In this document: in pieces, positions 1 through 64,000 of the stretch
How the letters are laid out: every line of letters begins with the position of its first letter
Position numbering within the stretch: position 1 is the stretch's first letter
DNA from: Rhodococcus sp. P-2
Lineage (GTDB): Bacteria; Actinomycetota; Actinomycetes; Mycobacteriales; Mycobacteriaceae
Assembly: GCF_016598535.1 (NCBI RefSeq)
Contig: NZ_CP066779.1
Location: forward strand, 4,400,053 to 4,464,052
Reading direction: 5' to 3'
Length of the DNA: 64,000 nt
Translations under genes and position numbers: made by a program
The notes under the pieces: generated by a model
Seen by the model: the letters and a program-made list of their open reading frames with translations, nothing else
What the model was told of the DNA's origin: nothing
The model's database searches: none

Positions 1-741
1 CGACTGCTCGACGTCGGCTGCGGTTGGGGATCGATGGCATTGCATGCTGCCCAGAACTACGGCGTCGACGTTGTCGGGGTGTCACTGAGTAACGAGCAGG
101 TCGAGTACGCCAAGGGACGGGTTGCCGACGCGGGTCTGACCGATCGTATCGAGATTCGAGTGCAGGACTACCGCGACGTCGACGACGGACCGTACGACGC
201 GATTTCGAGCATCGGCATGTCCGAGCATGTGGGCCTTGCCAATTTGCCGGTGTACACGGCAAAACTCCACGATCTGCTCGTGCCCGAGGGGCGTCTTCTC
301 AATCACGCCATCGCGGCGGTGAAGTCGTTGTCGAACAAGGTCGATGACGGATCCAGTTTCATCGACCGGTACATCTTCCCGGACGGCGAGATACTTCCGC
401 TGAGTAAAACCATTGATGCGCTGGAACTTTCAGGGTTCGAGACGCGTGACAGCGAAGCATTGCGCGAGCATTACGCCTTGACGCTGCGCGCATGGGTCGA
501 GAACCTGCGCGAGAACTGGGACGCGGCAGTTCTTCAAGTCGGTGCTCCCCGGGTCCGAACCTGGTTGCTGTACCTCGCGGCCAGTGCGCTGGGTTTCGAG
601 GAGCCGCACCGGCTTACGATTCATCAGGTTCTGGCCGTCAAAACAGGGGATCGGGGGGCCAGCGGCATGGCCCGCTCACGTGAGAGTTGGTACCGACCGA
701 TTGAAGTCCCGCAGATCGAAACCGGTCCGCGTATCGACTGA
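1..741 (+). CDS. Cyclopropane-fatty-acid / mycolic acid methyltransferase family protein (5' truncated)
   Basis: The gene starts outside the window; the frame is open from base 1. The first visible residues, LLDVGCGWGSMAL, are SAM-binding motif I of class I methyltransferases. They are followed by VVGVSLSNEQVEYAK and, near codon 70, SIGMSEHVG, which fit the CFA synthase / mycobacterial CmaA-like family. Later motifs (SFIDRYIFPDGE, LREHYALTLRAW) are typical of the C-terminal half of that family. The family adds a methylene or methyl group to an unsaturated acyl chain of a phospholipid or mycolate precursor using SAM. The next gene (lipase) begins 14 bp after the stop, so the two are probably cotranscribed. 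Substrate class cannot be decided without the N-terminus. Confidence 0.85.
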   Translation, partial: RLLDVGCGWGSMALHAAQNYGVDVVGVSLSNEQVEYAKGRVADAGLTDRIEIRVQDYRDVDDGPYDAISSIGMSEHVGLANLPVYTAKLHDLLVPEGRLLNHAIAAVKSLSNKVDDGSSFIDRYIFPDGEILPLSKTIDALELSGFETRDSEALREHYALTLRAWVENLRENWDAAVLQVGAPRVRTWLLYLAASALGFEEPHRLTIHQVLAVKTGDRGASGMARSRESWYRPIEVPQIETGPRID

Positions 742-755
742 GGCCTATACGTTGG

Positions 756-2081
756 ATGTCCATGAGCACCCGGAAGGTTGTCCTCGCGGCAGTGAAGATT
801 TCTGCCGTTGCGGTATCGGCGCTTCTGCCGACGTCGCTGCTGTTCACACCGATGTCGAACGCCGAACCTGCGAACGATTTCTACGACGCGAGTCCGGGTG
901 ACGTCGGTGATCCGGGTTCGGTGATTCGGACGGAACCACTTCCGCTTGCCGGTGCAGTCGGCGGAGTGCCTGGTGTGGGGACTCGGATCCTGTATTCGAG
1001 TACCGACACCCACGGTTCCAAGGTTGCTGTGTCGGGCTCGTACCTGGAGCCGGCTGCCCCGTGGTCAGGAGTGGGCCCGCGCCCGACGGTTGTGATCGGT
1101 CCGGGCACGCAGGGCCAAGGTGATCAGTGCGCGCCGTCGAGGATGTTTCCCACTGCCGGTCAGCTCCGCCTGGCGGAACCCGGGAATCCGTCGAACTACG
1201 GTGCCGGTGTGGACAGTGTCGGTGTCAACTACGAGTCCGCTTTTGCATTTGCATTTCTTGCTCAGGGCGTTCGCGTGTTCGTCACCGACTACATCGGACT
1301 CGGAACACCCGGCGTCCATACCTACGTCAATCGCGCCGAGGAAGCGCATGCGATGTTGGACGGTGCACGCGCGGCCCGAGCCCTGGCGAAGGCAGGAGTG
1401 GACGATCCGATAGCGCTGTGGGGCCATTCACAGGGCGGCGGTGCCACTGCCGCTGCAACCGAACTCGCACCCGAATACGCGCCTGAGTTGAATCTGGTCG
1501 GGAGTTACGCGAGCGCGCCCCCGGCGGACCTGGCAAGCGTTCTACGTCATATCGACGGTACCGGTCTGATGGCTGCGATCGGCTACACGATCAACGGCGT
1601 TCTCGACCGATATCCCGCCGCCCGAGAGCCAATCGAGTCTCGACTCAACGACTACGGCCGAGCCGTGCTCGCCGACGTCGCCGGGCAATGCCTCATCGAT
1701 TCCCGAACCAAGTACGGGAAGCAGTCGACGGCGTCGTGGACCACAGACGGCCGACCCCTTGCCGATGTTGTGGAATCGGTACCGGAGATCCAGCAGGTGA
1801 TCGAGGAACAACGCATCGGGCGGCGAACCCCGGCGTCGCCGATCCTGGTCAACGGGGCGCTCAACGACGACTTCATCCCGTACGAGCAAACCCGGCGCCT
1901 GGTTCAGGACTGGTGCGCGCGCGGAGCCGAGGCGACGTTGTTCACCGACACCCTGCCTGCAGTGAATCCGGGGAGCGGTAACAACCACCTCGCGCCGGCG
2001 GTAGCGGATTTCGGTGTCGGATTGCAGTACGTGCTGGACAGATTCAACGGTAAGCCCTTGGTCGACACGTGCAACGCCTGA
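756..2081 (+). CDS. Secreted lipase/esterase (LIP family)
   Basis: 441 aa alpha/beta hydrolase. Residues 1-36 form a signal peptide (basic MSTRK, hydrophobic stretch, then SNAEP as the likely cleavage region). The nucleophile elbow GHSQGG places the catalytic serine at about Ser225; the preceding TDYIGLGTPGVHTYV and the later NDDFIPYEQT region fit the actinobacterial secretory lipase family, whose members hydrolyse acylglycerol or wax-type esters outside the membrane. ATG756 is used here; ATG762 is two codons in and equally possible. It follows the methyltransferase by 14 bp. Substrate is not determined by the sequence. Confidence 0.85.
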   Translation: MSMSTRKVVLAAVKISAVAVSALLPTSLLFTPMSNAEPANDFYDASPGDVGDPGSVIRTEPLPLAGAVGGVPGVGTRILYSSTDTHGSKVAVSGSYLEPAAPWSGVGPRPTVVIGPGTQGQGDQCAPSRMFPTAGQLRLAEPGNPSNYGAGVDSVGVNYESAFAFAFLAQGVRVFVTDYIGLGTPGVHTYVNRAEEAHAMLDGARAARALAKAGVDDPIALWGHSQGGGATAAATELAPEYAPELNLVGSYASAPPADLASVLRHIDGTGLMAAIGYTINGVLDRYPAAREPIESRLNDYGRAVLADVAGQCLIDSRTKYGKQSTASWTTDGRPLADVVESVPEIQQVIEEQRIGRRTPASPILVNGALNDDFIPYEQTRRLVQDWCARGAEATLFTDTLPAVNPGSGNNHLAPAVADFGVGLQYVLDRFNGKPLVDTCNA

Positions 2082-2111
2082 GACACCTGCATCTCGATTA
2101 CCCTGCGGCGT

Positions 2112-2139
2112 AACCACCGTCTCACTGCGAACGGTGGTT
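2112..2139. terminator. Inverted repeat after the lipase gene
   Basis: AACCACCGT (2112-2120) and ACGGTGGTT (2131-2139) form a perfect 9-bp stem with a 10-nt loop, 30 bp after the lipase stop. No T-run follows. It covers the TTG that could start the next gene, so it is either a weak terminator or a structure controlling that gene's translation. Confidence 0.4.
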
Positions 2140-2149
2140 GACTGACCCC

Positions 2150-2821
2150 GTGAACGATCGATCGCACGACCTTCCGATCAAACCCGTTCCTCGCAGCGCG
2201 CTAGGTGCTGGGCCCGCACTGAGAGTGTCGACGGGACTGCTGCTCGGTGTCGCGGCAGGTGTCGTGATGGCATGGGTCGGCTACCCGCGGTTCGCGTTCC
2301 TGATCGGCTGGGATGTCGCGGCGACGGTGTTCACGGTGTGGACGTGGATTCTGGTCTGGCCCTTCGATGCGACGCTCACCGCGAGCCACGCAACGCGGGA
2401 AGAACCGGCGCGCAACGTCGCACACCTGCTGATTCTCGGCGCTGCCGTCGCGAGCCTGGTCGGTATCGCGTTCCTGCTCTTGGCGGCACCCGACGGACAT
2501 CACTACCAAGTCGTGGCGGCATCGGTTGCTGTCGGCAGCGTCGTGATCTCGTGGCTGGCGGTCCACACGCTCTTCGCCCTCGGATATGCGCGGCTGTACT
2601 ACTCCGGCCCTGACGGCGGAATCGACTTCAATCAGGAAGAACCGCCGAGATACAGCGATTTCGCCTACGTGGCGTACACGGTCGGGATGAGCTTCGCGAT
2701 TTCCGACACCAACTTGAAGTCGTCGGACATGCGCGCGATGGCGCTCGGCCACGCACTGCTGTCGTACCTCTTCGGTTCGGTGATCGTGGCGTCCGTCGTC
2801 AACTTGATTGCAGGCCTGTGA
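2150..2821 (+). CDS. DUF1345 family integral membrane protein
   Basis: About 223 aa with five hydrophobic segments (around [63 protein letters not shown] and the C-terminal [17 protein letters not shown]). The spacing and the [18 protein letters not shown] segment match the DUF1345 family of inner-membrane proteins of unknown function. A TTG at 2138 would add four codons but lies inside a hairpin; GTG2150 is preferred although neither start has a convincing ribosome-binding site. It converges on the LysE gene, and both stop codons fall in a tandem duplication. Confidence 0.75.
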
Positions 2822-2850
2822 GCAATCAAGCCGTGTGAGCGATCAAGCCG
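2817..2850. repeat. 17-bp tandem duplication at a convergent gene end
   Basis: TGTGAGCAATCAAGCCG (2817-2833) is followed directly by TGTGAGCGATCAAGCCG (2834-2850), one mismatch. The first copy supplies the stop of the DUF1345 gene (plus strand), the second the stop of the LysE gene (minus strand). Confidence 0.85.
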
Positions 2851-3472
2851 CTGCGCGTCCGATGCTCGAGAGGAAGCCGGCGGCTCCGAAGAACAGGCCG
2901 GCGAACACTCGATTGGTGGTTCGTTGTTGTTTGGGGGAGCGCATCAAGGTAAGTACCCGTACGGCCAGCCCGGTGTATCCGGTCATCACGATCACGTCGA
3001 CTGCGCACATCGTGGCGGCGATGATCAGATACTGCGGCAGCAGCGGTGCCGCAGGGTCCAGGAACTGTGGGAGCACTGCGAGCATGAAAACGACGGCCTT
3101 CGGGTTGCTCGCGTTCACGAGAAATGCGCGAAGCATCATCATCGGGCCGGAACTGCTCGCGGTTGCTTCGTCGGTCTCCACTTCGGTGGGCGCTGACCGC
3201 CACTGCCTGACTCCCAGATAGACGAGGTATGCGACACCGAACCACTTGATCAAGGAAAAGGCCACGGTCGAACTGGCGAGAATTGCACCGACCCCGGCCG
3301 CGACAATGCCGATCTGCAGCAACAATCCCAATTGCAACCCGAAGATGTTCCAGTAACCTCGCCGCAGGCCGTAGGCAAGCCCCGACGACATCGACGCAAT
3401 GGCGCCGGCCCCCGGTGACAGGCTGATCACCCAACTTGCTCCGAAGAAGGCCAACCAGACGTGCCAACTCAT
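2843..3472 (-). CDS. LysE/RhtB family amino acid exporter
   Basis: 209 aa with about six membrane segments. The N-terminal SPGAGAIASMSSGLAYGLRRG is the family signature and LIKWFGVAYLVYLGVRQWRS matches its conserved middle part. Members export amino acids or related metabolites. The start is ATG3472 because AAAGGA lies nine bases upstream on the minus strand; an upstream TTG (3508) would add 12 codons without a better site. It is a single gene, convergent with the DUF1345 gene. The transported substrate is unknown. Confidence 0.85.
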   Translation of the reverse strand: MSWHVWLAFFGASWVISLSPGAGAIASMSSGLAYGLRRGYWNIFGLQLGLLLQIGIVAAGVGAILASSTVAFSLIKWFGVAYLVYLGVRQWRSAPTEVETDEATASSSGPMMMLRAFLVNASNPKAVVFMLAVLPQFLDPAAPLLPQYLIIAATMCAVDVIVMTGYTGLAVRVLTLMRSPKQQRTTNRVFAGLFFGAAGFLSSIGRAAA

Positions 3473-3582
3473 GTCGAATGTCCTTTGATCGGGGAATACT
3501 CCCGACAACGAGCACGCGCGGGATCAGAAAAGTGTAGACGGACTGTCCTGCTCACTGCTCGCTGCAGTGCAATGATCGGGAG

Positions 3583-4239
3583 ATGACGCCGTACCCCGTA
3601 CTCGACCTGACACCCGACGAATTACTGACCACGACGCGCACGGTTCGAAAGCGTCTGGATCTGACCCGTCCCGTGCCGTTGGATCTGGTGAAGGAGTGCC
3701 TCCAGATCGCCTTGCAAGCACCCTCCGGTTCGAATCGTCAGGGGTGGCAATGGATGGTGGTGACCGATCCGGCACTGCGAGCGGCTGTCGGGCAGATCTA
3801 CAAGGAAGTCACCGACGAGTACCTCGCTTCTCATGGTTCGGCGGCAAAACTCTTCGCCGACGATCCCGATCGTGCGCCGATCCAACAGCGCGTAGGAACC
3901 AGCGTCGCGTGGCTCGGTGAGCACATGGGCGAGGTACCGGTTCTTCTCATTCCATGTATCAAGGCAGGAAAGACACTGCCGGAGGGAAATCAGGCAGGGT
4001 TGTGGGGGTCGCTCCTTCCCGCCGCGTGGAGTTACGCCCTGGCCGCGCGGGCACGTGGACTCGGTACGGCGTGGACGACATTGCACCTGCAGCGTGAAGC
4101 GGAAGTTGCCGAGCTGCTGGGCATTCCGGCCGGATTCCATCAAGCGGCATTGATTCCCACGGCGTACTTCACCGGAGAGACGTTCAAACCAGCCGCCCGC
4201 GAACCGGTCGACAATGTGCTGCACGTGGACCGATGGTGA
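3583..4239 (+). CDS. Nitroreductase family protein
   Basis: 218 aa. The N-terminal TTTRTVRKRLDLTRPVP is the FMN-phosphate-binding region of NfsB-type nitroreductases (R-x-x-R), QAPSGSNRQGWQW is the second FMN contact, and the C-terminal AARARGLGTAWTTLHL is the conserved flavin/dimer helix. The family reduces nitroaromatics, quinones or enones with NAD(P)H. GGGAG sits just before ATG3583. The last seven bases overlap the start of the next gene, so translation is probably coupled. Confidence 0.85.
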   Translation: MTPYPVLDLTPDELLTTTRTVRKRLDLTRPVPLDLVKECLQIALQAPSGSNRQGWQWMVVTDPALRAAVGQIYKEVTDEYLASHGSAAKLFADDPDRAPIQQRVGTSVAWLGEHMGEVPVLLIPCIKAGKTLPEGNQAGLWGSLLPAAWSYALAARARGLGTAWTTLHLQREAEVAELLGIPAGFHQAALIPTAYFTGETFKPAAREPVDNVLHVDRW

Positions 4240-4838
4240 GCCTGATCTACTCGGCGATCTGTTCGATCGACGGGTATGTGGCTGATGAGCAGGGGAACTT
4301 CGACTGGGCGGTTCCCGACGCGCAGGTCCATTCGTTCGTCAACGAGCTCGAGCGGGGAGTCGGCACGTACCTACTCGGGCGCAAGATGTACGAGACCATG
4401 ATTCCCTGGGAAGCAATGGCACACGGGGGCCTTCACGGCTCTTCGGTGTCGGGAGGTTCTTCGGTTCCGGAAGAGTTTGCCGGAATCGAGGCGGCGACTG
4501 TCGAGTTCGCCGAAATCTGGGGCGGTATCGACAAAGTCGTGTACTCCACGACGCTGACCGAGGTGTCGACGGCGCGCACAACAATTGTCCGAGACTTCGA
4601 CGCCGACGCCGTTCGTGCGCTCCAGAGTGAAGCGGTGCAAGATATCTCGATCGGCGGTCCGACCGTTGCAGCATGTGCTTTCGCGGCGGGACTGGTCGAC
4701 GAATGCAGGCTCTTCCTCTGCCCGGTGAGCGTCGGGGGCGGACTGCGCGCTCTCCCTGAAGGAAGGCTCGACCTGCAGTTGCTCGAGGAGCGGACATTCG
4801 ACGGTGGCGTGATCTATCTGCGGTACGCCGTGCGCTAG
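4233..4838 (+). CDS. RibD C-terminal / dihydrofolate-reductase-like protein
   Basis: 201 aa. LIYSAICSIDGYVADEQG at the N-terminus, YLLGRKMYETM and the C-terminal SIGGPTVAACAFAAGLVDE / PVSVGGGLRALPEG are the hallmarks of the RibD-C/DHFR-fold reductase family, which uses NADPH; most members are not riboflavin enzymes and have no known substrate. It overlaps the nitroreductase by 7 bp and the convergent TauE gene by 4 bp. A role together with the nitroreductase in redox metabolism is an inference from the overlap only. Confidence 0.8.
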   Translation: MVSLIYSAICSIDGYVADEQGNFDWAVPDAQVHSFVNELERGVGTYLLGRKMYETMIPWEAMAHGGLHGSSVSGGSSVPEEFAGIEAATVEFAEIWGGIDKVVYSTTLTEVSTARTTIVRDFDADAVRALQSEAVQDISIGGPTVAACAFAAGLVDECRLFLCPVSVGGGLRALPEGRLDLQLLEERTFDGGVIYLRYAVR

Positions 4839-5710
4839 GCAATCACCATCACCGTCGTGACGACACAGAGTAGAGCGATATAGGCGCAGGCATGAACGCG
4901 GTCCGGGATGACGCCGACAAATCGTCGGCTCAGCGCAATCGCCGGTAGAGAGCCGACGAGCAACGCACAGACCGCCAGAAGGTCGACGGCGCCGACTCTG
5001 CCCGCCGACAGATCCGAGGCCGTGATGCCCCCTGATGCGGCCGCGTACACCGCAGTCGCGACGACAGCGACAGGCAGGCTCAACGGGTTTGCGCTAGCGG
5101 CGGCGTCGGCCATCGGAACTCCGCCGCGTCGCATCATCGGAACCGTCATGACGCTGCCGCCTACGCCGAGGAAACTTGCGACAGCGCCGATTCCGATTCC
5201 GGCTGTGCGGAGACCGTGCGGGCCAAGATGGTCCCGAGGTACGTGAGGTGTCAGAAATCCTTGTCGCAGAAGACTGTCCAGGATCGTCACGACGAGGTAG
5301 AGCACGAACAGAATCCGGACGACGGCGTCGTCGACGTGGCCCGCCGCGACCGCTCCCAGGCCTGCTCCGACTGCGACGGGGCCGATCAGAGGCCGGATGT
5401 ACTCCGTCCGAAGCCGTCCTGAGTTCCTGAATGCGACTGTGGCACTGAGTGAATTGACGACCATCACGGCCGCCGAGGATGCGACGGCAACATGCATCGG
5501 ATCGACGACGTCCGGCCGAAGCGTGGATGCAGCGTAAACGACTGGGACGGTGACAAATCCGCCACCGAACCCGAAGAGAACGGTGGTGACTCCGGTCAAG
5601 GCGCCGAAAGTGAGCAGGATGAGGGCGTAGTGAAGCACTTGATGAACGGTAGCGATTTCGCCGCTGGCGCACATTCGAAGGTTCGCCACGTTCCATTGTG
5701 AATCAGACAC
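4835..5710 (-). CDS. TauE/SafE family sulfite/anion exporter
   Basis: 291 aa from GTG5710 with eight or so membrane helices. ALTGVTTVLFGFGGGFVTVP and the second half-repeat GIGAVASFLGVGGSVMTVPMM are the paired glycine-rich motifs of the TauE/SafE permease family, which exports sulfite, sulfoacetate or related anions. The first 25 residues are hydrophilic and unlike the family, so a start further in (GTG or ATG at codons 8 and 12) is possible. It is divergent from the AraC gene with only 20 bp between them, suggesting the AraC protein controls it. Confidence 0.8.
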   Translation of the reverse strand: MSDSQWNVANLRMCASGEIATVHQVLHYALILLTFGALTGVTTVLFGFGGGFVTVPVVYAASTLRPDVVDPMHVAVASSAAVMVVNSLSATVAFRNSGRLRTEYIRPLIGPVAVGAGLGAVAAGHVDDAVVRILFVLYLVVTILDSLLRQGFLTPHVPRDHLGPHGLRTAGIGIGAVASFLGVGGSVMTVPMMRRGGVPMADAAASANPLSLPVAVVATAVYAAASGGITASDLSAGRVGAVDLLAVCALLVGSLPAIALSRRFVGVIPDRVHACAYIALLCVVTTVMVIA

Positions 5711-5730
5711 GGACTCGGTAGGTTCCTCCG

Positions 5731-6534
5731 GTGCGCAACATCTCGATCAACGACGTCGATCACTCACCTCGCAGCGTTCTCGCAATCGGAACCGACTACC
5801 CGCCCGGTCACGTGCTGGCCGCCCACGAACATCGACGCGCCCAGTTCCTTTTCGCTGTGAACGGCGCGATGAACGTCGAAACCGAAGACGGTGAGTGGAC
5901 GGTTCTGCCGTCCAATGCGGTCATGATTCCCGCCGGTGTCGCTCATGCGGTGACGATGGACGGCGTCAGCACGCGAAGCCTCTACATCGAACCGTCCGCG
6001 GCGCCGTGGTTCCCGGTCAGGTGTCGAGTCGTCGCGGTGTCGTCACTTCTGCGTGAACTGCTGGTCGCTGCAGTCGACATGGACGTCGAGTTGAACGTGG
6101 AGGACGACTTCCCCGCCCACGGGCGCGGCGCCGCGGTATTTCAGCTGATCCTGCACGAACTTCGTGATCTTGCGCCCCTGCCTGTGGAACTCCCGCTGCC
6201 GCGGCACCCGGGATTGCGGGCGTTGTGCACGAGGTATCTCACAGGCCCGTCGATCCACGACTCACCCACGCGGTGGGCCGAGCAACTCCATATCAGTGAA
6301 CGAACACTGCACCGCTTGCTGATCTCGGAAACGGGGATCAGCGCGTCGTCGTGGATGCAGCGCGCCTGCATTCTTCATGCGCTTCCGAAACTCTCTGCCG
6401 GTGCCAGTGTGACAGCCGTTGCGTCTGAACTCGGATACTCGACGCCGGCCGCCTTCACCGCGATGTGCACCCGAGTCTCGGGTGCACCGCCCAGTAGCTA
6501 TCGGGCGCGCGTCACGACACAGACACCGGAATGA
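5731..6534 (+). CDS. AraC family transcriptional regulator with cupin sensor domain
   Basis: 267 aa. The N-terminal half is a cupin (YPPGHVLAAHEHRRAQFLFAVNG, then VMIPAGVAHAVTMDG), the usual ligand pocket. The C-terminal third carries two helix-turn-helix units (WAEQLHISERTLHRLLISETG and VTAVASELGYSTPAAFTAMC). Start GTG5731. It is divergent from the TauE/SafE permease across 20 bp and most likely regulates it. The 3' end overlaps the convergent gene by 23 bp. Confidence 0.85.
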   Translation: MRNISINDVDHSPRSVLAIGTDYPPGHVLAAHEHRRAQFLFAVNGAMNVETEDGEWTVLPSNAVMIPAGVAHAVTMDGVSTRSLYIEPSAAPWFPVRCRVVAVSSLLRELLVAAVDMDVELNVEDDFPAHGRGAAVFQLILHELRDLAPLPVELPLPRHPGLRALCTRYLTGPSIHDSPTRWAEQLHISERTLHRLLISETGISASSWMQRACILHALPKLSAGASVTAVASELGYSTPAAFTAMCTRVSGAPPSSYRARVTTQTPE

Positions 6535-6961
6535 TGTCGGCGACGACGTCGTGGATGAGACCGTCACGGACTTCGAAGGTTTCACGAATCTCCACGGTCA
6601 TCAGGCGCGTGCCACCGATTCCCGCGTCCAGCAGGTAGGTGGTCGAGACGATGTCCCCGGCTTCCGACATCTCGAGGTCGCGAACACCCTGGATGACGCG
6701 GTATTGGATGCCGTTTTCGAGGTCTGCGGACATCTGTGGTCCCGAGAAGCCGGTCTTGATTCCGGCTTCGACGCGCGTCGCATCCGGGGCGAAGTGGACA
6801 TCGGAGACGTCATGGGAGACCAGGGCGTCGATGTAGGCACGTGCCTGCGCCTCGCGGGGTGAATCGGCCGGGTTGGGGGCTGCGGTCGCAGCGCCTCCGG
6901 CGACCAGGATCAGGGCAGCGGTGGCAGCGGCAGTTCCGGCGATATTTCGCAGTGTTCGCAT
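6512..6961 (-). CDS. Small secreted protein, DUF8021-like
   Basis: 149 aa. Residues 1-28 are a signal peptide (MRTLRNIAGTAAATAALIL then GGAATAAPN). The mature part (REAQARAYIDALVSHDVSDVHFAPD...) has an NTF2-like pattern and resembles proteins with the DUF8021 domain; function unknown. ATG6961 is chosen because AGGA precedes it at six bases; the longer open frame upstream is not coding-like. It lies 46 bp downstream of the GH1 gene on the same strand, so the two secreted proteins are probably expressed together. Confidence 0.7.
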   Translation of the reverse strand: MRTLRNIAGTAAATAALILVAGGAATAAPNPADSPREAQARAYIDALVSHDVSDVHFAPDATRVEAGIKTGFSGPQMSADLENGIQYRVIQGVRDLEMSEAGDIVSTTYLLDAGIGGTRLMTVEIRETFEVRDGLIHDVVADIIPVSVS

Positions 6962-7007
6962 GAGGCATCCTAACGACGGAGAGGGCAGGAAATTCGGAAA
7001 ACGGCCT

Positions 7008-8297
7008 TCATCGAGTAGCCGTACAGCTGCGGGGAGGATCGACGAGCGAGCAGAAAGCCGGAGCCATGACGGGCACGTAGTCGGCGCCGACGCCGTTGTC
7101 GTGAATGATTCGGCGGTAGGTGTCGACGCCGTCGGTCGGGATTCGAACCGCAGTGGGATCGCCGAGAACATCGACCGTGTAGAGCCCGAATCGAGGTCGG
7201 TAAGAACCCCATTCGTAGTTGTCGGTAATCGACCAGTAGTTGTAGCCGATCACGTCGGCGCCGTCTTCTCGGGCGCGTTCCATCCAATAGATGTGATCGC
7301 GTAGATGATTCGAGCGTGTGTATCCGTCGGCGCGCGGCGCTCCGTTGTCAGTGGGCATGCCGTTCTCGACGATGTAGAGGGGGAGTTCTGGATACTTGCC
7401 GGAGTACCGCATCAATGCGTCGTACAGGCCTTCGGGTTGTGGCGTGACGTTGTAGAACTCGTCGAGTGCGGCGTACGCGGCAGTCGGATTGTTCAGGGCC
7501 ACACCGTAGTAGTAGTCGATCCCGAGAAAGTCGAGCTTGTCGCGCACCCGATCCGTGAATACCGAATCGATCGCCTCGGACACGCCGGGAATGAAGGAGA
7601 AATTACTGCTCACGCGAGCACCGGGATCGAGAACATGGATGCGATCGTAGATCGCCCGGTGGACTCGGACCAATGAGTCGAACATCGACGGCGCCTGGGT
7701 GAGTGCGATTCCGCCGTAGGTCAATTCACGCTGAACGTACACAGTCGGCTCGTTGATCGTGATCCACAGCGCCCCGATTCCCGAGTACCGCTCGACTACC
7801 TTCTCTGCGTTGACCAGCCAATCGGCTTCCGTCTTCGGATTTGTCCAGCCGCCTTGATCGACAACCCATCCCGGATACACCCAGTGGTCGAGCGTGATCA
7901 TCGGAGTCATGCCCCGCGCGCGGATGTGAGCCACCACGTCGTCGTAGTACGCGAATTCGGTCTCGTTCCAGCTCCCGGCGGCGGGCTGAACTCGCGCCCA
8001 CTCGACGCCGAATCGGAAAACCTTCGATCCCAGATCGGCCGCCCGGTCGATGTCCTCGGCGTAGCGATGGCGAAAGTCGACCGAGTCACCGATCTTGTCG
8101 TGGGTTCGTCCGGAATCGGAGTATCGAGACCAGTTGCTGTCCGGTGACGAACCTTCCGATTGGAATCCGGAGGTGGCAACACCCCAGAGGAAGTCATCCG
8201 GTGCCTCCGCCGAGGCGCGAGCGGGAAGGGCCAGCGCCCCGAACAGACACGTCAGTGCCATCAGCGCAGGCGCAATAGACCGTGACAGGGCTCCCAT
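7008..8297 (-). CDS. Secreted glycoside hydrolase family 1 protein
   Basis: 429 aa with a signal peptide (about 1-30, ending ARASAEA). DDFLWGVATSGFQSEG is the GH1 N-terminal signature. ITINEP holds the acid/base Glu183 and YIVENG the nucleophile Glu311, and NYWSITDNYEWGSYRPRFGLYTVD is the aglycone-binding block, so the active site is intact. GH1 enzymes cleave terminal beta-glucosides, galactosides or related sugars with retention. Secretion is unusual for bacterial GH1, which is mostly cytoplasmic. It lies between an arabinosyltransferase and a small secreted protein on the same strand; a role on cell-envelope glycans is an inference. Confidence 0.85.
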   Translation of the reverse strand: MGALSRSIAPALMALTCLFGALALPARASAEAPDDFLWGVATSGFQSEGSSPDSNWSRYSDSGRTHDKIGDSVDFRHRYAEDIDRAADLGSKVFRFGVEWARVQPAAGSWNETEFAYYDDVVAHIRARGMTPMITLDHWVYPGWVVDQGGWTNPKTEADWLVNAEKVVERYSGIGALWITINEPTVYVQRELTYGGIALTQAPSMFDSLVRVHRAIYDRIHVLDPGARVSSNFSFIPGVSEAIDSVFTDRVRDKLDFLGIDYYYGVALNNPTAAYAALDEFYNVTPQPEGLYDALMRYSGKYPELPLYIVENGMPTDNGAPRADGYTRSNHLRDHIYWMERAREDGADVIGYNYWSITDNYEWGSYRPRFGLYTVDVLGDPTAVRIPTDGVDTYRRIIHDNGVGADYVPVMAPAFCSLVDPPRSCTATR

Positions 8298-8388
8298 GCC
8301 AGGGAGACTAAGTCATACAAGTGTCCAGTCGCAGGCGTTTCGTCCGATCCGCCTGCCACTGGACCGCGTCACTCAGTCACCCTGCCGC

Positions 8389-11300
8389 TCAGAAAACCAT
8401 GGTCATCGATCCGGGGTTCCACGTCCCGGAGCGCTGAACGGTCGCTTCGTCGACCTGGGCAGGCACGGCACTCGGATCGATCGGTGTGTACTTCTCGATC
8501 GACCCCCAGTCGCGAGCCCAGTCGTTGTCGAGATACGACGGAATGGTCTGAGCGCTCAGAAGCAGGTCGATCCACCCCAACGGTCCGCCGCCGTAGTGGT
8601 CCTGCCATGCGCTGGTCACGAGTGCGCCGGAATGGTCGGGAAGGATCCGGTACTCGGGGACCTCGGCAATTCCGACCCGATGGTCGAAGGGGCGTTGGCA
8701 CGGGAATGCCAGTCCGACAGCCCAATCCAGCATGACGGGCGCCTGCGAACCGACGACGTCGTTGAGCTTCTGGGTCTTCGGAACCCGTGGCGGCGTAACG
8801 GCCACCCATTGGTCGGCCTTGCTGTCGTAGTCGCTGACCACAAGTCGAATGCTGTTGGCTTCGACGGGAATCTGGTCCAGCGGCACTCTCAGGTTCCGCC
8901 ATGACGGTGCCGGCCCGATGTCGAGGGGTGCGATCTTTCCGAGTGTTTCCACAGCGTCTGTTTCGGCATCGTCGACCCCGCGCGCTGTGCCGTACTCGAC
9001 CTCGACGTTCTGGCCGTAGGTGACGATCCCGTCCTTGTCGACGGATCGAACACGACCCGCCGTGGCAATCGAGATGATGTCTCCGCGTGTGGCGTTCTCA
9101 CCCACGTCGGGGAGTTGGTACCAGTCACTGGTCAGAGTGCCCGGGGAAGGCTGACCGTAACTGCCCATGACGGGTGTCGTCGCCGGGTCGAGGCCGAACG
9201 GCAACGCGACCGAACTGCCGTTGACGCCGGTCTGTCCGGCGCCACCGCCGGTTCCGGCCGAGTTGCCGGCGGTGTCCTCCGCGGTGTCGACGGTGTTCGC
9301 GCCACCGGTGGCGGTGGCCTCCTTGTCGGCTCGAAGGTCGGAGGCCACGCCATTGGGATCGAATCCCGTCGCCCCACCGGCGGAGAGAGCTGTGGCCACG
9401 TTGCCGGAGAGAGGGGTCAGCATCGACGCGTTCGGATCGGTCTCGATCAGGACGTCGTTGGCGAGTCCGCAATGTTGGCCGAGAACGGCGTCGACGTTCG
9501 CGCGGCCCACCGAATATGCCGGGTACTGGGTGATCGCGCCCTTGGCCATGGACAGCACCTCGAAGAGGACCACCGCGCCCGCGGCGATGGTCAGCGGCGA
9601 GATGGCAAGCAGTCGAGCGTGCCTCGCGGACAGTTCCTTTCCGGCGGTGTACGGCTCACGGAAGAAGTACCACGCAGCGACGCCGAGCATCAGCACGGTC
9701 AGCCCGAGGAGGACGGTGCTCGCGCCGAGTCCGCTGATCGACACCGGCTTGTCCCACCACGGAACGCTGTAGCTGGACACGTAGTAATAGCTGTTGCTGC
9801 CGGTGAATGCGACCGCCAGGAGGAACAGGACGGCTGCCGCGAAGAGGGCCCGATTGCGCGGCGAGCGCAGGAGTCTCGTTCCCACGGCGACGGCCGTCAT
9901 CATCGCCAGAACTGCAGTGAGCCCGGCAAAGATCCCGAAGTGGTGCGTCCACTTGGTCGGCGAGAACATCAGCAGTGGCAGCGCGCCGATCGTCAGCCCC
10001 ACGACGCGGCGTGACGGACCGGCGGCCAAACCGGGGATCCGGCCCCCCTTGCGCAGCATCATCGCGGTGCAGACGCCAAGGCACAGAACCATGACGAACA
10101 CACCGAACCTGCGGGTCAGGGAACCGTCGACGGAGATGTTGAAGAGGTACTGATAGCGGAGATACTCGTCGAACCAGGGTTGATTCGGTGAGATCGAGTG
10201 GACACGCTGCATCTCGATGACGGCGGCCAGACTCTGATCACCGAACGCGGGGATGAGGATCGACAGTCCGGCAGCCAGCAGTGGCCCGACAGCCGCGACG
10301 TAACCGGTGGTGCGGGCACGTTCGATGATGATGCGCATGATCGGGCGTATTCCGGCGATGAGAGCGGCGAAGCAGATGAGTCCGGAAGGGCCGGCAGTCA
10401 AGGTGAATCCGGCGATCAATATCGCGATTGCGACCGGTAGAAGTCGTCTCGTCGCGACCGCGCGTTCGATCGAGCACCACGTCAGCAGGACACCGAGAGC
10501 AACGATCGGTTCGGGGCGCAGTCCGTTGTTGAACGGAAGCCAGAATGCGAGGAAGACGAGCGCGCCGGTCCAGAGGGCGAGTCGATTTCCGCGAATGGCG
10601 GCGCCCAGCCGAGGCGCAACCTCTCGGCTGATGACAAGCCAGGTGATGATGCCCGCCAACAGAGCAGGCAGACGGACCCACGGGCTTGCGGTGCTGACGT
10701 GGGCCAGGAGTCCGAGGATGTTGTAGTACGGCGTTCCGAACGGGGTTTCGGGAACCGCGAACCACCGGAAGTAGTTGGACATATAGCCCGATTGCTCCGA
10801 GGCCCTGGCCATCGTGAACTGGTAGCCGTCATCGGTGGTGGTAGCGCCGATGAAGTGCCAGAGCACCAGAGTTCCGACGACGACACCGTCGAGGACAGTG
10901 AACTTCCACCATCGAGCGGGCAGAAATTTGCGTGTTCCGCGGCCGTCGCGGTTGTCGAGGCGGTGCAGCGCGAAGAGGGACACGACCGCCGTGAGTGCCC
11001 CGAGAATCATGGCGAGGGTCTTGATCACCGACGGGCTCGACGTGAAGCGAGAGTCCGCCTCGATCGAGACGTTCAAACCGGCTGCCGCCGAATCGAGGTC
11101 GCTGAAGACACCGACCACCTGTGGCCGGCTGTCGCCCTCGATGACGCGCGGTTCGGAACCGGTGGCGCTGAAGGTGGTTCGAGTCGGCTCGGCGACGAGT
11201 GTGAGCGCGCAGCCAGTCTGCAGATCAGCGACGGGTGCCGAGAGCAACACTTGATCGCGCAGGACCGCCTCGACCCGAGCGGGGGCGTCGGCGGACTCGG

Positions 11301-11658
11301 GGGAGACCGTCGCGACGAATCCGTATCGCCGGGCGTCTGCGGCACCGGGGGGAGCAGTCGAGACGAGTGTTCCGCCGCCGGCGGTCAACTCGTTGATCGA
11401 CGCGCACGGAATGGATGCCTCCATACGAAGCGGCGTGTACGAGACCAATGGTGCTTCGACGCTTGTCGTCGATCCGGCCTGCGGCCAGTTGACGGTGGCG
11501 GTGTCCTGCTCGATCGGCAGGAACGGCACTGATCCGCACAAAATGATGCCGAGGATCGATGCGACAATCGCAACGATCCGTGCTCGGTTCGGTCCGCTGG
11601 ATCGCTGAGGGGTCGGCAAGGCCGGAGGTGCGGTCGTGGCCACGTCACTGTCTGTCAC
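8389..11658 (-). CDS. emb: Arabinosyltransferase, Emb family (EmbB-like)
   Basis: 1089 aa from GTG11658. One helix at 28-46, a periplasmic region, then about a dozen membrane helices from 210 to 690 and a large extracellular C-terminal domain. TTDDGYQFTMARASEQSGYMSNYFRWF carries the catalytic DD pair (Asp276-Asp277) of GT53 enzymes and is closest by eye to EmbB. Emb proteins transfer arabinofuranose from decaprenyl-phospho-arabinose to arabinogalactan or lipoarabinomannan. A Gly/Thr/Ala-rich low-complexity stretch at about 785-822 interrupts the C-terminal domain and is unlike the mycobacterial proteins. Only one emb gene is in the window; whether others are adjacent elsewhere is unknown. Confidence 0.9.
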   Translation of the reverse strand: MTDSDVATTAPPALPTPQRSSGPNRARIVAIVASILGIILCGSVPFLPIEQDTATVNWPQAGSTTSVEAPLVSYTPLRMEASIPCASINELTAGGGTLVSTAPPGAADARRYGFVATVSPESADAPARVEAVLRDQVLLSAPVADLQTGCALTLVAEPTRTTFSATGSEPRVIEGDSRPQVVGVFSDLDSAAAGLNVSIEADSRFTSSPSVIKTLAMILGALTAVVSLFALHRLDNRDGRGTRKFLPARWWKFTVLDGVVVGTLVLWHFIGATTTDDGYQFTMARASEQSGYMSNYFRWFAVPETPFGTPYYNILGLLAHVSTASPWVRLPALLAGIITWLVISREVAPRLGAAIRGNRLALWTGALVFLAFWLPFNNGLRPEPIVALGVLLTWCSIERAVATRRLLPVAIAILIAGFTLTAGPSGLICFAALIAGIRPIMRIIIERARTTGYVAAVGPLLAAGLSILIPAFGDQSLAAVIEMQRVHSISPNQPWFDEYLRYQYLFNISVDGSLTRRFGVFVMVLCLGVCTAMMLRKGGRIPGLAAGPSRRVVGLTIGALPLLMFSPTKWTHHFGIFAGLTAVLAMMTAVAVGTRLLRSPRNRALFAAAVLFLLAVAFTGSNSYYYVSSYSVPWWDKPVSISGLGASTVLLGLTVLMLGVAAWYFFREPYTAGKELSARHARLLAISPLTIAAGAVVLFEVLSMAKGAITQYPAYSVGRANVDAVLGQHCGLANDVLIETDPNASMLTPLSGNVATALSAGGATGFDPNGVASDLRADKEATATGGANTVDTAEDTAGNSAGTGGGAGQTGVNGSSVALPFGLDPATTPVMGSYGQPSPGTLTSDWYQLPDVGENATRGDIISIATAGRVRSVDKDGIVTYGQNVEVEYGTARGVDDAETDAVETLGKIAPLDIGPAPSWRNLRVPLDQIPVEANSIRLVVSDYDSKADQWVAVTPPRVPKTQKLNDVVGSQAPVMLDWAVGLAFPCQRPFDHRVGIAEVPEYRILPDHSGALVTSAWQDHYGGGPLGWIDLLLSAQTIPSYLDNDWARDWGSIEKYTPIDPSAVPAQVDEATVQRSGTWNPGSMTMVF

Positions 11659-11776
11659 GACTTTGGACCCTAGCTGTGCGTGACGTGTTTGTTATAAAAG
11701 CGCGAGTAATGGGATGGTCGTGTTCCCGGTGCCGTTCCACTGCGCGGGGGTTGTCGGCGATCGAGGCGGGGGTGCG

Positions 11777-12259
11777 GTGCACGAGGTTCACGAGTCCATT
11801 CCGCTGAGCCCACTACTGCGGCGATCGACGGCTGCATTGTGCGTCGTCCTCGGAATTGTCATGGTGATTGTCTGTGGGTTCGCGGCGATCGTGGAACGTG
11901 ACCCGGCGGGCTACGTCGGCGCCGTGTTGTCCGCGATCCTTTCCTTCGGGTTGGCCGCGTACATGTGGAAGGTGTGCGTGATCATCACCACAGACGCCGA
12001 ACGAGTGACAATCGCACTGTCTCCGGGATTGCGTCAGGTTTTTCGGTGGGACGAGGTTGTGTCGGCAACTGCGGTCCATATCGGGATGGGCTCCGGAATC
12101 GGCTATCGGATGACCGGCCCAGGTATGCGGGTAATTCTCGCCTCACCCGGCGACGGGGTCCGCTTTCGTCTCCACGACGGCCGCGAAATCTCGGTGGCGA
12201 CCGACCGAAGGGACGAGCTGATCGAACTTGCCCGGCGGCGAGCGCCGGACCTGCAGTGA
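11777..12259 (+). CDS. Small membrane protein with PH-like domain
   Basis: 160 aa from GTG11777, which has GGGGG four bases upstream; an ATG at 11714 would add 21 residues of poor quality. Two membrane helices (AALCVVLGIVMVIVCGFAAIV and YVGAVLSAILSFGLAAYMW) are followed by a beta-rich cytoplasmic part (ITTDAERVTIALSPG, FRWDEVVSATAVHIGMGSG, VRFRLHDGREISVAT) resembling bacterial PH-domain membrane proteins. Function unknown. It is divergent from the arabinosyltransferase and precedes the histidine operon. Confidence 0.7.
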   Translation: MHEVHESIPLSPLLRRSTAALCVVLGIVMVIVCGFAAIVERDPAGYVGAVLSAILSFGLAAYMWKVCVIITTDAERVTIALSPGLRQVFRWDEVVSATAVHIGMGSGIGYRMTGPGMRVILASPGDGVRFRLHDGREISVATDRRDELIELARRRAPDLQ

Positions 12260-12324
12260 GCGTCGCTGGTGGACCGGTGAAAAATGGGGTGCGCCTATCC
12301 TGGATAATTGACGTCAGTTCTGTG

Positions 12325-12351
12325 TTTCGGACCCGTTGATCGGGCCCGAAA
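12325..12351 (+). promoter_or_regulatory. Hairpin in the hisD leader
   Basis: TTTCGGACCCG (12325-12335) and CGGGCCCGAAA (12341-12351) pair over 11 bp with one mismatch and a 5-nt loop, 60 bp before hisD. The 152-bp leader also has GATAAT near 12303 as a possible -10. The hairpin could take part in attenuation of the operon, but no T-run follows and no run of His codons was seen. Confidence 0.35.
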
Positions 12352-12411
12352 TGCCGGACCGGTTTGCTGCCGCTTGCACAGGCACCCCGTTTGCGTACGA
12401 GAGGAACTCTC

Positions 12412-15495
<3,084 letters not shown>

Positions 15496-15499
<4 letters not shown>

Positions 15500-15645
15500 G
15501 CGTCCTCTTCACCTATCTGCTGTTCATCGGTGCGGGAATTGCCGTCGGCGGCGCTTACTCGATGTTCAAGGTCAACAAGCTGGCGTCGGGAATCCTTCTG
15601 GCGTTGGCGGTTCTGGCGGCGGTAGCGGGCGCACTGCGTCTGTGA
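15496..15645 (+). CDS. 49-aa membrane protein in the his operon
   Basis: GTG15496 overlaps the hisB stop (GTGA) and the frame runs 49 codons: [19 protein letters not shown], then [10 protein letters not shown], then a second hydrophobic segment [17 protein letters not shown]. Two predicted helices with a short basic loop. The coupled start and end make it a real gene despite its size. A small membrane protein followed by an MFS permease is also found between hisB and hisH in other actinobacteria such as Corynebacterium (cg2302-cg2301, from memory), so it may be a partner of the permease. Function unknown. Confidence 0.8.
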
Positions 15646-15704
15646 CGCGAAAGGTTACTGCGTCTGTGACGCGAAAAGTTACTGCGTCTGTGACGGGGAA
15701 AGAG
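15633..15704. repeat. Three tandem 24-bp units over a stop/start junction
   Basis: The 24-bp unit beginning ACTGCGTCTGTGACGCGAAA occurs at 15633, 15657 and (less exact at its end) 15681. Each unit contains GTGA, so the MFS gene has three equivalent coupled GTG starts at 15642, 15666 and 15690. Confidence 0.9.
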
Positions 15705-16856
15705 GCGGGGCCGGGGTTGCTTCGTACTCCGGGCATGGTCGGTGTCCTGATCATGGCGGCAGCAGCTTTCGGCGGCTGGTCGTTGCTGTTGCCGGTGGTG
15801 CCGTTGCTGGTTGCGCAATCCGGCGGATCGGATGCGCTTGCCGGGTCGGTGACCGGTGTCTTCATGGCGGCCACGGTCGTGACGCAACTGCTCGTGCCTC
15901 GGCTGTTGCGGACGCAGGGCTACCGGCGCGTGTTGGCGGTCGGATGTCTGCTCCTCGGTCCACCGTCGTTGGTGCTGTTGAGCTCGGCCGACGCCGGCCC
16001 TGTCCTGGCGGTTTCCGCGGTGCGAGGTATCGGTTTCGGCATGCTGACGGTGGCCGGCAGCGCACTGGTGGCGGAGTTGGCGCCCAAGCGAATTCTGGGC
16101 CGTGCCACCGGCGCTCAGGGAATTGCGATCGCTGCGTCACAAATGGCGGGGCTTCCGCTGGGGCTTGCGATCATGGAACGGTGGTCGGCGACACCGGTGT
16201 TCGTCCTCGGTGCGCTGATCCCGGCGCTCGCGCTGGTGGCCATTGCCGGGTTGCCGAAGATTTTCGCCCAGCCGACCGGGGAATCCGCCCGGTTGAGTGT
16301 GTTCGCCGTCCTGGTTCCGGTGCTCGCTCTGGCGTGCGTGTCCGCGTCGTTCGGCGGATTGTCGTCGTTGCTGCCGATCGCCATTTCGGAGCGCGCGGCT
16401 GTTGCAGGTGTGGTGTTGGCGACTGCCAGTGGGTCGATGTTGGTCGGTCGATTCTCGGCGGGGCTGATCGCCGATCGTGTCGGCAGTGGCCGAACTCTCG
16501 CGCCGGCGCTGGCGTCGTCGACCATCGGATTGGTGCTCTTCGCTGTCAACGTCGACGGCGGTTCGACACCGGTCTTGTTCTGCGCGGCGGTCCTTTTCGG
16601 GCTCGGGTTCGGTGCAGTGCAGAACGAGTCCTTGGTCATGGCTTTCCAGGCTGCCGGCCCGAGGCAACTCGGATCCGCGAGCGCGATCTGGAACATCGGC
16701 TATGACGCCGGCACCGGGATCGGTGCACTGGCTCTGGGATTCGTGGCCACGACTGCCGGCTATGCGTGGGTGTTCGCGGTCTCCGCGGTCGTTGTCGCTC
16801 TACTCCCGGCACTGGCCGCAGGCGGCAAAGTGATCGGCAGCAGGGTTGCCCGATAG
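15642..16856 (+). CDS. MFS transporter of the his operon
   Basis: 404 aa from the first GTG (15642), which overlaps the previous stop; starts at 15666 and 15690 lie in repeat copies and would give 396 or 388 aa. The N-terminus is therefore an octapeptide repeat (VTRKVTAS twice, then VTGKEAGP), followed by 12 hydrophobic segments. GSVTGVFMAATVVTQLLVPRLLRTQGYRR is the MFS loop 2-3 region. It sits inside the histidine operon, so export of histidine or an intermediate is plausible but not shown. Confidence 0.85.
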   Translation: MTRKVTASVTRKVTASVTGKEAGPGLLRTPGMVGVLIMAAAAFGGWSLLLPVVPLLVAQSGGSDALAGSVTGVFMAATVVTQLLVPRLLRTQGYRRVLAVGCLLLGPPSLVLLSSADAGPVLAVSAVRGIGFGMLTVAGSALVAELAPKRILGRATGAQGIAIAASQMAGLPLGLAIMERWSATPVFVLGALIPALALVAIAGLPKIFAQPTGESARLSVFAVLVPVLALACVSASFGGLSSLLPIAISERAAVAGVVLATASGSMLVGRFSAGLIADRVGSGRTLAPALASSTIGLVLFAVNVDGGSTPVLFCAAVLFGLGFGAVQNESLVMAFQAAGPRQLGSASAIWNIGYDAGTGIGALALGFVATTAGYAWVFAVSAVVVALLPALAAGGKVIGSRVAR

Positions 16857-16865
16857 AGTTGGGGC

Positions 16866-17501
16866 ATGAGCGCTTCCACGATTGCTGTACTCGATTACGG
16901 CTCCGGCAACCTGCATTCCGCTACTCGCGCACTGGCGCGCACCGGGGCGCAGGTGGAGGTGACCAACGATATGAAGGTTGCACTGGCGGCAGACGGTCTC
17001 GTGGTACCCGGTGTCGGCGCGTTCGCGGCCTGCATGGAAGGTCTGCGCGCAGTCCAGGGTGACCGCATCATCGGCAGACGCTTGGCCGGTGGCCGGCCGG
17101 TGCTGGGCATCTGCGTCGGCATGCAGATTCTGTTCGATCGGGGAGTCGAATTCGGTGTCGAGGCGGAGGGCTGCGGCGAATGGCCTGGCACCGTCGAGAG
17201 GCTGCAAGCTGAAGTTCTGCCGCACATGGGCTGGAACACCGTGGCGGCTCCGGAGTCCAGCACCCTGTTCAAGGGCATCGACGCCGACACCCGCTTCTAC
17301 TTCGTCCACTCCTACGGTGTGCAGAGCTGGGAACTCGCGCCGTCCGAGCACATCGCACCTCCGAAGCTGACGTGGGCAGATCACGGCGGAAAGTTCCTCG
17401 CTGCCGTGGAGAACGGAGCGTTGTCCGCGACGCAGTTCCACCCCGAAAAATCCGGCGACGCAGGCGCCGAGTTGCTGAGCAACTGGGTGCAGAGTTTGTG
17501 A
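16866..17501 (+). CDS. hisH: Imidazole glycerol phosphate synthase, glutaminase subunit
   Basis: 211 aa class I glutamine amidotransferase. [15 protein letters not shown] at the N-terminus, the nucleophile Cys83 in GICVGMQ, and His192/Glu194 in QFHPEKSG complete the triad. It supplies ammonia to HisF, the two together forming IGP and AICAR. A ten-base gap separates it from the MFS gene; its stop overlaps the next small gene as GTGA. Confidence 0.96.
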
Positions 17502-17749
17502 CCGGGAGCTCCGGCCCGAACCGCGGCGACGACTTTTCCCTCGCTCGTCTGGCGTTGTTCTCGCTCGGCGCCGCTGTTGCTGCGTTGGCGGTCGCCACCG
17601 TCGTCATCGTCGTGCTCGAACCCTCGCCGGGTGTCGGTCTCGCGATCGGTCTCGTGGGGGTCGTCGCTGCGATCGCGGCAATGGGCGTCGTATCCAAGCG
17701 GATGACCCGAAAAGCGTTCGGTGACCCGGAAGACGGTTCGAGGTCCTGA
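17498..17749 (+). CDS. 83-aa membrane protein between hisH and hisA
   Basis: GTG17498 overlaps the hisH stop (GTGA). The product has a hydrophilic start ([18 protein letters not shown]), two hydrophobic segments ([22 protein letters not shown] and [20 protein letters not shown]) and a basic tail ([10 protein letters not shown]). The coupled start supports a real gene. No function is recognised; conserved actinobacterial small membrane protein in the his operon. Confidence 0.75.
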
Positions 17750-17768
17750 CCTACTAGGGTTACCGCAC

Positions 17769-18503
17769 GTGAGCCTGGTCCTTTTGCCTGCTGTAGATGT
17801 CGTCAACGGTGAAGCTGTTCGCCTCGTGCAAGGAGAGGCGGGAAGTGAGACCGGTTACGGGTCGCCCCGCGATGCTGCTCTTGCGTGGCAGAACGACGGC
17901 GCCGAATGGGTGCATCTGGTCGACCTCGACGCCGCTTTCGGGCGTGGGTCCAACAGCGAACTGCTGGCCGGCGTCATCGGTGACCTGACGGTCAAGGTGG
18001 AACTCTCCGGAGGAATCCGCGACGACGCTTCCCTGGAAGCCGCACTGGCCACCGGCTGTGCTCGCGTGAATCTCGGTACCGCCGCTATCGAAGATCCCGA
18101 GTGGTGTGCGCGTGCATTGGCCAAGTACGGCGACAAGATCGCCGTCGGCCTCGACGTTCGTCTCGTCGACGGTCAGTACCGCACCCGTGGTCGCGGCTGG
18201 GTCACCGACGGCGGCGATCTGTGGGAGACCCTCGCGCGTCTGGATCGCGACGGCTGCACCCGTTACGTCGTCACCGACGTCTCCAAGGACGGCACCCTCA
18301 CCGGTCCCAACCTCGAACTTCTCAGTCAGGTCTGCGCAGTCACGGACGCGCACGTCGTGGCCTCTGGTGGTGTGTCGACCATCGAGGATCTGCTCGCCAT
18401 TTCCAGCCTGGTGGATCAGGGTGTCGAAGGCGCGATCGTGGGCAAGGCGCTCTATGCCGGACGCTTCACACTCCCCGAAGCACTGGCAGCAGTTTCCGGA
18501 TAG
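17769..18503 (+). CDS. priA/hisA: Phosphoribosyl isomerase A (HisA, PriA type)
   Basis: 244 aa TIM barrel isomerising ProFAR to PRFAR. Asp10 ([10 protein letters not shown]) and Asp174 ([10 protein letters not shown]) are the catalytic pair. [13 protein letters not shown] at 140-152 matches the PriA loop; Arg142 and Trp144 correspond to Arg143 and Trp145 of the mycobacterial enzyme, which allows it to isomerise phosphoribosylanthranilate for tryptophan too. Bifunctionality is therefore likely but depends on whether the genome has a trpF. Start GTG17769; a longer frame to 17721 is not conserved. Confidence 0.93.
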
Positions 18504-18512
18504 ATTTTCCAG

Positions 18513-19346
18513 ATGACTCCGACGCGTGACCTCGACGAACTTCTCGCGATTGCGAGTCGGCTTCTCGACGGCGTCCACGATCAGTTCGTCTCCGGTGTCG
18601 GTGCCCCGAGCGCGGTCCGCAAGGGTTGGGGCGATTTTGCCACCGAGGTCGATCTCGCGCTCGAGAAGCGGTTGACCGCGGAGTTGTTCGAGCAGACCGG
18701 CATCGAGGTGCACGGCGAGGAATTCGGTGGCCCCGACGTCGGTTCGGGACTTGTCTGGGTTCTCGACCCCGTCGACGGAACTTTCAACTATTCGGCCGGA
18801 TTGCCTACTGCCGGAACGTTGTTGGCGCTTCTCGACGACGGTGTCCCGGTGCTCGGATTGACCTGGCTTCCCTTGATCGGTCACACATACGCGACTCGTG
18901 CCGGCGGTCCGTTGCTGGTCAACGGAATCGCCGTACCTCCGCTGGAGCCAACCGATCTGGCGTCGTCGATCGTCGGCTTGGGTGCGCTCAACGTCAACAG
19001 TCGCGGCCGGATCCCCGGCAGTTTCCGGCTCGACCTCCTCGCCGAGATCAGCAAGGTGTCCTCGCGGATCCGGATACACGGCTCCACCGGAGTCGACCTG
19101 GCGTTCACCGCTGCGGGCATCCTGGGCGGTGCGATCGTCTACGGCCGCAATGCGTGGGACAACGCAGCCGGTGTCGCGCTCGTTCGCGGAGCGGGCGGGG
19201 TGGTCACCGATCTGGCCGGCAACCCGTGGACCGTAGAATCGGAGTCGGTGCTCGCCGCCGCCCCGGGCATCCACGGTGAGATTCTCGATATCCTCAACGC
19301 GCTCGGTGATCCGCGCGCTTCGTCCTCAGGAGGACCACAGTCATGA
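18513..19346 (+). CDS. impA: Inositol monophosphatase family protein ImpA
   Basis: 277 aa. Metal-binding signatures of the IMPase superfamily are intact: HGEEFGG (Glu69/Glu70), [10 protein letters not shown] (Asp85, Asp88) and WDNAAG (Trp215, Asp216). The place between hisA and hisF is that of impA in mycobacteria and corynebacteria. Family members dephosphorylate inositol phosphate; a related enzyme (HisN) is the histidinol-phosphate phosphatase of Corynebacterium. Either role fits the context. The stop overlaps hisF by four bases. Confidence 0.88.
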
Positions 19347-20116
19347 CCCTCGCAGTTCGCGTGATTCCGTGCCTCGACGTCGACGCCGGACGAGTGGTCA
19401 AGGGTGTCAATTTCGAGAATCTTCGCGACGCCGGAGATCCCGTGGAACTCGCGGCGGCGTACGACGCTCAGGGCGCTGACGAACTGACCTTCCTCGACGT
19501 CACCGCGTCCACGTCGGATCGTGGCACGATGCTCGACGTCGTAAGTCGTACTGCCGAGCAGGTTTTCATTCCTCTGACTGTCGGCGGTGGAGTGCGCACG
19601 GTGGCGGACGTCGATCGTCTGCTGCGTGCCGGTGCCGACAAGGTCAGCGTCAACACCGCGGCAATCGCGCGCCCGGAGCTACTCAAGGAACTGAGTGAGC
19701 GTTTCGGCTCGCAGTGCATCGTCCTCTCGGTCGACGCCCGCACCGTTCCCCAGGGGCAGCCGGACACACCGTCAGGGTGGGAGGTCACCACTCACGGAGG
19801 CAAGCGCGGGACGGGTATCGACGCGGTCGAGTGGGCCGAGCGTGGCGCGGAGTTGGGAGTGGGGGAGATCCTGCTCAACTCGATGGATGCCGACGGCACC
19901 AAGGCCGGCTTCGACCTTCTGATGATCCGTGCTGTCCGGGCGGCGGTCCACGTACCGGTGATCGCCAGTGGCGGTGCCGGCCTGGTCGAACACTTCGCTC
20001 CTGCTGTGGAAGCGGGCGCGGATGCAGTTCTGGCAGCGAGTGTCTTCCACTTCGGCGATTTGAGCATCCCGCAGGTCAAGGATGCGATGCGCGCCGAGGG
20101 AATCGTCGTTCGCTAG
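19343..20116 (+). CDS. hisF: Imidazole glycerol phosphate synthase, cyclase subunit
   Basis: 257 aa TIM barrel. [16 protein letters not shown] carries Asp12 and VLSVDART Asp131, the acid/base pair that closes the imidazole ring with ammonia from HisH. AGGAGG lies nine bases before ATG19343. Last gene of the contiguous his block; its end overlaps the convergent TetR gene by four bases, so the usual neighbour hisI is not in this transcript. Confidence 0.96.
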
Positions 20117-20742
20117 GCGTTCTCGGCGCGGATTCCGTCGAACATGAGGCGACTGATGGCCTGGTTCAGTGCTGCGCAGTCGACGGACGAATCGGCTCGC
20201 AATCCGTGAATTGCACTTGCCAGCATCATGCCGTTGACGGCCTGCGCAGTGTTGTCGACGTCGAGGTCGGCGCGTAGATAGCCGCATTCGACTCCGTGAT
20301 GCAGATACGCCGCGGTCAACGATGCCGACTGGTCGAGTAGATCGAGCATCCTGCCTGTGAGATCGGCGTCGACGCCGGTCGTTTCGAAGAGGAGAACCCG
20401 CGGAATACGCGGGTCGTCGAAGAAGATGCGGGGGAGTGCTTCGGCGATGCGACCGACCTGCGCGCGGTACTCGTCCAACGTGTTTGCTGCGTCAGGGGCA
20501 TTCTCGACGGCGAGTGCGCTGATTATTTTTGCGATCAGATCGTCGATGACGTGGTCGATGATGTCGCGCTTGTTCTCGAAGTATCGGTAGAACGTGCCGT
20601 GACCGATTCCGAGAGTTGTTGCGATATCGGCAATTCCGGTCGCGTGGTAGCCGTGTTTCGCGAAGCACTCGAATGATGCGTCGATGATCTCGCGGCGCAG
20701 TTCCGCCTTTTTTCGTTCTGCTCTGGTCATGGCCTTCGTCAC
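20113..20742 (-). CDS. TetR family transcriptional regulator
   Basis: 209 aa from GTG20742 (ATG20730 is an alternative). Helix-turn-helix at about 28-55: [23 protein letters not shown]. The remaining part is a helical ligand domain. Divergent from the flavin monooxygenase with an inverted repeat between them, so it very probably represses that gene and itself. Confidence 0.88.
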
Positions 20743-20752
20743 GTCAGGAATG

Positions 20753-20774
20753 ATACCGTTCTCAATAACGGAAT
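20753..20774. promoter_or_regulatory. Candidate TetR operator
   Basis: An imperfect palindrome centred on CCGTT (20756-20760) and AACGG (20767-20771), extended to ATNCCGTT on both sides with 8 of 11 positions paired. It lies 10 bp from the TetR start and 90 bp from the monooxygenase start. Confidence 0.5.
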
Positions 20775-20791
20775 GACATGTCAGTTTCTGA

Positions 20792-20851
20792 TGTGCAGTT
20801 CACGGGTGCGTGGTTCACAGATGCGCGGGTTCATGGTGTGCAGTTCACGAG
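20792..20851. repeat. Four tandem 15-bp units in the monooxygenase leader
   Basis: Four in-phase 15-mers follow each other: TGTGCAGTTCACGGG, TGCGTGGTTCACAGA, TGCGCGGGTTCATGG and TGTGCAGTTCACGAG. All share a TG-N5-GTTCA(C/T) core (N6 in the third). The array ends right at the ribosome-binding site of the monooxygenase gene. Confidence 0.75.
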
Positions 20852-20863
20852 AGGGATTCTCCG

Positions 20864-22345
20864 ATGGCAGTGCAGTACGACGCAGTAGTGGTGGGGGCGG
20901 GCTTCGGTGGAATGGGTGCGGCCATTCAACTCAAGCGGATGGGCCTGGACAACCTGGCGATCCTCGAGCGTGAGGACGATCTGGGTGGAACCTGGCACGT
21001 CAATCGCTATCCCGGTTTGGCCGTCGACATCGCGTCGGTCACGTACTCGTACTCGTTCGAACCCAATCCGAACTGGTCCAGGCTCTTCGCACCTGGTGCC
21101 GAACTGAAGAAGTACGCCGATCATGTCGCGGACAAGTACGACCTGCGTAGGCACATGACGTTCGGTGCTGTGGTCAACGGAGCCCGCTGGGACGAGGATT
21201 CCTCGCACTGGGTCGTATCCGTCGAGGGATCTCTGGATATCACCGCAAAATACCTCCTGACCGCGACGGGCTTCCTCTCGCAGCCACATCGCCCGGACAT
21301 CTCCGGCATCGACGAATTTGCGGGCAAGATCATCCACACCACCGCCTGGGACGATTCCTACGATTTGTCGGGCACCAAGACCGCAATCATCGGAACCGGT
21401 GCCACTGCCGTGCAGTTGATCCCCGAGGTGGCGCGGCAGGCCGCAGAGTTGACCGTCTACCAACGCACACCGATCTGGGTAGTTCCCAAGATCGACGTCC
21501 CCATTCCGAGCGCGGTGCAGAGGCTGTTCTCGCGCATTCCGCTCACCCAGCGAATCGCTCGCGCTGTCAGTTCGTCGATACTCGAAATGATCATGGTCAG
21601 TGCGGTCCTGCACTACAAGCAGGTCAAACTGTTGAACAAAGGCGCTGCAGCCGCATCGCGAGCGTTTCTGCGGTCGCAGGTCCGCGATGCCGGCCTTCGC
21701 AAGCAACTCACACCGGACTACGACTTCGGGTGCAAGCGACCCACGTTCTCCAACAGCTATTTCCGTACGTTCACCAAGGAGAACGTGCACCTTGAAACTA
21801 CGCCGATCGACCATATCGCCGCCGACGGCATCGTCACCGCTGACGGACGCAAGACCGAGATCGACACCTTGGTGCTGGCAACCGGCTTCAACCTCTGGGA
21901 CGTGAACTTTCCGGCTATCGAGGTTATCGGCCGTGAGGGCCGCAACCTCGGCAAGTGGTGGCGCGACAACCGTTTCCAGGCTTACGAGGGAGTTGCGGTT
22001 CCTTACTTTCCCAATTTCCTCACGCTCGCCAGTCCGTACTCGTACAGCGGTTTGTCCTACTTCACGACGATCGAATCGCAGATGCAGCACATGGATCGAC
22101 TGTTCGGCGAGGTGAAACGGCGCGGCGCGGACACCTTCGAGGTCACCGAAACCGCCAACGCCAAGTTCCTGGACCGGATGACGGAGAACCTCGCGGACTC
22201 CGTCTTTTACGGCGGTAGTTGCCAGACTGCGCGGAGCTACTACTTCAATCAGCACGGCGAGGCTGCGATCCTGCGGCCCACCTCTACGCGCAACGCGTTT
22301 GTCGAAGCGAAACGCTTTCCGCTCGAAGACTATTCGATCATCTAG
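20864..22345 (+). CDS. Flavin-containing / Baeyer-Villiger-type monooxygenase
   Basis: 493 aa. GAGFGG at 11-16 binds FAD, GTGATA at 177-182 binds NADPH, and FAGKIIHTTAW at 152-162 matches the fingerprint F-x-G-x-x-x-H-x-x-x-W of Baeyer-Villiger and related flavin monooxygenases. Such enzymes insert oxygen into ketones or oxidise soft nucleophiles. ATG20864 follows GAGAGG; in-frame starts upstream fall in the 15-bp repeats. Its divergent TetR partner suggests induction by a substrate. It lies inside the his region, between hisF and hisI. Confidence 0.88.
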   Translation: MAVQYDAVVVGAGFGGMGAAIQLKRMGLDNLAILEREDDLGGTWHVNRYPGLAVDIASVTYSYSFEPNPNWSRLFAPGAELKKYADHVADKYDLRRHMTFGAVVNGARWDEDSSHWVVSVEGSLDITAKYLLTATGFLSQPHRPDISGIDEFAGKIIHTTAWDDSYDLSGTKTAIIGTGATAVQLIPEVARQAAELTVYQRTPIWVVPKIDVPIPSAVQRLFSRIPLTQRIARAVSSSILEMIMVSAVLHYKQVKLLNKGAAAASRAFLRSQVRDAGLRKQLTPDYDFGCKRPTFSNSYFRTFTKENVHLETTPIDHIAADGIVTADGRKTEIDTLVLATGFNLWDVNFPAIEVIGREGRNLGKWWRDNRFQAYEGVAVPYFPNFLTLASPYSYSGLSYFTTIESQMQHMDRLFGEVKRRGADTFEVTETANAKFLDRMTENLADSVFYGGSCQTARSYYFNQHGEAAILRPTSTRNAFVEAKRFPLEDYSII

Positions 22346-22366
22346 GCGCGCTTGTCCCGTGTTCGG

Positions 22367-22888
22367 CTAACGTGTCGAACCGACTCCGATCGGAACCGAT
22401 ATCACGGGATAACGGTTCTGCCGCTTCAGTCGGGACGTGACCGAACTGTGCATCAGTTTGCTCACCGCGGAGGCAGCACCTTTTCGCGGTGATCCGATCA
22501 CGATGGTGAAGGCGTCGTACTTGTCGGCAGTCGCGAGAATGACACCGGCCGGGTCGCCGTAGGTGCAGTCGTACGTCCACGTATCGGTGTGTGAGGCGAG
22601 CGCCGAGGTCGTCTGCTCGCGTTGCGACACCATCTCGTCGTGCAGACGCGTGTCGAATTGTGGTGAGTCGATTTCGACAGGCAAGTCCTCGGAAGTGATG
22701 CAGTGAACGACGTGGAGGGCCGAATCTTCCTTGGCGGCAAGCATCAATCCGTAGCTGACGACATTCTTGCTGGTCAGGCCTGTGCCGATGCCGAGAACTA
22801 TGTGGCGGGTAGGGACGCGATCGGTACTCGGGTTCGCGAGGTGGCAGGTGTACTCCGGGTGTGGACCGTCATGATGCTGATGGTTCAT
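22367..22888 (-). CDS. Universal stress protein family protein
   Basis: 173 aa. After a His-rich start ([13 protein letters not shown]), [23 protein letters not shown], the [25 protein letters not shown] region and [18 protein letters not shown] match the Usp alpha/beta fold, although the ATP motif G-x2-G-x9-G-S/T is altered ([19 protein letters not shown]). AGAGG lies seven bases before ATG22888. Convergent with the monooxygenase and divergent from hisI. Confidence 0.75.
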
Positions 22889-22988
22889 GTCGGATCCTCT
22901 TCCGCAGCGACGGCGACGTAACTCCCATTCTAGGGCGGCCACGCAGGGGAATTCCACGGAAGTCACAGGTGGAAGGTATAAACGTCAT

Positions 22989-23336
22989 ATGAGTCTTGAT
23001 CCCGCAATCGCAGCGAAGCTGAAGCGTAACGACGCCGGACTGTTCAGCGCGGTTGCGCAGGAGAAGTCGACCGGTGATGTGCTGATGGTCGCGTGGATGG
23101 ATGACGAAGCGCTCGCGCGAACACTGGAAACCCGTAAGGGGACGTACTATTCGCGCTCGCGGCAGCAGTACTGGGTCAAGGGTGAGACGTCGGGGCACAC
23201 CCAGTACGTCCACGAAGTGCGACTCGACTGCGACGGCGATTCGGTCTTGCTGATCGTCGACCAGGAGGGCGCGGCGTGCCACACCGGCACTCACACGTGT
23301 TTCGACACCGACGTCCTACTCGCCGCTCAGCAGTGA
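22989..23336 (+). CDS. hisI: Phosphoribosyl-AMP cyclohydrolase
   Basis: 115 aa monofunctional HisI. The zinc and magnesium ligands are intact: Asp80, Cys81, Asp82 and Asp84 in LDCDGD, and Cys97/Cys104 in CHTGTHTC. It opens the adenine ring of PR-AMP, the third step of the pathway. ATG22989 follows GGAAGG at a longish 12 bases. It is separated from hisF by 2.9 kb; hisE and hisG are not in the window. Confidence 0.96.
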
Positions 23337-23342
23337 CGCGAC

Positions 23343-23636
23343 ATGGCCGCTGACAAGACTCCACAACCGCTCGATTACACCTTCACCGCTCCTATCGAGA
23401 AAGACGGGGCGTTCGCGACGTTTCTCACCGTGCCCGGTTCGGCGGAACTTCTGGGAACCAGACGCGCAGTCAAGGTGGTCGGGATCCTCGACGGCGAGCA
23501 TCCCTTCGAGGCGACGCTGATGCCCTCCGGCGACGGACCTCATTGGCTTCCGCTCCGCGTGGCGTTCTGCAAGGCGATTGGCAAGAGCCTCGCTGGAGAA
23601 GAAGTATCGGTACGTCTACAGCAGCGATTGACCTGA
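23343..23636 (+). CDS. DUF1905 domain protein
   Basis: 97 aa. YTFTAPIEKDGAFATFLTVPGSAELLGTRRAVKVVGILDG and HWLPLRVAFCKAIGKSLAGEEVSVRL follow the DUF1905 pattern (a small beta-barrel of unknown function). It starts six bases after hisI and is likely cotranscribed with it. Confidence 0.8.
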   Translation: MAADKTPQPLDYTFTAPIEKDGAFATFLTVPGSAELLGTRRAVKVVGILDGEHPFEATLMPSGDGPHWLPLRVAFCKAIGKSLAGEEVSVRLQQRLT

Positions 23637-23659
23637 AGTTTCCCGAACCGAGGAGAATT

Positions 23660-24286
23660 GTGGTCGACAGAGCCGTTGATTCGTTGCAGATGGTAGCGCG
23701 AGAGCTGAGTCCGTTCGGCGGTGACGAGGGGAAAACACGCACGCTGCGCATGTCGCGGACTCTCGCGGCACCCATAGGCACGGTCTGGGCGGCGATAACC
23801 GAGTTCGACCGCATTCCCCAATGGTTCATGCCGGTCGCGGGAGAAGCCATGATCGGAGGCCACTATCAGCTCGAGGGCAACGCCGGCGGCGAGATTTTGG
23901 CGTGCGATGCTCCTCGAACTCTTCGCATCACCTGGGAATATGCCGGCGATGTGAGCTATGTGACTGTGAATCTCGCCCAAAAAGGCAGTGGTGCAACGCT
24001 GTTCGACTTCGAACACGCTGCGGACGTGGAGCCTGATCGGTGGGCCGAGTACGGTCCAGGTGCCGTCGGCATCGGGTGGGACATGGGACTGCTCGGGCTG
24101 GCTCGACACGTGGAACTGGGGATCGCGACCCCACTCGAGACACCCGAGTGGTCGGCGAGCGACGAGGCCAAGGCGTTCATCGCGGGAAGCAGTGAACTGT
24201 GGGCCGAAGCTGCGATCGTATCGGGCGACGACCCGGATGCGGCTGCAGCCGCCGCTGCTCGCACGACGGCTGCATACACCGAGTAG
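23660..24286 (+). CDS. SRPBCC/AHSA1-like protein
   Basis: 208 aa from GTG23660, preceded closely by AGGAG; ATG23690 is an alternative. LAAPIGTVWAAITEFDRIPQWFMPVAGE is the START-like N-terminal strand and helix of SRPBCC proteins, and WDMGLLGLARHVELG the C-terminal helix. The fold binds hydrophobic ligands; the function here is unknown. Probably in one transcript with hisI and DUF1905. Confidence 0.75.
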   Translation: MVDRAVDSLQMVARELSPFGGDEGKTRTLRMSRTLAAPIGTVWAAITEFDRIPQWFMPVAGEAMIGGHYQLEGNAGGEILACDAPRTLRITWEYAGDVSYVTVNLAQKGSGATLFDFEHAADVEPDRWAEYGPGAVGIGWDMGLLGLARHVELGIATPLETPEWSASDEAKAFIAGSSELWAEAAIVSGDDPDAAAAAAARTTAAYTE

Positions 24287-24359
24287 ATCGTCGCTGCGGG
24301 GACTAACATCGGAATAGTCTGGTTGTTGCGGGACTTCCGCGCCACGAGCGGAGACGACG

Positions 24360-24746
24360 ATGGTGTATCGGCTCATCGAAGTAGTGACGGTGTTCGTTCA
24401 CTTCGGATTTGTTCTCTATGTGGTGCTGGGTGGATTTGTCGCGTGGAAGTGGCGTCGTACCATCGCAATCCATCTTGCTGCGGTTGTCTGGGGAGCCGGT
24501 TCGATAGCGGTCGGATACGACTGCCCGCTGACCAATCTCGAGAACTGGGCCCGCCGGATGGCCGGAATCGCGGAGTTGCCGTCCACCGGATTCATCTCGC
24601 ACTACATCACCGGCGTGTTCTATCCGGTGAGTATCGAAGGCCTGGTACAGGCGGTCGCGGCGACGGTGGTTGTCGGATCCTGGGTCGGATACGTGCTGCT
24701 CGCACGGCATTCGAAGGCTGAGGTCAAAGCGTCGTCAGTGTCGTGA
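24360..24746 (+). CDS. DUF2784 family membrane protein
   Basis: 128 aa with three to four helices. VHFGFVLYVVLGGFVAWKWRR, YDCPLTNLENWARRMAG and the C-terminal SWVGYVLLARH segment are characteristic of DUF2784. Function unknown. The stop codon (24744-24746) lies in the first unit of a 16-bp tandem repeat. Confidence 0.8.
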   Translation: MVYRLIEVVTVFVHFGFVLYVVLGGFVAWKWRRTIAIHLAAVVWGAGSIAVGYDCPLTNLENWARRMAGIAELPSTGFISHYITGVFYPVSIEGLVQAVAATVVVGSWVGYVLLARHSKAEVKASSVS

Positions 24747-24803
24747 TTCTTCAGGGTCGTGATTCTTCAGGGTCGTGATTCTTCAGTGTCATGATTCCTT
24801 GGT
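24740..24803. repeat. 16-bp tandem repeat, about four copies
   Basis: GTCGTGATTCTTCAGG at 24740, 24756 and (last base different) 24772, then a degenerate copy at 24788. Each exact copy carries TGA; the first provides the stop of the DUF2784 gene. Confidence 0.9.
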
Positions 24804-24809
24804 GACGAT

Positions 24810-24839
24810 CCCTGGCGTTTCTGGATGGAAACGGCAGGG
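24810..24839. terminator. Hairpin between convergent genes
   Basis: CCCTGGCGTTT (24810-24820) pairs with AAACGGCAGGG (24829-24839) over 11 positions with one mismatch and an 8-nt loop. It is placed between the convergent DUF2784 and Ddn-like genes and could terminate both. Confidence 0.5.
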
Positions 24840-24854
24840 AGGCGCTGTCAGGAA

Positions 24855-25280
24855 TTACGCGCGAGTCAGTGCCACCACCGGAATTGTGCGGATCCCAGCT
24901 GTCTTCTCCGCATATTCGGCAAATCCCGGGTATCGACTGGCCTGCTCGTCGTAGATGCGGTCACGTTTCTCGCCGGTTACTTCGCTGACGGAGACCGGGT
25001 ATGTTTCGGTGCCGACCTCGACCTCTGCCTGGTCGGTGGCAACGAGGTTGTAGTACCAGTCGGGGTTGGTCGGGGCGCCGGCCTTGGATGCAAAAACGTA
25101 GATGGTCTTAGGATCCCGCTCGTCTGCCAGATACATCATGGGACTGACGAAATCGCGCCCGGATTTACGTCCTGTGTGATGGACCAACACCATGGGCGCA
25201 CCTTCGAAGGGGCCACCTACCTTGCCCTCGTTTTCCCGAAACTCCGAAATGATGCCTGCGTTCCAATCGTCGGTACTCAT
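24855..25280 (-). CDS. F420-dependent nitroreductase-like protein (Ddn/DUF385 family)
   Basis: 141 aa. GAPMVLVHHTGRKSGRDFVSPMMYL, YVFASKAGAPTNPDWYYNLVA and the VEVGTETYPVSVSEV strand are the split beta-barrel signature of the actinobacterial Ddn family, which uses reduced F420 to reduce quinones or nitro compounds. GGAG lies seven bases before ATG25280. It is divergent from the ArsR gene. Confidence 0.85.
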   Translation of the reverse strand: MSTDDWNAGIISEFRENEGKVGGPFEGAPMVLVHHTGRKSGRDFVSPMMYLADERDPKTIYVFASKAGAPTNPDWYYNLVATDQAEVEVGTETYPVSVSEVTGEKRDRIYDEQASRYPGFAEYAEKTAGIRTIPVVALTRA

Positions 25281-25378
25281 CGTTGTCTCCCGGTCTGCGA
25301 GTGGCGAAAGGCTCTGCTGCCAAGCTTTGCACAACTGGTGAATCGACGAGAGATCATCTTCGGCGTCCAGCATGATCT

Positions 25379-25404
25379 ACTATCTACGTATGAACGCAGA
25401 TAGT
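25379..25404. promoter_or_regulatory. Candidate ArsR operator over the start codon
   Basis: ACTATCT (25379-25385) and AGATAGT (25398-25404) are perfect inverted arms separated by 12 bases, and the ATG at 25390 sits between them. Size and spacing suit an ArsR-family dimer; binding here would block expression of both the regulator and the transporter. Confidence 0.6.
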
Positions 25405-25812
25405 GGTGTTTGTCGCCGCAAGCTTCCCGATGATCAAGTCGACCTCGTAGTCGAGGTGTTCCGCATGCTCGCCGACGCAACTCGTGTGCAGGTGTTGTGG
25501 GCATTGGTCGACCGCGAGTGCTCGGTGAACGAGCTGGCAGAACGTGTCGGCAAGCCGGCGCCTTCTGTGTCACAGCACCTGGCGAAACTGCGTATGGCGA
25601 GGTTGGTGCGAACGCGCCGTGATGGTACGACGGTGTTCTATCGCCTGGAGAACGACCATGTGCGCCAACTGGTTACGGATGCGGTCTTCAATGCCGAGCA
25701 TGCCGGACCCGGATTGCCGGGGCATCACCGTAGTGAAGGTGAGCTTCGGGAGATTCACCCGGAGCGCTCGGCGAAGGTCGATCGTACCGATCAAGAAGAA
25801 GGTGCGTCATGA
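25390..25812 (+). CDS. ArsR/SmtB family metal-sensing repressor
   Basis: 140 aa from ATG25390 (an ATG at 25372 would add six residues; neither has a Shine-Dalgarno site, so the mRNA may be leaderless). Winged helix at about 20-90: MLADATRVQVLWALV, ELAERVGKPAPSVSQHLAKLRMARLV and RRDGTTVFYRL. The last helix NDHVRQLVTDAVFNAEH keeps part of the alpha-5 metal site of CzrA/NmtR-type sensors, followed by a His-containing tail (GHH). It overlaps the CDF transporter by ATGA. The pair recalls mycobacterial KmtR and its CDF target (Ni/Co), but the metal here is not fixed by sequence. Confidence 0.88.
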   Translation: MNADSGVCRRKLPDDQVDLVVEVFRMLADATRVQVLWALVDRECSVNELAERVGKPAPSVSQHLAKLRMARLVRTRRDGTTVFYRLENDHVRQLVTDAVFNAEHAGPGLPGHHRSEGELREIHPERSAKVDRTDQEEGAS

Positions 25813-26858
25813 CACACGAGCCCAAGACGACCCACGGACACGGTCACAGTCATGGACGTGGTCACGGTCATGGCCACGGCCCGAAGGGATTTCGATCGGC
25901 AGTTCGCGAAGTGTTCTCCCCGCACAGTCACGACGCTGCCGACAGTGTCGACGACGCGTTGGAATCGAGCGTAATTGGCATCCGGGCGGTCAAGATCAGT
26001 CTTGTCGCGCTCGGGGTCACCGCAGTTGCTCAGGTTGCGATCGTGGCGATCTCGGGTTCGGTGGCGCTGCTGGCGGACACCATTCACAACTTCTCCGACG
26101 CGCTCACGGCAGTCCCACTCTGGATTGCCTTTGCGCTCGGCCGACGTGCGGCGACCAGGCGTTACACCTACGGGTTCGGCCGTGCGGAGGACCTGGCCGG
26201 ATTGTTCGTGCTTGCGATGATCGCATTGTCGGCGGTGATTGCCGGTGTGGAGGCAGTTCGGCGTTTGATCAATCCGGTGGAGATCGAGCACCTCGGTTGG
26301 GTAGCGGCTGCAGGTTTGATCGGTTTCATCGGCAACGAACTCGTGGCGTTGTATCGGATCAGAGTGGGGCGGCAGATCGGTTCCGCAGCTCTGGTGGCCG
26401 ATGGATTGCATGCTCGTACAGACGGATTCACTTCGCTCGCAGTCCTTCTGGGGGCGGGGGGAGTTGCGCTGGGTTTCCCGTTGGCAGACCCGATCATCGG
26501 CCTTGTCATCACCGTGGCCATCGTGGCAGTGCTGAGGACCGCAGCGCGAGACGTCTTCCGGCGGTTGATGGACGGCGTCGAACCGGAGTTGGTGGACGAT
26601 GCCGAACATGCGCTGCAACACGAGCCTGGAGTTCTCGGCGTACGTGATCTGAAGATGCGATGGATCGGGCACCGGTTGCACGCCGATGCGGAACTCGACA
26701 TCGATCCACGGGCAACTCTTGCCGAAGCTCACGCAATCGCGCACAGCGCCGAGCATTCGCTCACTCATGCGGTGCCCAAGCTCGCCACTGCCCTGGTGCA
26801 TGCGTATCCGGCGCATGATGCGCCGAATTCGGAGGCGGCGGTCGGAGCGCAGGCCTGA
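25809..26858 (+). CDS. Cation diffusion facilitator family metal exporter
   Basis: 349 aa. The N-terminus is His-rich (HGHGHSHGRGHGHGHG, residues 9-24), a likely metal-loading segment. Six membrane helices follow; LLADTIHNFSDA and ADGLHARTDGF carry the paired metal-binding HxxxD sites of helices 2 and 5, and the C-terminal cytoplasmic domain (VDDAEHALQHEPGVLGVRDLKMRWIG) is typical. It exports Zn, Co, Ni or a similar divalent ion in exchange for protons. Translationally coupled to the ArsR repressor. Confidence 0.9.
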   Translation: MTHEPKTTHGHGHSHGRGHGHGHGPKGFRSAVREVFSPHSHDAADSVDDALESSVIGIRAVKISLVALGVTAVAQVAIVAISGSVALLADTIHNFSDALTAVPLWIAFALGRRAATRRYTYGFGRAEDLAGLFVLAMIALSAVIAGVEAVRRLINPVEIEHLGWVAAAGLIGFIGNELVALYRIRVGRQIGSAALVADGLHARTDGFTSLAVLLGAGGVALGFPLADPIIGLVITVAIVAVLRTAARDVFRRLMDGVEPELVDDAEHALQHEPGVLGVRDLKMRWIGHRLHADAELDIDPRATLAEAHAIAHSAEHSLTHAVPKLATALVHAYPAHDAPNSEAAVGAQA

Positions 26859-26918
26859 TCTGCAGAAACAGACCTCGCGGAATCCTTCAAATGTTCAGTT
26901 CGGAACTTGTTTTGCCAT

Positions 26919-26952
26919 TTGACGAGATGGGAAGGTTATGCAACCCTATCTT
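26919..26952 (+). promoter_or_regulatory. NRPS promoter with overlapping candidate iron box
   Basis: TTGACG (26919-26924) can serve as -35 and CCCTAT or TATCTT (26944-26952) as -10, with a spacer of 19 or more. The 19-mer at 26931-26949, GAAGGTTATGCAACCCTAT, matches 13 of 19 positions of the IdeR/DtxR consensus TTAGGTTAGGCTAACCTAA and contains the palindrome GGTT-ATGC-AACC. It lies about 120 bp before the NRPS start in a 209-bp gap otherwise without a gene. Confidence 0.45.
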
Positions 26953-27067
26953 TGATCAATCGGCGGACTGTGTCGAGTGGTAGCCGGTTCGGTCATCTCG
27001 CGCCGCAAGCCCACAGCAATCGATGCAGGCCGTCGGTACTTTTTTCGGCAGATGAGAGAACGACGCT

Positions 27068-30000
27068 GTGCATGCTGATCGACGTTTCGAGCCCTTTCCG
27101 CTGACCAACGCACAACGCGGAATCTGGTTTGCCCAGCTACTGCGTACCGATGTGCCGATCACGATCGCGCAGTATGTCGTGGTCGACGGATCTCTCGACG
27201 CTGCGGTTCTCGAAAGGGCCTGCGTCGCAGCAGCGCATGAGTTCGGCTCCGGAATGCTGAAACTCCTCGAGGTGGACGGCGAACCTTTTCAGCAGATCGA
27301 TTCCGACCTCAGCCAGAGCGTCGAGGTCGTCGATCTGAGCTGCGAACTCGAGCCGGAGACGGCCGCACTCGAGTGGATGCGGAACGAGTACACCCGCCCT
27401 TTCGACCTACTCACTGATCGGTTGGTGAAATCTGCGGTCCTGAGCGTCGGCGCGAACCGTCATTACTGGTACTGCCGGATCCACCATCTGGTACTCGACG
27501 GCTACGGCGCCATGAACTTCATGACACGCATCGCCGAGTTGTACTCGGCGGAGGTTGCCGGTCTCGAAGTCCCGGAATCCTCGGCCCACGATCTTGGTGC
27601 CGTGTACGCGGCCGAGGCCGAATATCGCCGTTCGCCGCGATTCACCAGGGATCGGGACTACTGGGCAGCCAAGACGGCTGAGCTTCCCGCAGCCTCGAGC
27701 CTGGCCGGCAGGCGGATGGACGCCACAGCGGGTGCTGTCGTTGTCGGACGACCACTCGACGCTGCGAATGCGATGGTCAGCGCGGACGGATTCTCTTCTG
27801 TGGTGGCGGTAGCGGCCTTTGCGCTCTATTTCGCCCGTGTGACCGGCACCGAAGACGTGGTCCTGAGTTTGCCGGTGACTGCGCGAACGAACAAAGTTCT
27901 GCGTGGTTCGGGTGGAATGATCTCCAATGTCGTTCCGGTACGAGTCTCGGTGACTGCGAGGACCACCGTCGCCGAATTGAGGGCGGCAGTCCAACTGGAA
28001 TTGACCGGTGCGCTCAGACATCAGCGATACCGCACCGAAGACATGCGACGCGATCGAGGCCTCGGCGCCGAGCGTGGATTCTTCGGTCCCGCGATCAACA
28101 TCATGAACTTTCACCCCGAAGTGGTCCTGGGTTCGGTAACCGGTCGATTCCACGTGCTGTCGACGGGGCCGGTGGAAGACCTGTCGGTCAACATCTATCC
28201 GAGTGCGTCGGGCGATGCGCCGAGAATCGATTTCGAGGCCAATCCCGATCTGTACGACGCGGATACCCTCAGCGACCACGTTCGTCGGTACGTCGACCTG
28301 TTGATTCGCTACGGTGACGCGCTGCCGGACACCCGGGTTCTCGATCTCGAGATCCTGAGCGACGAGGAACGGATGGCACTCGTTCCGGCGCGCGGACCTG
28401 CCGCGCTGAAGCCGATGACATTGCCCTCGATTCTCTCGACCGGCGTCACGGCGTCGCCGGAGGGGATCGCACTGCAATGTGGAGCTCGGCAGCTCACCTA
28501 CCGCGAACTCGATCGACGATCCAACGTTCTTGCTCGAATGCTCATCCGGCTCGGAGTAGGACCCGGTGCCGGTGTGGCGATCGCGCTGCCCCGATCGATC
28601 GATGCCGTCGTCGCGTGGTGGTCGGTTGCCAAGACCGGCGCCGCCTGTGTTCCGGTGGACCCCGCGTACCCGATCGAACGAATCGCTCACATGGTTCGGG
28701 ACAGCAATGCTGTTGTGGGACTGACCGATTCGACTGTCCGACAGTTCTTGCCCGGCGATCCGGACTGGATCTCGATCGACGGATTCAGTTATGTCGGTGA
28801 CGAGTCCGTTGTCGGCGACGCCGACCGCACGGCGCCGTTGCGAAGCGATCACACCGCGTATCTGATCTACACGTCCGGGTCCACCGGTACGCCGAAAGGT
28901 GTTGCCGTCACGCATAACGCGTTGGTCGATTTCACCGCCTGGGGTCGTCCTGAACTCGGCGTCGGAGTGCATTCGCGGGTACTGAGATTCTCGTCGGCAA
29001 GTTTCGACGCTTCAGTCTTCGAAATGGTCCAGGCGTTCAGTGCCGGTGCGACGATGGTCATCGCTCCGTCCGATGTCTTCGGCGGCGACGAGCTCACCGA
29101 ACTACTGCGCAGCGAGCGCGTCACCCACATCATCAGTGCGCCGGCAATTCTGAGCACTGTGGACGCCACCGTTCTCCCGGATCTCGAAGCCGTCGTTGTC
29201 GGTGGCGACGTGTGTCCGCCGGATCTGGTTCGGCGCTTCGGCCCGATCTGCCGGTTCTACAACAGCTACGGCCCCACCGAATCGACGATCGTCATCACCA
29301 CGACGTCTCCGCTGTCACTCGACGACGCCATCACGATCGGTTCACCCGTTCAAGGCGCATATCTGATGGTTCTGGACCGCTGGTTGCGGCCAGTGCCGGT
29401 CGGTGTGGCCGGTGAACTGTATCTCGGTGGCCCCGGGTTGGCTCAGGGCTACCACGCACGTTCGGCCCTGACCGCTGCGAGTTTTGTCGCTGACCCTCTG
29501 GGCGGCGGAACTCGGTTGTACCGCACCGGTGACATAGTGCGTTGGACTCCGGAGGTCTCGCTCGAGTATGTCGGCCGCTCCGATTTCCAGGTGCAGGTCA
29601 ATGGACTTCGGATCGAACTCGGTGAGATCGACGCTGTTCTCGCACAGCATGAATCCATCGATGTCGTCGTGACGCTGGCTCGCGGCACCGTGTACTCGTA
29701 CGTGAAGATCAAGGCCGGCTACAGTCTCGACGAAGAGGCTCTGACCGCACACGCATCTCGATTCCTGCCCGCCCACATGGTTCCGGCGCAGTTGGTGCCG
29801 CTTGTCGACGTGCCATTGACCCCGGCCGGAAAGATCGATCGCCAAGCGTTACCCGAACCGGAACTTCGGTCGGCCGACCAGAATTACCGGGCACCGAGCG
29901 GGCCGGTCGAGCGCATCATCGCCGACGCCGCTGCGTCAGTTCTCGGCATCGAGCGAGTCGGCGTCGACGATTCGTTCTTCGCACTGGGCGGAGACAGCAT

Positions 30001-33000
30001 CGTTGCCATCTCACTCGTCTCGCGAGCGAAATCAGCCGGCGTCGTCTTCACCCCGCGCGATGTGTTCGAACGTAAGACCGTGGCTCGATTGGCCGAAATT
30101 GCGCGTCCGGTAGATGAATCCGTTGTGCTCGACGAATTGCCGGGTGGGGGAGTGGGGTTTGTCCCCCTGACCCCGATCGCTACCGAGATCCTGGGCACGG
30201 CCGGCAGCATCGATGCCTTCTATCAAGCCGTGTCAGTCAGTGTTCCTGCTGGAGTGAATCTTTCGCGTCTCGTCGCGACTCTGCAGGTGGTTGTCGATCG
30301 GCACGACGCGCTCCGTGCGCGCTTGCTGCCCGACCACTCCGGGCTCGACATTGCCCCGACCTGTGCCGTCGATACATGGGTTCGCCGAACGGTCACCGAC
30401 GCGGCACCCGGAAACCCGGAGTTCGAGGACGCTCTCACCGAGGCGACCGCAGACGCCGCCTCGAGGCTCGATCCGTACCGCGGCGTCACAGTTCAGATGG
30501 TCTGGCTCGATTCGGTGCTCGGTTCGGGCCGCTTGGTCATCGTCATCCACCATCTTGTCGTAGACGGTGTCTCCTGGCGGATTCTGCTTCCCGACTTCGC
30601 CGCTGCGTGGCAACAGATCATTGACGGTGGCACACCGGTATTGATGCCCGTCGGTACGTCACTGCGGCGTTGGTCGCACGGACTCGCCGACGTGTCACCG
30701 TCGGCGGAACTCGAGTACTGGCGAGAGGTCGTCGACTCCGCCGCTGCACTCTGTGGTTCGCGTCCACTCGATGCGGAACGGGACCGAGGGTCGTCACTCC
30801 GTAGGGTGCGGATCGACATCGACCACGGCATGACGGATCACTTGTTGCGCTCCGTGCCGTCGCACTATCGGAGCGGTGTCAACGACGGATTGCTCAGCGC
30901 ACTTGCCCTGGCAATACGCACCTGGAGCGGATCGCAGCGCGTGCTCGTCGCGCTCGAAGGTCACGGACGTGACGAAGACGTGCTGCCCGGCGCTGACCTG
31001 TCCCGGACCGTCGGTTGGTTCACAGCGGTGTACCCGGTCCGAATGGATCTCACCGGACTCGGAGCGGACGTACCTACGGTCGTGAAATCCGTCAAGGAAC
31101 AGCTGCGAGCTACACCCGGGTCCGGCATCGGGTACGGGCTGCTACGCCGTGCCGGGATGCTGACCGGTCCGGAGCCACAGATCGGTTTCAACTACCTGGG
31201 CAAACTGTCCACCGCGGAGTTCAGCGACGAACTGCGTTCCGCCGGCTGGATTCCCGATGCCGGAATCGATCTCAACAACGGCAGTGGAAGCGATCTCGCT
31301 GTCAGCCGTGCGATCGACATCAACGCCGCGGTCGTGGACGGACCGCACGGCGAATACCTTTCGGCGACATTCGCCTTCCCCGAAGGTATCTTCGAACCCG
31401 GAGTAGTCGAGGAGCTTGCACAGTCGTGGCGCGATGCCCTGGAGACGATTGTCGCCTCCGTCGGTGATCATGCCGGTCTCACACCGTCCGACGTGCCTCT
31501 GGTCTCGACGTCACAGGACGAAATAGAACTGTGGGAGAAGCGGTTCGGCCACCTGGAGGACATCTGGTCGCTCTCGCCGCTGCAAGCCGGATTCCAGTTT
31601 CACGCCGGCCTCACTGCCGATACAGTCGACGTCTACACCGGCCAGATCGTTCTGTCGCTGGCTGGAATCGTCGACAGCGAGCGACTACACCGGTCGCTCT
31701 CGAGATTGTTCGAGCGTCACGCCGCGCTTCGGACCGCCTTCGTCTACGACTCGAACGGCGTTGCAGCACAGCTCGTTCTCGATTCCGTGACAACTCCGTG
31801 GCGGGAGGTGCTCGGGGGTGACCCGCACGCCATCGCGGAACGAGAGCGTACGACGCCCTTCGATCTCACAACCCCTCCGCTGCTTCGTGCAGTTCTGGTG
31901 CGCGAGGGTTCGGACTCCGCGCACCTGATCGTCACCAATCACCACATTCTCTTCGACGGTTGGTCCATGCCGTTGTTGGTGCGCGATCTACTTTCGCTCT
32001 ACGCCGCCGACACATCGCTCTCGGCTCCTGCTCGGTCGTACCGCACGTATCTGGACTGGCTGGCCGAACAAGACAACGGCGAGGCATTGGAACGGTGGAC
32101 CGGCGCGCTGGCGGGGGCGGACGAACCGATGCTGATCGCACCGCACCGCGCCGAATCCTCCGTGCACGCAGTTCCCGTGGACGTCGACGTCCCGCTGGAA
32201 GCCTCGTCGACCGAGGCCGTCGTCGCGTTGGCCAAGCGCACCGGGGTCACGGTCAACACCGTCGTCCAGACAGCATGGGGCCTGCTGCTGGGTGGAATGC
32301 TCGGGCGTGACGACGTCGTGTTCGGCGCCACCGTCTCCGGTCGACCCGCGTCGCTGACCGGGGTCGAAGACATTCTCGGCCTGTTCATCAACACCGTCCC
32401 CGTTCGCGTCCGCGTGGACCCGGACGGTTCGGTTTCCGAACTGCTCGAACAAGTTCAGTCCGAGCAGGTCCGGTTGCTCGACAGCCATCACGTCGGTCTT
32501 GCCGAGGTGCAGTCGGCGGTGGGCGCCGGCGCGGTGTTCGACACGTTGACGGTGTTCGAGTCGTATCCCGTGGATCGTTCGGCGCTCGAATCCGCGACGG
32601 ACATCGCCGGGATGCGCATCACGGGTATCGAGGTCGCAGACGCGACTCATTACCCGCTGGCGCTGGTCACCGTCCTCGAACCGAGCCTCCGTCTCACCAT
32701 CGAGTACGCACCCGACGCAATGGACCACGACGCCACGGTGCGTCTGGGCGGACGTCTCGCATCGATACTTGCTGCGATGACCGAGGAGAGTGTCCGCATC
32801 CGGGACATCGACTCTCTCGACGATGCCGAACGTCGGCTCGTGCTCGACGAGTGGAACAACACTTCCCACCCTGTGGTCGATGCGACGCTGCTCGATCTGA
32901 TCTTCGCCGACGCTGACGTCGCCGACATGTCCGGTGCTGCAATGACCTTCGGAGACGCGACGGTCAGCTACCGTGAATTCCGTGCCCAGGTCAACTCTCT

Positions 33001-36000
33001 TGCTCGCCACCTCGTCGACTGTGGGGTCGGGCCCGAGTCTCTCGTTGCGATCGCGCTGCAACGAAGTGCGCATTACGTGGTCGCGGTCCACGCCGTCATC
33101 GCCGCAGGTGGAGCGTATCTTCCGATCGATCCGAAACACCCGGGTGAGCGGATCCGGCATGTGCTCGACATAGGAGCACCATCGGTAGTGCTGTCGATGA
33201 CGGCCGATGCCGCATCTCTGCCTGCGGAGATCGAGCCGGTGCTTCTCGACGAGATCGATCTTTCGGGGTACTCCACCGACCGGATCGAGGACGTCGAGCG
33301 TTCCGGTCACGTATCTCCGGATCACGTTGCCTACGTGATGTTCACGTCCGGGTCCACCGGGAAACCCAAAGGTGTTGCAGTCTCGCATCGTGCGATAGTC
33401 AATCGCCTGCTGTGGATGCAACATCAATACCCGCTCTCGCCTCGGGATGTCGTGCTGCACAAGACGCCGGCCACCTTCGACGTTTCGGTGTGGGAGTTGT
33501 TCTGGCCGTTCGTCACCGGTTCGAGGCTGGTCGTAGCCGAACCCGACGGACACCGCGATGCGCGTTACCTGTCGGAGTTGATCGCTCGCGAAGGTGTCAC
33601 CACCTTGCACTTCGTCCCGTCGATGCTCGACGTCTTTCTCGTCGACGGAGATCTCTCGCAACTCGAGTCCGTTCGAAGGGTGTTCGCAAGCGGTGAGGCA
33701 CTTCCGCGTGCGACGGTGAGTCGCTTCCACGAACGAATCGGTGCAGATCTGCACAATCTCTACGGTCCCACCGAAGCTGCCGTGGACGTGACGTTCCACG
33801 AGACGGATTCCGCGGCAACGGGCCCGGTGCCGATCGGTGCTCCGGTCTGGAACACTCGAACCTACGTGCTGGATCAGCGCCTGACGCCCAGCCCGATAGG
33901 AGTTCCGGGAGAGCTGTATCTCGCGGGAGTGCAGCTCGCCCGTGGCTACGTGGATCGTCCTGATCTGACTGCAGATCGCTTTGTGGCCAACCCTTTCGGC
34001 ACTGGGCGCTTGTACCGCACCGGTGACCTCGTCATGTGGAATGCCCGTGGTGAGATCGAGTATCTCGGGCGTACCGATTTTCAGGTGAAGCTTCGCGGAC
34101 AGCGCTTGGAACTCGGCGAGATCGACGCCGTCCTGCTGGAACTCACGGGCATTCTCTCCGCCGTCACCGTCGTACACGAGGATCGCCTGGTCGCTTACGT
34201 CACTGCTGAATCGGCAACCGACACTGCGCTTCTCGCCGCTCATGCGCGGGCGAAGTTGCCCACCTACATGGTCCCCTCCGTCTTCGTGATCTTGTCGTCG
34301 ATGCCGCTCGGTCCGAACGGTAAACTTGACAGGCGAGCTCTGCCGGAACCGGATGTGGCTGCAGGAGAATACGTCGCTCCGTCCTCCGAATCCGAAAAAG
34401 CCATTGCGGCAATCTTTTCCGAGCTCCTCGGAGTGGACCGTATCGGCGTCACCGCCGACTACTTTGTCCTCGGTGGCAACTCGCTCACGGCTACGCGGGC
34501 CGTGGCGCGGATAAATTCGGCGCTGGGATCCTCGCTGGGTGTTCGAGAACTGTTCGATGCTCCGACGGTCGGGGCGCTGGCTGAACTTGTCGCAGACGGT
34601 GATCGGCCCACGGGCACAGGGCTCGCTCCACGGCAACGACCGGAACAAATTCCGCTCTCACCGGCCCAGCAGAGAATGTGGTTCCTCAACCGTTTCGATC
34701 CGGAATCCGGGGCATACAACATTGCGGCAGCACTCTCGCTGTCGGGCGACCTGAACGTCCAGGTTCTGCACCAGGCGATCAGCGACGTCGTCAACCGGCA
34801 CGAGGTGCTGCGAACTCTCTATCCTGATTCGGAGCAGGGGCCGTACCAGCGCATTCTCGACGAGGTGCCGGTCGATCTCGAACCGGTGGATGTCAGTGAC
34901 CCAGTCGCGGTGATCAGCGAAGTGGTCGGCAGCGGGTTCGACGTCACCACTGAGGTCCCCGTGCGGGTCGCGCTTCTGCGGTCCTCTGGGCGGGAGCACG
35001 TTCTTGTTCTGGTCGTTCACCACATCAGCGGCGACGGGTGGTCGATGCAGCCACTGGCCGCGGACGTGATGACGGCATACGCATCGAGGTTGGCGGGCGA
35101 GGCGCCGCAGTGGACGCCGTTGAGTGTCCACTACGCGGACTACACGCTCTGGAAGATCGATTCTCTCGGCGACGAGGACGATCCGCGGTCGGAGGCGTCA
35201 CGGCAGATCGACTACTGGCGCGGCGCATTGACGAACGTGCCGACTCGCCTCGATTTCCCCACGGACCGAACGCATCCGCCCGTCGCCTCGTATCGCGGAG
35301 GGACGGTGTCGTCGGCAGTTTCCGCTCAGACCTACAGCGCCGTGGAAACCCTGGCTCGCAGCACTCGATCCACACCGTTCATGGTCCTGCACTCCGCATT
35401 GTCGGTTCTGCTGTCCCGGATGGCGGGGGAGACCGACATCGCGATCGGCACCCCGGTCAGCGGACGCGGCGATCGGACCCTCGACAATCTCGTCGGCATG
35501 TTCGTCGGGACCGTGGTTCTTCGGACACAAGTGGATCCGGCCGCAACTTTCCGCGCACTGCTCGAGACGACCCGCAACGCCGACCTCTCGGCATTTGCCC
35601 ACGCCGACATTCCCTTCGAGCGTCTGGTGGAGGTGCTCGACCCGCCTCGTTCGTCGGCGCACCATCCCCTCTTCCAGGTAGTACTCGCCACCGGCGATAT
35701 TCCGACTCCATCCGTGCAGCTTCCCGGCCTTACCGTCTCTCAGGTCGCGTTGGATGCGAGGATCTCGAAATTCGATCTCCAACTGGATGTGTCGTCTCCG
35801 GGCCCGGACGGGTCGGTGACCACGACGTGGACCTATGCAGTCGACATCTTCGACGAACCGACCGTGCGCGAGATCGCGGCTCGGTTTGCCGCCGTTCTCG
35901 ACACTGTCGTCGCTGAACCGGAATCAGTGGTCGGTGACCTCGATCTGCGGACGTTGCCAGAGATCGAACGCCAGGAAGCTGCAGATACGGTCGCTCTGGC

Positions 36001-39000
36001 AGAACTGACGCTGCCGGAGATACTTGCTGCCGGCGTCAGCAGGTCGAACGGCGGTTCGGCGTTGCTGTGCGGCGACCTCGAACTCTCGTACGACGACGTA
36101 GACCGGCGCACCAATCGGTGGGCGCGGGCACTCGTCGCGCAAGGAATCGGTCCCGAATCGGTAGTGGCGATTGCCATTCCACGATCTGCGACGTCCGTCC
36201 TCGCGACCTGGGCCGTCGCCAAGACCGGAGCCGCTTTCGTACCCGTCGACCCGAGTTACCCGGCCGAGCGTATCGAGCACATGCTCACCGATTCGGGTGC
36301 AGTCCTGACGCTGACCGACGACGTGGCGGTGTCATTGGATCGCGCCGATGTCGGCGACGCTCGACTCGTCGACTCCGAACGCACGTCACCGATTCGGATG
36401 GATAACACCGCGTACGTCATCTACACGTCGGGATCGACCGGCGTTCCCAAGGGCGTCGCCGTCTCGCATGCGGGGCTGGCGGCGTTGGTCGGCGAACAGG
36501 TTCGACGATACGGACTCGACAACCGCAGTCGCACCATGCATTTCGCCTCACCGAGCTTCGATGCTTCGGTGCTCGAACTGGCCATGGCCGTTGGTGCGGG
36601 CGCCGCGATGCTTGTTGTTCCCACCGGAGTTTACGGCGGTGCCGAGCTGGCAGATCTCATGCGCGCGTCGAAGATCACCCATGCGTTCGTGACCCCGGCA
36701 GCTCTGGCCACGGTCGAACCGGCGGACGTTCCCGATCTGGGTGTCGTGATCGTCGGGGGTGAAGCGTGCGACGCTGCGTTGGCCGCGCTGTGGGCACCGA
36801 CACGAAAGATGTTCAACGCGTACGGTCCCACCGAGTCCACCGTCATGGCTACCCTCGCGGGACCCATGTCGGCGACCGATCGGATCACCATCGGTAGTCC
36901 CGTTGTCGGGACCGTCGCACATGTTCTCGACTCTCGCCTCCGTCCCGTTCCGGACGGTGTGACAGGTGAGCTGTATCTGAGCGGGCGTGGACTGGCCCGC
37001 GGTTACCACCGTCGCGGCGACCTGACGGCAGCTCGATTCGTTGCCGATCCCGCACGCTCGGGCCTGCGGATGTACCGCACCGGCGACCTCGTGCGACGTC
37101 GTGGAACGGAACTCGAGTATCTCGGCCGTAGCGATTCACAGGTCAAGATTCGTGGGTTCCGCATCGAACTCGGTGAGATCGACGCAGTGCTCGCCGTGCA
37201 CGCGGGCGTGCGAACTGCGGTGACGACCGCACACCAGACCGACGGGCTGCACTCGTACGTCGTTGGTGAGTATCTGGACCCGGAGGAAGTACGCACCTTC
37301 GTCTCCAGTCTGCTACCCGCACATATGATTCCGGACTCCGTGATCGTCGTCGAGGAGATTTCGCTGACACCGGCCGGCAAAGTCGATTACCGAGCACTAC
37401 CCGCGCCCACGATGCACCGGAACGCGTTCGTCGCACCGGTTACGAAGACGGAGACGTTGATCAGCCGGATCTTCGGCGACGTTCTGGATGTCGACCAGGT
37501 GAGCGTGGTGGACGACTTCTTCGACCTCGGTGGAAACTCGCTGAGCGCTACCCGAGTGATGGGACGAGTCGGCACCGAACTCTCGGTTGCCCTCCCGGTT
37601 CGGGTCCTCTTCGACGCCAGGACAGTCGCGGCGCTCGCTGCGGCAGTCGACGGAGCGCACCGCAGTACCCGCCTCACTCTGACGGCCGGGCCCAGGCCGG
37701 ATCGGATCCCGCTCTCGCCCGCGCAATCACGAATGTGGATTCTCAATCGATACGATCCCACCTCACCCGCATACAACATCCCGCTCGTCCTTCGCCTGCG
37801 CGGGCAGCTCGATTCCTCAGCTTTGCGAGAAGCGCTGTCGGACATCCTTCTTCGTCACGAATCCCTGCGAACCATCTTCCCCGAAGACGCAGCTGGGCCC
37901 TATCAGTCCGTTCTCGGAGATGCCGACATACCCTTCCGTCACACGGTGGTTTCTCCCGAACAGGCTGCCGACCTGATTGTCGACGCTCTGAGCGAGGGCT
38001 TCGACGTCACCCGGGAAATCCCGTTGCGGGTGAATCTGTTCGAACTCTCGGCCGACGAACACATCCTGGCCGCCGTGGTTCACCACATCGCCGCGGACGG
38101 TGCGTCAGTGGCGCCGCTCGCTCGGGATCTGGTTCTCGCCTACTCGGCACGCCGTTCGGGAGCAGAGCCGTCGCTGACGCCCCTGGTAGTTCAGTATCCC
38201 GACTACAGCGTGTGGCAGCACCAGGTCCTCGGTTCGGAAAGTGACCGGACCAGTGTTGCTTCGAGGCAGGCCGAGTACTGGCGTGACCAGTTGGCCGGAG
38301 CGCCGGAGCTTCTCGAACTGCCCACCGATTTCCCGCGGCCGGCGATTGCGTCGTTGCGCGGAGCGAGCACCGAACTGGTGCTGACGTCCGAGATGGCCGG
38401 CGCTGTGAAGCAGGTGGGTCGCGCGCACGGAGCCACGCCATTCATGGTGCTTCATGCGGCCCTCGCGGTTCTTCTGTCCAACCTCGCCGCGACCGATGAC
38501 GTGGTGATCGGGACACCGATTTCCGGACGCGGCGAACCGGCGCTGGACGACGTGGTCGGAATGTTCGTCGGCACGGTGGCCCTGCGTAGCCGTCTCACGC
38601 CGGCGATGTCGTTCCTGGATTTGTTGGCCCAGGTGCGAGCCACCGACCTCGCTGCATTCGAGAATGCGGACCTACCGTTCGAGCGGCTGATCGACATTCT
38701 GCAACCCCCTCGATCCCAGGCCCACGCGCCGATATTCCAGGTGGCACTCTCGCAAGAGCAGGAGGGAACCGCGGCATTCGCGCTGCCCGGCCTCGAGATC
38801 GAGGCCGTGGAGAACGCAGTCGTGCCCTCGAAGTTCGACATCCAGGTCACGATGGTCGAGCACGCTGATTCGATGAATCTCACCTGGACCTACGCCACAG
38901 ATCTCTTCGCCGGCGAGTCCGTGGACGGATTTGCGGAGCGGTTCCACCGGATTCTCGCGCAGATTGTGGAGGCTCCCGACACGGCCGTCGCTGATATCGA

Positions 39001-42000
39001 CGTACTGGCCGAGGACGAATACACCAGGCTCACGTCCGTATTCGGTCCGCCTGCGCCAACAGTTCGCACCCTGGCGGATCTTCTGACCCTGCATTCGGAA
39101 TCCGAGAGTGTGGCTATCGTCTCCGAGTCGTGTGTCGAGATGACGTACAGCGAGCTGGATTTGCGATCCTCGCAGCTGGCTCGTCTCCTCATCGAGCGCG
39201 GAGCAGGCCCCGAAACGACTGTCGCAGTTTCCCTTCCGCGATCGGCTGAATCCATTCTCGCGCTGTGGGCCGTGGCCAAGACGGGCGCAACGTACGTTCC
39301 GGTGGATCCGACATACCCCGACGAGCGCATCGCTCACATGCTGAGAGACTCCGGTGCGCGGGCCGTCGTCACCGACTCCGTGACGGCGCCGACACTTCCG
39401 AACGGAATCGACACGATCGAGGTCGACGATCTCGATCTCGATCGATATTTCGCAGGGAAGGTCACCGATGTCGATCGGATCCGTCCACTGCACGTCGATC
39501 AGGTTGCCTACCTGATCTACACGTCAGGCTCGACCGGTCTCCCCAAGGGGGTCGCCGTCACTCACCGCGGACTGTCCGTGTTCTCCGCCCGCACCCGCAC
39601 CGATCTGGCGGTATCGCGAGACTCTCGGGTATTACGACTGTCTTCCGCGAGTTTCGACGCCTCGATGTTCGAGATGATCCTCGCGTTCACTGCCGGTGCG
39701 ACGATGGTGGTCGCTCCGCCGACGGTCATCGCCGGTGACGAACTCACCGACGTGATCCGGCGTCACCACATCACTCACGTGGTGACAGCGCCGGCGGCGA
39801 TGACGACCGTCGATGCGACTACGCTCGCCGACCTCGAAACTGTGGTGCTCGGTGGCGACGTTTTCCCACCACAACTGCTCGACCGTTTTCACGACACGAC
39901 ACGACTCTTCAACAGCTACGGACCGACTGAGAGCACCATCGTCATCACCAAGACCGGGGCTCTCCCCGAGACTGCGGCGCTGTTCGGTGACGGTGTACAA
40001 GGAGGTGACCGTTCACTCGCGTCCGTCACGATCGGCACACCGCTCGAAGGCGTCCACGTTCTGGTCCTCGATTCCACCCTCAATCCCGTCCCCGTCGGGG
40101 TCAGGGGTGAGCTGTATCTGTCGGGCCCAGGGCTGGCTCGCGGGTATCACCGACGCGAGGGGTTGACCGCAGAACGCTTCGTCGCGAACCCGTTCGGGGC
40201 ACCGGGCGCGCGTATGTACCGGACCGGTGACGTGGTCACCTGGACCGGCCAGGGCGAACTGGCCTACTTCGGACGATCCGACGCCCAGGTTCAGCTTCGC
40301 GGGCTCCGCATCGAACTGGGAGAGATCGAATCGGCTCTCGCCTCCGTCCGCGGAGTGATCGCCTCCGCTGCCACCGTTCACCGGCATGACTCTCTCGGCG
40401 ATCAACTCGTCGGTTATGTCACCGTCACAGATGCGGTGTCGGCGGAGCAGATCCTCGACGTCGTCGCAGCGGTGTTGCCCCGAGCCTCGGTGCCCACTAC
40501 TGTCGTCCTGCTGGATTCGCTACCCCTGACTCCGGCCGGGAAGCTCGATCGCGCAGCACTTCCCGTTCCGGAGTTCATCGCCTCGGCGACGTTCCGGGCG
40601 CCGACGACACTCGCGGAGATCCGTGTCGCGAGTGCTTTCGCCGACGTTCTCGGTACCGACACCGTCGGAGCAGAAGACAGTTTCTTCGAGCTGGGTGGAA
40701 ACTCGCTCAGTGCCACACGGGCGATTGCCCGCGTCAACGCTTCGTTCGGGGTCAAACTCGGTGTTCGTGCGCTGTTCGAGGCACCCTCTGTCGCAGAACT
40801 GGCTCTGCTGGCGGGCTCGGCGGAACGCGATGACCAGCCTCGATTGGAAGCGCGACCGCGACCCGAACGTATTCCGCTCTCGCCGGCGCAGACTCGGATG
40901 TGGTTCCTCAATCGATTCGACGCCGCGGCTGCCACGGACAACCTACCGCTCGCGCTTCGTCTGAGCGGCACCCTGGACGCGTCTGTACTGGCGCTTGCGC
41001 TTCGTGACGTCGTCGAACGTCACGAGTCGTTGCGTACCTACTATCCCGACACCGCGGACGGACCCCGTCAGGAGATCCTGTCCGCGTCGTCGGTGGATCT
41101 CGATCTGGTTCAGCACGACGTCACCGACGCCGAAGCGCTGGAACGGCTCTTCGCTCTGGCCGGCGCCGGATTCGACGTGACGACTGCTGTACCGCTGCGG
41201 ACCGCTTTGTATCGAATCTCCGAGACCGAGCATGTGCTCGCCGTCGTGATGCATCACATCGCATCGGACGGATCGTCACTCGGGCCCCTGGCAGCCGACG
41301 TCATGGGCGCCTATGTCTCGCGTTCTACGGGTGACGCTCCGCAGTGGGAGCCGTTGCCCGTTCAGTACGCGGATTACGCTCTCTGGCAACACGATCTGCT
41401 CGGAACCGAATCCGAACCTTCAGGTGTTGCTCAGGCGCAAATACAGTTCTGGACGTCCACGCTCGTCGGAATTCCGGACCAGTTGAATCTGCCGACGGAC
41501 CGGCAGCGTCCTGCCCGTCAGAGCTATCGGGGCAAGGAGATTCACTTCACGATCGGCTCGGACACCGCCGATCGACTGCGTGATCTCGCCGCCGGATCAG
41601 GCTCGAGCCTGTTCATGGTCGTCCACGCCGCGTTCGCAGTACTACTTGCAAGGCTGGGAGACAGCGCCGACATCACTATCGGTTCGCCCATAGCGGGACG
41701 TGGACACGAGTCGCTCGACGCGCTCGTGGGGATGTTCGTGAACACCTTGGCACTTCGAACCCAGGTGAACACGGCGGCGCCGTTCACGGAACTGCTCGAC
41801 CACACCCGCGATCAGGATCTCGCCGCCTTCGCGCATGCGGACCTGCCGTTCGAGAAGCTCGTCGAGATCATCGATCCCGTCAGATCGACGGCACGCCATC
41901 CGTTGTTCCAGGTGGCACTGTCCTTCCAGAACCTCACGCCGACGATGTTCGCGCTACCCGGACTGCAGATTGCGGCAGTTGGCGCCCCAGTCGAGACGGC

Positions 42001-45000
42001 GAAGTTCGATCTCCACCTGACAGTCACCCCGGGGGAGTCGGGTGCGATGTCGGCGTCGTTCACCTACGCGACGGATCTGTTCGACCAATCCACGGTGGCG
42101 ACATTCGCCAATCGCCTCCTGCGCGTGCTCGATTCGATCGGTCATGACCCGAACGTCACGGTAGGCGACATCGCTCTGCTCGGCGACGAAGAGATCGCGG
42201 CCACCGTCAAGACGTGGAACGACACCGACACCGTCGTTCCGGAGACAACCCTCGCGGATCTGTTCGACGCCCAGGTGCACAGAACACCGAACGCCGAAGC
42301 ACTGGTTTTCGGTGACCGTCGCCTGACCTATGCCGAGTTCGACGCCGAAAGCAATCGCCTGGCGCGATATCTGATCGGAATCGGTGTCGGCCCGGAAGTG
42401 ACTGTTGCGCTCAATCTTCGGCGTTCCGTCGAACTGGTCGTGTGCATGTACGCGGTGGTGAAGGCGGGCGGAGCCTACGTTCCTCTCGACCCGGATCAGG
42501 CGGCAGAACGCACGGCGCACATACTCGAATCCGCCGAGACCGCCGTTGTTCTGAACACTTCTCACGATTCAGTCGACGGGCCGTACCACGTCGTGGACGT
42601 CGACACACTCGAGCTGGACGGTATCGACGGGTCGCCCGTTCGGGACACAGAACGCCTCGCACCCCTGCACACGGACAACATCGCGTATGCGATTTACACC
42701 TCCGGATCCACCGGAAAGCCCAAGGGCGTAGCGATCTCCCATCGAGCGATCACCAATCAACTCTTGTGGAAGCAGGATCAGTTCCCTCTCGATGTCGATG
42801 ACCGTGTGCTCGTCAAAACCGCAGCCACCTTCGACCTGTCGGTCTGGGAGTACTGGTGGGCGTTGCAGACCGGTGCCTGCCTGATTCTCGCCGAGTCGGG
42901 AGCCCAGCAGGACGGTGACTACCTCACGTTGCTCATGGAGCGCGAACAGGTGACTACGCTGCATGCCGTTCCCTCGATGTTGTCACTGCTCAGTGCCTCC
43001 GCGCGTCGGCTGCCGAGTTCTCTGACCCGGATCCTGTGCATCGGTGAGGCACTGCCCGTACAGACCGCCAAGGATGTGCGAGATCAGAGTTCGGCGCAGG
43101 TCTACAACCTGTACGGCCCCACGGAGGCCGCGGTCAGCGTCACGGCACACCGAACGAGCGATGTCGACGTGGCGACTGTTCCGATCGGAACTCCCGCATG
43201 GAACACACGATTGCATGTACTCGACGACCGCCTTCATCCGGTTCCGGTCGGTGTTGCAGGTGAGCTCTATCTCGCCGGAGTTCAGCTGGCCCGTGGGTAC
43301 ATCGGGGATCCGGGGCAGAACGCGACTCGTTTCGTCGCCGATCCGAATGAAACGGGAGAGCGCCTCTATCGAACCGGCGATCTCGTTCGGTGGAATGCCG
43401 CGGGCAGTCTCGAATACCTCGAGCGTGCAGATTTCCAGGTCAAGGTTCGAGGCTTCCGCATAGAACTCGGTGAGATCGAAACAGCGTTGCGCGCCGAGCC
43501 GTCGATTCAGGATGCGGTAGTCACGGTCACGACGTCAGCCACCGGCGAGCAACACCTGGTCGGTTACGTTACCGCGGTCGAGGGTTCGACAGTCGAGAAG
43601 TCGGTGATCCTGACCCGACTGCGTGCCACCCTGCCCGGCTACATGGTGCCGACTGTCCTGATGACACTCCACGCCCTCCCCCTGGGGAGTACAGGCAAGG
43701 TGGATCGACAGGCGCTCCCGGAACCGATCTTCGAGGCACGTCGATTCCGCGCACCCACCACGCCTGCCGAACTGTCGGTAGCCACCGCTTTTGCCGAGAT
43801 CCTCGGTGACGGGAAGACCGACGAAGTGGGAGTCGACGACGACTTCTTCGAACGCGGCGGCAATTCGCTCAGTGCGACTCGGTTGCTCGGACGGATCAAC
43901 GCCGCGGTGGGCACCGACCTGCCCGTGCGTGTGGTCTTCGAGTCGCCCACCGTCGCAGCGTTGGCTGCAGTAGTGGAAACTGCCGAGCTTTCGCGGCGAC
44001 CCGCGCTGGGTTCGCAGCCGAGACCGGTGAGGATTCCGCTCTCACCGGCGCAGACTCGTATGTGGTTCCTCAACCGGTTCGATCCCGGTTCGTCGGCGTA
44101 CAGCATCCCGGTGGTTCTTCGATTCGTAGGTCCGCTGGATGTCGAGGCGCTGCGCGTGAGTGTCGCCGACGTGATCGCCCGTCACGAGATCTTGAGAACT
44201 GTGTACCCGGAGTACGACGGGATGGGATACCAAGAGATTGTCGAGGCACCTCAGGTTCCCGAGATCCTCGATGTCATTGCCATTGAAGAGAATTCGCTCC
44301 ACGACCTGCTGGTCGAGGTGCTCGGTGCGTCGTTCGACATCACGTCCGAAATTCCCGTGCGAGCTCATCTGTTCCAGCTCGACGAGTTCGAGTTCGTGCT
44401 GGCGATGTCGGTGCATCACATTGCGGGTGACGGTTTCTCGATGGGGCCGTTGACGCGTGATGTGATGGTTGCGTACGAGGCGCGGACCCGAGGGGTGGAG
44501 CCGTCGTGGTCGCCGCTCGAGGTGCAGTACGCGGATTACGCGTTGTGGCAGCTCGAGATGTTGGGTTCGGAAGAATCGTCGACCTCACTGATCTCGCGCC
44601 AGCTCGCGTTCTGGTCGGACACGCTCGACGGCTTGCCCTCCGTCCTCGAACTCCCGTTGGATCGGCCCCGCCCCGCGGTGGCTTCCGGTCGTGGATCGGT
44701 TCTGAACGCTCATCTCGAACCTGTCCTGCAACAGGCGATTTCCGATTTGGCTCGACGGCATCGCGCGACGCCTTTCATGGTGCTGCACGCGGCTCTGGCT
44801 GTTGTACTGTCGCGGTTCACCGGCAGTTACGACTTCGCCGTCGGGACGCCGACGGCCGGGCGCGGAGAACGCATGCTCGACGATGTGGTCGGCATGTTCG
44901 TCGGGACCGTGGTGTTGCGCACCAGCGTCGATCCAGATGAGCAGTTCCTCGACCTGCTGTCCCGCCTCCGCGACGCCGACCTCCAGGCTTTCGCTCACAG

Positions 45001-46651
45001 TGACGTGCCGTTCGAGCGTCTGGTGGAGTTGCTCGATCCGGTTCGCTCGCAGTCGTATTCACCGCTCTTCCAGGTCGGTCTCGCGCTGCAGAACCATCTC
45101 GATTTACGATTGACTCTCGACGGGCTGCATATCGAGAGCATCGAACCTACGGTGGTGAGCACCCAGGTCGACCTCGATTTTGTCGCGGCGGAACAGTTCG
45201 ACAACGACGGTCGACCTTCCGGGCTCGTCGTTCAGCTGACGTACGCCACGGATCTCTTCGAGGAATCCACTGCCTCACGCCTGATGCACGCGTTCGAGTC
45301 GGTCTTGACTACTGCTGTAGCAGAACCGGATCGGCGAGTGGAACTTTTCGCCGTGGAGTCTGTGGTTGAGCGTGGGTTGGTGTTGGGGGGTGTGAACGTT
45401 ACGGATCGTTGGGTTGAGGATGTGACGTTGGCGGATCTGGTGGCGGCTTCGGTTGAGGTGTCGTCGGCTGTGATTGTTGCGGGAGCTCGTACCCCGATGG
45501 GTCGACTCCTCGGATCGTTGAAAGACCTCTCCGGGTCCGACCTCGGCGGCATCGCCATCAAAGGCGCCCTCGACAAGTCCGGAGTCGCCCCCGAACACGT
45601 CGACTACGTCATCATGGGACAGGTCCTCACCGCCGGCGCCGGCCAGATGCCCGCCCGCCAAGCCGCCGTCGCCGCCGGCATCCCCATGAACGTGCCCGCC
45701 CTGACCATCAACAAAGTGTGCCTGTCCGGCATCGACGCCATCGCCCTCGCCGACCAACTCATCCGCGCCGGAGAATTCGACATCGTCGTCGCCGGCGGGC
45801 AGGAATCGATGTCCCGAGCACCACACATGCTCGAAAAAAGCCGCGAAGGCTTCAAATACGGCGACGTCACCCTGCGCGACCACATGGCCTACGACGGCCT
45901 CCACGACATCTTCACCGACCAGGCCATGGGCCTGCTCACCGAACAAGTCAACCAACAAGACTCCGCCCACATCACCCGCGAAGAACAGGACGCCTTCGCC
46001 GCCGCCTCACACCAGAACGCGGCCCGCGCCTGGAAAGACGGCTACTTCGACAACGAAGTCGTCCCCGTCTCCATCCCCCAACGCAAGGGCGAGCCGATCG
46101 TCTTCGCGCAGGACGAAGGCATCCGCGCCGACACCACCACCGAATCGCTCGGCAAGTTGCGTCCCGCGTTCAGCAAGGACGGCACCATCACCGCCGGCTC
46201 CGCCTCCCCGATCTCCGACGGCGCCGCCGCCGTGATCGTGATGAGCAAAACCAAAGCCGAAGACCTCGGCCTGACCTGGATCGCGGAAATCGGCGCCCAC
46301 GGCGTCGTCGCCGGACCCGACTCCACCCTCCAGTCCCAACCCGCCCGCGCCATCGCCAAGGCCTGCGCCAAGGAAGGCATCGACCCCACCGACCTCGACC
46401 TCGTCGAAATCAACGAAGCATTCGCCGCCGTCGGGATCGCCTCCACCCGCGAACTCGGCCTCGACCCCGCCAAGGTCAACGTCAACGGCGGCGCCATCGC
46501 CGTCGGACACCCCCTCGGCATGTCCGGCGCCCGCATCGCCCTGCACCTCGCCCTCGAACTGCAACGCCGCGGCGGCGGCATCGGCGCAGCCGCACTCTGC
46601 GGCGGCGGCGGACAAGGCGACGCACTCATCATCCGCGTCCCCAAGGTGTAA
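27068..46651 (+). CDS. Giant nonribosomal peptide synthetase fused to acetyl-CoA acetyltransferase
   Basis: 6527 aa from GTG27068. Domains by motif (residues approximate): C1 10-440 (HHLVLDG; starter-like start [14 protein letters not shown]), A1 450-940, T1 (Ser977, GGDS), E 1030-1475 (HHLVVDG, NYLGKLS), C2 1495-1930 (SPLQ, HHILFDG), A2 1935-2410, T2 (Ser2472), C3 2525, A3 2980, T3 (Ser3491), C4 3544, A4 4000, T4 (Ser4546), C5 4600, A5 5060, T5 (Ser5600), C6 5654-6100 (HHIAGDG). Then only the first residues of an A domain ([14 protein letters not shown]) and, from about 6131, a complete thiolase. My hand-read pocket codes are A1 DAFIVGSIVK, A2 DVWHFSLVDK (serine), A3 DALFIGAVMK, A4 DAFVVGSIVK, A5 DLWHLILVSK. 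All T serines and C/E His motifs are intact. There is no thioesterase or reductase. The E domain predicts a D-residue at position 1. Confidence 0.85.
45458..46651 (+). other. Thiolase (acetyl-CoA acetyltransferase) part of the fused frame, possibly a separate gene
   Basis: From [19 protein letters not shown] onward the sequence is a full-length (about 397 aa) thiolase. Cys6218 (NKVCLSG) is the acyl-accepting nucleophile, His6481 (VGHPLGMSG) and Cys6511 (ALCGGGG) the other active-site residues. Thiolases condense two acetyl-CoA or cleave beta-ketoacyl-CoA. GTG45458 could start it alone, but no clear ribosome-binding site precedes it. Codons switch from G/T-ending (about 45361-45490) to almost purely C-ending, like a highly expressed housekeeping gene, unlike the rest of the synthetase. 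Confidence 0.85.
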
Positions 46652-46666
46652 TCAGTTCCTGCTGAC

Positions 46667-46709
46667 CAGACAGGTCGCCGAGCCCTCATCGTGCTCGGCG
46701 ACCTGTCTG
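46667..46709. terminator. Strong hairpin after the NRPS-thiolase frame
   Basis: CAGACAGGTCGCCGAG (46667-46682) and CTCGGCGACCTGTCTG (46694-46709) are perfect 16-bp arms with an 11-nt loop, 15 bp after the stop and 13 bp before the end of the convergent BldC-like gene. No long T-run; probably a bidirectional terminator. Confidence 0.75.
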
Positions 46710-46722
46710 CTTCACGCCGGAG

Positions 46723-46938
46723 TCACGTCGGATCGAGTGTCGTCGAGCGGTTACGCAACAACTTCTCGATCTCCGACCGTCGGTATCTCCGATGTCCGCC
46801 AAGCGTTCTCAGCGTTCCGACTTTGCCCTCCCTCGCCCATCTCGATACCGTCGTCCGGTCGACGTGGAACAGTGCCGCAACCTGTTTGGTCGTCAGCCAC
46901 TCGTCGACTGGCGCTGTGTGCTCTTCTTCTCGGCTCAT
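46723..46938 (-). CDS. BldC-like / MerR-type helix-turn-helix DNA-binding protein
   Basis: 71 aa. EWLTTKQVAALFHVDRTTVSRWAREGKVGTLRTLGGHRRYRRSEIEKLL is a winged HTH of the excisionase/MerR type; the RTLGGHRRYR end is the hallmark of BldC, a small developmental regulator of Streptomyces. No phage or integrase gene is nearby, so a regulator is more likely than an excisionase. It is convergent with the NRPS-thiolase gene. Confidence 0.8.
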   Translation of the reverse strand: MSREEEHTAPVDEWLTTKQVAALFHVDRTTVSRWAREGKVGTLRTLGGHRRYRRSEIEKLLRNRSTTLDPT

Positions 46939-47049
46939 TGACAGGCATTCGTAGCCGCAGCCCGGATGGACGGGTCCGATAACGAATTGGCTACCCCAGG
47001 TGCGCTGTGAAAGACTGGCTGCAAAACTTTACTATTCCTTGGGGAAACT

Positions 47050-47457
47050 ATGTCGAAGTCGGTAACTCTGATCCGTTCCACATCACTCTCTTTGGTCGCT
47101 GAATATGCTTATGCAGCAACGGCTCCCACCGAAGCCAGACTGATCTTCCTCGCAGGATCTTGCCCGTTGAACGAGGACGGCTCTACTGCCGCCGTCGGCG
47201 ATTACGCGGGACAAGCAACCAAGGCCGTCGACAACCTGAGAACCGCTCTCTCGGACGCCGGCGCGTCGATCACCGATGTGATCAGCACCCGCGTTCTGGT
47301 GGCGTCGAGCAGTCAAGAAGACCTCGTTTCGGCGTGGGAGGTAGTCCGCGACGCGTTCGGCGATCATGACGCCCCGAGCACTCTGATGGGCGTGACCGTT
47401 CTCGGCTACGACGATCAGTTGGTCGAGATCGAGGCCATCGCGGCCGTCGTCGACTGA
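47050..47457 (+). CDS. RidA/YjgF family protein
   Basis: 135 aa. LIFLAGSCPLNEDGSTAAVGDYAGQATKAVDNLRTALSDAGASITDVISTRVLVAS and LVEIEAIAAV follow the Rid fold, including the conserved Arg in the STRV segment and the C-terminal Glu. RidA proteins hydrolyse reactive enamine/imine intermediates from PLP enzymes. ATG47050 follows GGGG at five bases. Confidence 0.85.
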   Translation: MSKSVTLIRSTSLSLVAEYAYAATAPTEARLIFLAGSCPLNEDGSTAAVGDYAGQATKAVDNLRTALSDAGASITDVISTRVLVASSSQEDLVSAWEVVRDAFGDHDAPSTLMGVTVLGYDDQLVEIEAIAAVVD

Positions 47458-47479
47458 GCTCGAACCGAACCGGACGTTC

Positions 47480-47749
47480 CTACCGGGGATCTTCGTGAGC
47501 CAGCGCCTGGTAGCCCTTTGCCCCCGCACGATCGACTGCGGCTCGCACAACAGCGAATATGGCCCCCTGTAGGGCTGCGGCGATCAGGACTTCCTTGCTC
47601 GACCTGCTCAAGTCTTTCGGCTCGGGCGCATTCTTGTCGTCACCGATGCGCTTCCACACCTGCTGGAAGACGGCGCCGGCCAAAATGCCGCCGAGGACGC
47701 TCGTCGCCAGTGAGAGTGGCTTGTACATCGCTTTCGATACTGCGCTCAT
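47480..47749 (-). CDS. DUF4235 family membrane protein
   Basis: 89 aa. MYKPLSLATSVLGGILAGAVFQQVWKRIG and KEVLIAAALQGAIFAVVRAAVDRAGAKGYQ are the two helices and joining segment typical of DUF4235, a small actinobacterial membrane protein of unknown function. GGAGG lies nine bases before ATG47749. Confidence 0.85.
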   Translation of the reverse strand: MSAVSKAMYKPLSLATSVLGGILAGAVFQQVWKRIGDDKNAPEPKDLSRSSKEVLIAAALQGAIFAVVRAAVDRAGAKGYQALAHEDPR

Positions 47750-47938
47750 TGCGCGGATCCTCCATGGTTCGATTTCGTACCGCCTGAGCGGGCTGACCGA
47801 CTCTCACTACCCCGCAGGCGAACTGTCGAAACATTGCACCGGCGCGCCGCGAAGTCGACTGTCGCACGTTATGTTCCACGGGTTTGCCACTTCGCGGGCC
47901 GGGTAGGATCGTCTTAGCGAAAGAAGGTTGTGTAAGTC

Positions 47939-48154
47939 ATGGAAAACTACAGAATCGAACTACCGGACGGTACAACGGTGATGGAAGATTTCGTCTCGGA
48001 TCGCGCCGCAATCGCATATGCGGTCGATCTGAATCACGGGTGCAGCGAGAAAGTATCGGTATTCCGTATCACCGACGAAGGGGAAACCATCCCGACTCGG
48101 ATGTGCCCCAAGCCGAATCCTGGTTCGCGGCGTCGCGCGCGAAGCGCCCGATAG
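47939..48154 (+). CDS. Small hypothetical protein
   Basis: 71 aa, MENYRIELPDGTTVMEDF..., ending in a basic tail (SRRRARSAR). AGAAGG precedes ATG47939 at a suitable distance and the codon pattern is coding-like. The family is not recognised; the beta-strand-rich start and the conserved-looking RIELPDG motif suggest a small soluble domain. It converges on the AI-2E permease gene. Confidence 0.5.
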   Translation: MENYRIELPDGTTVMEDFVSDRAAIAYAVDLNHGCSEKVSVFRITDEGETIPTRMCPKPNPGSRRRARSAR

Positions 48155-48161
48155 AGGCCGG

Positions 48162-49319
48162 TCAAGAAGCGTCGAGGCGGGGGAAGAGCGTTTCTCTTGC
48201 GAGTAGCAGCAGGGCCGCAGCAACCGGAATCGCCAGCAACGCACCGACAATACCGAGCAGCGCTCCGCCCAACAGAACCGCGACAACGGTCACCAGTGCC
48301 GGGACCGCCACTGTCTTCCCGATGATCTTCGGAACAAGCAGGTAGTCCTCGAGCAGGCGTAACGCGATGAAGAACGCAACTGTCGCCAATGCCGTTGGGA
48401 CAGAGACTGTCAGGGAGACCAAGGCGACGATGACCCCTGCGATCGTGGAACCGACTATCGGGATCAGATCGAGCAGGGCGACCAGCAGCGCCAGTATCAA
48501 CGGGTACGGCACGTCGAAGATCAACAACCATGCGAAGGTACATCCTGCGGTGATCACGGAGATCAGAACATTGCCGAGGACGTACCCACCCACGCCTGCC
48601 AGTATCTGATCACCGATGGCGATTGCTCGTGGCCGCCGCGAATGTGGCACCAACCGATACAGATTCGTGCGGATTCGTGGATAGTCGATCAAGAAGTACG
48701 TGGTCAGTACAGCAACGATTCCGGCGTCGGCGACTGCGCTGAACACCGCCCGCCCGGCACCGAGCAAACCCGTTGCGAGCGCAGAACCCGAACCGTCCAG
48801 TTGCGTGGTGAGGTGCTGCTCGAGGTGATACTTCTCGTCGAGGTCGCTGACGATGGGATACCGGTCCCGAATGTGCGTCAGAAGTTCTGGAGCGTGCGAT
48901 GCGAACTGACGCCCCTGCTCGACCAGCGGGGTGATCGCAGCAACGAGAAACAGCGCCAACATCACGGCAATCCCGAACAGCACCACGGTGACCGCGATCC
49001 AGCGTCGGAAATTTCTCCGCTCCAGCCAGACGATCACCGGTTCTATGCCCACCGCGAGAAACAGGGCCACCACGATCAGGATCAGCATGCCTCGCGCCGC
49101 AAGCAGCACTTCGATCACCGCGTAAGTCACGGCAACTCCGGCAGCGGCGGTCAGACCGATGAAGAACGGTGAACGACGATCGAACCTCGGTCCGGGTTCA
49201 CCCAGCGGCCGGACGGGCGTCGCCAATGCGGCGGCTTCGCGTTCGGCCACCGCCATCGGATCCGGAGCTTGGACTTCGCTTTCGGGGTCGGGTGACGTGT
49301 CCGCGGAATTGGGATCCAT
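48162..49319 (-). CDS. AI-2E family (UPF0118) transporter
   Basis: 385 aa from ATG49319, preceded by GAGG at eight bases; an in-frame GTG at 49409 would add 30 residues and overlap the upstream gene. After about 80 hydrophilic residues come eight membrane helices. LPHSRRPRAIAIGDQILAGVGGYVLGN-type sequence and LIPIVGSTIAGVIVALVSL match the conserved core of the family, whose members include the TqsA autoinducer exporter and Na/H antiporters. Substrate unknown. Confidence 0.82.
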   Translation of the reverse strand: MDPNSADTSPDPESEVQAPDPMAVAEREAAALATPVRPLGEPGPRFDRRSPFFIGLTAAAGVAVTYAVIEVLLAARGMLILIVVALFLAVGIEPVIVWLERRNFRRWIAVTVVLFGIAVMLALFLVAAITPLVEQGRQFASHAPELLTHIRDRYPIVSDLDEKYHLEQHLTTQLDGSGSALATGLLGAGRAVFSAVADAGIVAVLTTYFLIDYPRIRTNLYRLVPHSRRPRAIAIGDQILAGVGGYVLGNVLISVITAGCTFAWLLIFDVPYPLILALLVALLDLIPIVGSTIAGVIVALVSLTVSVPTALATVAFFIALRLLEDYLLVPKIIGKTVAVPALVTVVAVLLGGALLGIVGALLAIPVAAALLLLARETLFPRLDAS

Positions 49320-49383
49320 CCAAGCCACCTCACGATCCGCGCGACTTCCCGGCTCGAGGGTGAGTACCCGTGCCGTAGTCGGA

Positions 49384-49860
49384 TCAACCTCGAGGCTTCT
49401 CCGCTCCACTTCGTGTCAGCGCGAGCCCGGTTCCCACAACTCCGATGATCGACACAGCGATGGCGATGCTCGGCCAGCCGTCACTCTGCCAGTAGACGTC
49501 GTCGAGAGTGATCAGTAACGCGGCCTCGTCGACGATGAGTCCGAGCGCAATGCCCAACGCGATGCCCATCCATGTTCGTGCGCGAGGGCTTCGGTCGACG
49601 AGTCCGAAGATCGCCACCCCCGCCAACAGGAGAATTCCCCACAAGTAGTGGTGCAGATGAGTGCCGCCGGCACTGATGTCGCCGACATCCCTGGTGTCGA
49701 TCTGGATCAACCACGTCACCAGACGTGCTCCGCCGAACGTCAGCGTGAAGGCCACCCACGCCAACACCAAACCGCGACGTGATTCGTCAACTTGATTCCA
49801 TCTGCGAGGGAATCTGAATCTCTCGGCAGATTTCTCTTCGTCATGATCTCGAGAAAGCAT
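49384..49860 (-). CDS. Conserved membrane protein with HLHHYLWG motif
   Basis: 158 aa, four hydrophobic segments (LVLAWVAFTLTFGGARLVTWLI, LWGILLLAGVAIFGLV, WMGIALGIALGLIVDEAALLI, IAIAVSIIGVVGTGLAL). The His-rich GGTHLHHYLWG loop and the acidic VDEAALLI helix are conserved-looking and could form a metal or proton site, but no function is known to me. It is directly upstream of the AI-2E permease on the same strand. Confidence 0.65.
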   Translation of the reverse strand: MLSRDHDEEKSAERFRFPRRWNQVDESRRGLVLAWVAFTLTFGGARLVTWLIQIDTRDVGDISAGGTHLHHYLWGILLLAGVAIFGLVDRSPRARTWMGIALGIALGLIVDEAALLITLDDVYWQSDGWPSIAIAVSIIGVVGTGLALTRSGAEKPRG

Positions 49861-49931
49861 GCTTCATGTTTACCCGACGCCGATCAGAGTGATGATATCG
49901 GGTAGAGACACCGAAAAGCTATTGAAGAACG

Positions 49932-49970
49932 AAAAAGCGGTACTCGATCTCCGAAGAGACCAAGTACCGC
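49932..49970 (-). terminator. Rho-independent terminator with UUCG loop
   Basis: Read on the minus strand: GCGGTACT, an inner stem GGTCTC-TTCG-GAGATC, AGTACCGC, then five T. A stable tetraloop hairpin followed by a U-run, about 26 bp after the stop of the 51-aa gene. Confidence 0.9.
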
Positions 49971-49996
49971 CTTCTCAGCTACTCGCCCAGTATCGA

Positions 49997-50152
49997 TCAA
50001 TACCAGACTTTTCGTCCGCCCACTGCACGCCCGGTAGCACCGAGGATGGACAAAACTGCACCTACGACGACCAAGATGATGCCGACGGTGGTCAGAATAC
50101 TCAACCCCGTGAAGAAGCCGATCAACGCCAGAATAATGCCGAGAACAATCAT
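49997..50152 (-). CDS. 51-aa hydrophobic protein, DUF6131-like
   Basis: ATG50152 to the TGA at 49997. Sequence MIVLGIILALIGFFTGLSIL then TTVGIILVVVGAVLSILGATG and a polar tail GRAVGGRKVWY: two membrane helices. The pattern matches DUF6131, a short actinobacterial membrane protein family. GAGG lies seven bases upstream and a perfect intrinsic terminator lies just downstream, so it is a monocistronic gene. Too short for usual length cut-offs. Confidence 0.85.
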   Translation of the reverse strand: MIVLGIILALIGFFTGLSILTTVGIILVVVGAVLSILGATGRAVGGRKVWY

Positions 50153-50438
50153 GTGAGAACCTCATCCGGTATGCGTATAAAAATGATCTACTCAACTGAC
50201 GCTACTACAAAAACGTCACATTCTATAAATCCGATAATTGACGTCGTAAATACTGAACTCGTATCACTACCCAATAGTCTCGACGTTAAAACATCAGCGT
50301 TTTCCTCTGCTCACCCGCTACCTTTTCGCCGGGCAGTGCTAGGTGAAAATTCGAAGATTCGAAACAGGGTGCGGCGGCCTGGTTCTCTGCACAGTTCAGC
50401 AGGGAACTCAGCGCTGGGTTGCAGGACAGGAAGCCGTT
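50153..50438. other. AT-rich intergenic region
   Basis: 286 bp, clearly richer in A/T than its surroundings (for example around 50170-50310), with no credible reading frame. It must hold the promoter of the 51-aa gene (minus strand). I see no confident -35/-10 pair. Confidence 0.6.
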
Positions 50439-50984
50439 TCAGTTCTCCTCGTGAGTGACTTTATCGGCGATGCGTTCGGCGACAGCACGGCGCAATTCCG
50501 GGGTCAGCCGCTCGGCGGTCAGGGACTCGTAGAGCCACAGTCCGTCAGCTGCGAGACGGGCGATGAACTGGTCTATCGCTCCCGAATCGTCGAGGTCTGT
50601 GGTGGGGGGTAAAGCCCACCGCTCCAGCACTGCGTCCCACGGCGCCGCATGCTCGGAATTTGTCGAACCTTCGAGCATGAAGAGAAGCTCGGCCCGTGTG
50701 GCACTGTGGGCCGCGACGCGGGTGTAGGCAGTGAGCCGCTCGACGGGAGTGGCCTGGGAAGCGGCCTTTCCTGCCGCTGCGGACAAACCCGCTTCCCACT
50801 CGTCGGCGAGGTGCTGATGGATCGCCTGGACGAGATCTTCACGGGATGCGAAGTGGTAGAGAAGTCCACCTTTGGTCAGGCCGGCTTCGGCCGCGACGGA
50901 ATCGAAGGTGACGCTCTTGACGCCTTCGCGCTCCACGACTCGAGTTGCCGCTTCGAGGATCTGGGTTCGTTTACTGGTTCGCAC
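50439..50984 (-). CDS. TetR family transcriptional regulator
   Basis: 181 aa from GTG50984. HTH at about 22-46: VTFDSVAAEAGLTKGGLLYHFASREDLVQAI, the LTKGGLLYHF form common in regulators of efflux genes. It follows the MFS gene by 40 bp on the same strand and is most likely its repressor, acting at the palindrome upstream of that gene. Confidence 0.88.
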   Translation of the reverse strand: MRTSKRTQILEAATRVVEREGVKSVTFDSVAAEAGLTKGGLLYHFASREDLVQAIHQHLADEWEAGLSAAAGKAASQATPVERLTAYTRVAAHSATRAELLFMLEGSTNSEHAAPWDAVLERWALPPTTDLDDSGAIDQFIARLAADGLWLYESLTAERLTPELRRAVAERIADKVTHEEN

Positions 50985-50999
50985 GGGATTTCCTGGGTC

Positions 51000-51031
51000 G
51001 AAGTGTCAGTGGCGATTGGAAGTGTCAGTGG
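51000..51031. repeat. 13-bp direct repeat, period 19, at the end of the MFS gene
   Basis: GAAGTGTCAGTGG occurs at 51000-51012 and 51019-51031. The second copy contains the MFS stop codon (minus strand, 51025-51027). Confidence 0.8.
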
Positions 51032-52524
51032 TGAGTAGTAGCAGACAAGGTCGATCCGGGTCCGTGGCGCCGTAGCAGAAAACCGGTCACGGTCGCGCCG
51101 ACTGCCATGACGGCAGTGACCACGATCATCACGACGAAGTAGGCGCTGTCGAACGCTTCCGATGCGGCGGCGATCAGCGACGAATTACCATCACCGGCCA
51201 GCCCGAGCGCCGCGTCGAGGCTATCGCGCGCGGAGTCAGGCGCGCCGGCAGGCAACGAGATTGTCGCAGTGTAGATCGCGGTCAGGAGACTTCCAAGCAA
51301 TGCGACTGCTATGAGACTGCCGAATTCGTAGGACACTTCTTCAACGGAGGACGCCATTCCTGCCCGACGAGCAGGTACGTTGCCCATGATCGCGCTGGAG
51401 GCAACGGCCATGGCTGCGCCTAACCCGGCGCCGGTGACGAGTAGTCCGGTAACGAGCAAGCCCATGCTGGTGTCGAAGGTCGTCAGTACCAGCATCGAGC
51501 CCACCGTACTGAGGGCGAGACCACCAGCGATGATCGGAAGAAGGCCTACCTTGTGCAGAGTCGCACCGGCAACCATGGCCGTCGGCAACGCCCCCAGAGC
51601 GACAGCGGCGACCAGGAGGCCGGCGTGCAGCGGCGAGAATCCTTCTACAAGTTGGAATCGCTGAGTGGTGATCAGTTGAATACCCGCGATCGCGAACATC
51701 GAGAATCCGGCGGCCAGGACACCTGCCAGAAAGGCTCGATTGCGAAAAATGGCGAAGTCCAACAGGGGGTAGCGCAGGCGGCGCTGCCGTCGCCCGAAGG
51801 TCCACCCGCCGACGACAGTGGCGAGCAAAGCGATGGAAATGACGAGGGACGAGGAGTCGGTTTTTGCTGTTTCTTTGATCGCGATCACGAGACCGACCAA
51901 AGCCACGAGTGCGAGCAGCGAGGAGAGAAAATCCCATCGTTTTGAAGGGTCCGCATCGTTGGGTGGCGCAACGATCATTGTGGCGATGAATGCCACGATG
52001 ACAACTGGGACGTTGACCAGAAACACCGACCCCCACCAAAACCAGTGGAGCAGAAGGCCGCCGATGATCGGACCGAGCGCGCTGCCCACAATGGCCAGGC
52101 TTCCCCAGACCGCAATGGCGACGTTGCGCTCACGCTCGTCCTCGAAGGTGACGCGGATCAGGGCGAGCGTGGCAGGCATCATCGCAGCAGCACCGACGGC
52201 TAGGAGCGCACGCGCCGCGATCAGGGCTTCGGGCGTTGTGGAGAACGCGGCAGCGAGTGAGGCGATCCCGAAGAACACGAGGCCGATCAAGAACATACGT
52301 CGATGCCCGACTCGGTCGCCGAGAGTGCCACTGCCGAGAAGTAGTCCGGCCATCACCACCGGGTAGGCATTGATGATCCACAGTCCCTCAGAACTACTGG
52401 CACCGAGGTCCTCCACCAGCGTCGGCAGCGCGGTATAGAGGATTGAGTTGTCGAGGGTGATGAGTAGAAGTCCTGCGCTCACCACGGTCAGCAGCAGCCA
52501 GCGGCGCCGTGTATCCGTAACCAT
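51025..52524 (-). CDS. MFS drug efflux transporter (DHA2 / EmrB-QacA type)
   Basis: 499 aa with 14 predicted helices. LDNSILYTALPTLVEDLGAS is motif D1 of 14-TMS drug/H+ antiporters, GTLGDRVGHRRMFLIG motif A, and GSALGPIIGGLLLHWFWWGSVFLVNVP motif C. GGAGAGG precedes ATG52524. It is the first gene of a two-gene operon with the TetR repressor; a perfect palindrome 25 bp upstream is the likely operator. Exported compound unknown. Confidence 0.9.
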   Translation of the reverse strand: MVTDTRRRWLLLTVVSAGLLLITLDNSILYTALPTLVEDLGASSSEGLWIINAYPVVMAGLLLGSGTLGDRVGHRRMFLIGLVFFGIASLAAAFSTTPEALIAARALLAVGAAAMMPATLALIRVTFEDERERNVAIAVWGSLAIVGSALGPIIGGLLLHWFWWGSVFLVNVPVVIVAFIATMIVAPPNDADPSKRWDFLSSLLALVALVGLVIAIKETAKTDSSSLVISIALLATVVGGWTFGRRQRRLRYPLLDFAIFRNRAFLAGVLAAGFSMFAIAGIQLITTQRFQLVEGFSPLHAGLLVAAVALGALPTAMVAGATLHKVGLLPIIAGGLALSTVGSMLVLTTFDTSMGLLVTGLLVTGAGLGAAMAVASSAIMGNVPARRAGMASSVEEVSYEFGSLIAVALLGSLLTAIYTATISLPAGAPDSARDSLDAALGLAGDGNSSLIAAASEAFDSAYFVVMIVVTAVMAVGATVTGFLLRRHGPGSTLSATTHH

Positions 52525-52549
52525 TCCGAAGCCTCTCCAAAAGTTCCGA

Positions 52550-52589
52550 GACTCATAACTGTACCTTACGGAAGGTACAGTTATGAGTC
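52550..52589. promoter_or_regulatory. Perfect 18-bp-arm palindrome, TetR operator candidate
   Basis: GACTCATAACTGTACCTT (52550-52567) and AAGGTACAGTTATGAGTC (52572-52589) are exact reverse complements around ACGG. It ends 25 bp before the MFS start, where the promoter should be, and is long enough for two TetR dimers. Confidence 0.8.
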
Positions 52590-52722
52590 CCGGTACCCGA
52601 AGGCAACATTGACGGACCTTTATGGTGACGTGCGTTCAATCGAATACGGAAGCACGGCGGCGAAGACACACCCTTGAGAACATTCTCGAAATACATAGTT
52701 GCACAAGGCTTTCGACCCTCCT

Positions 52723-53124
52723 TCACGTTCCAATGTCCTCGACCTTCGCCTCGACCGCCGGCGTGATGTGGCTCAACACGCAGCGCCAGCGACCTTCTCG
52801 CCGGACGAACACGTCGGTGGTCCACTCGTCGGCGTCGTACTGCCTGCCGTCGTGGTGCGCAGTATTGGTGATCCGTGTGGTGAACAGTGCAACATCACCG
52901 AAGAAGCGCACGCGAGCGTTCCCGACACGGTCCATCGCCGAATGAGTCAGGTCGCCTGAGGCCACGAAGCCCAGAAACTCCACTTTGGTCGAGACCCCCG
53001 ATTCCGAAACGATGACCCAGTCGTCGGCCATGAAGTCGCCGATCCGTTCGGCGTCGTTCGAGCACATCGCGACGTTCCATTCGTCTGCGGTCGCCGTCAA
53101 CGCCGCTTTCTCCTGATCCGACAT
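52723..53124 (-). CDS. NTF2-like (SnoaL/DUF4440) protein
   Basis: 133 aa. ALTATADEWNVAMCSNDAERIGDFMADDWVIVSESGVSTKVEFLGFVASGDL and DEWTTDVFVRREGRWRCVLSHITP show the alpha+beta cone of the NTF2 superfamily. GGAG lies close before ATG53124. No catalytic residues can be assigned. It is divergent from the DUF1254 gene across 100 bp. Confidence 0.8.
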   Translation of the reverse strand: MSDQEKAALTATADEWNVAMCSNDAERIGDFMADDWVIVSESGVSTKVEFLGFVASGDLTHSAMDRVGNARVRFFGDVALFTTRITNTAHHDGRQYDADEWTTDVFVRREGRWRCVLSHITPAVEAKVEDIGT

Positions 53125-53224
53125 GTCCACTCCCTCCCCGCCGTCACCCCTTGCGGGTGATGCCGCGACGACAGGGTTCCCGCAAGGTGGACCTCGAACC
53201 GACGTGAACGACGAGAGGGCAGCG

Positions 53225-54580
53225 ATGACCAGCACCACCCGCACCGAGCTTGCAGCTCAGGCGTACATCTACGGCTTTCCCCTCGTTTTCAATCTCGACC
53301 AGGTCAATCGGTACGTTCACGACGGTGTCGGGGCAAACCCGGCCGCACCTTTCAACACCTTCAGCCACGCCCGCACACTTGCCGGCCCGGCCGACACCTT
53401 CGTCACGATCAACAACGACACCGTGTATTCGATGGCACAGATCGACCTCTCGGTCGGCCCTGTCGCGCTGCACGTCCCCGATACCGATGGCCGTTACTAC
53501 GTCCTCCAATTCGTCGACACCTGGACGAACAACTTCGCTTACGTCGGGCACCGTGCCACCGGCACCAAGAGCGGAGACTTCCTTCTCGTCCCGCCCACCT
53601 GGACCGGAACCCCGGCGGCCCAGACCACGGTGATCAGATTTCCCACGACTGTTGCATCGATCGTCGGCCGGTGGGCGTGCGGTGGCGACGACGACCTCCC
53701 CGCCGTGCACGCCTTGCAGGACGCCACCACCCTGACCGTCGTCGACTCCGCCGGGGCTCCGGCAGGTCTCCCGGTCCCCGACTCCGAAGTCAGCCAGGAC
53801 CTCCTGTTCCTCGAGAAACTCCGCATCTGGTCGCAGGCCTTTCCGCCTGCCCCGCGCGACCGAGAGCTGCAGGATTCGTTCTCGGTGATCGGAATCGACG
53901 AGCGCGGGCCCTCGCCCTACTCCTCACCGTCTGCCGACTCGCTGTCTGACGACGAGGCAGCCGCACTCGCCGACGGATTGAGGATCGGTGAGAAGAACTT
54001 GCTCGAGGCCCTCACCAAAGGCTCCAGCCCCGAAGTCAACGGATGGAAGCTCACCTTCCACGCTTTCGACTACAACCTCGATTACTTCGAGGTCGGCGCA
54101 ATCGACGATCCACAATTCAAAATCGCCGATCCCAGGTTGCGCATCGTCGAACGTGCCGCGGCGGCCAAGGGCGGGCTCTGGGGCAACCACCCCTACGAAG
54201 CGGCGTACATCATGACCTACGTCGACGATCAGGGAACGCAATTGAACGGAAACCGCACCTACACGATCAGACTCGACCCCACTCCGCCGGTGAGCGCCTT
54301 CTGGTCGCTGACGATGTACTCGGTGCCGGACTTCTTCCTCGTGGCGAACCCCATCGACCGATACTCGATCGGCGACCGCACTCCCGGCATCGTCCACGAC
54401 GCCGACGGTGCGTTGACGATCACGATCAGCCACGAGGAGCCGAAAGATGCCACGGCGAAGGCGAACTGGCTCCCCTCCCCGCCCGGAGACTTCCGACCGG
54501 TCCTGAGAATGTACGAGCCTTCGCCCGCCGTACTCGATCAGTCCTACGTCGTCCCCGCTATCACTCGCTCGCGAGAATGA
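53225..54580 (+). CDS. DUF1254/DUF1214 domain protein
   Basis: 451 aa. AAQAYIYGFPLVFNLDQVNRY and PADTFVTINNDTVYSMAQIDLS are the DUF1254 part; NRTYTIRLDPTPPVSAFWSLTMY and NWLPSPPGDFRPVLRMYEP are the DUF1214 part, in the usual order and length. Function unknown; no signal peptide is seen. ATG53225 follows GAGAGGG; the longer frame from 53123 overlaps the divergent gene. Confidence 0.85.
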   Translation: MTSTTRTELAAQAYIYGFPLVFNLDQVNRYVHDGVGANPAAPFNTFSHARTLAGPADTFVTINNDTVYSMAQIDLSVGPVALHVPDTDGRYYVLQFVDTWTNNFAYVGHRATGTKSGDFLLVPPTWTGTPAAQTTVIRFPTTVASIVGRWACGGDDDLPAVHALQDATTLTVVDSAGAPAGLPVPDSEVSQDLLFLEKLRIWSQAFPPAPRDRELQDSFSVIGIDERGPSPYSSPSADSLSDDEAAALADGLRIGEKNLLEALTKGSSPEVNGWKLTFHAFDYNLDYFEVGAIDDPQFKIADPRLRIVERAAAAKGGLWGNHPYEAAYIMTYVDDQGTQLNGNRTYTIRLDPTPPVSAFWSLTMYSVPDFFLVANPIDRYSIGDRTPGIVHDADGALTITISHEEPKDATAKANWLPSPPGDFRPVLRMYEPSPAVLDQSYVVPAITRSRE

Positions 54581-54588
54581 CGGCTCGC

Positions 54589-54622
54589 GTCTGACGGCCT
54601 GCCCTGGGGCAGGCCGTCAGAC
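54589..54622. terminator. Bidirectional hairpin terminator
   Basis: GTCTGACGGCCTGCCC (54589-54604) and GGGCAGGCCGTCAGAC (54607-54622) are perfect 16-bp arms with a minimal loop, between the convergent DUF1254 and SDR genes. Confidence 0.85.
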
Positions 54623-54632
54623 GGACGCAGAA

Positions 54633-55424
54633 TCAGGCGTGTGTGCCGCCGTCGACCCGGATCTCCGTGCCGGTGATGAAAGCACCATCCTCGGAAGCCA
54701 GCATCGCGATAACTCCCGCAACACTTTCCGGCCCCGCCATGGGGGCGCCGCCGGACTCCAGATCAGTGCTCAGAATCGGCGACAGCTTGCCGAAGAGCGA
54801 CCAGTCGGTGTCCTCCGGCAGATACGACGCCGTTGTGTCGGTGATCCCGCTCTTCACACTGCCCGGAGCTACCGCGACGGCGCGCAGACCCTGCTTGCCG
54901 TATTCGAGAGCCAGTGCGTGAGTGAAGGACTGGATTCCTCCCTTACTCGCCGCATACGCGGCCATGTACGGGTGCGCGAAGGCTGCGGAGGTGGAGCTGA
55001 AATTCACCACTACTGCGTTGCCCGTGGCCAGGAGAGCTGGCAGTGCCTGACGAGTGACGAGGAAGGTGCCGGTCAAGTTCACGGAGATCACCTGATTCCA
55101 CAAGTCCAGTGAGGTCTCGTGGGTGTGCCCGCCTCGCAGTATCCCGGCGGCGTTGACCAGTACATCCAATCCGCCGAGGTTCGAAATCGCCTGACCCACA
55201 ACATCGATCACGGAATTCTCGTCTCCGATATCGACGACGACGGTGTCGAGACGACCCGCCGTCGAGGCATGTTCAGCCGACTTCCGGGTGTCTGCCAGAC
55301 CCTTCTCGGAGATGTCGACAGCGACCACGCGGCCACCTTCGGCGAGCAACCGCAGCGCGGTGGCCTGCCCGATTCCCGATCCTGCGCCGGTGACAAGAAT
55401 ACGACGACCTTCGAAACGATTCAT
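54633..55424 (-). CDS. Short-chain dehydrogenase/reductase
   Basis: 263 aa classical SDR. TGAGSGIGQ binds NAD(P), NAAG follows at about 90, and the catalytic set is Ser in NFSSTSAAF plus YMAAYAASKGG (Tyr-x3-Lys). VDGGTHA ends the protein as usual. AAGG precedes ATG55424 at ten bases. A much longer frame runs upstream to 55637 but does not look like SDR sequence. Substrate unknown. Confidence 0.88.
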   Translation of the reverse strand: MNRFEGRRILVTGAGSGIGQATALRLLAEGGRVVAVDISEKGLADTRKSAEHASTAGRLDTVVVDIGDENSVIDVVGQAISNLGGLDVLVNAAGILRGGHTHETSLDLWNQVISVNLTGTFLVTRQALPALLATGNAVVVNFSSTSAAFAHPYMAAYAASKGGIQSFTHALALEYGKQGLRAVAVAPGSVKSGITDTTASYLPEDTDWSLFGKLSPILSTDLESGGAPMAGPESVAGVIAMLASEDGAFITGTEIRVDGGTHA

Positions 55425-55852
55425 TGCTGTGTACCTTTCACGAAAACGAGTTGGCTGGTAATCCAGGCTCGGCGGCGCCGACACTCGCAACTCACCCGCG
55501 AGAAACTTCAGGTACGGGAAATGCGCAGCACTGCAACAGGTGTGGCACTGCGAAATCTCGGCGAGGCAAAGCTCGCCGAAGTGGCGAATGTCAGACGGAT
55601 CCGGCCGGTGCGGCCGAGGCTCTTTCGATCCAGACAAGACCAGAGGGGCGGCGGTCGATCGCCTTACGCCCCCGGCGGAATGTCGCTACGCCGAATCGGG
55701 CCGTGCGCAGTGCACGGCCGGAAGCGAGAGTACAGCGGCGTATGGACATCACAGGCACCGTATCAGCGCGAGCACAAGTCGCTCAAACGCGTTGTCCGCG
55801 ACGCAGGTTTGATTTAGGTAATCAGATGTCACTTCTGGACAACTTTGCCGAC
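55425..55852. other. Long intergenic region with several inverted repeats
   Basis: 430 bp without a convincing gene. It holds CGGCGAG-6-CTCGCCG (55559-55578), GGCCGTGC-5-GCACGGCC (55699-55719) and TGATT-5-AATCA (55810-55824). It must carry the divergent promoters for the SDR and siderophore-interacting protein genes; the stable GC hairpins might be parts of a small RNA, which I cannot confirm. Confidence 0.45.
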
Positions 55853-55871
55853 TTAGGCAGCACTAACCTGA
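55853..55871 (+). promoter_or_regulatory. Candidate IdeR/DtxR iron box
   Basis: TTAGGCAGCACTAACCTGA matches 13 of 19 positions of the iron-box consensus, with both outer half-sites (TTAGG and CTAACCT) kept. It lies 35 bp before the siderophore-interacting protein gene, where an iron repressor would be expected. Confidence 0.65.
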
Positions 55872-55906
55872 TGGCATCTCGAAAACCCGATCCAGGAGCA
55901 CAGTCC

Positions 55907-56764
55907 ATGACACATACAGACGCCACGAGCACAACAACTCCCCCGACGACCGTCCTACGAACCGCTGACCACAATCGCGGACTCAACGACGTTCGCGCCG
56001 TCGTCGAAGCAATGGAGCGACCGAGCGACCACCTGCTGCGGATCACGGCTCATTTGACGGAGTCGACCGACGATCCGACCTGGTCACGCCCGAACGTCAC
56101 CGTACGTATGAATCTCGGGCCCAATTTCGACGACGCTTCGCGTGTGTACACGGTGCGTTCCTACGATTCCGCCACCGGATCGATCGTCATCGACGTGGTC
56201 CTGCACGGACAGACCAGCCCGATGATGAGGTGGGCAGCGGCGTTGACCATCGGTGATACCTTCGGTCTCACCGGTCCGCGACCACACTTCTTGGTCCCCG
56301 AAGTTCCCGGTCGACGGATCGCACTTTTTCTGGACGGCACCGCAATACCTGCGCTGTACTCGATCATCGAGCAGCTGCCAACCGACGTCGTCGGAATCGG
56401 CTGGGTCACAACAGATGACGAGGTCGCATTCGACGAACTTCCCACCCTCCCCGGCCTGGAACTTCATCGCGTGAGCGCCGATCCCGCCGAGTCCGACGAC
56501 CCTCTGACAGCACGAGCACGCGAGCTCGCCGATCCCGAGAGTTACGTCGTGTGGGGAGCCGGTGAACGCAACGAGATGCGCTCAATCCGGAAGCACTTTC
56601 GATCGACCGTCGGACTCGACAAAGACGACGTCGCGATATTCGGATACTGGAAGCACGGCGTCAGCAACACCGAAATCGACCTCCGCCGGCGCGAGAACTA
56701 CGAGCGCATCCTCGCCGACGGTGGAACCCTGACCGACATCGACGACCTGGCGATCGAGATCTGA
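55907..56764 (+). CDS. Siderophore-interacting protein (FAD-binding ferric reductase)
   Basis: 285 aa. LRITAHLTESTDDPTWSRPNVTVRMNL and RVYTVRSYDSATGSIVIDVVLHG (the RxYTxR flavin motif and a following substrate-side strand) with SPMMRWAAALTIGDTFGLTGPRPHF form the FAD domain; the C-terminal half (ESYVVWGAGERNEMRSIRKHFRS, IFGYWKHGVSNTE) is the SIP NAD(P)H domain. The family reduces Fe(III) in siderophores in the cytoplasm. AGGAG precedes ATG55907; the iron box upstream fits. Confidence 0.9.
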   Translation: MTHTDATSTTTPPTTVLRTADHNRGLNDVRAVVEAMERPSDHLLRITAHLTESTDDPTWSRPNVTVRMNLGPNFDDASRVYTVRSYDSATGSIVIDVVLHGQTSPMMRWAAALTIGDTFGLTGPRPHFLVPEVPGRRIALFLDGTAIPALYSIIEQLPTDVVGIGWVTTDDEVAFDELPTLPGLELHRVSADPAESDDPLTARARELADPESYVVWGAGERNEMRSIRKHFRSTVGLDKDDVAIFGYWKHGVSNTEIDLRRRENYERILADGGTLTDIDDLAIEI

Positions 56765-56815
56765 TCGCCCTCACCGGCCGACCTGACCGGCTGTGCACTG
56801 CGGTGATAAGTTCCT

Positions 56816-57030
56816 CTGTGCCAGCAGACCTCCACACAGGGGGTCAGGGAATCCGGTGTGAATCCGGAACTGACGCGCAGCGGTGAGGGTGACCGCCCGG
56901 GCTTACGCCACTGGATGAGAATCTGGGAAGGCGCTCGGGTGGAGTGATCTCGAGTCCGAATACCGGCTGGCAGCAGGGGCCAACAGGCGCCTGTTCACAC
57001 GGTAACGGGCTCCGCGAACGAGCCCCTGCG
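56816..57030 (+). promoter_or_regulatory. Cobalamin riboswitch with expression platform
   Basis: The aptamer core is clear: GGGAATCCGGTGTGAATCC (56847-56865), the B12-box-like ACGCCACTGG (about 56905), GGGAAGGCG (56925-56933) and GAGTCCGAATACCGG (56952-56966). P1 pairs TGCCAG (56819-56824) with CTGGCA (56967-56972). Downstream, GCAGGGGC (56973-56980) can pair with GCCCCTGC (57022-57029), competing with the hairpin GGGCTC/GAGCCC (57007-57025), just before the start region of the next gene; control of translation is likely. Binds adenosyl- or other cobalamin. Confidence 0.92.
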
Positions 57031-57043
57031 AGAACGAGATTCC

Positions 57044-58057
57044 ATGCGTCTGTCCACACTTCGCCTATCCGCCGCTGCCGTCGCGGCCCTGTTGGGTGCA
57101 TCGTTGGTTGCCTGTTCCTCCGAAGACAGTGCTGCCGAACAATCCAACTCTTCCGAACGATCCGGCGCCACTGTTCAGAACTGTGGCCGAGACGTCACGG
57201 TGGAGCGACCGATCGAACGAGCGATCGCGGTAAATCAGCCTGCCGCCGAGATGCTGTTCGCGCTGGGGGTGCAGGACCGGATGGCCGGCTACGCCATGAG
57301 CGATGACGATGTCCTCCCCGAACTGCGTGAGGCGCGCGGTCAGGTCCAGGCCTTCGACACCGAGTTCCCGTCATTCGAGAGTGTCCTCGAACGCGAACCG
57401 GACATGGTTTACACGACTTTCAATTACACGTTCACTTCGGAGGGCATCGCCGACCGGACCAAGTTCACCGACCTCGGTGTCGCGACATATCAGTCACCCA
57501 GTGAGTGCACCGGCCAGGACGCAGAGCAGAACAAGGCTCTCACACTCGACGACCTGTATGACGAAATCGGGGACGTGGCAACACTGTTCGATGTCAAGGA
57601 CAAAGGCGCCGAGCTGACCGAGAGTTTGAAGGATCGCGCGGCCACCGCCACGGCGTCACTGGGAGCCGAGAATGTGACACTGGCGTGGTGGTACGCAGCC
57701 ACGAAGACCCCGTACTTCGCCGGGTGCTGCGGCGCACCGGGAATCATGACCGACGCGGTGGGCGCAAAGAACGCCTTCGACGACAACAAGCAGTACTGGC
57801 CCGAAATCGGTTGGGAGAGTGTGCTCGACCGGGACCCCACCGTGCTGGTGCTCGCTGATCTCGACCGCGGCGGAGACGGCGACAGTGTGGCTGCCAAGAT
57901 CGCGTTCCTCGAATCGGACCCGGTAGCCAGCAAGCTCACCGCAGTGAAGAACAAGCGATACATCATCCTCGAAGGCACGACGATGGATCCCTCGATCCGC
58001 AACGTCGGTGGCATCGAACAGCTCTCCGACGGTCTGCGCCGGTTGGGTGTGGTCTAG
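57044..58057 (+). CDS. ABC transporter substrate-binding lipoprotein (BtuF/FecB type)
   Basis: 337 aa. Lipoprotein signal peptide: basic start, hydrophobic segment, lipobox LVAC at about 22-25. CGRDVTVERPIERAIAVNQPAAEMLFALGVQDRMAGY begins the helical-backbone binding fold of cobalamin and siderophore transporters. Extra cysteines (SECTGQ, AGCCGAPG) may be ligand contacts. Being under a cobalamin riboswitch, it most likely binds a corrinoid. First gene of the operon; the methyltransferase starts at the base after its stop. Confidence 0.85.
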   Translation: MRLSTLRLSAAAVAALLGASLVACSSEDSAAEQSNSSERSGATVQNCGRDVTVERPIERAIAVNQPAAEMLFALGVQDRMAGYAMSDDDVLPELREARGQVQAFDTEFPSFESVLEREPDMVYTTFNYTFTSEGIADRTKFTDLGVATYQSPSECTGQDAEQNKALTLDDLYDEIGDVATLFDVKDKGAELTESLKDRAATATASLGAENVTLAWWYAATKTPYFAGCCGAPGIMTDAVGAKNAFDDNKQYWPEIGWESVLDRDPTVLVLADLDRGGDGDSVAAKIAFLESDPVASKLTAVKNKRYIILEGTTMDPSIRNVGGIEQLSDGLRRLGVV

Positions 58058-58810
58058 ATGTCCACGGAAGTCAGCGAACTGGTGCGTCAATGGGACGACC
58101 AGCAGGCGGCATACATCGCCGATCGCGAGAAGCGCTTCGACGTGATTCTCGACGTTCTCGAATTGCAGTACGCGCACGCTCCGTTCACAGTCGTCGACCT
58201 GGCCTGCGGACCTGGTTCGTTGAGCGTCCGGATCCTCGAGAAGTTCGGGCACGCGAGCGTTGTGGGGATCGACTACGACCCGATGTTGCTGGAAGTCGCC
58301 CGCCAGTCGTCGACTCGTTTCGGCGACCGAATGCAGCTGGTCGACGCAGACCTGCTGAGTACCGATTGGCCGACTTCGGTGACTGCGCCGGTTCAGGCGA
58401 TCGTGTCGACGACCGCGCTGCACTGGTTGCAACCGCAGCAGCTCGTCGAGGTGTACCGGCAGTGCTGCGAACTGCTGAGCCCCGACGGCGTTCTGCTCAA
58501 CGGTGATCACTTTCGCTTCGACGGCCGCTCCCCTGTCATCGGATGGTGGGCGAAGGCACACGACGAGCAGACACAACGCTCCGCTTTTGCTGCCGGGGCT
58601 CCCGCGTGGGACAGCTGGTGGGACGAGTTGCGGGCCACTCCCGGGATCGGGGCACTGACCGACGAGCGTGAGCGCAGATTCGCCGGTCGCGACGCCACCG
58701 CGCCCACCGCCGTCGATTTCCAATTGGCGGCGCTCGCGCAAGCAGGTTTCCGGGAGTCGGGTACGGTCTGGCAACTGTTCGACGACTACGTGGTCTACGG
58801 CGTGAGATGA
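58058..58810 (+). CDS. Class I SAM-dependent methyltransferase in the corrinoid operon
   Basis: 250 aa. VVDLACGPGSLSVRIL is motif I, VVGIDYDPMLLEVAR motif II and LLSPDGVLLNGDHFRF the post-motif region. No gap follows the lipoprotein gene and its stop overlaps the permease start by ATGA, so it is a tightly integrated member of the transport operon. The substrate is unknown; modification of an imported corrinoid or a link between B12 and methyl metabolism is speculative. Confidence 0.85.
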   Translation: MSTEVSELVRQWDDQQAAYIADREKRFDVILDVLELQYAHAPFTVVDLACGPGSLSVRILEKFGHASVVGIDYDPMLLEVARQSSTRFGDRMQLVDADLLSTDWPTSVTAPVQAIVSTTALHWLQPQQLVEVYRQCCELLSPDGVLLNGDHFRFDGRSPVIGWWAKAHDEQTQRSAFAAGAPAWDSWWDELRATPGIGALTDERERRFAGRDATAPTAVDFQLAALAQAGFRESGTVWQLFDDYVVYGVR

Positions 58811-59847
58811 CGACAAGAGTTCGGCTGCGTGACAACCCGACTGCCGTCAGCCTGCTGTGGGTGATCGGTGTTGTCACGCTGGCCGGGTCGGCCGCCGTGG
58901 CGATCACGTTGGGGCCGGCGGGCCTGTCGGTCGGTGAGGTGACCTCGATCGTCGTCGGGCACTTCGGAGGTACCGCGGCGGACGTCACACCTATCCGCGA
59001 CGGCATCGTGTGGGATCTCCGTCTGCCGCGTACTCTGCTCGCCGCGCTCTGCGGTGCCGGTCTCGGGTTGTGTGGAGCGATCATGCAGTCGCTGCTTCGC
59101 AATCCACTGGCCGATCCGTTTGTCCTCGGCATCTCGTCCGGCGCCTCGACCGGTGCCGTACTGATCGTGATCCTCGGAGTGGGCTCGGGAGTGATCGGAC
59201 TGTCGAGCGGCGCCTTCATCGGCGCGGTGATCTCCTTTGCCCTTGTGCTGCTGCTCGCCCACGCGGCCGGCGGCACGCCGGATCGGGTGATCCTGGCCGG
59301 CGTCGCCGCGACCCAACTGTTCTCCGCGCTCACCTCGTTCATCGTCATCACCTCGGCCGATCCCGAGCAGACCCGCGGTGTGATGTTCTGGCTCCTGGGC
59401 TCACTCGGTGGCGCCGACTGGCTCGACGTCGCGCTCTGCGCTGCGGTGGTCGCAGTCGGCCTCGTGGTCTGTCTGACTCACTCCCGCGCACTCGACGCCT
59501 TCGCCTTCGGTGAGGACGCGGCGGCGTCACTGGGAGTGAACGTGTGGCGGGTGCGCGTGACCCTGTTGTTGGCTACAGCTTTGATGACCGCGGTGATCGT
59601 GAGCGTCGCAGGCGCCATCGGCTTCGTGGGCCTCGTCCTCCCTCATGCGGCACGGGCCCTCGTCGGGTCGAACCACCGCCGACTCCTGCCCGCGTCTGCA
59701 CTGATCGGCTCCATCTTCCTGGTCTGGGTCGACGCTGTGGCACGCACAGCCATTGCACCGCAGGAACTCCCGGCCGGCGTGGTGACCGCACTGGTCGGTG
59801 TGCCTGCGTTCGCCGTCATCCTCTGGAGACGGAAGGCCAGGCCATGA
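58807..59847 (+). CDS. FecCD-family ABC permease (BtuC-like)
   Basis: 346 aa with about ten helices. LRLPRTLLAALCGAGLGLCGAIMQSLLRNPLADPFVLGISSGAS is the classic FecCD/BtuC signature, and AGAIGFVGLVLPHAARALVGSNHRRLLPASALIG is the ATPase-coupling loop. Transports the ligand delivered by the lipoprotein. Overlaps both neighbours by four bases. Confidence 0.92.
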   Translation: MTTRVRLRDNPTAVSLLWVIGVVTLAGSAAVAITLGPAGLSVGEVTSIVVGHFGGTAADVTPIRDGIVWDLRLPRTLLAALCGAGLGLCGAIMQSLLRNPLADPFVLGISSGASTGAVLIVILGVGSGVIGLSSGAFIGAVISFALVLLLAHAAGGTPDRVILAGVAATQLFSALTSFIVITSADPEQTRGVMFWLLGSLGGADWLDVALCAAVVAVGLVVCLTHSRALDAFAFGEDAAASLGVNVWRVRVTLLLATALMTAVIVSVAGAIGFVGLVLPHAARALVGSNHRRLLPASALIGSIFLVWVDAVARTAIAPQELPAGVVTALVGVPAFAVILWRRKARP

Positions 59848-60617
59848 CACTCGAAGCAACCGGTGTCAGCTGGCGGGTCGGCGAGGCGCTCATAGTCGAC
59901 GACCTCGACGTGTCCCCCATCGTCGGAAGCACGGTAGGACTCCTCGGCCCCAATGGCTCGGGTAAGTCGACACTGCTGAAACTGCTTGCCGGGCAGAACC
60001 GTCCGACGTCCGGTGTGGTGACTCTGGACCGAACTCCGTTGCCTGACTGGAAACGCCGCGATGCCGCGCGCCGGATTGCCACCGTCGATCAGCACAGCAA
60101 CACCGAGATCGACCTGACGGTAGCCGAGGTCGTCGAGCTCGGACGCACACCGCATCGCGGACTGTGGGGCGGGCAGTCGGATTCCGACCGCGACGCCGTC
60201 CGCGCTGCGATCGAACACACCGACCTCGCCGGCATGCTGGACCGTTCGTGGCACACGCTCTCGGGCGGGGAGCGCCAACGCGTCCAGATCGCGCGCGCCC
60301 TCGCTCAGGAACCTCACGAGCTGCTACTCGACGAGCCGACCAATCACCTGGACATCAACCACCAACTCGAATTGCTCGCGCTCGTGCGACGCCTGCCCAC
60401 CACCACGATCATGGCTTTGCACGATCTGAATCTGGCCGCCATGTTCTGCGATTCGATAGTGATGCTGAACCGTGGATCCATCGTGGCCCACGGAAGCCCG
60501 ACCGAGGTCCTCACCGCCGACCTGATAGCCGAGGTCTACCAGGTCGACGCCGAGGTCCGCTTGGACGGCCCCGGCGGCATACCCACCGTGAGATACCTTC
60601 CACCCAGCTCGGATTAG
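59844..60617 (+). CDS. ABC transporter ATPase (BtuD/FecE type)
   Basis: 257 aa. Walker A GPNGSGKST at 35-43, Q-loop DQHSN at 82-86, signature LSGGERQR at 139-146, Walker B LLLDEPT to 166 and the switch ALHDLN. It powers the permease of the same operon. ATG59844 overlaps the permease stop; a longer frame to 59544 is out of keeping with the family. Confidence 0.93.
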   Translation: MTLEATGVSWRVGEALIVDDLDVSPIVGSTVGLLGPNGSGKSTLLKLLAGQNRPTSGVVTLDRTPLPDWKRRDAARRIATVDQHSNTEIDLTVAEVVELGRTPHRGLWGGQSDSDRDAVRAAIEHTDLAGMLDRSWHTLSGGERQRVQIARALAQEPHELLLDEPTNHLDINHQLELLALVRRLPTTTIMALHDLNLAAMFCDSIVMLNRGSIVAHGSPTEVLTADLIAEVYQVDAEVRLDGPGGIPTVRYLPPSSD

Positions 60618-60632
60618 ACGCGCTGGGATCTG

Positions 60633-62993
60633 TCATTCACGCGAGAGCATCGCCACTGCTTCGCGTTCGAGGTCGACGTACGGTTCACCACTGACGTCGA
60701 TCGCCACCCGGTTGAGCGTTCCACCGGTAAACGCCCAAGGTGACGTACCCGGGTAGTCGTCGGTCACAGGCTCCCCGCTGTCACGGCCTGCGTTGAGCCC
60801 TTCGCCGCCGCCGATGCTGAACTTGCCTGGCTGAGTGCGGATTCTGCCCTCACCGACTTTCCGGTCGCCGTAGTAGAGACCGAGCACCCCGTGCGCAGTG
60901 CCCGGCGGGTCCTCACCTTCCTTCTCGAAAGTTGCTGCCAAGATCACGTTTTCGCCGATCGGAAGGTCTTCGGTGGCATCGATCTTCTGCTGTTCACTGC
61001 CGAGGAAGTTGTACACGTAATGCAGTCGGTTGTCCTTGACGTACAGCGAATGACCACCGAACCTGCCGCCATGCGAGAACAGCACGCCGGCCGCACCCGG
61101 TTCGGCCAAGTCGACAACTGCTCCGATCGAAAAGGAACGATTACGAAGGTTGACGGCGACGGCTTCCGGTACCTCGGCTCCCCCTGGACGGTAGACGTAC
61201 CGGTTGCGCGGCGGAGCGAGCTGGGGGCGAGGCGTGGTGAGGAGTTCGACACCGGACCGATCGTCCAGTGGCAGAGCTTGATTGGCACCGGCCTCGTGGA
61301 ACCACAACCCCACGAGCTCGGCCAGCCTGCCGGGTTCTTCATCCGCAAGGTTCCGGAGCTCGGCTCGGTCGACCTCCGTGTGGTAGAGCTCCCAGGTGTC
61401 TTCCGAGAAATGGCCCCACCCGCTCAGAGTCGGGTGCGTGGTGACGGCCTTCCAGCCGTCATGCCAAATCCCTCGTCCTCCGAGCATCGAATAGAACTGG
61501 GTGTGCTTGGCGGTGGGGATGTTGCCGGCGTCGAAGCTGTACCGCATGCTCACGCCTTGGATCGGGTGCTGGGTGTATCCCTTCACCGTGTCGGGCAAGT
61601 CGACGCCGACGCAGTCGAGCAGAGTCGGGACGACGTCGATAGCGTGGTGGTACTGATCTCGAATCTCACCACGGGCGTCGATGTCTTCCGGCCACGAGAT
61701 GATGCAGGGGTCGCAGGTTCCACCGTTGAACGAGTACCGCTTCCACATCTTGAATGGAGTGTTGAACGCCATCGCCCACCCGTTGGGGTAGTGATTGTAT
61801 GTCTCGGTGCTGCCCAACTCGTCCAGCTTTGACAGGTTCTCGGCGAGGTCGTCGGGTACGCCGTTCGCAATCTTGTTCTCGTTGACGGATCCGTCGGGTC
61901 CGCCTTCACCGCTGGCACCGTTGTCGGAGACCACCACGATGATCGTGTTGTCGAGCTGCTCGATTTCTTCGAGGTATTCGAGCAGGCGTCCGATCTGATC
62001 GTCGCAGTGCGAGAGGAAGCCCGCGTACACCTCCGCCATCCGTGAGAACAGTCGTTGCTCGTCAGCGGAGAGAGTGTCCCAGGGGCGGGTGAAATCCAGC
62101 GGCGGGAACGGTTCGCCGTCAGGTCCGGTGCGGGTGTCAGGAGTGCCTATCGGGTTGAGTGAGGGCAGAGTCGTGTCGTTCGGGACGAGTCCCATTTCCT
62201 TCTGCCTCGCCAGAATCTCATCACGCATGGCTTCGTACCCCGCGTCGAACCTTCCTGCATAGCGATCGGCCCATTCACGGGGTGCATGATGCGGAGCGTG
62301 TGCGCACCCGGGGGCGTAGTAGAGAAATACCGGCCGTTCCGGAGCTATCGACTTCACGTCACCGATGTACTCGAGCGCCCGGTCTGTGATGTCGACACTG
62401 AAGTGGTATCCCTCTTCCGGCGTCGACGGCTGTTCGACGGGATGGTTGTCGTGAACGAGGTCGGGATACCACTGATTGGTCTCGGCACCGAGGAAGCCGT
62501 AGAACCGCTCGAATCCGCGACCGACCGGCCAATTCCTTTTCGTGGAAGCAAGATTCATCTCGTCTTCGGCACAGAGGTGCCATTTGCCGACCATCGCGGT
62601 ACTGAACCCCTGCTCGACCAGAACCTCGGCGAGCGTGGCACATTCAGGAGGGATGTGACCGTTCCCGCCGGGAAACCCGACCGCGCACTCACTGATGCAA
62701 GCCATTCCGTTGGTCGTGTGGTTACGGCCGGTGAGCAGACACGATCGCGTCGGTGAGCACAGCGCTGTGGTGTGCCACTGCCCGTACCGCAATCCGTTGC
62801 CCGCGATGCGGTCGATGTTCGGCGTCTCGATCGGTCCCCCGTAGCAACCCAAGGCGCCGAATCCGACGTCGTCGAGAACGATGTAGAGAATGTTCGGCGT
62901 GCCGGCGGCAGCCTTCGGCTGCTCGTATGGGCTCCAGTCGGGAATCGAATCGCGAATATCGAGGTTGACGACGCCTTTGAATGCGTTGGCCAT
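60633..62993 (-). CDS. Type I sulfatase (arylsulfatase family)
   Basis: 786 aa. PNILYIVLDDVGFGALGCYGG supplies metal-binding Asp residues; LCSPTRSCLLTGR is the sulfatase signature with Cys79 the residue to be oxidised to formylglycine; MVGKWHL and VVVSDNGASGEGG are further active-site blocks. The last 170 residues form a beta-rich jelly-roll-like domain often present in this subfamily. No signal peptide, so a cytoplasmic enzyme, cleaving alkyl or aryl sulfate esters. It needs a formylglycine-generating enzyme, which is not in the window. Confidence 0.9.
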   Translation of the reverse strand: MANAFKGVVNLDIRDSIPDWSPYEQPKAAAGTPNILYIVLDDVGFGALGCYGGPIETPNIDRIAGNGLRYGQWHTTALCSPTRSCLLTGRNHTTNGMACISECAVGFPGGNGHIPPECATLAEVLVEQGFSTAMVGKWHLCAEDEMNLASTKRNWPVGRGFERFYGFLGAETNQWYPDLVHDNHPVEQPSTPEEGYHFSVDITDRALEYIGDVKSIAPERPVFLYYAPGCAHAPHHAPREWADRYAGRFDAGYEAMRDEILARQKEMGLVPNDTTLPSLNPIGTPDTRTGPDGEPFPPLDFTRPWDTLSADEQRLFSRMAEVYAGFLSHCDDQIGRLLEYLEEIEQLDNTIIVVVSDNGASGEGGPDGSVNENKIANGVPDDLAENLSKLDELGSTETYNHYPNGWAMAFNTPFKMWKRYSFNGGTCDPCIISWPEDIDARGEIRDQYHHAIDVVPTLLDCVGVDLPDTVKGYTQHPIQGVSMRYSFDAGNIPTAKHTQFYSMLGGRGIWHDGWKAVTTHPTLSGWGHFSEDTWELYHTEVDRAELRNLADEEPGRLAELVGLWFHEAGANQALPLDDRSGVELLTTPRPQLAPPRNRYVYRPGGAEVPEAVAVNLRNRSFSIGAVVDLAEPGAAGVLFSHGGRFGGHSLYVKDNRLHYVYNFLGSEQQKIDATEDLPIGENVILAATFEKEGEDPPGTAHGVLGLYYGDRKVGEGRIRTQPGKFSIGGGEGLNAGRDSGEPVTDDYPGTSPWAFTGGTLNRVAIDVSGEPYVDLEREAVAMLSRE

Positions 62994-63170
62994 GACCTGG
63001 CTCCTTGTAGGTGATCTGAATGCCAGCCTCTACGGCTGCATGGTCAATCGCATACCCCGATTGTGCTCACCGAAGCGCTGTCGCCCGAAATGGGCGATGC
63101 CATCTTCGGCAGGAAGTCCGAGTATGAGAGTGCCGGGTTTGTCATCACCTCACTGGAAGCCAGGGACCAC

Positions 63171-64000
63171 ATGAACAGTCACTTCGTCGAACCCTCCGAC
63201 TCCGGTAGCCGTGACCCGCTTCCGAGCTGGCAGGACGGCACGGCGAAACACGCCATCCTGCAATTCGTCGAACGCGTGACAGGGGCGGGAAGTCCGGACG
63301 AAATCGCACCGGAAGACAGGATCGCGGTCTTCGACAACGACGGAACACTGTGGTGTGAGAAACCGATGCCGATCCAGCTCGACTTCATCTTGCGCCGCCT
63401 CGTCGAGATGACCGCCCAGGATCCGACACTCCGCGGTCGTCAACCGTGGCAAGCGGCGTTCGAACAGGACTACGCCTGGTTGAACGATGTGATCTCCAAG
63501 CACTATCGAGGCGACGACAGCGCACTGAAGGTGCTCACGGCCGGTGTCCTGGCTGCATTCGCCGAAGTCACGGTCGACGAATTCGAGAACCACGCCGATA
63601 CCTTCCTGCGCACCGCCTCGCATCCCACACTCGGCCACCAGTATCTGCACTGCAACTATTCGCCCATGGTGCAGTTGCTCGATTACCTTGCAGCCAAGGG
63701 ATTCTCCAACTACATAGTGTCCGGCGGCGGACGTGACTTCATGCGGCCGATCAGCCAGGAGGTCTACGGCATCCCCCGAGAACGCGTCATCGGCAGCGGC
63801 GTGGCACTGACGTGGAAGGACGACGGACACAGCGGCACGATCCTTCGTCAGCCTCAAACGGATGTCGTCGACGACGGGCCGGCCAAGCCCGTCCAGATCT
63901 GGAACCGAATCGGTCGACGACCTGTTCTCGCGGCCGGAAACAGCAACGGTGACGTACCTATGTTGAAGTTCGCCGACCACCCGAACATTCCGGCACTTCG
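63171..64000 (+). CDS. HAD superfamily hydrolase (3' truncated)
   Basis: 276 residues are visible and the frame runs off the window. IAVFDNDGTLWCEKPMPIQLDF is HAD motif I with Asp55 and Asp57; YIVSGGGRDFMRP is motif II, and AAGNSNGDVPMLKFA is motif III/IV of phosphoserine-phosphatase-like enzymes. AGGG lies before ATG63171. It is divergent from the sulfatase across 177 bp, so the two may be regulated together; the substrate is unknown. Confidence 0.85.
   Translation, partial: MNSHFVEPSDSGSRDPLPSWQDGTAKHAILQFVERVTGAGSPDEIAPEDRIAVFDNDGTLWCEKPMPIQLDFILRRLVEMTAQDPTLRGRQPWQAAFEQDYAWLNDVISKHYRGDDSALKVLTAGVLAAFAEVTVDEFENHADTFLRTASHPTLGHQYLHCNYSPMVQLLDYLAAKGFSNYIVSGGGRDFMRPISQEVYGIPRERVIGSGVALTWKDDGHSGTILRQPQTDVVDDGPAKPVQIWNRIGRRPVLAAGNSNGDVPMLKFADHPNIPAL

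What the first reader, a model, noticed from the sequence alone, without database searches (positions are those of the whole stretch)
45355..46651. NRPS reading frame runs straight into a complete thiolase
Seen: after the sixth condensation domain the adenylation domain stops within about 15 residues ([14 protein letters not shown]) and a full-length thiolase with intact Cys6218, His6481 and Cys6511 follows in frame, with no stop or linker. Codon third positions change abruptly from G/T-rich (about 45361-45490) to nearly all C. Known: NRPS lines normally end in TE, reductase or terminal C domains; I know of no thiolase terminus. Inference: this is either a new fusion whose thiolase supplies or releases an acyl group, a deletion between an NRPS segment reading like VIVAGAR and the thiolase start, or an assembly chimera in a repetitive gene.
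Basis: partly seen in the sequence, partly recalled or inferred. Interest (0 to 1): 0.85.

Follow-up and report, generated by a model that had tools for sequence, protein, structure and literature searches.

The report
Assembly chimera, not NRPS-thiolase fusion
The apparent giant peptide-making enzyme that ends in a thiolase is almost certainly a sequence-assembly mistake: the broken end of a peptide synthetase gene was glued to an ordinary metabolic gene that exists in two nearly identical copies.

Summary
The letters are as reported: one open frame (27068-46651) runs from NRPS domains into a complete thiolase. The join at 45467/45468 is almost certainly an assembly artefact. The first 121 bases of the thiolase part (45468-45588) occur three times in this genome: after the NRPS; as the last 121 bases of its only contig, behind an ordinary ribosome site and GTG start; and behind a 3-oxoacid CoA-transferase pair, where they run within two bases into 5S rRNA. 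The thiolase 3' end also occurs a second time, fused to a DUF222 gene. In relatives G010 and G015 both thiolase genes are intact: copy A = CoA-transferase genes, thiolase, this window's downstream sequence; copy B = the contig-end flank, thiolase, the flank behind the DUF222 fusion. So all four edges of a two-copy gene are mis-joined here, without Ns, with overlaps of about 121 bases, as expected of stitched short-read contigs. In G015 the regions on the two sides of the join lie about 2.25 Mb apart. No listed match in 40 relatives spans the join. The NRPS sequence stops at the start of an adenylation domain; its continuation was not found, and the nearest relative's contig breaks 130 bases earlier. 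Not a real feature.

The parts
27068..45467 (+). NRPS gene, 3' end missing: frame up to the first residues of an A domain after the last C domain
   Evidence: Pfam domains; collinear with G010 contig C34 up to window 45337, where that contig ends
45338..45467 (+). C-to-A linker with G/T-rich third positions; last bases of the NRPS contig, not present in the G010 contig
   Evidence: homologous linkers in public genomes run on into an A domain
45467..45468 (.). false join between two contigs
45468..45588 (+). 121-base shared 5' end of the thiolase genes, three exact copies in the genome
45468..46651 (+). thiolase gene (acetyl-CoA C-acyltransferase family, TIGR01930 over its cut-off) without its true first codons; copy A position by its downstream flank
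46469..46646 (+). 178-base 3' end of the thiolase, second copy (one difference, at base 123) at C1:3912327-3912504 fused to a DUF222 gene
46647..50302 (+). downstream flank of thiolase copy A in G010 and G015

Best explanation
The single contig in which this Rhodococcus genome is held is a set of shorter contigs joined end to end without gap letters. The genome carries two almost identical thiolase genes that the assembler did not resolve, so contigs broke at the edges of these genes and share overlaps of about 121 bases there. At window 45467/45468 the contig that begins with the shared thiolase 5' end was placed behind a contig that ends at the start of an NRPS adenylation domain; the two happen to be in frame. 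In the cell the thiolase is most likely a free-standing enzyme encoded behind a 3-oxoacid CoA-transferase pair, and the NRPS goes on into an A domain (or ends shortly after a partial one) elsewhere. Shown: the repeated ends, the four mis-joined edges, the intact order in two relatives. Inferred: the kind of assembler, a k of about 121, chance of being in frame, the thiolase's function.
For: 121-base thiolase 5' end in three exact copies; one is the very end of the contig with a normal start, one runs into 5S rRNA. Second copy of the thiolase 3' end fused to DUF222. Intact copy A and copy B with the expected flanks in G010 and G015; copy B also in G008 and G011. Start contexts of both copies agree with those of the relatives. 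Shared stretch at the 5' edge 121 bases, at the 3' edge 122 bases before the first difference. The region left of the NRPS is at 3.54 Mb and thiolase copy A at 1.287 Mb in G015. Other joins of the same kind at rRNA: two 5S genes in this genome, in L011 and L009, with no large-subunit rRNA match in the 19 and 10 kb held, while in G011 (L044) the 5S follows 23S by about 155 bases. Contig begins inside an ABC-transporter ATPase and ends inside a thiolase.
Against: No reads were at hand, so the join was not tested directly. The genome is scored 100% complete with 0.03 contamination and is one contig without N in the stretches fetched. The reading frame is kept across the join and the residues VSS fit both sides. 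The overlap at the 3' edge is 122, not 121 bases. The missing NRPS continuation was not found. The small-subunit rRNA count, meant as a further test, was inconclusive.
Confidence: 0.97

Rival explanations
1. A genuine rearrangement in this strain: recombination placed the NRPS 3' end before the thiolase and made a real fused gene with a thiolase terminus.
For: The frame is open and in phase, all thiolase catalytic residues are intact.
Against: It does not explain the other three mis-joined edges of the same two genes, the thiolase start at the contig end, or the run into 5S rRNA. No listed match in 40 relatives spans the join (at most about 10 candidates scored per genome and the list was cut).
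Confidence: 0.015
2. A deletion between an intact NRPS and a neighbouring thiolase gene brought the two together.
For: The residues at the join (VSS before VIVAGAR) would fit either protein.
Against: In G015 the two regions are about 2.25 Mb apart and in G010 on different contigs, so they are not neighbours; a deletion leaves the extra copies of both thiolase ends unexplained.
Confidence: 0.005
3. The thiolase was inserted into the NRPS gene as part of a mobile element.
For: None found beyond the abrupt change in codon usage.
Against: The sequence from 45468 is collinear with the ordinary chromosomal locus of copy A in G010 and G015 as far as compared, to about 55393, apart from a 2.4 kb stretch; the NRPS does not resume after the thiolase in the window's frames.
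Confidence: 0.005

Closest known systems
Mis-joins at unresolved repeats in short-read (de Bruijn graph) assemblies
   Same: Breaks at the exact edges of a nearly identical two-copy gene and at rRNA; fixed overlaps of about 121 bases; several unrelated genes joined at these edges. Passages of PMC5368935 describe bias at a position equal to k from contig ends, caused by unresolved repeats.
   Different: Here the contigs are joined without N letters in the stretches seen, so the genome looks closed; the assembler and the value of k are inferred, not documented.
Acetyl-CoA C-acyltransferase (thiolase) behind 3-oxoacid CoA-transferase subunits A and B (TIGR01930, TIGR02429, TIGR02428)
   Same: Same protein family over the TIGR01930 cut-off, same flanks in G010 and G015; a free-standing start of a relative is seen in L099, Aldersonia.
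   Different: In this window the true first codons are replaced by the end of an NRPS sequence; the closest equivalog NF006086 is matched below its cut-off (489.7 against 526 bits), so the exact substrate is open.
NRPS termini (TE, reductase, terminal C domain; recalled)
   Same: Other NRPS frames in this genome carry a TE-like motif at the end or end in C plus a partial A.
   Different: A thiolase terminus is not supported here.

Membership tests
Assembly chimera at a collapsed repeat | The join coincides with the edge of a sequence repeated in the genome | tested here: met
   45468 is the first base of a 121-base stretch with three exact copies
Assembly chimera at a collapsed repeat | The orphaned partners of the join are found elsewhere in the same assembly | tested here: met
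   CoA-transferase flank + 121 bases at 5631468; contig-end flank + 121 bases at 6340015; 3' end + flank at 3912327. For the NRPS side the partner was not found
Assembly chimera at a collapsed repeat | Relatives show a different, unbroken order | tested here: met
   G010 and G015 for both copies, G008 and G011 for copy B
Assembly chimera at a collapsed repeat | No reads span the join | not testable with these tools
   no raw reads on hand
Thiolase (acetyl-CoA C-acyltransferase) | Thiolase_N and Thiolase_C domains and catalytic Cys, His, Cys | tested here: met
   Pfam, TIGR01930 457.9 bits against 240.55, residues 6218, 6481, 6511 (catalytic roles recalled)
Beta-ketoadipyl-CoA thiolase PcaF | TIGR02430 score over its cut-off | tested here: not met
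   322 bits against 597
NRPS with a thiolase terminus (proposed new fusion) | Fusion conserved in at least one other genome | tested here: not met
   No listed match spans the join in 40 relatives (list cut); only 1 of 27 other genus genomes has the NRPS end at E <= 1e-60, and its contig stops at window 45337

The most novel reading that the evidence does not exclude
The join is real in this strain: recombination fused a truncated NRPS to a complete thiolase, giving a megasynthase with a thiolase terminus that could release or extend the bound chain.
Probability: 0.015. Interest if true: 0.6.

Novelty: not a real feature. Interest (0 to 1): 0.05.

Why it matters
Mainly as a warning. A genome held as one gap-free contig and scored 100% complete contains several chimeras at repeat edges, two of which are open fusion frames (NRPS-thiolase, DUF222-thiolase). 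Read at face value they would enter databases of domain architectures and biosynthetic clusters. It also means that this NRPS lacks its true 3' end here, so a product predicted from it would be incomplete.

Tried and rejected
Search for the missing NRPS continuation. Places of carrier domains (61 at E <= 0.001) and condensation domains (75) in the genome were listed, and frames of ten regions were read for motif order (the 17 stretches plus the window and L009). Frames that start with an A domain without a C domain before it: 4626, 1975, 1329 and 851 aa; one of 6737 aa starts with a T motif. The 4626 and 1975 aa frames follow closely behind frames that end in C plus a partial A, and G010 contig C45 (bases 1-14000 read) shows a like pair. 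The 1329 and 851 aa frames have same-length frames in G010. None is a clear continuation, but none was excluded by experiment. A T-TE piece at the edge of G010 contig C9 was a candidate; of its first 2.2 kb this genome showed only one 98-base match, 71% identical, in another NRPS (40 of 76 candidates scored).

Repeats inside the NRPS as the cause of the break: direct repeats there are 62-78% alike and 45355-45467 has no close second copy (best other match 73% over 76 bases); rejected as the cause of the false join, so why the NRPS contig ends here is not explained.

Third-position change as proof of a chimera: rejected as sole proof. Of 82 comparable linkers 3 have 0.8 or more G/T at third positions and 0 have 0.9 or more.

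Small-subunit rRNA search, meant to show collapsed operons: 0 matches in G000, but also 0 in 2 of the other 6 genomes (G011, G003), with 19 candidates scored per genome; inconclusive.

Plasmid records: no match for the NRPS end. Papers: NRPS + thiolase domain + termination gave 1 paper, whose one thiolase passage concerns KS/thiolase overlap in annotation (passages seen); Rhodococcus + NRPS + misassembl gave 2 listings, not opened; the contig-overlap search gave 4 listings, of one of which passages were seen.

Full report
WHAT IS IN THE LETTERS. The frame 27068-46651 is open for 6527 codons. The change of third-position usage is real: at 45361-45466 97% of 36 third positions are G or T, and none of 1213 sliding 35-codon windows in the NRPS before it reaches that share.

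WHERE THE JOIN FALLS. The window lies at 4400053-4464052 of a genome of 6340135 bases held as one contig. A search of it with 45000-47000 gave three exact copies of 45468-45588 (121 bases) and a second copy, 99% identical, of 178 bases at the thiolase 3' end. Reading them: at 6340015-6340135 the 121 bases follow a ribosome-binding-like GGAGG and a GTG start, and there the contig stops. At 5631468-5631588 they follow the stop of a 3-oxoacid CoA-transferase subunit B gene (TIGR02428) overlapped by an ATG start, and two bases later comes a complete 5S rRNA, with no large-subunit rRNA match in the 19 kb held. At 3912327 the thiolase 3' end is fused to a DUF222 gene, a 418-aa open frame of DUF222 plus a piece of Thiolase_C.

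WHAT RELATIVES SHOW. The flanks were compared with stretches of four relatives. In G010 and G015 one thiolase gene (copy A) has the CoA-transferase flank upstream and this window's 46647-50000 downstream (91-93% identical), and the other (copy B) has the contig-end flank upstream and the flank behind the DUF222 fusion downstream (95-97%). G008 and G011 show copy B with the same two flanks (78-82%); their other copy has the CoA-transferase flank (79%) but no match to this window's downstream in the stretch held. Start contexts of both copies in G010 and G015 agree closely with those of this genome. Thus all four edges of the two genes are mis-joined here. Contig lengths of G010 (200338 and 27819) equal those of two Rhodococcus erythropolis NBRC 15567 records listed, so G010 is probably that strain and the window probably from a Rhodococcus near it (inference).

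THE SIGNATURE. The shared 5' stretch is 121 bases in both other copies; the shared 3' stretch is identical for 122 bases before its single difference. The extra base may be the last base of the preceding contig agreeing by chance (inference). Passages of PMC5368935 tie errors at distance k from contig ends to unresolved repeats. The contig starts inside an ABC-transporter ATPase and ends inside a thiolase, so it does not look like a closed replicon. Two 5S genes of this genome, in L011 and L009, stand without a large-subunit rRNA match in the 19 and 10 kb held. In G011 (L044) the 5S follows 23S by about 155 bases; in G015 (L040) the held stretch ends too close to the 5S to show it. The sequence before the 5S in L009 differs from that in both relatives and reads like a 16S leader (recalled), which suggests a skipped rRNA operon (inference).

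DISTANCE. Window 14900-20900, left of the NRPS, lies at 3535675-3541625 of G015 contig C1 (6405102 bases), and thiolase copy A at 1286984-1287516 of the same contig: about 2.25 Mb apart. In G010 they lie on contigs C34 and C2.

THE NRPS SIDE. G010 is the only one of 27 other genus genomes with this NRPS end at E <= 1e-60. It is collinear with the window, with small gaps, from 5274 to 45337, where contig C34 begins. So the natural continuation is an A domain. It was not found here. Some other NRPS proteins of this genome end in C plus a partial A and a stop, so whether the true gene goes on or stops soon after 45467 is open.

MECHANISM. The thiolase most likely works as an ordinary free-standing acyltransferase beside a 3-oxoacid CoA-transferase pair (family knowledge), and the NRPS has no thiolase terminus.

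LIMITS. No reads were available. One search scored about 10 candidates per genome and its list was cut, so 'no relative spans the join' rests on the rows shown. The SSU rRNA search was inconclusive.

Noticed in passing
L012 7254-8510 (C1:3911253-3912509): A second chimeric frame: DUF222 protein running in frame into the last 60 or so residues of a thiolase.
   Followed up: yes
L011 9469-9708 (C1:5631468-5631707): Thiolase 5' end running into a 5S rRNA with no large-subunit rRNA match in the 19 kb held.
   Followed up: yes
L009 4466-4585 (C1:6334601-6334720): A 5S rRNA without large-subunit rRNA match in 10 kb; the sequence before it differs from that of G011 and G015, which suggests another join at an rRNA operon.
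   Followed up: partly
L037-L044 (thiolase genes of G010, G015, G008, G011): Two thiolase copies per genome differ at 9, 4, 29 and 23 of 1179 bases, while the window's copy differs from theirs at 22 to 139: the copies look homogenised within each genome (gene conversion, inference).
   Followed up: partly
L122-L124 (C1:962254-1010846, minus strand): Three consecutive NRPS frames (9546, 4626, 1975 aa); the first two end in a C domain plus a partial A and the next starts with an A domain, possibly a docking arrangement; a like pair in G010 C45.
   Followed up: no
window 50303-52718: About 2.4 kb present here and absent at the same place in G010 and G015.
   Followed up: no
window 56805-56985: Cobalamin riboswitch, + strand (RF00174, 98.6 bits).
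   Followed up: no
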